Virus record (IMG/VR): IMGVR_UViG_3300010885_035447
Coordinates: 1-31,822 of that record
DNA: 31,822 nucleotides
Direction: 5' to 3' (one strand)
Source: a virus
Shown: positions 1 through 31,822 of the stretch, piece after piece
How positions within the stretch are numbered: the stretch's first letter is position 1
Layout: each line of letters begins with the position of its first letter
Program-made: the position numbers and the translations under genes
The notes under the pieces: model-generated
The model's database searches: none
What the model was told of the DNA's origin: nothing
Seen by the model: only the letters and a program-made list of their open reading frames with translations

Positions 1-189
1 GAGATAGAAGTAAAGGACACCAGCGTGTCCCCGCCACATTTTAGTGGCAGGATGGTTCACCCAGCCTTTAGTATTTCCTGATAGCGCAGCCATGATCTGA
101 CGGCCTTCTAGCAACTGCTTGACCAATCTTTTCTGGTCAAGCACTCTGGCACAGTCAGTAAAATTATATTCTGAAAGAAAAGTTTGCAT
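1..189 (-). CDS. Pyrimidine-dimer DNA glycosylase-like protein (MSMEG_6728 family), 3' end cut off by the window edge
   Basis: The first 63 residues are visible. They begin MQTFLSEYNFTDCARVLD, then QKRLVKQLLEGRQI, WVNHPA and MWRGHAGVL. This order (MQTFLP-type start, R-x-LD-x-KRLxKQ, W-NHPA-x-MW) is what I remember of the actinobacterial MSMEG_6728 family, annotated as related to T4 endonuclease V. That enzyme cuts at UV-induced pyrimidine dimers, so a DNA-repair role is inferred from family resemblance only. The ATG at 187-189 has a good ribosome binding site (GGAG, seven bases upstream). The gene continues past base 1 in an open frame, so the C-terminal half cannot be judged. Confidence 0.68.
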   Translation of the reverse strand, partial: MQTFLSEYNFTDCARVLDQKRLVKQLLEGRQIMAALSGNTKGWVNHPATKMWRGHAGVLYFYL

Positions 190-204
190 CTGTCACTCCA
201 ATTC

Positions 205-247
205 CTGCACTCTGATACATATATTGGTGGGTTATCTGCACTCTAAT
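205..247. repeat. Two 12-base direct repeats, 31-base period
   Basis: CTGCACTCTGAT (205-216) and CTGCACTCTAAT (236-247) differ at one base. They start 31 bases apart, close to three helical turns. They lie in the short gap directly upstream of the glycosylase-like gene that starts at 189. Paired binding sites for a regulator are possible. No protein is assigned. Confidence 0.4.
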
Positions 248-253
248 GCAGAA

Positions 254-394
254 TTATTTGGATTCACGGGCTAAACAATTTTGGTAAGCATAGTATGCAA
301 CCGTGGCGAGTTCTCGCCAAGTCTTCTGACCAGAACCTTCATCATAGACTACCATAGAGTGTGCAATACTTTCAATGATTTTTTCCTTATCCAT
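254..394 (-). CDS. Small hypothetical protein (46 aa)
   Basis: The ORF starts MDKEKIIESIAHSMVVYDEG and ends YQNCLARESK. It begins inside the last codons of the preceding gene, whose stop is at 387-389, an 8-base overlap of the kind seen throughout this window. The protein is soluble and mildly charged, with aromatic residues in its second half (TWRELATVAYYAYQ). I recognise no family. It is accepted as a gene because it fills the gap exactly and continues the operon. Confidence 0.55.
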   Translation of the reverse strand: MDKEKIIESIAHSMVVYDEGSGQKTWRELATVAYYAYQNCLARESK

Positions 395-560
395 TCTCAA
401 ACTCTTCTACCATAGAAGCAAACCTACTAAGAATGAACGTTGTATACTCTACAGCAATCTCAAGGTTCTCTGATGACTCATTGTTTGGGTTGCTCATGTA
501 TCTATCATAGAATTCTGATGCTAATTGTCCGATTAGTTGTTCGTATTGTTCGTCAGTCAT
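387..560 (-). CDS. Small acidic hypothetical protein (57 aa)
   Basis: An ATG at 572 is possible, but the second ATG at 558-560 has AGGA five bases upstream and is preferred. The protein then starts MTDEQYEQLIGQLASEFYDR. It is acidic and predicted largely helical, with no cysteine cluster or membrane segment. It overlaps the end of the zinc-ribbon gene upstream (stop at 553-555) by a few bases, implying translational coupling. Function unknown. Confidence 0.6.
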   Translation of the reverse strand: MTDEQYEQLIGQLASEFYDRYMSNPNNESSENLEIAVEYTTFILSRFASMVEEFENG

Positions 561-780
561 TATCTTCCTCATAGTCTGGGTGATCTATTGGAGTGGGAGC
601 CTTTGCCCTCATACCACAATGAAAGCACTCCATGTCCAGCATGTAGGATGAAATCTCGTAGTCATCAAAACTAACAACTATACTCCACATGTCTGAGCCA
701 CAAAGACACTCATGCATAATAATACCAGACAAGTCGTATGATTGTCCAGCCCGTTTCTTAGCATAGTCTATTGGATTCAT
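553..780 (-). CDS. Small zinc-ribbon-like protein (75 aa)
   Basis: Two cysteine knuckles are visible, CLCG near residue 26 and CFHCG near residue 52. They are separated by a beta-rich stretch (MWSIVVSFDDYEISSYML), the layout of a small zinc ribbon. The C-terminus is acidic (DHPDYEEDND). The start overlaps the last base of the Ntn-hydrolase stop region at 780. Similar tiny zinc proteins are common in actinophages. No specific function can be assigned. Confidence 0.6.
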   Translation of the reverse strand: MNPIDYAKKRAGQSYDLSGIIMHECLCGSDMWSIVVSFDDYEISSYMLDMECFHCGMRAKAPTPIDHPDYEEDND

Positions 781-1325
781 TAAACCTCGATAAAATTAAT
801 TGGTCCGACAACATATGGAGAGAATTCTATAGCACACAGTAGGCCATCCTTAGCCTTCTGACGTGGATCAGCGAACACATCACACCACATTGCTCCTAAA
901 GCATAGGGAGCGCCAGCACCAATCGCAGCAAAATGTAAATCATCATGTCCAACATGCCAATCTGACTCTACAACAAAAATATTTCCTCTGACTCCTACAA
1001 TCATAGACCAATCAGTTTTCTCATCATCATGAGTTGGATAGTTGTTCTCTTCCAAAGCCGACCTTAGTGCTGGAATAAATGCAGTCACCATATATCTCAT
1101 TAAATCTTCATCGTCAGTTTTTTCTGGAAGATCAGGCGGGGTAAACAAATACTCTATCACCTGACCCAATCTGAAACTATGACAATAACCAATACCAAAT
1201 TCGCCCTTGACAAATACTTTAGAGTTTATGTGTGAGGTTATTATGTCATTGTCTGTTGCTGCTGAATCTGCTCCCAAAACAATTTTACCTTCCCCACCAA
1301 CAACCGCTACAACACAAGTCATCAT
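780..1325 (-). CDS. Proteasome beta/HslV-like Ntn-hydrolase
   Basis: The sequence begins MMTCVVAVVGGEGKIVLGAD. If translation starts at the second Met (1322), Met removal would expose a Thr, as in HslV and 20S beta subunits. Further proteasome-fold signatures follow in order: GADSAAT with the Asp at residue 20, SKVF with the Lys at residue 36, and AIGAGAPYALGAM near residue 135, which matches the G-S-G-S-PYALGA loop of beta subunits. Relative to the nucleophile, Asp and Lys sit at 18 and 34 instead of 17 and 33, explained by one extra residue in the first hairpin. The length (181 aa) suits HslV or a mature beta subunit. It overlaps the stop of the upstream glycosyltransferase gene (TAATG). 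The role is inferred: self-compartmentalised protease, capsid maturation, or a decoy of the host proteasome. Confidence 0.75.
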   Translation of the reverse strand: MMTCVVAVVGGEGKIVLGADSAATDNDIITSHINSKVFVKGEFGIGYCHSFRLGQVIEYLFTPPDLPEKTDDEDLMRYMVTAFIPALRSALEENNYPTHDDEKTDWSMIVGVRGNIFVVESDWHVGHDDLHFAAIGAGAPYALGAMWCDVFADPRQKAKDGLLCAIEFSPYVVGPINFIEV

Positions 1326-2455
1326 TACCGCGCTTTCGGATTAGTACTCTTTATATACACTATTGTATCAATCCATTTGTTGACAACAACATTTATATTA
1401 TATTTTTCCATCACCGTCTGATGCCCACGATCTGATTGCTCTTTTCTTACTGCTGGATCAAGAAGTTTCTCTAACTCTCTAGTCCAGTCCCGGTTGCGTC
1501 TCGCTAAATTACCAGCACCATCTGATACTAATCTTTTATATTCTTCTGTGTCTGTGGCTACAAATGGGATGCCGGTGAAAGCATACTCCATTCCTTTCAG
1601 CCCGCTCTTAGCCTCGTTAAATGAAACCTTCTCTAGAGGAACGATACCAATATCTATAGGCATGAGAAGGTTGCCATAGTTTTTTGCTGAACACCCGGTT
1701 ACTCCATAAAATCTATCTGGATTAATCTTAGCCGCGTGGGCTAGTTGCAAGGGATTATTAGGGTCTATCCCTGCCTGATAAAATCGTAGATCATACTTTT
1801 CTAGAAAGTCTCCCAGCCAACCCTGAAGTTGAACAATATCATGCTGACGCCACAACATCATCCCAGCCCAACCAACAACAGGCTTATCATGACATACATC
1901 TGCACGCCTAATAAAGTCAGATGGGTTTAATGAGTTGTCAACCTGAATAACATTAGGGTTGGAATTTTTATAGTAATCATTAAGAAACTTAGTGCTTGTG
2001 ATAAGCCCATTCATGTGCCTGTATGCAGAAATCATATGATTACGATTCCATAGCGGGTCGGCCTTGGGATGCGTGGTATCGAATGCAATATTAGTGGTTG
2101 GCAGTCCATCAAACCAGTCATCCAAATCTGCAATGATTGTTTGACCCATAGCCCTAGCGCGTGAAATATAATCTTCATACTCATGCCACATCCAGAGTTT
2201 CATGATAATAACATCTAGGTCGCCAACGTATTGATTTGGATTTACTATTGGGCCTCTATGCCCAGCAAACATTCTTTCAATAGTGTTGGCGGCAACGAAT
2301 CCTTCTTCATCCCGCCATCCATATTCTCCAATGATTACTTCGATACCATTATTTACCATTGCTGCGGCAGGAACAAACATTCTAATATTTGTGCAGCCAC
2401 CGGGAGCGGATTCAATAAAATCCCCCCAGTCCGAACTAAGCATTCCAATACGCAT
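1325..2455 (-). CDS. GT-B fold glycosyltransferase (GT4-like)
   Basis: This 376-aa protein has a GT-B layout. The N-terminal Rossmann domain starts MRIGMLSSDWG and has a glycine-rich APGGCTNIR loop. The linker contains VVGWAGMMLWRQHD. The C-terminal nucleotide-sugar domain carries DIGIVPLEKVSFNEAKSGLK followed by MEYAFTGIPFVATD, equivalent to the E-x7-E region of GT4 enzymes. It probably transfers a sugar from a nucleotide sugar in the cytoplasm. It stands about 13 kb from the main glycan cassette, next to the Ntn-hydrolase, so its acceptor may be a virion protein or DNA. Acceptor and donor are unknown. Confidence 0.75.
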   Translation of the reverse strand: MRIGMLSSDWGDFIESAPGGCTNIRMFVPAAAMVNNGIEVIIGEYGWRDEEGFVAANTIERMFAGHRGPIVNPNQYVGDLDVIIMKLWMWHEYEDYISRARAMGQTIIADLDDWFDGLPTTNIAFDTTHPKADPLWNRNHMISAYRHMNGLITSTKFLNDYYKNSNPNVIQVDNSLNPSDFIRRADVCHDKPVVGWAGMMLWRQHDIVQLQGWLGDFLEKYDLRFYQAGIDPNNPLQLAHAAKINPDRFYGVTGCSAKNYGNLLMPIDIGIVPLEKVSFNEAKSGLKGMEYAFTGIPFVATDTEEYKRLVSDGAGNLARRNRDWTRELEKLLDPAVRKEQSDRGHQTVMEKYNINVVVNKWIDTIVYIKSTNPKAR

Positions 2456-2757
2456 TAATTCTTCCCACCAAATTGATTCATGCGCTCCATCATCTTATCC
2501 AAATCCGAATTATTCTTAGCGGCACTGGTCTTATTTATGTTCATAGTTTGTATCATCTGGTTAAATTCATTTAACGCATACGATGCCTGCAAAACTTTTC
2601 TGAATATATATACAGTCAGCAATAATATTACTGGAATCACTGGCATTTTGTGGTCATCAACTTCTAGAATGATTGCAACAATTGCGAAAGCATACAGTCC
2701 ATAGATTAAGATCCATCCAAGGGCGTAGCCAATAAAATACCCTACTATTCTACTCAT
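2455..2757 (-). CDS. Small membrane protein with two predicted TM helices
   Basis: The protein has 100 residues. Two hydrophobic stretches, about residues 4-31 (VGYFIGYALGWILIYGLYAF) and 38-55 (MPVIPVILLLTVYIF), are followed by a polar helical tail ending MMERMNQFGGKN. The start has AAGGA upstream. A holin-type or membrane-anchor role is possible, but no lysin neighbours it. It overlaps the start of the glycosyltransferase gene (TAATG at 2455). Confidence 0.55.
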   Translation of the reverse strand: MSRIVGYFIGYALGWILIYGLYAFAIVAIILEVDDHKMPVIPVILLLTVYIFRKVLQASYALNEFNQMIQTMNINKTSAAKNNSDLDKMMERMNQFGGKN

Positions 2758-2765
2758 AAGTATCC

Positions 2766-3035
2766 TTAATTAAGTGCAGATAGTTTACATCTGCGGCAAA
2801 CTACCCAGAAATATATTAGTTCTCCTGAGTTAAAGTATATCGGATGAAGGTTGTTTCCGTCAAGGCGCTCATACATTCCTGACTCTACTTCTTCCCGCGA
2901 TATATTTTCTGGCCTAAACATATCAAATATCAAATCTAAATATATGGGGATAGATGAATGTAGGTCATATGAAATATGGTCATAATAAAGATTCCACATG
3001 CGATCACATAATGATATGTGTACATGTGGTTTCAT
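2766..3035 (-). CDS. Hypothetical protein (89 aa)
   Basis: The protein starts MKPHVHISLCDRMWNLYYDH and ends with a CRRC pair (VVCRRCKLSALN). With Cys at residue 10 this could bind a metal, though the pattern is not a standard ribbon. The ATG overlaps the TAA of the upstream coiled-coil gene (TAATG at 3033-3037). No family recognised. Confidence 0.5.
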   Translation of the reverse strand: MKPHVHISLCDRMWNLYYDHISYDLHSSIPIYLDLIFDMFRPENISREEVESGMYERLDGNNLHPIYFNSGELIYFWVVCRRCKLSALN

Positions 3036-3364
3036 TATTTCTCCGAATTTAATTGCTCCACGCGGTTAGTAAGATTCTTAATCTTAGAGTAGAATGCCTT
3101 GTTCTCCTGTAGAAGAGTTTCATTCTGTATTCTAAGTTTTTCTATCTCAAGCAAGGCCCTTGACAGTTCGTTTTTGGTTTCTTCAAGTTCTATTCTCAAA
3201 CTTTCCAGTACCATTGAAATTGCTTCTACTGCATTGGCAGCACCCTGAGCAATAGCAGAATGAGTATCTGCAATATTCTTTTTACGATTTAGAAAATAGG
3301 CAACGCTAGTGGCAACAGGCGCAGTTATTAGAGTTATTATAAGTGTTGCAACGATGGGGTCTAT
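3035..3364 (-). CDS. N-terminally membrane-anchored coiled-coil protein with a non-standard start
   Basis: The frame is open from just after a TGA at 3368-3370 to the TAA at 3035-3037. It encodes a hydrophobic N-terminus (IDPIVATLIITLITAPVATS, then VAYFLNRKK) followed by a heptad-rich helix (ESLRIELEETKNELSRALLE and onward). This looks like a holin- or spanin-like anchored coiled coil. The only in-frame codons near the ribosome binding site AGGAG (about 3377-3381) are GTC and ATA (3362-3364). ATA is taken as the start provisionally, giving 109 aa. The next in-frame ATG would leave a 57-aa fragment without the membrane segment. An indel or a rare AUA start are the main explanations. Confidence 0.55.
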   Translation of the reverse strand: MDPIVATLIITLITAPVATSVAYFLNRKKNIADTHSAIAQGAANAVEAISMVLESLRIELEETKNELSRALLEIEKLRIQNETLLQENKAFYSKIKNLTNRVEQLNSEK

Positions 3365-3370
3365 GACTCA

Positions 3371-3419
3371 CACGCTCCTATTTAGTTGTTAACTTAATCA
3401 TAGCATAAATTAATAAAGA
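3371..3419 (-). promoter_or_regulatory. Possible promoter for the membrane coiled-coil gene
   Basis: The gap after the stop of the gene at 3420 contains TATGAT on the minus strand (3397-3402), one mismatch from TATAAT. It is followed by an AT-rich leader and AGGAG. The -35 region is weak. This is one of the few non-coding gaps in the left third of the window. Confidence 0.35.
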
Positions 3420-3671
3420 CTAAACAATTAATTCGGTTGCTAAAATTTCATTACCAACATAACGCCTCTTAACAATAAAATCTCTAACATAATCAGCGCC
3501 ATTCTTTCTAGCACTAAGAATTATTGTCCACCTAGGCTCACATTTATTATCAATACATGTCTGACAAAGAAGTAGGCTAACGCCGGGAAGGAGTGATGAC
3601 TTCCTTAAATTAAGATTGTTCTTCGGCTTGCTACATGAATAACATAGCATATTCTCATCAGTAGTAGTCAT
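3420..3671 (-). CDS. Small zinc-binding protein (83 aa)
   Basis: Two CxxC pairs, CYSC near residue 10 and CQTC near residue 36, flank a short loop (KPKNNLNLRKSS). They form a treble-clef or ribbon-like metal site. The C-terminal half is beta-rich and basic (RDFIVKRRYVGNEI). It overlaps the end of the upstream gene by 14 bases. Function unknown; small zinc proteins of this type may bind nucleic acid or protein partners. Confidence 0.6.
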   Translation of the reverse strand: MTTTDENMLCYSCSKPKNNLNLRKSSLLPGVSLLLCQTCIDNKCEPRWTIILSARKNGADYVRDFIVKRRYVGNEILATELIV

Positions 3672-3855
3672 CTAAACCTATATCCATTTCCTGTATAATT
3701 TCAAAATCTTCGTTTAACATAATAGTCTCGTACTCTAGTCCATCCATTTTATAATAAACTATAGAAGCATGAGCATTATATTGAATTAATTCTCCCAGAA
3801 TGCCCTGATCATACAAGTATATCATTGGATAGTTAACGTTTTTTTCTCGGGACAT
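3658..3855 (-). CDS. Hypothetical protein (65 aa)
   Basis: The ATG at 3853-3855 (MSREKNVNYPMIYLYDQG) is chosen over an upstream TTG. A weak GGTGAT element precedes it. The protein is beta-rich in the middle (ASIVYYKMDGLEYETIML) and acidic at the end (MDIGLDDYY). It overlaps both neighbours. No family recognised. Confidence 0.5.
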   Translation of the reverse strand: MSREKNVNYPMIYLYDQGILGELIQYNAHASIVYYKMDGLEYETIMLNEDFEIIQEMDIGLDDYY

Positions 3856-4090
3856 TTTTATCACCATCAATCTCGCATCTAACGCCGAATGCTTGAACTA
3901 CATCGCGCATCATTAATAAGTATTGCATTATGTCGGCACGTTGATTAATTTCGTATTCCATCACTTCATTCTCATAAACCCTGAGAGATAAAAAGTCTGG
4001 ATGCGTTACTATATCTACGGTTAAATTCTTAACCGGAGGCTTCAACTGCCTTATCGCCTTAGCGATATCATTATACAATACTTGAACCAT
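3833..4090 (-). CDS. Hypothetical protein (85 aa)
   Basis: The protein starts MVQVLYNDIAKAIRQLKPPV, has a central beta/alpha stretch, and ends in a basic tail (KNVPRKKR). The ATG follows AAGGGAATTAC, a fair ribosome binding site, and lies within the last codons of the WhiB-like gene, a 20-base overlap. No motif identifies a function. Co-translation with WhiB is the only contextual clue. Confidence 0.5.
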   Translation of the reverse strand: MVQVLYNDIAKAIRQLKPPVKNLTVDIVTHPDFLSLRVYENEVMEYEINQRADIMQYLLMMRDVVQAFGVRCEIDGDKNVPRKKR

Positions 4091-4391
4091 GTAATTCCCT
4101 TAAACTAGACCAAACCTCTTCTGTCTTATGAGCATTAGTTGATTTCTCTACTCTACCTAGATTAAGATGGATGCCGCCCCAGACACCAAACTCTCTCCCC
4201 CTGATACCTTCCTTCAAACAGGTTTTAATTACTGGACAATGCAAGCAGACAGTATCTGCTTGCTTTGCAATATGAACGTCAGTCTCGTAGAGATCATAAA
4301 ACCAATTTGTTTCCATATTATTACATGCTGCAAACTGATACCATTTAAGATCTTCTTCATCAAGACCCATCTCCGAGACAATATCAGACAT
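4071..4391 (-). CDS. WhiB-family [4Fe-4S] transcription regulator
   Basis: All WhiB signatures are present in 106 aa: C23, then C49-x2-C52-x5-C58, which in this family bind a [4Fe-4S] cluster, followed by the G69-VWGG turn. The N-terminal segment DLKWYQFAAC is also typical. WhiB-like proteins are restricted to actinobacteria and their phages. The mycobacteriophage TM4 homologue is known to act on host WhiB2-type regulation and to contribute to superinfection exclusion. Here it may reprogram host transcription through the sigma factor. The C-terminus is short and lacks a strong basic tail, so DNA binding may be weak or partner-dependent. Confidence 0.93.
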   Translation of the reverse strand: MSDIVSEMGLDEEDLKWYQFAACNNMETNWFYDLYETDVHIAKQADTVCLHCPVIKTCLKEGIRGREFGVWGGIHLNLGRVEKSTNAHKTEEVWSSLRELHGSSIV

Positions 4392-4605
4392 TCTTTAACT
4401 TCCATGTTCCATTGTCAGAAACATTGGTTCTAAAAGTCACTCCCCATCGACCATGCTTGAAGACTCCATTCTTAGAAGAGAATCCATTCTGATTAGGAAC
4501 CCATCTAACAATGTCCCAGCCCTCCCAATAAAACCCACGATTAGACATAGATTCTACATATTCATGGGCCTGAGCGTAGTCTAGTTCAGAATAATTTGTT
4601 GACAT
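4384..4605 (-). CDS. Hypothetical protein (73 aa)
   Basis: The ATG at 4603-4605 follows AAGGA with four bases of spacing, so it is preferred over the ATG at 4617. The protein starts MSTNYSELDYAQAHEYVESM. Its second half is rich in aromatic and glycine residues (RGFYWEGWDIVRWVPNQNGF, then HGRWGVTFRTN), suggesting a small beta-sandwich or SH3-like fold. No family recognised. It overlaps the WhiB start by 8 bases. Confidence 0.55.
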   Translation of the reverse strand: MSTNYSELDYAQAHEYVESMSNRGFYWEGWDIVRWVPNQNGFSSKNGVFKHGRWGVTFRTNVSDNGTWKLKNV

Positions 4606-4747
4606 TTGTTCCTTCATTCTTTAGGAGAGTTTTATTTTGTTGCTCTCTTTGATGGGCTAAGTCTAATGCAATATAATTTATTGATGTTGAAATCCTTCTT
4701 AGTTGAAGAAGCATTTCATTGAATAGTTGTTTTTCTTCCTTATCCAT
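4586..4747 (-). CDS. Small helical hypothetical protein (53 aa)
   Basis: The protein starts MDKEEKQLFNEMLLQLRRIS and continues as an amphipathic helix (TSINYIALDLAHQREQQNKT). The start follows AAGGTGAT, an acceptable ribosome binding site. Its end overlaps the next gene by about 20 bases. Such short helical proteins may be oligomerising inhibitors or scaffolds. No assignment is made. Confidence 0.55.
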   Translation of the reverse strand: MDKEEKQLFNEMLLQLRRISTSINYIALDLAHQREQQNKTLLKNEGTNVNKLF

Positions 4748-4773
4748 AATTTTATCACCTTATGTTAATATCG

Positions 4774-5097
4774 TCAATTGGTATAAACAATCTTATTTAT
4801 TCCCGCTTTCTTAATGGCGGTATAGCAACTATCACACGGACGCGATAGCGCCTGATTCCCACACTTACCAATCCTAGCAATATACATAGTTGCTCCGCGA
4901 GCATTCTTCAACTTACGAAGAGCATCTACTTCTGCATGAACAGAACAATGCTTCTTAATATGCTCTGGAGAAACAATCATTGGATGGTTCTTAAACCTAT
5001 TAATTCCAGTACTTACAATTCTTCCACCCTTTACCACTACCGCCCCATGCTTAAAGTTACAATCTGAAGACATGGCAAGGTTAGTGGCAAGGTTCAA
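4774..5097 (-). CDS. Cytidine/deoxycytidylate deaminase-family protein
   Basis: Zinc deaminase motifs are clear: H54-A-E56 (CSVHAEVDAL) and P87-C88-x2-C91 (RPCDSC), with the family-typical NFKHGAVVVKGGRIVSTGIN upstream. These enzymes turn dCMP into dUMP for thymidylate supply, or deaminate related nucleotides. The annotated start at 5097 is a TTG with no ribosome binding site and clips helix 1. The frame is open about 15 codons further upstream (SRLSHTDRKYLNL), directly after AAAAGGAG, but contains no ATG, GTG or TTG there. A one-base indel in the AAAA run near 5138, or an unusual start, would explain this. The neighbouring SLOG protein hints at nucleotide metabolism. Confidence 0.82.
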   Translation of the reverse strand: MNLATNLAMSSDCNFKHGAVVVKGGRIVSTGINRFKNHPMIVSPEHIKKHCSVHAEVDALRKLKNARGATMYIARIGKCGNQALSRPCDSCYTAIKKAGINKIVYTN

Positions 5098-5151
5098 ATA
5101 CTTACGGTCAGTATGAGAAAGACGAGAGAAGATCTCCTTTTGGCATCATCA

Positions 5152-5550
5152 TCACCCTTTCACAACAATAGTTTGAATTCCATGTGCATTAGCCAGTCTA
5201 GCAAAGGCTTCAGTTCTTTTGCAAGAGTCCTTGATGAAAACAATGGCCTTATCTATACCCTGCTCCAGCAGTGCGTTATCCCTAGAACTTCTATAGCCGG
5301 GAACTAATTCAGTATTATTTGGGCGGAATACTTCGTCCTTTACAATGTATCCCTTTTGTTTCATATAAGAAGAAACCTTACCAACATACTCAGTAATCAT
5401 ATCTTCTGCCCCCGGCGCACCACTATGGATAAAAAGAATTTTATCATCATCTGGATTAAGACGTGCCTGATCCTCTATGATTAACGTTAGTTGTCTCATC
5501 AATTCATTATAGTTTGACCAGTTCTTACTACCGGCCACTGCGATCTTCAT
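5152..5550 (-). CDS. SLOG-superfamily (YspA/DUF2493-like) Rossmann protein
   Basis: This 132-aa protein has the SLOG pattern: an N-terminal strand MKIAVAGSKNWSN, a central HSGAPGAEDMITEYV loop, and RSSRDNALLEQGIDKAIVFI near the end. In this superfamily (DprA, LOG, YspA) these loops bind nucleotides or nucleotide-derived ligands. Small phage members are common and are suspected to process or sense nucleotides. AAAGGAG precedes the ATG. It sits directly upstream of the deaminase and in the same reading frame, separated from it by three TGA codons. Confidence 0.75.
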   Translation of the reverse strand: MKIAVAGSKNWSNYNELMRQLTLIIEDQARLNPDDDKILFIHSGAPGAEDMITEYVGKVSSYMKQKGYIVKDEVFRPNNTELVPGYRSSRDNALLEQGIDKAIVFIKDSCKRTEAFARLANAHGIQTIVVKG

Positions 5551-5750
5551 GGCTTCTCCTTTAATTTACCGTCAACTAACCATGTACTGCTACTATCTTT
5601 CAACAAAATATAGGCGGTGCCGTTAGGATATGATTTTTTTAAATCTTTTAGGCAGAAGGTAGACATAGGGGTTGGACCCCAAACCACATAGTCTGCGGTA
5701 TTTCCGCAGACTAGACAGTTGCCTGTATTAGACAATTTATTAAAATCCAT
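5547..5750 (-). CDS. Small zinc-binding protein (67 aa)
   Basis: CLVCG (residues 13-17) and a later Cys (TFCLKDL, residue 33) suggest a partial zinc site around the segment TADYVVWGPTPMS. The C-terminal half is beta-rich with WLVDGKLKEKP. It overlaps the SLOG gene by 4 bases (ATGA), pointing to coupled translation. Function unknown. Confidence 0.55.
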   Translation of the reverse strand: MDFNKLSNTGNCLVCGNTADYVVWGPTPMSTFCLKDLKKSYPNGTAYILLKDSSSTWLVDGKLKEKP

Positions 5751-5758
5751 TTTACATC

Positions 5759-7189
5759 CTATTCTGGTAAGAAGATTCCGCCAAAGTCACCACTAATATT
5801 TTTCTTTGTCTTCCATTCTTCTGGAAGAAGATCTGTAAGGCCAAGAGCGCGGGCGCGAGTAATTATATGACGCTTCGCCGCAGTTGGATTCTTAGCCCTA
5901 CCAAATGATTGAATAGCATTCTTAAGATCATCTTTGGTAGCAATTGGATATGAACCATCGGGCATTGCTTGACCACGATTCGCCATCATCCTTCTTTGCT
6001 TATCACTAAACTCTTTCTTCTCTAGATTAGCGCCATCCATTTTATTTTCCATCATTTTATTTTCTGGGATAATCCAAAGTTTACAGATTCCTTGTGGATC
6101 AATAACCCCAGAAACTATATGACAAGCACCCTGTTCATAGAAGATACAACTAGAGCATACTAGCCCCTCAGACTTAAATGGATTATTACTACCATCGGCA
6201 TAATGTGATCCATCCGCCCCTGATGACTGATCATATTGACCATACTCTTCAACAATCATACACAGGGAGTCTGCCTGATCAGACTGTCTTTCATTAAGAT
6301 CCGCCCAATCATCTTCTGGCATCTCCATGTCGTCCATTTCATCATTCATTTCATGCATTGATTTACTAATACTAGCAGGAGAAACAGTATTTAACTTATG
6401 TCCGACTATCGTATCCGTTGGCTTCCACTTACCATCCACCTTACGATAAATTCTAATCAATGCGGCAGGATCATCTGGAGTTCCAGTTATCTCAAACGAA
6501 GAATTTGGAACATTAACCTTTCCATTCCTTACAATTCTAATAATCTTACCATGCGCTTGACCGCCAGATGAACCCCAACTTACGAATGTCCCGACTGAAC
6601 CACCCTTTTCAATGTACTTACTCATGCTTGATGCACGCAGAGTACTCATTTTATGACCCACAAGAGTCTCAGTAGCCTTACCATCTTGATATATTCTGAT
6701 TAGAACGGCGGGATCATCTTTGGTAGCATTTATACTAAACTTAGTTTTTGGAACACCAAGAACTCCCTGTCGCATGATGTATTCAATTTTGCCCTCAGCC
6801 TTCCCACCGCTTGAACTCCATGAAACCATGTCTCCCACTGAGAATTCTTTAGCAGCCTTCTCCATATTTCTCTTCATAGATGCGGCCTTTTGCCTTGACC
6901 AAGAGAAACCCCCGTCACCACCCCACAAATCCCATGCCACTCTACCGGGGCTAGGAAATCCTTCTTCACCAGAATTGAAGCCAGTGGCCTTCTTATCAAC
7001 CTCATGACGAGCAAAGAAAGAGTACATTCTTTTAACGGTAGAATCGCTAAGATTCGTACCGTTTACAATTTGATTTGCACGGGCGAGGCCAATGGATGTT
7101 CCACCGCGCTTACCTTCTTTGTGCCAGTCTAAAGCCCTTTGAGCAGCAGACTTCATTCCGCTGGTCGGTATGTTGGATTTCTCAGCCAT
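5759..7189 (-). CDS. Multidomain phage capsid-region protein with two HVA1-like domains and a DUF6582-like C-terminus
   Basis: The 476-aa protein has several parts. Residues 1-100 resemble phage proteins with the GFPSPGRVAWDLWGGDGG motif. Residues 115-186 and 197-270 are two HVA1 (DUF2945, tudor-like) repeats; each has VSW-SSGG near its start, then GKI, DDPA-LIRIY and VGHK. A Met/Asp-rich linker follows (about 276-300). Next come four cysteines (345, 348, 356, 369) spaced like a high-potential iron-sulfur motif. Residues 392-460 (MANRGQAMPDGSYPIATKDD onward) match the DUF6582 pattern common in phage head modules. The tail ends FGGIFLPE. Related XkdF-type proteins occur beside portal or capsid genes. 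A head-associated or decoration role is inferred. Confidence 0.65.
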   Translation of the reverse strand: MAEKSNIPTSGMKSAAQRALDWHKEGKRGGTSIGLARANQIVNGTNLSDSTVKRMYSFFARHEVDKKATGFNSGEEGFPSPGRVAWDLWGGDGGFSWSRQKAASMKRNMEKAAKEFSVGDMVSWSSSGGKAEGKIEYIMRQGVLGVPKTKFSINATKDDPAVLIRIYQDGKATETLVGHKMSTLRASSMSKYIEKGGSVGTFVSWGSSGGQAHGKIIRIVRNGKVNVPNSSFEITGTPDDPAALIRIYRKVDGKWKPTDTIVGHKLNTVSPASISKSMHEMNDEMDDMEMPEDDWADLNERQSDQADSLCMIVEEYGQYDQSSGADGSHYADGSNNPFKSEGLVCSSCIFYEQGACHIVSGVIDPQGICKLWIIPENKMMENKMDGANLEKKEFSDKQRRMMANRGQAMPDGSYPIATKDDLKNAIQSFGRAKNPTAAKRHIITRARALGLTDLLPEEWKTKKNISGDFGGIFLPE

Positions 7190-7320
7190 TCGATTCTATC
7201 CCTTAAGTAAATTTGTATTGGCATATGCATATCGCATACTAAAAACTCATATCCATAATGCGTATAACTGCAAATTGGTTCTTTTATGCAGTATTCGCAA
7301 TTCGGCATATATTAATTATA
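7190..7320. other. AT-rich intergenic region with short palindromic words
   Basis: This 131-base gap carries repeated words: GGCATAT twice in direct orientation (7219-7225 and 7303-7309), the palindrome GCATATGC near 7220, and several GCATAC/GCGTAT steps. I see no cloverleaf and no clear -35/-10 pair. It probably holds the promoter or operator for the capsid-region gene, whose ATG follows AAGGGAT. Confidence 0.35.
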
Positions 7321-7848
7321 TCACCACTGCATCTTTAAACAATAGTCATACATAGCAATTCCACTAGCAGTTCCTACATTAAGGCTACGCACAGATCCAG
7401 TCATTGGAATATAAACAATCTCATCAGCGAGGGCAAGGGCTTCAGGAGATAATCCCCTCTGCTCCTCACCAAACATAATGACTACCTTCTCGGGCCATTT
7501 AAAGTTCGGAAGTGCTGTAGCCCCTTCAACATTGTCGAAAGCAACGAGAATGTACTCAGGACCAATAGATTGAAGCATCCGTCCCCAAGTTTCTGCAAAC
7601 TTGACATGCTCATAGTGATGAGTTCCTACCGTTCCTCTTTTATCGTAACGCCTTGCGCTTTCTCCAACAATCCAAATCTCTTTACCAAGAAATGCATTAT
7701 TGTTTCTAATCCCTGTAGCCTTGTTGAAATCTCCATTCACATGCTCAAAGGCGGTAATAAATGGTAGCCGATTTAAATCCAGATCAGCCTTGATTTGATC
7801 CAGTTCCCAGCCCTTGTAAAAATCTGTGACGTTCCTAGTGTCAGGCAT
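7321..7848 (-). CDS. SpoU/TrmH-family (SPOUT) RNA methyltransferase
   Basis: The three SpoU motifs are present: motif 1 around GIRNNNAF (residues 46-53), motif 2 as MFGEEQRGLSPEAL (125-138) and motif 3 as IPMTGSVRSLNVGTASGIAM (147-166). The last two build the knotted S-adenosylmethionine site. Relatives 2'-O-methylate tRNA (TrmH, TrmL) or rRNA. At 175 aa it lacks an N-terminal RNA-binding extension, like TrmL-type enzymes. A phage-encoded member close to phage tRNA genes suggests modification of phage or host tRNA, perhaps against anticodon or ribosome-directed defences. AAGGAT precedes the ATG. Confidence 0.87.
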   Translation of the reverse strand: MPDTRNVTDFYKGWELDQIKADLDLNRLPFITAFEHVNGDFNKATGIRNNNAFLGKEIWIVGESARRYDKRGTVGTHHYEHVKFAETWGRMLQSIGPEYILVAFDNVEGATALPNFKWPEKVVIMFGEEQRGLSPEALALADEIVYIPMTGSVRSLNVGTASGIAMYDYCLKMQW

Positions 7849-7867
7849 TTTAAATCCTTACTCTGAG

Positions 7868-8170
7868 TCATGGTGTATAGTCCGGTCGGGATTTAGTGAT
7901 ACTACTTAATTGAAATAGTTTATCTGAGAACTGATAAGCAACCCATGCCTTTGGCATTAATTCATCATCAGCCGCCAACTTAGCATCATTTAATTTATCT
8001 TCATAAATTACTTTTAACTCTGCAACTAATGTTACCAAGTCTGTAGTTGAAACCGTTTCATAAGGGGCCGGAAGTGGTTGATGAAAAATTTCTACACCTT
8101 CATCATAAATTTTTGTACATACACTACCATTACCTTCATCATCTAAACAATAAGTAATCGATGCTGCCAT
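7868..8170 (-). CDS. Hypothetical protein (100 aa)
   Basis: The protein starts MAASITYCLDDEGNGSVCTK and continues with a beta-rich N-terminal half and a helical segment (LVTLVAELKVIYEDKLNDAK). It is acidic overall. It begins immediately after the stop of the gene at 8171, whose terminal GGAGGTAATGACTAA supplies a distant ribosome binding site. No family recognised. Confidence 0.55.
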   Translation of the reverse strand: MAASITYCLDDEGNGSVCTKIYDEGVEIFHQPLPAPYETVSTTDLVTLVAELKVIYEDKLNDAKLAADDELMPKAWVAYQFSDKLFQLSSITKSRPDYTP

Positions 8171-8476
8171 TTAGTCATTACCTCCATGCTTAATCATTTG
8201 CTCTGCCATCTCTATACCCTCTTCACTAATAGAAAAGACAGCATTTAGATCTTCGTCATAATCAATATTAACATATCCCTGCTCATAAAGACTAAGAAGT
8301 GTTTCATCAATTTCTTCCATCATAGCAGAATATAGTTCAGGACTAACTACTTTAAGAACCTCTGGAACCATATTGTATACAGGCTCCTCGCCCTCCATAC
8401 CATACAAAGAAAGAGCACCAACCTCAACAAGGTATTCAATATCCTGATCTATCCGGTCGTTTTCATATTCATTCAT
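8171..8476 (-). CDS. Acidic hypothetical protein (101 aa), possibly winged-helix-like
   Basis: The composition is strongly acidic with alternating helices (EEIDETLLSLYEQGYVNIDY, then AVFSISEEGIEMAEQMIKHG). The pattern of a helix, a YEQGYVNI turn and a short hairpin ending SISEEG resembles a small winged-helix domain, but with an acidic surface that would argue against DNA contact. It overlaps the upstream gene by one base. Function unknown. Confidence 0.5.
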   Translation of the reverse strand: MNEYENDRIDQDIEYLVEVGALSLYGMEGEEPVYNMVPEVLKVVSPELYSAMMEEIDETLLSLYEQGYVNIDYDEDLNAVFSISEEGIEMAEQMIKHGGND

Positions 8477-8688
8477 TAGTTTGTACTACCTTTCTCATTG
8501 ATTTTGTATCGCTCATCGATAATTTCGTAACCCTTTTCCCTAAGCATTAGTTCATGGTCGGAAAAGTGGTGTCCACAAAAAAATAGTTCACCCTCCATAA
8601 AATTAACAAGCACAAAAGCCTGAGCCGCACATCTATCGCATCGGTCTGATTGCTTAAGAACATTTGTTCGGACATCTGTCATAATCAT
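8476..8688 (-). CDS. DUF7455-like small zinc protein
   Basis: The pattern SDRCDRCAAQAFV, then GELFFCGHH, matches the actinobacterial DUF7455 layout as I remember it (CDRC-x-AQA, then C-x-HH). It would bind one zinc ion through two Cys pairs or Cys and His. The ATG at 8686-8688 has GGAG six bases upstream and is preferred over the TTG at 8700. A consensus TATAAT lies about 30 bases upstream, so this gene may open a transcript. Confidence 0.72.
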   Translation of the reverse strand: MIMTDVRTNVLKQSDRCDRCAAQAFVLVNFMEGELFFCGHHFSDHELMLREKGYEIIDERYKINEKGSTN

Positions 8689-8720
8689 ATCTTTCTCCAA
8701 TTTGATTAGGTGAACGTTAT

Positions 8721-8726
8721 ATTATA
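8721..8726 (-). promoter_or_regulatory. TATAAT -10 box upstream of the DUF7455-like gene
   Basis: A perfect TATAAT on the minus strand lies between the tRNA-Lys-like element and the gene starting at 8688. The predicted transcription start would leave a leader of about 25 bases containing GGAG. The -35 region is poor. Confidence 0.45.
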
Positions 8727-8758
8727 ATCATACCTGAATATACATCATATGTCTAGGG

Positions 8759-8829
8759 TAGGCCATGAAGGTACTGCCCCTTCTTCCATAGATTAAGAGT
8801 CTATTGCATCACTTTAATGCTTATGGCCC
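8759..8829 (-). tRNA. tRNA-Lys(CUU)-like cloverleaf with non-canonical D and T loops
   Basis: Seventy-one bases fold by eye into a full cloverleaf: a 7-bp acceptor (GGGCCAT/ATGGCCT, one G-U), 2 linker bases, a 4-bp D stem (GCAT/ATGC), a 5-bp anticodon stem (ATAGA/TCTAT) with loop CTCTTAA, a 4-base variable region and a 5-bp T stem (GAAGG/CCTTC). The anticodon is CUU with U33 and A37 in place. The loops are odd: the D loop TAAAGTG lacks GG, the T loop GGCAGTA lacks TTC, and position 8 is A. It starts 7 bases after the stop of the preceding gene, as the other tRNAs here do. It may be a degenerate but used tRNA, a tRNA mimic or a decayed gene. Confidence 0.5.
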
Positions 8830-8836
8830 AAACGTT

Positions 8837-9040
8837 TTATTTAGTTTGAGTAATAGTTATAGGGCCAGCCATCTTGGCCCATCTTGCCTCTTCCCGTCTT
8901 TTTCTCTGCGCCCTAGTTAGGTAGGTACGCTTCTTTTTTCCTAACGAGGATGTAGTCGTATTCCGTTTTCCTCCACCAGTTAAACTTCCAGTTGGCGGGG
9001 AACTTTGAAATTTTGCGCCACGTCTTTTTGCTCTTCCCAT
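8837..9040 (-). CDS. Small strongly basic protein (67 aa)
   Basis: The protein is Arg/Lys-rich (MGRAKRRGAKFQSSPPTGSL, GKKKRTYLTRAQRKRREEAR) and ends in a short beta-prone tail (MAGPITITQTK). AGGAG precedes the ATG at a good distance. The basic composition suggests nucleic-acid binding. It lies between tRNA-Arg and the tRNA-Lys-like element. No family recognised. Confidence 0.6.
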   Translation of the reverse strand: MGRAKRRGAKFQSSPPTGSLTGGGKRNTTTSSLGKKKRTYLTRAQRKRREEARWAKMAGPITITQTK

Positions 9041-9064
9041 GAAAATCTCCTAATCTATTTATGA

Positions 9065-9138
9065 GTGCCCCCAGTTGGATTCGAACCAACGACTTACACC
9101 TTAGAAGGGTGCCACTCTTCCGCTGAGTTATGAAGGCA
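9065..9138 (-). tRNA. tRNA-Arg (anticodon UCU)
   Basis: The acceptor stem TGCCTTC/GGGGGCA, a CTC/GAG D stem, anticodon loop CTTCTAA (anticodon TCT) and T arm GTTGG-TTCGAAT-CCAAC form a standard cloverleaf. It reads AGA. CCA is not encoded. The 5' end lies 5 bases after the stop of the small gene at 9144. Confidence 0.93.
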
Positions 9139-9143
9139 AACAA

Positions 9144-9284
9144 TCACTTCTTATTAATTTTACGTTGCTTACGAGCAATCTTATTCTTTGCCCGCCTCTT
9201 AGCAACCGCTTCTTTGTTCGCTGTTCCAGCATATACGTTTTTGTTTAGTACGTCAAGAACATTTAGGATATTTTCTGTTTCCAT
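9144..9284 (-). CDS. Small basic hypothetical protein (46 aa)
   Basis: The protein starts METENILNVLDVLNKNVYAG and ends in a lysine/arginine-rich tail (KRRAKNKIARKQRKINKK). GGAG lies five bases before the ATG. Nucleic-acid binding is suggested by the tail only. The tRNA-Arg begins just after its stop. Confidence 0.6.
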   Translation of the reverse strand: METENILNVLDVLNKNVYAGTANKEAVAKRRAKNKIARKQRKINKK

Positions 9285-9351
9285 TACTACTCCATAAGAT
9301 TAAACGTGCCGCCTCAGAGACTCCTTGGTAGAATCTGACTACTGAGGTCAT
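9253..9351 (-). CDS. Short ORF (32 aa), probably translated from a leaderless transcript
   Basis: The protein begins MTSVVRFYQGVSEAARLILW and ends GNRKYPKCS. There is no ribosome binding site. Instead TACAAT ends exactly six bases before the ATG, so transcription would start at or near the A of ATG. Its end overlaps the next gene in another frame by 32 bases. The amino-acid composition looks protein-like, but the length makes it uncertain. Confidence 0.45.
   Translation of the reverse strand: MTSVVRFYQGVSEAARLILWSSNGNRKYPKCS
9312..9347 (-). other. Nested inverted repeats inside the 32-aa ORF
   Basis: On the minus strand CCTCAG pairs with CTGAGG, and inside it AGATTC pairs with GAGTCT around a 7-base loop. 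The result is a two-part hairpin with a 5-base bulge. No T-run follows, so it is not a typical terminator. It could affect translation of the short ORF. Confidence 0.3.
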
Positions 9352-9357
9352 TCGATA

Positions 9358-9363
9358 ATTGTA
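9358..9363 (-). promoter_or_regulatory. Leaderless-type -10 box (TACAAT)
   Basis: TACAAT on the minus strand is followed by TATCGA and then ATG (9349-9351). A six-base spacing matches the TANNNT-to-ATG geometry of actinobacterial leaderless genes. No convincing -35 is visible. Confidence 0.45.
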
Positions 9364-9381
9364 TCATGCACTAAAGTATTC

Positions 9382-9849
9382 CTAGTCGCCCATTTCATTA
9401 GGCTCTGGTTTAATAATTGCGCCCAATTGCCACATCCACTTTTCGTGCTGGTCAATTCTATCCGCAAGAAAGTTCATAATTCCTTGACGGTTTTGGGCAC
9501 TCGCAGCCGCAAATGACTTATACAAACTAGCAAGCACCTGATTGTTTGAATTATAAAGATCCGTTGACATGTCAACCTCTTCGGGGGTTACGTTAGTATC
9601 TGTAACAGTACGATACTCAATAAACCTTTCAAGCCTAAAGGGAGCATAAGCACCACATTTACGAATATTCTCAGCAATGGGATCGATAGATCCATAAACA
9701 TCTTCATAAATTTCTTGAAAAAATTCATGATATTGGGGGAAATCGTCACCTTCAACATTCCAATGATACCCATGAGCCTTAAAATAAAATGTCACAGCAT
9801 CCGACAAGAGCACCTTTAGGCTATTAACTAATTCTTCCATTTCCTGCAT
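9382..9849 (-). CDS. Dps-like ferritin-family protein
   Basis: The ferroxidase ligands typical of Dps fall in order and spacing: H29 (HGYHWNVEGDDF), H41 (QYHEFF), D56 and E60 (SIDPIAENIR). The 155-aa length and four-helix pattern fit the family. Dps proteins assemble as dodecamers, oxidise Fe(II) with peroxide, store iron and often bind DNA. This one has no basic N-terminal tail. It could protect phage DNA from host oxidative damage or sequester iron. It follows the Gly/Lys-rich 31-aa ORF and is probably on the same transcript. Confidence 0.88.
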   Translation of the reverse strand: MQEMEELVNSLKVLLSDAVTFYFKAHGYHWNVEGDDFPQYHEFFQEIYEDVYGSIDPIAENIRKCGAYAPFRLERFIEYRTVTDTNVTPEEVDMSTDLYNSNNQVLASLYKSFAAASAQNRQGIMNFLADRIDQHEKWMWQLGAIIKPEPNEMGD

Positions 9850-9858
9850 CTCTTTTCA

Positions 9859-9954
9859 TTATTTAGATTTTCCACCCTTTTTACCGCCCTTAGGGTTTTG
9901 TTGTGGATAGCCAACAATAGTTTTATCGGTAGTTATAACATTTTTGATAATCAT
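9859..9954 (-). CDS. Gly/Lys-rich micro-ORF (31 aa), leaderless-type start
   Basis: The protein reads MIIKNVITTDKTIVGYPQQN and ends PKGGKKGGKSK. A perfect TATAAT ends six bases before its ATG and there is no ribosome binding site, so it would be read from a leaderless mRNA. It lies directly upstream of the Dps-like gene. A short basic Gly/Lys tail resembles the DNA-binding tails of Dps proteins, here on a separate peptide. Confidence 0.5.
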   Translation of the reverse strand: MIIKNVITTDKTIVGYPQQNPKGGKKGGKSK

Positions 9955-9960
9955 AATTTT

Positions 9961-9966
9961 ATTATA
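9961..9966 (-). promoter_or_regulatory. TATAAT -10 box with leaderless geometry, upstream of the Dps operon
   Basis: A perfect TATAAT on the minus strand is followed by AAAATT and the ATG at 9952-9954. It would drive the micro-ORF and the Dps-like gene. The -35 region is weak. Confidence 0.55.
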
Positions 9967-9973
9967 GCACTAA

Positions 9974-10174
9974 TTAATCTGTTTCAGGAAGGAAGAAGCC
10001 GCTCCAAATAGTGCCATTATGAATTGCTTTATTAGTTTCAGACGCATATAATGCTCTCATTTGAGCCACAGCATCCTTCTCAGTTGGGTGGCAACCAACA
10101 ACTTCTCCATTATCATCCTTTACGACTGCATACCCACTACAGCCTTTTGCTTTATTTGATACATGCCAAGGCAT
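9974..10174 (-). CDS. Small phage protein (66 aa) of a conserved actinophage type
   Basis: The pattern MPWHVSNKAKGCSGYAVVKD, then GEVVGCHPTEKDAVAQMRAL, is common in actinophage genomes near head genes. The two cysteines at residues 12 and 28 may bind metal or form a disulfide. It ends WSGFFLPETD, similar to the last residues of the large capsid-region protein (FGGIFLPE). AGGAGG precedes the ATG, one of the strongest ribosome binding sites in the window, suggesting high expression and a structural role. Confidence 0.65.
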   Translation of the reverse strand: MPWHVSNKAKGCSGYAVVKDDNGEVVGCHPTEKDAVAQMRALYASETNKAIHNGTIWSGFFLPETD

Positions 10175-10194
10175 ATTAACCTCCTAATTTAACG

Positions 10195-10265
10195 CTCTCC
10201 GACCTAGATTCGAACTAAGACCATGAATTCCAAAGATTCAGGTGCTGCCATTACACCATCGGAGA
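10195..10265 (-). tRNA. tRNA-Gln (anticodon UUG)
   Basis: Acceptor TCTCCGA/TCGGAGA, anticodon stem TGAAT/ATTCA with loop CTTTGGA (anticodon TTG) and a normal T loop (TTCGAAT) define the gene, which reads CAA. CCA is not encoded. The 5' end touches the stop codon of the gene at 10266 with no spacer. Confidence 0.94.
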
Positions 10266-10496
10266 TTAATCTTTAAGCCAATCATCTAGTTCATTATCTA
10301 GTTGATCCTTAAATGTTTTCCTCAAGATATAATCATCAACCGCATAATCTATTATATCTTTCATATTTAATGCTAACTTTGCTATTGCATCAGCATCAGT
10401 ATACCTAAATATTGCTTCCGCCCCATCAATTTTAACATGAACAATTATTTTATCATCCTCAGAATAAGCGCGGAACGTAAATCCTAATTCATCCAC
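10266..10496 (-). CDS. Acidic hypothetical protein (76 aa)
   Basis: The start is a GTG at 10494-10496 that overlaps the stop of the HNH gene by 8 bases. The protein is beta-rich at the N-terminus (GFTFRAYSEDDKIIVHVKID) and helical and acidic at the C-terminus (KDQLDNELDDWLKD). No family recognised. Its TAA is immediately followed by tRNA-Gln. Confidence 0.55.
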   Translation of the reverse strand: MDELGFTFRAYSEDDKIIVHVKIDGAEAIFRYTDADAIAKLALNMKDIIDYAVDDYILRKTFKDQLDNELDDWLKD

Positions 10497-10989
10497 CAGT
10501 CATCAATTCCATCACTACGGACCTTTTCTCTACAATTCCAATGCTACATGCCCAACACCAGTTATATGCATGGTCACAATCTGGTGCCCTACGCTTCAGA
10601 TATCTAGGATTTTCAATAGGACCGGGCGGTGAACTACAGTGCATACATTCATCGTGCGGTCCTAATCTGCGACCGTTTTCGCATACGCCGCAGAACCTTG
10701 CCATGATTTCTGAGCGCGAGATTCCTTTTTTTCTTTTGACCACCCTAGGCGTTCTCATAGGAACCGTATTATCATCTTGTGGAATAAGATCACTTTTGCG
10801 TACATTACAAATTTTATGCGCTAGTCTCAGATTATCTAAATCTTCGCTACCCCCAGCAGACTTAGGAATCCAATGATCAATAGTCATCTTCTGATTCTTT
10901 CCGAATTCTTCTCCACATAGAAAACAATCTGGCCCATCGCGCTCTACTAAGAGTTCGATCCTTTCCATACGGCTTAAAACAAAATCCAT
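10489..10989 (-). CDS. HNH endonuclease
   Basis: The 166-aa protein holds an HNH core: CFLCGEEF (first zinc knuckle), MTIDHWIPKSAGGSEDLDNL with the catalytic DH pair, and LRLAHKICNVRKSDL. A second cysteine-rich region follows (CGVCENGRR, CMHCSS, then CDHAYNWCWACS), unusual for a minimal HNH enzyme and likely a zinc DNA-binding module. HNH proteins near terminase genes can aid packaging by nicking DNA; others are homing enzymes. GAGGAATAA precedes the ATG. The second zinc module makes a simple terminase partner less certain. Confidence 0.85.
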   Translation of the reverse strand: MDFVLSRMERIELLVERDGPDCFLCGEEFGKNQKMTIDHWIPKSAGGSEDLDNLRLAHKICNVRKSDLIPQDDNTVPMRTPRVVKRKKGISRSEIMARFCGVCENGRRLGPHDECMHCSSPPGPIENPRYLKRRAPDCDHAYNWCWACSIGIVEKRSVVMELMTGG

Positions 10990-11012
10990 TTATTCCTCAT
11001 ATAATCATTTTA

Positions 11013-11336
11013 CTACGAGTTTTTCATATCGTTAATCATTTTAAAAAATGCTTCATTTTTTTTCTTATTCTCCTCCAACCTAATAGTCAGAGACTCTATC
11101 TGTTTCTTTAAAATTAAACGTTGTCTGCCACCATCATCAATAAGATTCTTTAGGTCACGGTTGGTAGACTGAAGAATCTTATTTCCTGTGGATAGAAACT
11201 CATATGTAATCTTTAAATTATTTATTTTTTTTTCTAAATCAACTATTTTAGAGCGTTTATCCATGAATAGAAAAATAAAAACTGACAACGCAATCGTCAG
11301 AATAGAAATTGCTATTCCACATACTATCAGTTCCAT
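11013..11336 (-). CDS. Membrane-anchored coiled-coil protein (107 aa)
   Basis: The ATG at 11334-11336 has AGGAGG upstream; earlier in-frame codons lie within tRNA-Ile and are rejected. The N-terminal helix MELIVCGIAISILTIALSVF is followed by a basic stop-transfer residue group (DKRSK). A long coiled coil then runs from about residue 30 (KIVDLEKKINNLKITYEFLS). The layout resembles the protein at 3035-3364. A spanin or inner-membrane role is possible; no lysis genes are seen nearby. Confidence 0.65.
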   Translation of the reverse strand: MELIVCGIAISILTIALSVFIFLFMDKRSKIVDLEKKINNLKITYEFLSTGNKILQSTNRDLKNLIDDGGRQRLILKKQIESLTIRLEENKKKNEAFFKMINDMKNS

Positions 11337-11347
11337 ATTTCCTCCTG

Positions 11348-11420
11348 TACGTCGGGTGGGATTCGAACCCACGATACACGGTATATAAGACCGCTTCCAA
11401 AACCACTAGGATACCGACGC
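11348..11420 (-). tRNA. tRNA-Ile (anticodon UAU)
   Basis: Acceptor GCGTCGG/CCGACGT (one G-U), anticodon stem GCGGT/ACCGT with loop CTTATAT (anticodon TAT), and T arm with TTCGAAT and stem GTGGG/CCCAC. It reads AUA, normally decoded in bacteria by a lysidine-modified CAU tRNA. It lies 16 bases after the terminase stop, and the next gene's ribosome binding site follows its 3' end. Confidence 0.92.
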
Positions 11421-11436
11421 ATATAATTATATACTA

Positions 11437-13230
11437 CTAGATAGTTGCTATTCTCTGCAAGGCTTCTGCAAGATCGCCGGGTATATTTTTTTGCTTTGGT
11501 GCTTCAATAACCCCGCCAATTCTTGGCTGGACAATATCCTCATCGTGCTCAAACGAAGAGTAGTTGTAAATTTCAATCTCTCTATTTAAATCTTTTGGAG
11601 TATGAGCAATCGAATTATATATCGCTCCACACACAGCATCAGCCAAGTCCTTAGAACCTTTTCTAGGGTGATCAACCTTACCCTTAAGAATTCTAAGTTG
11701 TAACAATTCATCTGTCAAGAGTTCGATCCTTGGACCGTGAACTCTTTCCTCTGTAATAACCATAGCAAAATCTTCGTAATGTTTCTTGGCTACAGAAAGA
11801 ATCTCAGTATTAATATTGTAAGCCTTCAACTCATTCATAAGATCAAAACTGTTCCACCGATCAAAGGTCACCAGTCTAAGATTAAATCCTCGTGACCTTA
11901 GTTGTAAAATATAGTCCTTTACTTCAGAAAAGTCAACACTTTTATCTGAAGTAGGAGTCCACCATCTAACAGCATCAATAATTACTTTCGGTGCCGCCTG
12001 AGTCATCTTATCACCAATTTTCATTTGCACCCAAGATTCAATATGAGAAAGAGCCACAGCGCAATGGTCGTGCTTCTGAGCAAGATCAACGTGAACAAAA
12101 TACATCTTATCCTCATCAGGCTGAAACCATTCAGCAAATCTTCCTGAGGAATCAACTGCTGTATTCGGATTATTAAAGGCTGCTTCTATCTTCTCGCGTG
12201 ACTTAAAGAAGGCATCAATAGAGTCTGGAGGCATACAGGCGAACCTAGATAATGCATCGACCGGATCGGTATAGAAAGAAATTGTGAAGTCCTCTATCTT
12301 CCTTGTAGGGTTAACCTCCCAAGTAGGACGTTTAAGCGCGAAGACCCTTGGAATAGTATAGGCGATAATATGATCCTCCTCCCACTCAACAACGAATTTA
12401 TTCTCTTCCATGTCATCTGGTAGATCGGGATCAATCTTAAACTCAAAAGATCTAAAAACTGTTTCTTTATCTGCAATTACATCATTATATCTTTGTTGAA
12501 TAAAGTCATTCTTATATCGGGGAAATGAAAGAAGAATTACTTTACCATAGTCGGGGAATCGTGAATCAACTGACGCCTTATACATTCGATAGATCGCGCC
12601 AGCGGTTTTTGCCTGCTCATTTCCACTTGTAGATTCAATATCAAATCCTGAAATCTCATCAAGGAACACAATCAAAACGTTGTACCCCTCCCAAGATTCT
12701 CTCTGGGAGTGACCTGAGTGGACCGTTACAGCCTTATCAAATTCTATATTGTTCATCTTGGCATTGTATCTTCCTTGAAACCAAGGTGAGCGTTCGATTC
12801 TATTTGTAAAACCTTTGAAGAATACCCTATTTGCCTGCACAGCATTGATAGCAATATTAATAATGTCAATGCTGTCGCCGGGGGGCTTACCATAATACTT
12901 AGCGGGGTCTTGTAGGCATAGAAGAAGATATACTACATAGGCGCAGGCAATGGTAGAAATATAATCCTTACCGCTTCCCTTCCCCAATTGGAAGATAACC
13001 TCGTTACAGGTTTGCTTCCAACGCCTAGCGCCTTCCTCTTCTCCATAAAGAACAATTAGTGTTTCTTTTTTATAGATTTGAGTAGATGCTTTAAGCATTG
13101 TGTATTGGTGATCGGAAAGAGGGGGAAGGTTTAGAAATCTATCAGATACAACAAACTCTTCTATTGTTACCGGCTTCTCCTCAAAGTCATCTCCCTCAAG
13201 GATGTCTAGGAAGTCTGTAAAATCTATCAT
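11437..13230 (-). CDS. terL: Terminase large subunit (ATPase and nuclease)
   Basis: In 597 aa the ATPase motifs are Walker A QLGKGSGKD (81-89) and Walker B VLIVFLDE (185-192). The RNase H-like nuclease has acidic residues D382 (VHVDLAQ), D457 (VTFDRW) and D528 or D531 (SKDLADA). The protein drives DNA into the prohead and cuts concatemers. The Walker A variant GKGSGKD replaces the usual GxxGxGKS/T Ser/Thr by Asp, worth a structural check. It starts in the stop of the small-subunit gene (ATGA) and is followed by tRNA-Ile. Confidence 0.95.
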   Translation of the reverse strand: MIDFTDFLDILEGDDFEEKPVTIEEFVVSDRFLNLPPLSDHQYTMLKASTQIYKKETLIVLYGEEEGARRWKQTCNEVIFQLGKGSGKDYISTIACAYVVYLLLCLQDPAKYYGKPPGDSIDIINIAINAVQANRVFFKGFTNRIERSPWFQGRYNAKMNNIEFDKAVTVHSGHSQRESWEGYNVLIVFLDEISGFDIESTSGNEQAKTAGAIYRMYKASVDSRFPDYGKVILLSFPRYKNDFIQQRYNDVIADKETVFRSFEFKIDPDLPDDMEENKFVVEWEEDHIIAYTIPRVFALKRPTWEVNPTRKIEDFTISFYTDPVDALSRFACMPPDSIDAFFKSREKIEAAFNNPNTAVDSSGRFAEWFQPDEDKMYFVHVDLAQKHDHCAVALSHIESWVQMKIGDKMTQAAPKVIIDAVRWWTPTSDKSVDFSEVKDYILQLRSRGFNLRLVTFDRWNSFDLMNELKAYNINTEILSVAKKHYEDFAMVITEERVHGPRIELLTDELLQLRILKGKVDHPRKGSKDLADAVCGAIYNSIAHTPKDLNREIEIYNYSSFEHDEDIVQPRIGGVIEAPKQKNIPGDLAEALQRIATI

Positions 13231-13754
13231 TGTTGAATGATTCTAATCTCTTCAACCTTATTGGTAGCCTGTGATAGACGACGGGCAACCTCAACCTTAC
13301 AATGATTACAGTCGGAAGTTACTTCCTTAAGAATATTCATAATGATCTCCTGCTTACGCTCTGTCTCAAGCATCTGCGTAGCCATCTCATTATCCTCTAA
13401 AATGCCCGCCTTATGCAGCATATCCATGCGCTTCTGCTCTATATCGGCAACAAGTTTAAGGGCGGCAGTCTTATTACCTAATTGATTGCTAGAATCAGCC
13501 TGATCAACTGTCTCCCACGCACGATTAATAATCATGGCATAATGCTGATCGGCACCTGAGATAGCCTGCTTGGCTCGCTCCCTAATTCTATTATCGTTCT
13601 GAGTAATATCCTTCCACGACTCCACATGTTGAAGAACATTAGCCCTAGTCATACCTAAGTTCCTAGCAATTTGAGTTGGGTTATTACCCTTCAATAGTTC
13701 TTCGATGACGCTGTTCATCTCATCGAATGCTCCTGCTAGTTCCATGTCAGACAA
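13227..13754 (-). CDS. terS: Terminase small subunit
   Basis: The 175-aa protein has an N-terminal helix-turn-helix (NPTQIARNLGMTRANVLQHV), a long helical middle and a helical oligomerisation region. A Cys pair (DCNHC) lies near the C-terminus. These features and its place directly upstream of the large subunit support a DNA-recognising packaging subunit. The TTG at 13752-13754 has AGGAAG at a suitable distance. The ATG nine bases later lacks one, so TTG is preferred. Confidence 0.75.
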   Translation of the reverse strand: MSDMELAGAFDEMNSVIEELLKGNNPTQIARNLGMTRANVLQHVESWKDITQNDNRIRERAKQAISGADQHYAMIINRAWETVDQADSSNQLGNKTAALKLVADIEQKRMDMLHKAGILEDNEMATQMLETERKQEIIMNILKEVTSDCNHCKVEVARRLSQATNKVEEIRIIQQ

Positions 13755-14040
13755 TGTTAGGCTTCCTTGTTTTACGAGGCTTTACTTTATTTTTTAACTT
13801 TGATGCGTAGAAAGATCTAAACATCAACGTTTTCTCGTCAATGCAATCAATCCACTGCACATCTAGTTCAACGTTCTCTACCAGTTTAACGAAAACAAAC
13901 TTGCCGCGAGTATTCTTAAAGAGAATCTTATCTCCCGGTTCAATGATATCTTTTCCATGAATTACTTCATAGCGGATATGGATTTGATCATTGTGTGAGA
14001 AAGGTGTCGATGTGACCTTGCTTCTGTTTCGCTTGTTCAT
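13747..14040 (-). CDS. Hypothetical protein (97 aa), small beta-barrel-like
   Basis: The ATG at 14038-14040 (MNKRNRSKVTSTPFSHNDQI) is chosen over an upstream TTG. A beta-rich core contains EPGDKILFKNTRGKFVFVKL, an SH3-like or tudor-like profile. A basic tail follows (KNKVKPRKTRKPN). It overlaps the HNH gene by 53 bases in another frame, a long overlap for this genome, so the true start might be later. DNA contact during packaging is possible. Confidence 0.55.
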   Translation of the reverse strand: MNKRNRSKVTSTPFSHNDQIHIRYEVIHGKDIIEPGDKILFKNTRGKFVFVKLVENVELDVQWIDCIDEKTLMFRSFYASKLKNKVKPRKTRKPNIV

Positions 14041-14587
14041 CTGCCATCCGTTGTCTATAGTCAGTAAGTCTATTAAGCCAGTCAATAAAATCCTTGAACG
14101 GCATGGAATTTTTCGCTCTATTACATATTATACAGCATGGGACTACATTCTGTCTAGTGTATCCTATATCATTGTTAAGTCTATCTAATCCAGAGTACAT
14201 AAAGTATCTGAAGGTAAAGGAATTCTTCCCTCTATAAGTTATCAGATTAGATGGAGTGCTATCGCAGTAGTAACAGTTTTGCTGGCAAAGGTATCTAAAG
14301 TCATCAACTTTTATCTCAAAGACTCTGCCCGCCGACGCAGCGTCCTTTTTGATTCTTTGGTAGGCAGACTTGTAGCCCCAATGTTTATCAAAATTAGCGG
14401 CATCTCTAATCGCATAGCATTGCCTACACATAAAGTTTCCATTATTCTTAAGGGTATTATTTAGTTTAATAGAGTATGAAGCGCCACAGTCACAAGTTAG
14501 ATAGGCATGAGTTTCGTCTATTGATTCTAATGTAGATGAACCAGTTCTAGTTCCCTCTAGATTTAAAAAGTACGTTTTAACTATCAT
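13988..14587 (-). CDS. HNH (homing-type) endonuclease
   Basis: The 199-aa protein has an N-terminal zinc knuckle region (CDCGASYS, CRQCYAIRD). Its nuclease core includes CQQNCYYCDS, SGLDRLNNDIGYTRQNVVPC and CIICNRAKNSMPFKDFIDWL. The GLDR-N-GYT-NV-PCC-CN pattern is typical of phage HNH homing endonucleases. It begins inside the stop codon of the zinc-ribbon gene (ATGA). Its position between that gene and terminase genes fits either a homing insertion or a packaging partner. Confidence 0.85.
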   Translation of the reverse strand: MIVKTYFLNLEGTRTGSSTLESIDETHAYLTCDCGASYSIKLNNTLKNNGNFMCRQCYAIRDAANFDKHWGYKSAYQRIKKDAASAGRVFEIKVDDFRYLCQQNCYYCDSTPSNLITYRGKNSFTFRYFMYSGLDRLNNDIGYTRQNVVPCCIICNRAKNSMPFKDFIDWLNRLTDYRQRMADEQAKQKQGHIDTFLTQ

Positions 14588-14754
14588 GAGTACCCACTAT
14601 TACGGGTCGGACTCCATACTAGGCCGGGTCGGTCAATACCTCTTATTAATCTATGACCACACTCTGGGCACATTTGTTGATCACGCTGGATCATTGGAAT
14701 CATTTTCTCTACATCTTTATCACAAACTAAGCAAGTATAAGTATAAATCGGCAT
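14584..14754 (-). CDS. FmdB-like zinc ribbon protein (56 aa)
   Basis: The protein starts MPIYTYTCLVCDKDVEKM, with a second knuckle CPECG near residue 29. This is the FmdB pattern (MP-x-Y-x-Y-x-C-x2-C, then C-x2-CG). It ends RPGLVWSPTRNSGYS. GGAG precedes the ATG. Such ribbons are frequent beside terminase genes. The role is unclear, possibly regulatory or a packaging accessory. Confidence 0.8.
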   Translation of the reverse strand: MPIYTYTCLVCDKDVEKMIPMIQRDQQMCPECGHRLIRGIDRPGLVWSPTRNSGYS

Positions 14755-14755
14755 T

Positions 14756-15055
14756 CTATCTCCAGTTGTTTCTATTTGCTACCTTCAATAATACCAGATA
14801 GCCAATAAGATCATCTATATCATTATCGCCGGGAAACTCATTTCCCCTCGCAAAACGTGATAACTTGTCATCAATACGAACTTTTAACTGCTCAACATTA
14901 TCAGAATTAGAAAAAATTCTTACCGGGTCCAAGGCTGAGTTGCCGTAGGCCCTATTCTTATCAATAAGGAACTCTGACATCCTGCGACACACTGAAGCAA
15001 TCTCATGCTCAGTATTATTCTGCGGATCATATAGATTCTCAGTCTCATATAGCAT
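14756..15055 (-). CDS. DUF1599-like phage protein (99 aa)
   Basis: The ATG at 15053-15055 (MLYETENLYDPQNNTEHEIA) has GGAG upstream; an earlier frame start is rejected. The C-terminal segment KNRAYGNSALDPVRIF, then QLKVRIDDKLSRFARG and DDLIGYLVLLKVA, is a widespread phage motif set that I associate with DUF1599. It is helical with conserved Asp and Arg residues. A nucleotide-related function has been suggested for the group. It overlaps the end of the glycan cassette by 11 bases. Confidence 0.65.
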   Translation of the reverse strand: MLYETENLYDPQNNTEHEIASVCRRMSEFLIDKNRAYGNSALDPVRIFSNSDNVEQLKVRIDDKLSRFARGNEFPGDNDIDDLIGYLVLLKVANRNNWR

Positions 15056-15722
15056 TTGGTTTTCTCCAATAGTCGATTTCATTGTTATCATCATTGAATG
15101 GTTTTGTAAACCTTTCTTCTCCCGGTATCCCGCCCCATTTGGCGCGATAGTAATTCTCACAGTAGTTCCAGTGGTCCTTGGTAATTAACACTCCAGTGGT
15201 AGCCGACTGCTTATGATAAAAGCCACTCTTTGTAACTAAATAATGTTTCTGTCCTGCCAAATGAATTCTATAGTACATGTCATTATCTTCAAAGTATGCC
15301 GGGAAGAAGTTTTCATCAAACCACCCACATACTTCTATCAATCTATACATATCTACAACAAAGCAGGACCAATGAATAGATTCGTTAACGCCGATGCTTC
15401 TATCAAAATACATATTCATTCCATCACGTTCTGGAACACAAAAGTTTGGAGATACAATAATAGCATCACTATTTAAAAGGTGCTCAAACGCATCGCCAAT
15501 CGCATTAGTCTCTAATAAAATATCATCATTGACAATGATAGCGTATCGATAGCCGTCCTTCATGGCCCGCCTGATTCCTTGATTCCATCCAGCGGCAACG
15601 CCAATATTATTATCCCAATTCCTAATCACATAAGGATGGATAGGATAGTCAACCGTACTCATCATATTAGTAAAAAGTTTGAACTGATTTAGTACTGGGA
15701 CAATCATTGCTAATTTTTTCAT
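15045..15722 (-). CDS. Family 2 glycosyltransferase
   Basis: The GT-A fold is visible: MKKLAMIVPVLNQFKLFTNM at the start, NNIGVAAGWNQGIRRAM, the metal-binding IIVNDDILL, and FFPAYFEDNDMYYRI, where the ED pair is the likely catalytic base region. The last part (HKQSATTG) matches phage GT2 enzymes. It transfers a sugar from a nucleotide donor in the cytoplasm. It starts in the stop codon of the GH130-like gene (ATGA). It is the last gene of the glycan cassette. Confidence 0.85.
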   Translation of the reverse strand: MKKLAMIVPVLNQFKLFTNMMSTVDYPIHPYVIRNWDNNIGVAAGWNQGIRRAMKDGYRYAIIVNDDILLETNAIGDAFEHLLNSDAIIVSPNFCVPERDGMNMYFDRSIGVNESIHWSCFVVDMYRLIEVCGWFDENFFPAYFEDNDMYYRIHLAGQKHYLVTKSGFYHKQSATTGVLITKDHWNYCENYYRAKWGGIPGEERFTKPFNDDNNEIDYWRKPNAI

Positions 15723-16573
15723 AATAAGCCCTTAAAATTATTCTCTTCTATTCTTAAAGTTGAAACCCCATCATCATAAACTGAGTATGGGATTAAAATA
15801 TCGCTAGCGTCTCTTGATAGGGATAAAGAAAATTCAATTCCCTCTTTCTCAAAGTAAAACGATCTACCCAACTTCTGGCCGGTCCAATCTTTATTACATG
15901 ACATCAAGGAATGCCAGTAGAACCTTGACCTTGGTTCATATTCAAACATACCATGAACTAGGCAAACTAGTCTATCCTCAAATTTAATTAAATTAGATCC
16001 ACCATGAATAGCCCGGCTATCTATCTTTCTAGTAGACTTATAAACATTAACCAATCTATCATCTATTAATTCATACACATTCATAGGATCAACATCAACA
16101 ACAAAATAAAGTTTATCCCCATCAACATAGGGCATCCAATTTTTTGTATAGGGCCTGCCCTCTGGATCATCTAAGAATATATGTTTACCAGAATCCAGAT
16201 TTAACATTACCATAATTATTTTGCTTATGCTATGGTTCGGCCTAACAAAAAGGCACCAATCATCGCCAAGCCAATTAAATAGTTTTGGGTCTTCCATGCC
16301 ATTATATCTATCCCACAATGGGAATCCATACCCACGGAAACGAATCCTATTTAAATCTTCTAGTTGATCATCAACTAAATTGGCAGTCGATATAAAAGAA
16401 TATTTACCAGAAACATTAGTCTGAGGGCGAAAGTCAGAACTCCTAAAAGCGACTCTATTCGTTCCCTCTAAAAAACTAAGATTAAAGTTATAAAAATTAT
16501 TATCGGGGAAAATAATTCTTTTTCTTTCTTTAATTTGAATAAGACTATCTATTGATTGATAACCATCTACCAT
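15719..16573 (-). CDS. GH130-like five-bladed beta-propeller protein
   Basis: The 284-aa protein has repeated beta blades with GMEDPKLFNWLGDDWCLFVR, the GH130 signature G-x-EDP, then KNWMPYVDGDKLYFVVDVDP and HGGSNLIKFEDRLVCLVHG. GH130 enzymes are mannoside phosphorylases or hydrolases. Phage and capsule-cluster relatives may act as transferases or glycan-binding proteins. Here it lies between two glycosyltransferase genes, so it could trim, transfer or bind the growing glycan. It overlaps the upstream gene by 7 bases. Confidence 0.7.
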   Translation of the reverse strand: MVDGYQSIDSLIQIKERKRIIFPDNNFYNFNLSFLEGTNRVAFRSSDFRPQTNVSGKYSFISTANLVDDQLEDLNRIRFRGYGFPLWDRYNGMEDPKLFNWLGDDWCLFVRPNHSISKIIMVMLNLDSGKHIFLDDPEGRPYTKNWMPYVDGDKLYFVVDVDPMNVYELIDDRLVNVYKSTRKIDSRAIHGGSNLIKFEDRLVCLVHGMFEYEPRSRFYWHSLMSCNKDWTGQKLGRSFYFEKEGIEFSLSLSRDASDILIPYSVYDDGVSTLRIEENNFKGLL

Positions 16574-17160
16574 CTATCTGGCCTGCCATGCGTGCTTTCA
16601 TCATGCCAATTCCAGATCCAAGTTTCTTCATTAACGTGAACAATCTTCATGCCCGCTGCCACCAACTTATGAATCATTAAATAATCTTCACCAATACGGT
16701 TTCCAGACTCATCAGTCTTATTACTTAATGGGTCAAAGCCCAAGGAGAATCCACCAACGGCTTTTAAAGACTCTGTTTTTGCCATCCAAGTAATAGGTAC
16801 CTGATGAATATAGTCATCGTTCCACGCCACGCCACGCCATTTTTCTAGGTGACTACCATAACCTTCTATCGATAGCCTATGCCAAGGATAAACTAGGTCA
16901 GCGTCCTGCTCTTCCGACACATTATATAAAGTTTCAATATGATTAGGCAATAGATAGTCATCATCATCTAAGATACAAACATATTTAGTATCACATCTTT
17001 TCAGCATCGCATCCCTCATCGCTGCCGCGCCGACTCTATTGTAGTCAATCTCTACCATAAAAACATCTGCCTTCATGGTTTGTGAAACTACTGACTTCAT
17101 GGCTCTCTGCCTAAGATCAGTCCTTTTTGGAATAGATGCCATAATGACGGTTACGCTCAT
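16567..17160 (-). CDS. Family 2 glycosyltransferase
   Basis: The 197-aa protein starts MSVTVIMASIPKRTDLRQRA. It has the DXD-like YVCILDDDDYLLPNHIETLY, then VPITWMAKTESLKAVGGFS and RIGEDYLMIHKLVAAGM. This is a compact GT-A enzyme. Four Asp residues in a row at the metal site are typical. It starts in the stop of the next upstream gene (ATGA) and probably adds one sugar of the cassette glycan. Donor and acceptor unknown. Confidence 0.82.
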   Translation of the reverse strand: MSVTVIMASIPKRTDLRQRAMKSVVSQTMKADVFMVEIDYNRVGAAAMRDAMLKRCDTKYVCILDDDDYLLPNHIETLYNVSEEQDADLVYPWHRLSIEGYGSHLEKWRGVAWNDDYIHQVPITWMAKTESLKAVGGFSLGFDPLSNKTDESGNRIGEDYLMIHKLVAAGMKIVHVNEETWIWNWHDESTHGRPDRW

Positions 17161-17912
17161 TTGTAGTAGTACCTTTCAGTATGTGACCAAGTTTGGTTCT
17201 TATAGTAAAATTCTTTTTCTTCCACACTCTGCGGCATAAGTTCTTTCTTCCACCAACCAATATGCTGGCAAGTATATTTACCCCCAATACGAATAGATGG
17301 ATAGGCCCATGTCGGCTTTCCAAATTTTCTATGGTAAGCACAAGCATCTCTTTTATTAAGAGAGAAAGTAGTATCAATTGCTGCATTAAATATTGTGTCT
17401 TTTGTTGATGTGATTCCGACTTTTTCCTGCCAATAACGCTCCTCTATAGCACTTACGCTATCGGCATCTAAAAATCTCTCTCTCTCTTCATCATTGTGTA
17501 TCTCAATTGCAAAACCGGCCTTTGCCACATTCATTGAATTAATTAATTCTTTCATCTCTGAAATATATTTTTCAGGAAGATCCTTATTATGAATTAGATC
17601 TGGGTCGGTAACAATAAAATATTCTGGCATTAGATTAAGTATTTGTAGGTCTTCCGTAAATATTCTTGGACCAGTATTGACGCTAGATCTTACTACGTCA
17701 TACATATCAGAAAGACTATCTAATAGTTTAATCATTGGCTCGTAGGTAGAATTATTATCATATATGACAATTCTATCTGTGTGACCTCTACTTAAAAATT
17801 CTTTTAACGTTAAGTTAAGTAGGTCGGGTTGATTAAATGTTGGTATGAATGTGGGGATTTCTTTTGTATCAATGTCTAGAAGCAAAGGAAATATAGATTT
17901 ATATGCAGTCAT
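17157..17912 (-). CDS. GT-A fold glycosyltransferase-like protein
   Basis: The 251-aa protein has EIPTFIPTFNQPDLLNLTLK, RIVIYDNNSTYEPM and YFIVTDPDLIHNK, equivalent to GT2 strand 1, loop and DXD. The Asp-Pro-Asp motif is intact. The C-terminal half has an IGWWKKELMPQSVEEKEFYY segment typical of phage glycosyltransferases. It is placed between the GT25-like and GT2 genes. Specificity unknown. Confidence 0.78.
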   Translation of the reverse strand: MTAYKSIFPLLLDIDTKEIPTFIPTFNQPDLLNLTLKEFLSRGHTDRIVIYDNNSTYEPMIKLLDSLSDMYDVVRSSVNTGPRIFTEDLQILNLMPEYFIVTDPDLIHNKDLPEKYISEMKELINSMNVAKAGFAIEIHNDEERERFLDADSVSAIEERYWQEKVGITSTKDTIFNAAIDTTFSLNKRDACAYHRKFGKPTWAYPSIRIGGKYTCQHIGWWKKELMPQSVEEKEFYYKNQTWSHTERYYYK

Positions 17913-17914
17913 TA

Positions 17915-18535
17915 CTAGCCCCTCAGAAATTCGTAGTCAGAATGACTATTAGTTACATCAGACCAACCGGGACTCTGCCATGCCATTGGTGGAGTAAATT
18001 CATAACTTTTAAACTTATAATAGTTATAAGAATAAATGACATCGTTTGGCTGAGTATCATTTAAAAGATCAAGTATCTTTTCATAACAACTATCACTAAA
18101 TCCAACAGCATGTGTTGCTAAGGTTCTAGTTGGAATAGATAAATTATTTGATACTCTTACTGGATTGCCAAACACATGATTTCCGCCAAAATGTATAATT
18201 TCCCAATCATCTGGCACTTCTTTAATTGCTACATCAAACTTTTCCTCAAAGTCTTTTCTAAATTCAACATCATCCTCTAGGAGGAGAAAATTTTTGTAAC
18301 CTTTAGTTATAGCATTGTTAAATAATCTAAGATGAGTAAGGAATGACCCTATGTCACCGGGTGACATTCTAGATGGATATGTTCCTGTTGGAATTTTCAT
18401 TCCATCTGTAGCAGAAAATCTTTCTACATTGCTGATGGAATGTTCTTGAAACTCTTTTTTAACATCAATCCACCGATCTGGCCTTCGATCAAGGTTGATG
18501 CAGTATATGTGTTCAAAAAAATCATTTAAAGTCAT
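17915..18535 (-). CDS. GT25-family glycosyltransferase
   Basis: The ATG at 18533-18535 forms an ATGA overlap with the epimerase stop and has GAGGAG upstream, so it is preferred to the ATG at 18553. Signatures are HIYCINLDRRPDRW (10-22), ERFSATDG (38-45), GDIGSFLTHLRLF (60-72) and FLLLEDDVEF (83-92). GT25 enzymes transfer galactose or glucose to lipooligosaccharide or collagen-type acceptors. Here the acceptor is unknown. Length (206 aa) is normal for the family. Confidence 0.87.
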   Translation of the reverse strand: MTLNDFFEHIYCINLDRRPDRWIDVKKEFQEHSISNVERFSATDGMKIPTGTYPSRMSPGDIGSFLTHLRLFNNAITKGYKNFLLLEDDVEFRKDFEEKFDVAIKEVPDDWEIIHFGGNHVFGNPVRVSNNLSIPTRTLATHAVGFSDSCYEKILDLLNDTQPNDVIYSYNYYKFKSYEFTPPMAWQSPGWSDVTNSHSDYEFLRG

Positions 18536-19428
18536 TCTACTCCTCGTATCCATTCATTCACATTGATTTCTGGTCGCCAACCAAACGCCTGATTAACTTT
18601 TTCTATATTCGCCAAGGTAGTGTGCATCTCACCCTCTCTTAGATCTATAAAAACTTGATCATTAGAAAGTAAATCTGCTACCTCTTTGATAGAGATGTTA
18701 ATTCCACTACCAATATTATACACTTGACCATAATATTCTAATGCAATTGTATTTTCTATTGCAAGCAAGTTAGCGTTCACGACATCGGATACATGAATAA
18801 AATCTCTTCTTTGACTTCCATCTCCAACGATTGTTAATGGCTGACCAAGTTCTTTTTGACGCTTAAATATTCCCAAAACCAATGCGTATCGCCCTTTGCT
18901 GGGAGATCTTTCTCCGTATACGTTGAAATACCTAAAGGTTATAGTTTTTAATCCGTATAGATCATTGTACATCTTGCAAAGTTTTTCCGCAGCCACCTTT
19001 GATACTGAATAAGGATTTAAGCAATCATCTTGCTGAGTCTCAACATTTGGATATTTATTTAATCCATATACAGAGGAAGTAGAAGAATATACCACCACCT
19101 TAACCATTGCTTCTTTAGCACATTGTAAAACAGTACAGGTTCCCACTACATTTTTCTCCATTGATTTAATTGGATTTAAGATGGCAGGCTGTAGCCTTGA
19201 CTCTGCCGCTAAATGAAAAACAAAGTCGGCTTTATTATAGAGCGTACGGGTGGACTCGTAATCACAGATATCATAATTAAAGTATAAGGCTTGATCATTA
19301 AAATAAAACTTTTCATTATATTCCGCTGAAAGATTATCAATTACAATTACCTCATGACCTAAACTTATTAATCTATCAACTAGATGTGATCCAATAAATC
19401 CGCAACCTCCAGTTACAATACTTTTCAT
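18532..19428 (-). CDS. NAD-dependent sugar epimerase/dehydratase (extended SDR)
   Basis: The nucleotide-binding GGCGFIGSHL (7-16), the FHLAAESR region, STSSVYG and the catalytic Y140-x3-K144 pair (PYSVSK) are all present in 298 aa. NVYGERSPSKGRYA and GDGSQRRDFIHVSDV follow the UDP-glucose 4-epimerase-type pattern. It could be a UDP-hexose epimerase or act on the activated heptose made by the three upstream enzymes. It overlaps them in translation (ATGA at 19425). Confidence 0.88.
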   Translation of the reverse strand: MKSIVTGGCGFIGSHLVDRLISLGHEVIVIDNLSAEYNEKFYFNDQALYFNYDICDYESTRTLYNKADFVFHLAAESRLQPAILNPIKSMEKNVVGTCTVLQCAKEAMVKVVVYSSTSSVYGLNKYPNVETQQDDCLNPYSVSKVAAEKLCKMYNDLYGLKTITFRYFNVYGERSPSKGRYALVLGIFKRQKELGQPLTIVGDGSQRRDFIHVSDVVNANLLAIENTIALEYYGQVYNIGSGINISIKEVADLLSNDQVFIDLREGEMHTTLANIEKVNQAFGWRPEINVNEWIRGVE

Positions 19429-20126
19429 TTACTTCCCTTTATTTTAAGTTTTAAGTTCGTTGTTGAATAGTCATGGTCACGATCTATCCATACGATAGGG
19501 ATTGGAAGGTCCGGTCCAGTGTATTGACGAGACAGATAGTCAGATCCTAAAAATCTAATATCATGTTCTTTGGAGCCAAGGATGCAATACAGATCTTCCT
19601 CCGTTTGATACCTAACTACCTTATCAACATCCCTCATCGCTAGCAATATTTCTTCACGCTCATCCACCGAATGGATGGGCTTTTGTTTTCCATTTTCTAG
19701 GCTAGGATCAATGTGTAGGGCTACAGTAAGGTAATGACAGTGTGCTTTTGCTTCTTTAAACATTCTCACATAACCGGGGTGGATTATGTCAAAAGCCCCG
19801 GCAAGAATGCCAAACTTATTAAATTGCTTCTTCTTCCACTCAACAATATTCATTGCCTTATCATCAATGAACAAATCAGCATGTGGCTTAAGGTTCATTA
19901 TTAGTTCATGATATGGGACACCCCACTCTTTCAACTGCCGCTTGGTCAGATCTGTATGGTCCACCTTGCTGACGCAGCCACGGGCCGTCATGATCTTAAT
20001 AATATGTCCGTGTTCATATAGAGCGCAAATATTATTAATGACCTCAGGATCAGGCTGTGCCAATTCATACTGACTGTCCTTTACAGAAGTACAAAGCGTT
20101 CCATCTAAGTCGAAGCAATAAATCAT
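19425..20126 (-). CDS. Fused HAD phosphatase and sugar-phosphate nucleotidyltransferase
   Basis: The ATG at 20124-20126 overlaps the isomerase stop (ATGA). The protein is 233 aa. Residues 1-100 form a HAD domain with D6-LDGT, T47 (IMTARG), K80 and D88-D89 (FIDDK). Residues 103-230 form a cytidylyltransferase-like domain with GAFDIIHPGYVRMF (110-123), and STT near 221. The nucleotidyl motif is HPGY rather than HxGH. Together the domains would dephosphorylate heptose 1,7-bisphosphate and attach a nucleotide to heptose 1-phosphate, roles of GmhB and HldE-C/HddC. Which nucleotide is used is not visible. Confidence 0.83.
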   Translation of the reverse strand: MIYCFDLDGTLCTSVKDSQYELAQPDPEVINNICALYEHGHIIKIMTARGCVSKVDHTDLTKRQLKEWGVPYHELIMNLKPHADLFIDDKAMNIVEWKKKQFNKFGILAGAFDIIHPGYVRMFKEAKAHCHYLTVALHIDPSLENGKQKPIHSVDEREEILLAMRDVDKVVRYQTEEDLYCILGSKEHDIRFLGSDYLSRQYTGPDLPIPIVWIDRDHDYSTTNLKLKIKGSK

Positions 20127-20629
20127 TCTACCGCCCCGTGCAGAAATATCTGATGGATGCATTCCGCAACTCCATAACTTGTTGTATCAACATAATAATT
20201 AAATTTTGCATCATAGGATAGTGTTCTTACAGGATTGTTTGGCTTAAACGCAGTAAGAACCCCGTAATCAATTTTGCTATCTGAGCAAAACTCTACGCAG
20301 TTTATGATGTTCTTTGAATTTCCAGAAGAACTGATTAAAATAACCAATGATTTATCTGTCGCAAACGACTCTAAATACTTTCTGTACGCCTCTTCCACTC
20401 CATAATCATTCATAAAGCATGTAAGCATTGAAGGATCAGAGAAGGTTAGCCCACGCTTGCCACCTCTTTTAGTAAAATCTTGAGCAATATGTGCAGCAGC
20501 GGCATTGCTTCCACCATTTCCAATGACAATTATTTCACTGTGAGAGTCATATTCCTTGATAAATTTATCATACTCATCATCATTTTTCATTGCTTCAATC
20601 ATCCGAACGCATTCCTCAAAAAAACTCAC
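20123..20629 (-). CDS. gmhA: Phosphoheptose isomerase (SIS domain, GmhA-like)
   Basis: The SIS core reads GNGGSNAAAAHIAQDF (37-52), then SSSGNSKNI (100-108), with Q160-x3-H164 near the end as in GmhA zinc ligands. GmhA turns sedoheptulose 7-phosphate into D-glycero-D-manno-heptose 7-phosphate, the first step to activated heptose. At 168 aa the length is slightly short for the family. The start is GTG, overlapping the kinase stop as GTGA. Its neighbours supply the next steps. Confidence 0.85.
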   Translation of the reverse strand: MSFFEECVRMIEAMKNDDEYDKFIKEYDSHSEIIVIGNGGSNAAAAHIAQDFTKRGGKRGLTFSDPSMLTCFMNDYGVEEAYRKYLESFATDKSLVILISSSGNSKNIINCVEFCSDSKIDYGVLTAFKPNNPVRTLSYDAKFNYYVDTTSYGVAECIHQIFLHGAVE

Positions 20630-21573
20630 AAGGTGTCTCCTTCAACTCCCTTAGAACTTACATCAACTTTAACATTTTCATATTCAATGTTCAGGGTATC
20701 CTTCTTAGAGAAGGTCAAAAAGAATCCGCCGTTTCCAGCCCCACATAATTTATGAGAAAGTACTGATGAGTTAGCATAAAGACTCTCATCCATTTCAACT
20801 AAATAAGGATTCTCTAAAATCATTTTACTTGTATTTTTCTTTTCCGTCCAACTCTTATTCAGCAATTCTAGGAATTCTGAGTAATTTTTAGAATCAAGGG
20901 CATCTCTGGCCCTATCAACCAATTTTATTAACGGAACTGCACGATCAATATTATCAGTAACATCTTGCAGGACGTGCTTTGAATTTCTTGTTATACCAGT
21001 AAATAAAAGATGCATATCATATTCCCTGAACAATTCTGTACCTAGAAATTCATTACTTACATTTCCATTGTCGTAGAATTTCATTTGTTTGAAACCACCA
21101 ATTCCACATCCATATGGATCTTGGTAGCCACAATGTGGATTGAATTTCAACTCAAGTTCGTAGGCTAGTTTACAAATTTCAATATCGCTCATGTTTGTAT
21201 TTGTAAAAATACATGCAGCCTTTATCAAACTTATTAAATATGATGATGACGATGCCAACCCGCTTCCTTGTGAGTAAACATCACTATTTAAATATACTGT
21301 AACCGGAGGAAGGTCAAAGTGTTCCAGCACTAAACGAACAACCTCGTTTTCAATCTTTGATACTCTATCAACTTCCTCATGACGACTGTAATTTACTATA
21401 TACTTCTTCCCACTTTTATTGAATCCCATCTTATCCTGAGTCATTAATGCATAGGTTTTTAAGTTACAGGTAAAACTAATTACTTGACCAAACCCATATC
21501 TAGATACAAACTCTGGGTTGTCCGATGAACCCCCAAACAAAGAGACTCTGAGGGGGCAACTAGCAGCAATCAT
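20626..21573 (-). CDS. hddA: GHMP-family sugar kinase, D-glycero-D-manno-heptose 7-phosphate kinase-like
   Basis: The GHMP kinase motifs are CPLRVSLFGGSSDNPEF at the N-terminus, GSGLASSSSYLISL (103-116, phosphate loop) and LCGAGNGGFFLTF near the C-terminus. The 315-aa length and start PLRVSLFGG match HddA, which makes heptose 1,7-bisphosphate, and its close relative fucokinase. The neighbouring isomerase and HAD-nucleotidyltransferase favour the heptose route. It begins in an ATGA overlap. Confidence 0.85.
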   Translation of the reverse strand: MIAASCPLRVSLFGGSSDNPEFVSRYGFGQVISFTCNLKTYALMTQDKMGFNKSGKKYIVNYSRHEEVDRVSKIENEVVRLVLEHFDLPPVTVYLNSDVYSQGSGLASSSSYLISLIKAACIFTNTNMSDIEICKLAYELELKFNPHCGYQDPYGCGIGGFKQMKFYDNGNVSNEFLGTELFREYDMHLLFTGITRNSKHVLQDVTDNIDRAVPLIKLVDRARDALDSKNYSEFLELLNKSWTEKKNTSKMILENPYLVEMDESLYANSSVLSHKLCGAGNGGFFLTFSKKDTLNIEYENVKVDVSSKGVEGDTL

Positions 21574-22385
21574 TTATTTATCTCTTCAATTCTTTTTCTG
21601 TAGTACGGCCTAGATGAGTAATATTCTCTTAATTCAAGAGGATTCATAGCCATCAAACGATCATATAATTCAATATTTTTATAGTAAAAAACATTATTCT
21701 CTAATGAAAAGTTACCACGTTGATGTTCTAGATGATATACAAAATTTTCAACGCGCCCTACATTCATTCCCAACTTAACAAAACGATGATGTATTTCCTG
21801 ATCTTCTGGCCCGCCTGAATAAAACTCTTCATTCTCCATGAATCCGTTTATATAAGAAGATTTTTTATAAAAAGTACAGAACCCAAAATGCGCGAATCCA
21901 TAATTATTGTTTGCTCCAAAAGGTTCTGCTTGTCGATCTAGAACTTTAATATCTAGAGTGCTTGAGAATTCTTTTTCGCTTCCCTTATTAAGATGTACTT
22001 TTTTGGAAGAATAATGTCCGTGTATAAATGGATATACAGAGTCGTATTCTCCACGAATCATCTCAGCGGCCTTTAAGTATGAACTGTACGGAAGAATGAT
22101 ATCGGTATCATACTGAACAATAATATCCGTATCAGACATTACGATCATGTCATTTAACAACCTTGTTTTATGAAACATGAAATCAGAATTTTGTTCGTAT
22201 ATGTAGGTTACGTTTGGCCCAATGATACTTGAAGGATCAAATTTTTGAGTGATATCACATTCTTTAATTATTAGTTTAGAATTAAAGTTGGCAGTCAAAA
22301 ATTTTGATACTAGATTTAGATTTCTAATCCTATCTTGACTATCTATTCTAATTGGAATAATGAATGTTGCATCTGACAGTATCAT
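21570..22385 (-). CDS. Glycosyltransferase (GT-A, galactosyltransferase-like)
   Basis: The ATG at 22383-22385 forms an ATGA overlap with the GT11 stop and is preferred to an earlier ATG. The protein has IIPIRIDSQDRIRNL at the N-terminus, DTDIIVQYDTDIILPY as DXD region, GFCTFYKKSSYINGF, and EEFYSGGPEDQEIHHRFVKL with EDQE as catalytic acid region. This is the layout of beta-1,4-galactosyltransferase-like (GT7/GT27) and GT2 enzymes. It probably adds a hexose to the glycan. Confidence 0.78.
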   Translation of the reverse strand: MILSDATFIIPIRIDSQDRIRNLNLVSKFLTANFNSKLIIKECDITQKFDPSSIIGPNVTYIYEQNSDFMFHKTRLLNDMIVMSDTDIIVQYDTDIILPYSSYLKAAEMIRGEYDSVYPFIHGHYSSKKVHLNKGSEKEFSSTLDIKVLDRQAEPFGANNNYGFAHFGFCTFYKKSSYINGFMENEEFYSGGPEDQEIHHRFVKLGMNVGRVENFVYHLEHQRGNFSLENNVFYYKNIELYDRLMAMNPLELREYYSSRPYYRKRIEEINK

Positions 22386-23143
22386 ATTCTCATCCAATCA
22401 TCTGGTATTAGGTCTTGAGTTTCTTCAACTGGAATGTAGTTAGGGTTGAACCAGTGTAACGGAGCAACAACCTTCCTCCCCGCATTTTGATTTAACCACG
22501 CTCCCCACCAACTAAATGAACTATTAGAAATAATATTACCCATTGGAGCATTGGTCATAATATAAAGATCTTCGTCGTAATCATTTAAATTAAACTGACA
22601 ATTAGAGAAGAATTTTTGCGCCGTACACCATTCAATGTCATCTGATAGAACAACAAATCTTGTGTCATCAGGAAACAACGACATGGCGTCCCGATAATAT
22701 TTCTCAGAGCATAGCCCATGAAATTCTGTCTTCTGAACATAGTCGCCACGGCGAACATGGATCGCAACGTCATATTCTTTTTCAATATTATATTGTTTCT
22801 TAAAAGTAAAATCACTCAATATTTCATCACGAATATGCGTAAAATATCGATATGATTGAAGATAACCCTTTATGTCCACATTGTCTCTACATGCATAAAA
22901 TAAATTAGGGTCAAACCTGAACCCACGCTGCTCCTCAACCATCTCACCCGAACCGTATGCGGTGCTGACGCCATTCATAACAAAAAATTTAAACAACATG
23001 TGATCATAATAAGCATTAACCTCAGCACTTTTAGGAATACAAAACGAGTAGCCATTTTGACGCGCGATACCTTTTAAAGATGCATATTGAAACATTTGGT
23101 TTCCCAGACGACCATTAGATCCGAGACTGTTCATTGAAATCAT
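22382..23143 (-). CDS. Alpha-1,2-fucosyltransferase (GT11)
   Basis: The GT11 signatures are GRLGNQMFQYASLKG (11-25), HVRRGDYV (129-136) and NSSFSWWGAW (near 210). The HxRRGD motif binds GDP-fucose. Family enzymes transfer L-fucose in alpha-1,2 linkage to galactose or N-acetylglucosamine. The 253-aa length is near the lower end. GDP-fucose would be made by the Gmd and Fcl enzymes encoded 3-5 kb upstream. It follows a methyltransferase gene after a 19-base gap with a ribosome binding site. Confidence 0.9.
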   Translation of the reverse strand: MISMNSLGSNGRLGNQMFQYASLKGIARQNGYSFCIPKSAEVNAYYDHMLFKFFVMNGVSTAYGSGEMVEEQRGFRFDPNLFYACRDNVDIKGYLQSYRYFTHIRDEILSDFTFKKQYNIEKEYDVAIHVRRGDYVQKTEFHGLCSEKYYRDAMSLFPDDTRFVVLSDDIEWCTAQKFFSNCQFNLNDYDEDLYIMTNAPMGNIISNSSFSWWGAWLNQNAGRKVVAPLHWFNPNYIPVEETQDLIPDDWMRI

Positions 23144-23162
23144 TTATTGAAACTCCTGTTTC

Positions 23163-23882
23163 TTATACAATACACTCATCATATATTTTCTGTGAATATT
23201 CTTTTCTAATAGCAACTAGATTAAGAGTTGAATTAATTTTACTTTTAATATCTTTAAAAATTGCGTCATCAACTTTGATCAACAACTGACCTTCATTATG
23301 ATAGTTCAAGTTTTGAAGATAAATATCAAAGATATTTTTATCAAACCAAACTATGTACTCTTCTGGGGTTATTCCTCTATCTAGCAAAGTTCCACCATAC
23401 TCAAATTGAATTATTTTAGTATTGTTTTCAATTATACTTTTGCCACCCTCGAAACAGTCTATCTCCATGCCTTCGATATCTATTTTTAGAAAATCTATTG
23501 ACTTTATATTATTTTCTTTGCAGTAGCCATCTAAAGTTTTTATTTTCAGACGAATTCCCTCATCTTTAGACTGAACACTGTTGTATCTAAATACAAATGA
23601 CTGAGTATTTGGATAATAAACAGCAGTGCTTTCCTTGCTTCCTGTTCCGAAAGCATTCAAATAAACTTTATTTTTATTTTCAATTTGTGAGGCTAACTGT
23701 TTTTTAGAATTTTCAATGAATTCTTCAACAGGCTCAAAAAGATGGAACTCCCTTGGACGATCCTTGGAATTAATAATATAGTCAATATCATCTCTTGATC
23801 CAACATCAAAGACCACATCTATATATTTTTTTATTTTATTAAAAAACAAAACTTCTAATTCAGGAAAATCATCATAGGGCAT
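23163..23882 (-). CDS. FkbM-type methyltransferase
   Basis: The ATG at 23880-23882 (MPYDDFPELEVLFFNKIKKY) is chosen; it overlaps the previous gene by 11 bases. The S-adenosylmethionine binding VVFDVGSRDDIDYI, the HLFEPVEEF strand and the IDFLKIDIEGMEIDCFEGG motif (IDxEGxE) define the FkbM family. These enzymes O-methylate sugars of glycans or secondary metabolites. Three tandem members here suggest a multiply methylated glycan. Length 239 aa. Confidence 0.85.
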   Translation of the reverse strand: MPYDDFPELEVLFFNKIKKYIDVVFDVGSRDDIDYIINSKDRPREFHLFEPVEEFIENSKKQLASQIENKNKVYLNAFGTGSKESTAVYYPNTQSFVFRYNSVQSKDEGIRLKIKTLDGYCKENNIKSIDFLKIDIEGMEIDCFEGGKSIIENNTKIIQFEYGGTLLDRGITPEEYIVWFDKNIFDIYLQNLNYHNEGQLLIKVDDAIFKDIKSKINSTLNLVAIRKEYSQKIYDECIV

Positions 23883-24513
23883 TTTTATTTCCCTTAATTT
23901 TTTTTTCCGACATATAGAATGCGTCACCCCAAGTTCTAGATTCCCAATGTGTTTCAACACGAATAATTCCATATTTAGACAATAGATCATCTACCTCTTC
24001 GATCATTTTATTTCCACTATATGTTTCTCCACGGTTAACCTCTAGGTAGACATAATCCATATGCTTAAGCGTTTGTTCTGCCCCAAGCAGAACTTCATAC
24101 TCATATCCCTGCACGTCAATGGAAAGATAATTACAGTCATTTATATAACTATCATATGAGTCAAGCGTGTACATGTCAACCAGTTCATAATTATTAAAGG
24201 ATATCGTGGGATGATCTATCAAGCAGTCCTTGGGGGTTAAAATCGAACTGGCGCACTTATCTCCAGAAGCGACATTCATCTTTACATCTTTTTTATTAGT
24301 TTCACCCAAAGCGCAGTTAAATAACAGCACCTTTTCTGATTCATGTTTTTTAAGCACATCAAAACTACTTTTAATTGGCTCAAAGCCGACTACTTTTTCT
24401 ACTTTGTACCTTAGGTAGTCATCTATTTCTACTCCATGGTGCGCTCCGACATGAACAATGCCAGAAACATCTAAGTTGTATTTTATGTATAAGTATCCAT
24501 AGTCTATTATCAT
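23872..24513 (-). CDS. FkbM-type methyltransferase
   Basis: The 213-aa protein shows VSGIVHVGAHHGVEIDDYLR (SAM-binding), VVGFEPIKSSFDVL, the SSI segment and CNYLSIDVQGYEYEVLLGAE (the IDxQGxE variant of IDxEGxE). It probably O-methylates a sugar hydroxyl. It differs strongly from the two neighbouring FkbM proteins, so the copies are not recent duplicates and may act on different positions. AAGGAATGAA precedes the ATG. Confidence 0.87.
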   Translation of the reverse strand: MIIDYGYLYIKYNLDVSGIVHVGAHHGVEIDDYLRYKVEKVVGFEPIKSSFDVLKKHESEKVLLFNCALGETNKKDVKMNVASGDKCASSILTPKDCLIDHPTISFNNYELVDMYTLDSYDSYINDCNYLSIDVQGYEYEVLLGAEQTLKHMDYVYLEVNRGETYSGNKMIEEVDDLLSKYGIIRVETHWESRTWGDAFYMSEKKIKGNKNAL

Positions 24514-24522
24514 TTCATTCCT

Positions 24523-25134
24523 TTATACGAATATGTTTTCTTTTGATAGATTTTCTCCACTTACCGGCCTCCAAATATTTTCTTTGACAACGTTTGGATC
24601 AACATACCAGTCTTCAAAGGGGTTTCCCTGTGACCAAAGATTTTTTATTACTCTTTGGTAACCGTAACTTTCAAGTATTTCATTTGCTTGAATCTGTACT
24701 AGTAAGTATTCAGCATTTGCATATATATCGTGTTCAAAGGTGACAACAGAAAATCTGTATTTGTCAAGGGGCACCGCTTTTAATGCGGCGAGTGTGTTGG
24801 GCGCTGGATCAATATCAACCTGTAAATAATCTATTTGCTTCGGCGCATCCATTGAACTTAGTATTTCGTTATAGTCTGCCGTAATAGCATTTAGATTTAA
24901 ACATTTATTTTTCCTATTAGAATTAAATCTTTCTGCAAGCCCGCTGTCAATCTCAAGGGAGGCGCCAGACCATCCATAATCATTTTCAAGTATGTAGGTG
25001 TTTGATAATGTGTAGTAGTCTGAAGCGCCGATTTCTAAATAAAATCCCTCACGCTTGAAATCAAGCATGTTCATTACAAATGAATCTTGACATGCCTGTG
25101 ATGGAGAATTGTTTATTTTTTTCATAGTCTGCAT
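24523..25134 (-). CDS. FkbM-type methyltransferase-like protein
   Basis: The 203-aa protein has SQACQDSFVMNMLDFKREGF, FYLEIGASDYYTLSNTYILE, SGASLEIDSGLAERF and IDYLQVDIDPAPNTLAALKA. It fits the FkbM subfamily with SQ-x2-QD-x-F, EIGA and SNT. The usual IDxEG is replaced by VDIDP, which may alter substrate choice or reflect a related subgroup. The start overlaps the fucosyltransferase stop (TAATG). Confidence 0.77.
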   Translation of the reverse strand: MQTMKKINNSPSQACQDSFVMNMLDFKREGFYLEIGASDYYTLSNTYILENDYGWSGASLEIDSGLAERFNSNRKNKCLNLNAITADYNEILSSMDAPKQIDYLQVDIDPAPNTLAALKAVPLDKYRFSVVTFEHDIYANAEYLLVQIQANEILESYGYQRVIKNLWSQGNPFEDWYVDPNVVKENIWRPVSGENLSKENIFV

Positions 25135-25946
25135 TAGTCCTTATAGAAATATTTGTTTATTACTTTTGTAAGTGCAACATCATATGTTGGAAAGTTCTGT
25201 GCTCTAGTATAGTTTTCTTCTATGGCATATCTAATACTACCATAATGAGAAATTTCTAGGTTGTTAATAATTTCATCCAATTCTTCAATAGAGTTGAATT
25301 CTATTACGCCATCAATATTAAAGAAATCACCGACGCTTGGACAGCCCCAATAAATTGGAATTGTTTTAGCCAGAAAACAATCAATAATTTTTTCAGTTAA
25401 ATAGAAATCAGATTTTTCATTCTCAATGATGATGGAATATTTATACTTATCATACATTATATTTTTAGATACTGCTGGTGGAGTCATTAATTGCTGATAA
25501 CTAAATTCATTAATCATATTTTTGCCCTGCATATGATTAAACACGCGATGCCGTAATTGATGACCTGATGTAAAAGATTTATTAGACATAAAGAAAGAAA
25601 TACTGTTTTCTTTTTTATTTAAATTAAGTGTTTCTAAATCTAGAAATGTTCCAGTTGTCATTAGTCTTAATGAATTTGGTATTTTTTTTAACAATCTATT
25701 TTTAAACGTTAGTACTAGGTCAAAATTGTTTGAGACAAAATCGACAAAACTATCTTCATGGAGTACTGAATCGACAATATATGGCATATCAAAACACAAA
25801 ACAATATTATCAGGTTCAACTAATGACAGGACTTTATACTTGGCCGTCTCATCTTTCTCAAAGGTGTCATGTGAGATGCTAACCTTGTCTGGAAAAAATA
25901 AATCCCAGCCGCTAAATCCTACTAGCGATGCTCTAACATCAGACAT
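25134..25946 (-). CDS. Alpha-1,3/1,4-fucosyltransferase (GT10)
   Basis: The ATG at 25944-25946 is chosen over a TTG two codons earlier. The GT10 signature is clear: YSIIIENEKSDFYLTEKIID (EN at 175-176, TEK at 184-186), then AKTIPIYWGCPSVGDFFN. This region binds GDP-fucose. Bacterial relatives add fucose in alpha-1,3 linkage to N-acetylglucosamine or glucose. It directly follows the GDP-fucose synthase gene (8-base overlap), so donor synthesis and use are coupled. Confidence 0.92.
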   Translation of the reverse strand: MSDVRASLVGFSGWDLFFPDKVSISHDTFEKDETAKYKVLSLVEPDNIVLCFDMPYIVDSVLHEDSFVDFVSNNFDLVLTFKNRLLKKIPNSLRLMTTGTFLDLETLNLNKKENSISFFMSNKSFTSGHQLRHRVFNHMQGKNMINEFSYQQLMTPPAVSKNIMYDKYKYSIIIENEKSDFYLTEKIIDCFLAKTIPIYWGCPSVGDFFNIDGVIEFNSIEELDEIINNLEISHYGSIRYAIEENYTRAQNFPTYDVALTKVINKYFYKD

Positions 25947-26865
25947 TATCAAGATACCATTCTAACGTTTTATCTAGCCCATCTTTAAGAGAAGTCTTAG
26001 GCTCCCACCCGACAGACTTAATCAATGAAAGGTCAAGTTTTTTCCTTGGTGTCCCGTTCGGCTTGTCAACATTCCAGAAAATTTCTCCATTATACTGGAC
26101 AGTTGTTTTAATAATTTCTGCTATTTCTTTAATGGTGTACTCCTCGTCAGAACTAACATTTACAGGAACACTCTCGTTGTAGTTATTCATCATATACACG
26201 CAGGCATCTGCCAAATCATCTGAATGAAGAAATTCTCTTATTGGCGATCCGTCTCCAAACAATTCCACCGTTGGCAAGTTTTCTTTTTTAGCGTTTAGAA
26301 ATTTACAAATCAATGCTGCGAAAACATGACTTGTCTCTAGGTCTAGATTATCATTTGGTCCATAAAGATTAGCAGGCATGAGAGAAATGGCATTAAATCC
26401 ATACTGTTTTTTATAGGATTGGCACATTTTTATTCCAGCAATTTTAGCAATTGCATAGGCTTCATTCGTGGGTTCTAGAAGTCCAGTGAGCAGATATTCT
26501 TCTTTTATTGGCTGTGGACAAATTTTGGGATAGATACAGTTTGATCCAAGAAAAAGTAGTTTTTTAACTCCATACAAATATGCATTGTGGATAACATTAT
26601 TCTGTATTTGCAGATTTTCATAAATAAAGTCTGCCGAGTAGTTATCGTTTGCAAGTATTCCACCCACCTTAGCAGCCGCTAGGAATACATACTCTGGTCG
26701 CTCTTCGTCAAAAAAATTTTTAACTGCAATCTGATCCATTAAATCTAAATCTGCCCGATTTTTCGTAATAATATTCTTATAGCCAAGTTCTTTTAACTTT
26801 CTTACTATTGCTGAACCTGCTAGCCCTTGATGGCCCGCGACAAAAATTTTGTCATCAAATTCCAT
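25939..26865 (-). CDS. fcl: GDP-L-fucose synthase
   Basis: The extended SDR has [11 protein letters not shown] (11-21), [14 protein letters not shown] (107-120) and the catalytic Y137-x3-K141 (AYAIAK). [12 protein letters not shown] and SHVFAALI match GDP-fucose synthase (WcaG/Fcl), which epimerises and reduces GDP-4-keto-6-deoxymannose to GDP-L-fucose with NADPH. Length 308 aa is normal. It begins inside the Gmd gene (11-base overlap). Confidence 0.95.
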
Positions 26866-27862
26866 TTTTGCACATATCCTCTACAAGTTGGTCAAAGTTA
26901 ATGCTAGGATTCCAGCCAAGCACCGTGCGTGCTTTTGTCGAATCTCCCAGAAGCGTTTCTACCTCTGCTGGCCTAAAATATTTATCACTAACCTCAATGA
27001 CTATCTTTCCACTATTAATATCTATTCCAACCTCTGACAGCCCCGACCCGCGCCACTCTATACTCATTCCAAAATACGGCGCACACGCCTCAACAAACTC
27101 TCTAATCGAATATTGTTGTCCTGTAGCAATTACATAATCATCCGGTATTTTTTGTTGAAGCATCAGCCACATGGCATTTACAAAATCTTTTGCGTGCCCC
27201 CAGTCTCTTTTGGCATTTAAATTTCCAAGTGCCAAGACTTTTTGATTTCCTGTAGAAACATTATGCAGCCCTTGAACAATTTTTCTAGTTACAAATGTCT
27301 CTCCACGTCTGGGCGACTCATGATTGAAAAGTATTCCAGAACTGGCATGAAGCCCATAAGATTCACGATAGTTTTTTACTATCCAGTATCCATAAAGTTT
27401 TGCCACGCCATAAGGTGATCTTGGGTAAAACGGAGTTGTTTCTTTTTGCGGAACTTCCTGTACTAGACCATACAGTTCAGAAGTAGATGCTTGATAAATC
27501 TTAGTTTTATTTTCTAAACCTAGCAATCTTACCGCCTCTAAAACTCTCAGAGTTCCAATTGCATCAACTTGAGCCGTGTACTCTGGAATTTCAAACGACA
27601 CCTGAACATGACTTTGTGCCCCTAAATTATAAATTTCATTCGGACGTATATCTGCTAGCAAGTGGGTTATGCTTGTTGAATCAGTTAAATCTCCATAATG
27701 TAAATAAAGATTACTATCATCATAAATATGATCTATTCTTTCGGTATTTATTGAAGAAGATCTTCTTTTTATACCATGAACTTCATACCCCTTTTCAAGT
27801 AGTAGTTCTGTCAGATACGAGCCATCCTGACCAGTTATCCCTGTAATAAGTGCTCTTTTCAT
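26855..27862 (-). CDS. gmd: GDP-mannose 4,6-dehydratase
   Basis: Signatures include [19 protein letters not shown] (4-22), [22 protein letters not shown] (126-132) with Thr127, the Y151-x3-K155 pair (SPYGVAK), and [18 protein letters not shown]. This is the tight Gmd pattern. The enzyme makes GDP-4-keto-6-deoxy-D-mannose from GDP-mannose, presumably of host origin, for Fcl. Length 335 aa is normal. AAGGAT precedes the ATG. Confidence 0.96.
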
Positions 27863-27871
27863 TATTAATCC

Positions 27872-28789
27872 TTAAAGTATAGAAAACAAAGCGTCTACTC
27901 TATTTACATAGGTATGATTATCTTTTACAAAATTCATAGCAGTTTGAATTTTATTATAACTTGCATTCCTAGAGTCGGCTACCAGTTTATCATAAAGATC
28001 AAAAAGATCTTCATCAACAGTCACGTTATCCTCTAGGAACCTAGAAATTTTTGGAGTATTTGATCCTGTCCATTTTCCGTAACTTATATTTTTTAGTACC
28101 CGACAAGGAACGTATCCAACTCTGTCAGCCGCCCTCTCCCTAATATCGAAAGAAATATACGAGTTCCTTACAGTGTTAATAGTATTCTCTGCATTGAAAA
28201 ATCTTGAACTTGCGTCCTGTGGGATACCATTAAGACCTCCTACATGCAAGAAGTTTTTATCGTTTCTTTGACATATATTCTCAAATATATCAATATTGAT
28301 TCCTTGTTTAGTTCCTACAAAATATATATTTTCATCAGATTCATTATGAACGCTTGGCTCTAATTCATCTATTTCATAGGGCAGTAAGTCTGTAGCCCAC
28401 AGAATGCATAAGGTTTTAGTTTGCGGGCTATACCAAAGATTGTTTGGCAACTCTATTGCATTGTCCCAATTATAATGTTCTGCATACACTAAAAAGTTAT
28501 AAATTTTAGGATGGTCAATTATATTTTGATCGTAGAACCCATGCTCATTTAAATTATGTACAAAGTATGTGGCAGACTCTAGAATCGGCAGATGCTTAAT
28601 ATTATTGTGTTCTGTAATAAAAATACAATTTTCAAACTCGTCTGTTGAGTTTACTGGCTGGTCATCTAGCCAAATCACATCATAACCCATGTACTTTAAT
28701 GCTTTATAAAATCCATAATGTATATATGAGTAAGTGTCATAGAAGGGTAGGCAGCCCCAAATAACTATTTTTTTATTAATAGGATTCAT
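27872..28789 (-). CDS. Putative glycosyltransferase (GT-B-like), first gene of the glycan cassette
   Basis: The ATG at 28787-28789 is preferred to a GTG one codon earlier. The 305-aa protein starts with a Rossmann-like KKIVIWGCLPFYDTYSYIHY strand and loop, then MGYDVIWLDDQPVN. Its C-terminal half holds NIYFVGTKQGINID and SYISFDIRERAADRVGYVPC, then KNISYGKWTGSNTP. This order resembles phage and capsule GT-B enzymes in which the late loop contacts the sugar donor. The family is not recognised with certainty. Confidence 0.6.
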   Translation of the reverse strand: MNPINKKIVIWGCLPFYDTYSYIHYGFYKALKYMGYDVIWLDDQPVNSTDEFENCIFITEHNNIKHLPILESATYFVHNLNEHGFYDQNIIDHPKIYNFLVYAEHYNWDNAIELPNNLWYSPQTKTLCILWATDLLPYEIDELEPSVHNESDENIYFVGTKQGINIDIFENICQRNDKNFLHVGGLNGIPQDASSRFFNAENTINTVRNSYISFDIRERAADRVGYVPCRVLKNISYGKWTGSNTPKISRFLEDNVTVDEDLFDLYDKLVADSRNASYNKIQTAMNFVKDNHTYVNRVDALFSIL

Positions 28790-28791
28790 CA

Positions 28792-28944
28792 CTACCTCTT
28801 CTTCTTAATTATTTCATATTTTTCTAAGGCTCGTTGAATGGTCATATGACTACATCCCGCCTCTTTAGCCATATTTACAATACCCTGTTTTTCAACTATA
28901 TATCTTTTATAGAGCCACTCACGACTCTCGTATAACTTAGCCAT
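28792..28944 (-). CDS. Small helix-turn-helix protein (50 aa)
   Basis: The protein starts MAKLYESREWLYKRYIVEKQ and has a helix-turn-helix, GIVNMAKEAGCSHMTIQRAL, with the usual A-x3-G-C turn. The end is basic (KYEIIKKKR). The arrangement resembles the DNA-binding end of homing endonucleases and small phage regulators. It starts after the RuvC-like gene and ends at the start of the glycan cassette, where it could regulate. Confidence 0.65.
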   Translation of the reverse strand: MAKLYESREWLYKRYIVEKQGIVNMAKEAGCSHMTIQRALEKYEIIKKKR

Positions 28945-28946
28945 GA

Positions 28947-29489
28947 CTATCTCGAAATATTATTAATCGCATACCAACTAATTCCCGCCGCATCCGCCAC
29001 ATTATCGCTTGTAGTAATTATACCCTTTTCAGCCATAAACTGTAAAGTTTTGCCCTTACGGATCTCACGAACCTTAGCCTTATACCAATTCTCTGACTTG
29101 CCGGGAAACTCAATCTTTACCGACTCTTTCTCAACCTTAGTAAAATTCTTATTCCCAAGATAAGACTGCCAAGATATCGGATGAACTTCAATTACCTTAG
29201 TATTATTGTCAAGAATCTCCGCCATAATCGCTCCAAATATATAAGCCATCTTTATGCCAACATGAATTGATTTGACCATCACAGCCGCCTCAATCGCCAC
29301 ATAGTCTATGTCCTGAAAGATTTCTGACTTCAACGCATGAATCTTTCTCTTAGCATCCAGAATTCTTTCATACACATCAGAACCATTAAATTCAATTTCT
29401 CCATAGTAGACTGGTTTAAAATCATCAAACAAGCAAAAGGCTATACTCTTCGTGCTAGCATCAATTCCTAGAACACGATGTCCAGTCAT
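28947..29489 (-). CDS. RuvC-like Holliday-junction resolvase
   Basis: The RNase H-fold is shown by VLGIDASTKSIAFCLFD (first catalytic Asp at residue 10 when started at the ATG), YVAIEAAVMVKSIHVGIK (Glu) and SDNVADAAGISWYA (two C-terminal Asp). This order fits RuvC-type resolvases, which cut branched recombination intermediates before packaging. The ATG at 29487-29489 lacks a clear ribosome binding site. A GTG at 29520-29522 has AGAGG upstream and would add 11 residues. Confidence 0.83.
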   Translation of the reverse strand: MTGHRVLGIDASTKSIAFCLFDDFKPVYYGEIEFNGSDVYERILDAKRKIHALKSEIFQDIDYVAIEAAVMVKSIHVGIKMAYIFGAIMAEILDNNTKVIEVHPISWQSYLGNKNFTKVEKESVKIEFPGKSENWYKAKVREIRKGKTLQFMAEKGIITTSDNVADAAGISWYAINNISR

Positions 29490-29508
29490 TTTATTTAACG
29501 AGGCTAAT

Positions 29509-29784
29509 TTAGATGGCACCAAATAACCTCTTTAATCTCGCCTTTTCAAATTTCTTTTCTTTAAGAGTACATTCATTACACTCATCATCTTCAGTATACC
29601 GACTAAGAATAGTATCACATCTGACACATACTCTTACCTGCCCGCTCAGTCTTTCTTTCGTAGCAGAGCATTTATCTCTTATTCTTTTATTAGTTGCATT
29701 CTTGCAACAAACAGAAGAACAATATTTTTGATTATGACGATGTGGCTCAAAACTATTTCCACACTCATCAAAAGAGCATATCAC
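29509..29784 (-). CDS. Zinc-finger protein (91 aa)
   Basis: Two zinc sites are visible: MICSFDECGNSFEPHRHNQK followed by YCSSVCCKN, and CVRCDTILSRYTEDDECNEC. The basic C-terminus ends KKFEKARLKRLFGAI. The first pattern (C-x4-C, HNQKYCS-x-C) is frequent in actinophage proteins of unknown role. The start is GTG, which overlaps the stop of the micro-ORF at 29781 as GTGA. Confidence 0.65.
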   Translation of the reverse strand: MICSFDECGNSFEPHRHNQKYCSSVCCKNATNKRIRDKCSATKERLSGQVRVCVRCDTILSRYTEDDECNECTLKEKKFEKARLKRLFGAI

Positions 29785-29855
29785 TTATTAGACCCCCACA
29801 TTAAAGACTCTATTTTCCAAACATACAATATTACTATCATAAACATCCACCGCAT
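29781..29855 (-). CDS. Candidate micro-ORF (24 aa), hydrophobic
   Basis: An AAGGAGG, the strongest ribosome binding site nearby, lies six bases before the ATG at 29853-29855. The peptide MRWMFMIVILYVWKIESLMW is mostly hydrophobic, ending GSNK. Its TGA overlaps the GTG of the next gene as GTGA. The site lies inside the decayed RuvC-like frame, so the RBS could be chance. Confidence 0.35.
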   Translation of the reverse strand: MRWMFMIVILYVWKIESLMWGSNK

Positions 29856-29976
29856 CAGATGCCTCCTTTTTGTTTTTTGTGTCCAGCATTCGCTCATAAA
29901 TATTTGTATCATTAAAAGATGCTTCACAATGCCATACGACATACTCATTTAGGAGGTTCAAATTTTCTGATATCAA
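29788..29976 (-). pseudogene. RuvC-like fragment (decayed paralogue)
   Basis: The frame encodes ASFNDTNIYERMLDTKNK, then VDVYDSNIVCLENRVFNVGV. This parallels the RuvC-like protein 300-800 bases away: IEFNGSDVYERILDAKRK, then FQDIDYVAIEAAVMVKSIHV. The match covers the strand before the catalytic Glu (here E in CLEN) and then stops. No N-terminal GIDAST strand or C-terminal Asp pair is present. The true start is unclear; a TTG at 29976 gives 62 aa, overlapping the Cas4-like gene. It looks like the remnant of a second RuvC-like gene, though a short expressed protein cannot be excluded. Confidence 0.5.
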
Positions 29977-30730
29977 TTACACCCTCATCAGGTTTATCTT
30001 TCCAGCAAGTATCACGCACTGGACAATTCTTACACATTGGAGTGCTCTTAGTTGCGACTCTTTTGGGCAATTGACCATCCTCATAGGCTGAATAAGTTTC
30101 TCTCATCCACCCAAAAAGATCATCAATAATTTCAATATATCTTTCGTTGACTCTAATTGGAATTAAACAAAGTTCCTGAGTGTTCTTATTCTCATAGAGA
30201 AAAACTCCTTGAGAAGCCTTACGAATTTTCATGTATATCAAGAGTTGAAGAAGATGATTTCCTGAGGGCTTCATGCTACTCTGACGAATAGCATAAACCT
30301 CTTCCTTGGCCGTCTTAATTTCAATAATAGTCTCTTCGCCATCCCAATCCATTACACCATCAATATATCCACGAATGGGAGGATCTTCATTCTTTACCTC
30401 AACCTCAAAGTCTACAGCACGATCAATGCCACCTATAACCTTTTGTATGCGGTCATGTGCTGCACTACCGTTTTGCATATTCGCCAAGCCCTGCGCTGTC
30501 GTCGTCTCAACGAAATCCGCGCCGTTGAAAGCGTAGTTCCAGTATCTAGGACAATTGCCATGACCGTATCCAATACTACTGGGACTGAAGGTCTTTTTCT
30601 GAGTAAAGGCATTTGTTCTCCTTTGTTTTAAATAACTCTCTTCAACTTCTTGTGCAAATTGATTAGGATCAAACCCGCCATCCGGCGGTTTTTGAAACTT
30701 TAGGCTTCCAATAATACTCTTGCTACTCAT
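29945..30730 (-). CDS. Cas4/RecB-like Fe-S exonuclease (PD-(D/E)XK)
   Basis: The 261-aa protein carries all expected residues: C60 (NCPRYW), H92 (GSAAHDRI), D124 (GYIDGVM), E137-x-K139 (IIEIKTA), Q162-x3-Y166, and the C-terminal cysteines C233, C236, C242 (MCKNCPVRDTC). The four cysteines would hold a [4Fe-4S] cluster. Cas4-type nucleases resect DNA ends. Outside CRISPR, phage versions act in recombination or replication. No CRISPR array or cas gene lies in the window, so a recombination role with RecA and RuvC is favoured. Confidence 0.9.
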   Translation of the reverse strand: MSSKSIIGSLKFQKPPDGGFDPNQFAQEVEESYLKQRRTNAFTQKKTFSPSSIGYGHGNCPRYWNYAFNGADFVETTTAQGLANMQNGSAAHDRIQKVIGGIDRAVDFEVEVKNEDPPIRGYIDGVMDWDGEETIIEIKTAKEEVYAIRQSSMKPSGNHLLQLLIYMKIRKASQGVFLYENKNTQELCLIPIRVNERYIEIIDDLFGWMRETYSAYEDGQLPKRVATKSTPMCKNCPVRDTCWKDKPDEGVIDIRKFEPPK

Positions 30731-31056
30731 TAGGCTCCATATCTAGCGATATATTTTAGGCTATCGACAACTTTATCTATTGCATCTGAGGCAGATGCGT
30801 AGGTATTCTTTTTTATAGAAGCCTCTACACCTTTTTCAAACGTCATGTAATATCTTTTCTGCATAGAAAACTTAGCACTCATAGCCTGCAAACGAACAAT
30901 AAGTTCCGGTGCTTTAGCAGCCGGAACATCAGGCTTTATTATTAATTTTATCACAAGTGACAATGCTTCGTCAAGGTCAGGATCTTGCATATACTTTGAT
31001 AGTTCATTGAATTCAGATACTTCGCTTATTGATTCAAATACATTACTTTCCATCAT
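30730..31056 (-). CDS. Hypothetical helical protein (108 aa)
   Basis: The protein starts MMESNVFESISEVSEFNELS and continues as several helices (DEALSLVIKLIIKPDVPAAK, then MSAKFSMQKRYYMTFEKGV). No motif identifies it. It is placed between the PD-(D/E)XK-like and Cas4-like genes and overlaps both. Its steady occurrence in such a context would suggest a recombination accessory role. Confidence 0.6.
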   Translation of the reverse strand: MMESNVFESISEVSEFNELSKYMQDPDLDEALSLVIKLIIKPDVPAAKAPELIVRLQAMSAKFSMQKRYYMTFEKGVEASIKKNTYASASDAIDKVVDSLKYIARYGA

Positions 31057-31357
31057 CTGGCAGCACCTGATTCTTAATCAAATCTTCTAGGTAGGCCCAC
31101 TCAATAATTGCTAGGCGAACCTTATCATTATTCTCTCCGATAATAATTTTTAAACATGGGTATAGAGATCGTGACACCTTGAAGGTGTCAGTACAAATCT
31201 TCGCCCACACTTTCTTGTTTAGCGTGAAAGACCTCTCAGCCTCCTTGTAGTCCACCAAAAACGGTGGCATGATAGCATCACCCTTTTGATATTGCCCGCG
31301 CCCAGAATTCTTCTGAGCCTTGGCTCCATCACGCTTAATCTCCGCCGCTTCTGACAT
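31043..31357 (-). CDS. Putative PD-(D/E)XK nuclease (Holliday-junction resolvase-like)
   Basis: The 104-aa protein has KNSGRGQYQKGDAIMPPFLV, then DYKEAERSFTL. This fits the order of small PD-(D/E)XK enzymes: a basic N-terminus, the GD motif, a strand ending VD-x-KE, then helices (VWAKICTDTF, RLAIIEWAYLEDL). These include Hjc-like resolvases and recombination nucleases. The call rests on the single DYKE core and on neighbours RecA, Cas4-like and RuvC-like. Confidence 0.6.
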   Translation of the reverse strand: MSEAAEIKRDGAKAQKNSGRGQYQKGDAIMPPFLVDYKEAERSFTLNKKVWAKICTDTFKVSRSLYPCLKIIIGENNDKVRLAIIEWAYLEDLIKNQVLPDDGK

Positions 31358-31547
31358 TTAGTTCTACTTTCGATTGATGTTTATCTGGACATTCCCAATA
31401 CAATGTATATGTAATTATATCAAAAAATGATTCTTCTGACCATAGTTTACATTCTTGGCATTGATATTTAGAATTTGATTTCTTTAAAGATTCTTTGCTA
31501 AATGTTTCTTTTTTATTTTTTTCTAGAAAATCCTCAAGACGACTCAT
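31335..31547 (-). CDS. Small zinc protein (70 aa)
   Basis: The ATG at 31545-31547 has AAGGA upstream and overlaps the RecA-like stop by 14 bases. Helix MSRLEDFLEKNKKETFSKES is followed by YQCQECKLWSEESFF and LYWECPDKHQ, three cysteines plus His in a ribbon-like arrangement. It could act as a recombination accessory. Function unknown. Confidence 0.6.
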   Translation of the reverse strand: MSRLEDFLEKNKKETFSKESLKKSNSKYQCQECKLWSEESFFDIITYTLYWECPDKHQSKVELNVRSGGD

Positions 31548-31822
31548 ATATTTTTCCTTGAATCTCAGCAACAAGTTTACGATTACCTCTTAGATAATCT
31601 ACTGCTTTTGCTCTACCTTGAATTCTTTCTTCACCCACCGTATACCATGCACCACCTCGTTGAACAATGCCCATCATTTCAGCAACATCAAGTGTCTCGC
31701 CTACAGTATCAACTCCCACCGAATCCCCTTGGTAGTAAAAATCATACTGCCCGCTGAGATTAGGTGGCCCAAGTTTGTTGTAATCAACAATCCAATTGAC
31801 TGGCCTGCCGACCTTCTGTTCA
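31534..31822 (-). CDS. RecA-like recombinase, C-terminal part only (5' end outside the window)
   Basis: The visible 95 residues include VNWIVDYNKLGPP, SVGVDTVGETLDVAEMMGIV and QRGGAWYTVGEERIQGRAKA, then VDYLRGNRKLVAEIQ. The GAWY and ERIQGR segments match the end of the RecA core (SGAWYSYNGERIGQGR-type) in RecA/UvsX-like proteins. The nucleotide-binding motifs are beyond the right edge. It would coat single-stranded DNA and promote strand exchange with the nucleases downstream. Confidence 0.82.
   Translation of the reverse strand, partial: EQKVGRPVNWIVDYNKLGPPNLSGQYDFYYQGDSVGVDTVGETLDVAEMMGIVQRGGAWYTVGEERIQGRAKAVDYLRGNRKLVAEIQGKIYESS

Follow-up and report, generated by a model that had tools for sequence, protein, structure and literature searches.

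The whole stretch of viral DNA analysed here, referred to below as the window, is an incomplete fragment of 31.8 kb (31,822 nucleotides). Its minus strand carries a phage open reading frame at 780..1325, whose product is 180 or 181 amino acids long depending on the start chosen (MMTCVVAVVGGEGKIVLGADSAATDNDIITSHINSKVFVKGEFGIGYCHSFRLGQ...IGAGAPYALGA...FIEV); read on the plus strand, the same interval is full of stops. A sequence-only reading of this DNA had proposed a proteasome/HslV-like Ntn-hydrolase here from an MM-T start and the motifs GADSAAT, SKVF and GAGAPYALGA, and all of these are present, on the minus strand. Absent from that reading were the strand, the start, the loss of a set of catalytic residues (Ser129/Asp166/Ser169) and a conserved partner gene directly downstream. 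The features of the locus are collected in Table 1.

Table 1. Coordinates of the genes and codons discussed in the text, as positions of the window; residue counts among relatives are from the 203-row alignment of the broad family.
Feature	Position	Strand	Evidence
CxC...CxxC protein, putative zinc ribbon, 75 aa	553..780	-	Start overlaps Ntn stop by 1 nt
Ntn-hydrolase (AAH-like proteasome homolog), 180 aa	780..1322	-	Likely start ATG 1320-1322; phrog_1040, model, clade M-T-C
Ser168-Pro-Tyr-Val171 codons; Ser at Asp166, Val at Ser169 positions	810..821	-	Alignment to BPH 5ovu
Gly135-Ala136-Gly137 loop codons; Ala at Ser129 position	912..920	-	Alignment
Gly45 codon, oxyanion-hole Gly47	1188..1190	-	203/203 relatives
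Lys35 codon, proteasome Lys33	1218..1220	-	202/203 relatives
Asp19 codon, proteasome Asp17	1266..1268	-	202/202 relatives with a letter there
Thr2 codon, catalytic Thr1 after predicted Met removal	1317..1319	-	Thr in 199/200 relatives with a letter there
Extra upstream ATG of the listed frame	1323..1325	-	Overlaps glycosyltransferase stop codon (TAATG)
Glycosyltransferase (GT4-like), conserved upstream neighbour	1325..2455	-	phrog_7162, E=1e-25
Small membrane protein	2455..2757	-	30% identity over 53 aa to L002 5714-6004, E=6e-5
Terminase large subunit	11437..13230	-	67% identical over full length to Streptomyces phages Francob, Gilson and others

Start codon, gene neighbourhood and host

The Ntn gene begins TAATGATGACT, where the glycosyltransferase stop codon overlaps a first ATG and a second ATG follows immediately. 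The second (1322) is the likely start, because all of the other members of the clade to which the window belongs (7/7) begin M-T-C from a single ATG; most members of the wider family likewise have an M-T start with one ATG, and in two clade members a GGAGGA ribosome-binding site lies just 5' of it. The first ATG is probably not the main start; its use is possible, and would give Met-Met-Thr. Methionine aminopeptidase cleaves Met preceding Thr and not Met preceding Met, so a free Thr would arise only from the second ATG. Upstream of the first ATG the frame is open for five codons only, with no further start codon, and a longer propeptide is thus not possible. In Microbacterium phage Lifes, gene 14 (L006 4294-4830) has an annotated start at 4336 that cuts off the catalytic Thr; the homologous frame starts ~36 bases earlier, at ...VIITT. 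Two related Vibrio phages carry a peptide deformylase gene two to three genes 5' of the Ntn gene (L010 1633-2130, L015 1498-1995); Thr1 would be exposed by Met removal, a step that comes after deformylation.

The gene sits between the glycosyltransferase and zinc-ribbon genes, and the terminase gene is about 10 kb away. The GT4-like glycosyltransferase is 58% identical in the relative locus L002 and is present in 6 of the 8 clade loci, and the small membrane protein is a likely homologue of the one encoded directly 5' of the Ntn gene in relatives; the order of these two genes (window 1325-2757) is swapped relative to L002 and L020. No match to HslU was obtained in the fragment, as the sequence-only reading had remarked. 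At 1-189 (minus strand) a pyrimidine dimer DNA glycosylase gene runs off the contig end, leaving only its start, and in most of the clade this gene lies 3' of the Ntn/zinc-ribbon pair. A Hva1_TUDOR-domain protein with a weak match to a head maturation protease (0.007) is encoded at 5759-7189 (minus strand), and in the clade loci related pieces are found again close to the Ntn gene. A large glycan-building cluster occupies 15045-28792 (minus strand), with several glycosyltransferases and methyltransferases, three GDP-mannose dehydratase/epimerase-like genes, GT10 and GT11 fucosyltransferase-like genes and a phosphoheptose isomerase/heptose kinase-like gene.

An actinobacterial host, which had also been suggested from sequence, is likely because of the identity of the terminase to those of Streptomyces phages. 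Phages of the Gilson type (~128 kb) belong to the Stanwilliamsviridae, Loccivirinae, and their gene order is partly shared with the window (Cas4-like nuclease, glycosyltransferases and heptose kinase, terminase, tRNAs). No Ntn relative was found in the complete genome of Streptomyces phage Gilson, and Gilson was rejected as a carrier. With its host assigned by terminase kinship, the window represents a candidate actinophage lineage with an AAH-like protein. Its habitat is probably freshwater or otherwise aquatic, by analogy with relatives such as DSL-LC01, a lake phage with predicted host Actinomycetia (PMC10611076), whose record already carries the label HslV.

Fold, active site and family of the Ntn protein

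Over its whole length the protein matches phrog_1040, 'peptidase HslV family' (E=2.4e-20), and its scores against Pfam Proteasome (E 0.037), NCBIfam (E about 0.1) and the NCBIfam HslV family (12 bits, with a cut-off of 157.75) are all under cut-off. Homologues were detected by tblastn in 177 of 50,697 GenBank phage records, with 27-36% identity in the rows inspected, and relatives 59% and 48% identical occur in other viral contigs; at the nucleotide level no relative was found among GenBank phages. Because of these three lines, the phrog_1040 match, the GenBank phage records and the viral relatives, 780..1322 is a true gene of a widespread phage and bacterial family. The family was described in 2021, and the protein is not special to this phage. 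The bacterial relatives retrieved are mainly from Azospirillum, Rhizobium and its relatives, Micromonosporaceae and Streptomyces, which is the distribution of AAH. Locus searches were carried out with closer sequence subsets, the family-wide alignment being too divergent.

An AlphaFold model (single chain, 99-sequence alignment) was obtained with a pLDDT of 96.3 and a pTM of 0.91. It has the four-layer proteasome beta fold, with Z of at least 8 for all 1000 of the 1000 chains compared, and the best solved match is BPH with epoxomicin (5ovt, Z 20.6). Both the fold and the phrog_1040 match therefore bear out the assignment as a proteasome/HslV-like Ntn-hydrolase. Residue 2 of the model superposes on residue 1 of BPH, E. 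coli HslV (1e94) and yeast beta2, and on residue 301 (Thr1) of Mtb PrcB, for which Z is about 18; identities over the structural matches are 25% to BPH, about 20% to HslV and 13-14% to PrcB. A profile of four relatives matches BPH 5ovs (3.5e-9) and HslV 1m4y (2e-8) from sequence alone, and places Thr2 on Thr1 of HslV 1m4y and of BPH 5ovu. Unaligned active-site residues had been named as the observation that would count against the assignment; Thr1, Asp17 and Lys33 are aligned both by profile and by structure.

The near-invariance of these three residues in the broad family (Table 1), together with the presence of each in 53/53 distinct sequences of the actinophage lineage, indicates that the triad is under strong constraint. 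Gly47 is replaced by Ala in 33/53 of the actinophage-lineage sequences (e.g. L276 9258-9815 and relatives). The earlier likening to active proteasome beta subunits holds for Thr1/Asp17/Lys33 and fails for the Ser129-Asp166-Ser169 set, which is missing from the window protein (Ala136, Ser168 and Val171 at these positions); in the 203-row alignment the corresponding residues of the family are mostly Cys, Ser/Asn and Val. In proteasomes Ser129, Asp166 and Ser169 protonate Thr1, and a true proteasome is strongly impaired when its Asp166 is mutated (PMC4792962). Peptidase activity of the Ntn protein is likely, judging by the model and the conserved triad, and a proteasome-like catalytic efficiency cannot be assumed from a sequence in which this set is absent. 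BPH binds epoxomicin covalently; in vitro, its proteolysis was undetected and none was obtained for Anbu (PMC5777263).

The group I proteasome homologs comprise HslV, BPH, AAH, CPH, PPH and others (Fuchs et al. 2021, PMC8665760). AAH is compact, without a propeptide, and found in alpha-proteobacteria, Actinobacteria and phages, and PPH is about 140 aa long and without helix H2 (PMC8665760). Since helix H2 is present (residues 71-92 of the model) and the length is 180 aa, the protein is AAH-like and not a PPH. It further resembles AAH, which is carried by bacteria as well as phages, in its size of about 180 aa, in helices H1-H4, in the compact C-terminus without S12/H5 and lack of a propeptide seen from the model and the start analysis, and in Thr1/Asp17/Lys33. 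It differs from AAH in its branching and in its zinc-ribbon partner gene, which is absent at the other AAH loci examined. In the tree, which included BPH but neither HslV nor the published AAH reference sequence, the window and two other viral contigs form one clade (support 100/99) that lies on the AAH side of BPH (100/100), and is sister to, and outside, the AAH core plus T5-like phages (97/87; the bootstrap of the tree is not fully settled). By sequence, then, the window protein belongs to a deep, separate lineage of environmental viral contigs. A recent capture from an actinobacterial host was considered and rejected, as actinobacterial AAH lie elsewhere in the family tree.

Among the known systems, PHROG 1040 (T5-like, Geobacillus E3, Vibrio and Moorella phages) matches at full length with 27-36% identity; however, its name comes from annotation only, and the T5-like neighbourhoods are those of nucleotide metabolism. 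BPH (5ovs, 5ovt, 5ovu; PMC5777263) is the best solved structure and likewise has no known dedicated ATPase, but it retains Ser129 and, by the 5ovu alignment, Asp166 and Ser169, has a long acidic pore loop and is encoded by a chromosomal gene. HslV (ClpQ) shares the fold, Thr1 and the lack of alpha subunits, whereas its identity is low, the fragment is without HslU and the window protein scores far under the NCBIfam cut-off. The group I relatives in Microbacterium phage Lifes, Arthrobacter phage Pitbull and DSL-LC01 (PMC10611076) are also from actinophages and of the same superfamily, but they fall outside the AAH clade in a quick tree, and their residues at the Asp166 and Ser169 positions are Asp (retained) and Thr. 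In Pseudoalteromonas phage J2-1 (L011 3001-4164) the Ntn domain is followed by a C-terminal extension of ~200 aa, for a total of 388 aa.

A conserved pair with a small zinc-ribbon-like gene

The small protein encoded directly 3' of the Ntn gene has the motif HECxCGS...DMECxxCGxxAxAPTP, with four conserved, zinc-ribbon-like Cys, and a small CxC/CxxC gene occupies this place in 8/8 clade members. Viral contigs were also scanned in reverse, with the ~75-aa small protein alone, and the best 80 loci were taken (L268-L347). An Ntn gene (E<=1e-6) is found in 57 of these 80 loci, on the same strand in all 57 and at -36 to +17 nt from the small gene in 54 of them; in the other 23 no nearby Ntn gene was found at this threshold. 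The Ntn sequences of the pair loci can be as little as about 40% identical to the query sequences and fall into about 10 clusters at 70% identity. Where a terminase could be read in these loci, it is 50-73% like that of the window, so the pair represents one large phage lineage and not many independent events.

The zinc ribbon was also considered as a general partner of AAH, and rejected: among AAH loci an HMM found the small gene only in the window clade, and the pair is therefore lineage-specific. In GenBank the small protein occurs only in ct2KA10 (two entries), each with an Ntn gene, and in OX376641 (ct2KA10) the two genes are ~9 kb apart. The zinc-ribbon-like family itself is very common, with over 575 stretches of environmental viral contigs. 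A model of the small protein has a moderate pLDDT of 72.7, and no significant structural match to it was found in the PDB. The conserved pairing of the Ntn and CxC-CxxC genes is the most useful new observation of this analysis, and the small protein is a candidate adaptor, regulator or substrate of the Ntn protein. Nothing telling was reported for AAH gene context in the 2021 survey (PMC8665760), and no experimental work on phage AAH or PPH was found in the literature searched beyond that survey.

Possible functions of the Ntn protein

Our preferred reading, which we hold to be probable though well short of certain, is a phage-borne threonine peptidase subunit, a proteasome-like 'group I' protein that is AAH-like and near BPH and HslV. 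Host deformylase and methionine aminopeptidase would take off Met and free Thr1, the subunits may form homo-oligomeric rings like those of BPH and HslV with the active sites inside, and Lys33 would activate the Thr1 hydroxyl to cleave peptide bonds. Operating without a dedicated ATPase, such a peptidase may cleave, in the infected cell, a restricted range of substrates that are unfolded or brought to it, and the presumably co-transcribed zinc-ribbon protein would act in one of the candidate roles given above. We also offer, as a speculative and doubtful extension, a two-gene system of a large aquatic actinophage lineage, in which an AAH-like ring without the Ser129/Asp166 shuttle would be served by a zinc-ribbon adaptor from the gene directly 3' of it and would dispose of selected proteins of host or phage independently of any ATPase.

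Of the alternatives, the one that survives best, though we regard it as rather unlikely, is an Ntn-fold enzyme other than a general peptidase, which might be a specialised amidohydrolase, a transpeptidase/ligase, or a monomer with a single partner as its target, for example the zinc ribbon. Loss of Ser129/Asp166/Ser169 alongside strict retention of Thr1/Asp17/Lys33 is consistent with such an enzyme, as are the lack of an ATPase partner in the fragment, the tight linkage of a small partner gene and the precedent of connectase within the superfamily (PMC8665760). However, the protein is without a connectase-like insertion near the active site, and its compact group I architecture, nearest to the ring-forming BPH and HslV, argues against this reading.

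A virion-assembly protease, or a clean-up factor for scaffold or capsid proteins, is improbable. In raw counts, head genes (terminase, portal, prohead protease, capsid) do lie in the ~4-6 kb flanks of 67 of 119 AAH-type viral loci, almost always on the same strand as the Ntn gene, and the upstream head-gene density of 0.16-0.24 within 1.6 kb falls to 0.09 or less beyond 2.6 kb. This enrichment is clear only upstream, with a suggestive clustering in temperate-type loci. Yet the Ntn gene is inside the head module in only 8 of the 67 loci, and several such phages, as well as Microbacterium phage Lifes, encode a capsid maturation protease distinct from the Ntn protein. Among T5-like and large lytic phages, the gene keeps company with nucleotide metabolism instead: thymidylate synthase, DHFR or dCMP deaminase genes are nearby in T5-like phages, Geobacillus E3, Xanthomonas XacN1 and Salicola SCTP-2. 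Because so few loci are inside the head module and the neighbours elsewhere belong to nucleotide metabolism, a capsid-processing role is unsupported in general; for the window, where it had been proposed, the gene lies away from capsid genes, with a glycosyltransferase, a membrane protein and a zinc ribbon as the neighbours of its lineage.

It is more improbable still that the protein is a relic without catalytic activity, retained for a structural or decoy role, as the missing second catalytic set and a possible Met-Met-Thr start might suggest: a dead enzyme would not keep Thr1, Asp17 and Lys33 invariant while the remaining sequence drifts to 30-40% identity. The proposal that the protein joins, blocks or mimics the 20S proteasome of Actinobacteria is the least probable of all, for although the host lineage is likely actinobacterial and PrcB has the same fold, BPH and HslV are closer than PrcB (13-14% identity, against 25% for BPH), and relatives are carried by phages that infect Vibrio, Salmonella, Geobacillus and others, hosts that are mostly not known to have a 20S proteasome.

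No actinobacteria-specific phage with AAH was present in the 2021 survey (PMC8665760), and AAH-like proteins are now placed in a candidate actinophage lineage. As the AAH group is uncharacterised, the conserved small partner gene gives a concrete handle by which the two proteins may be studied as a pair.
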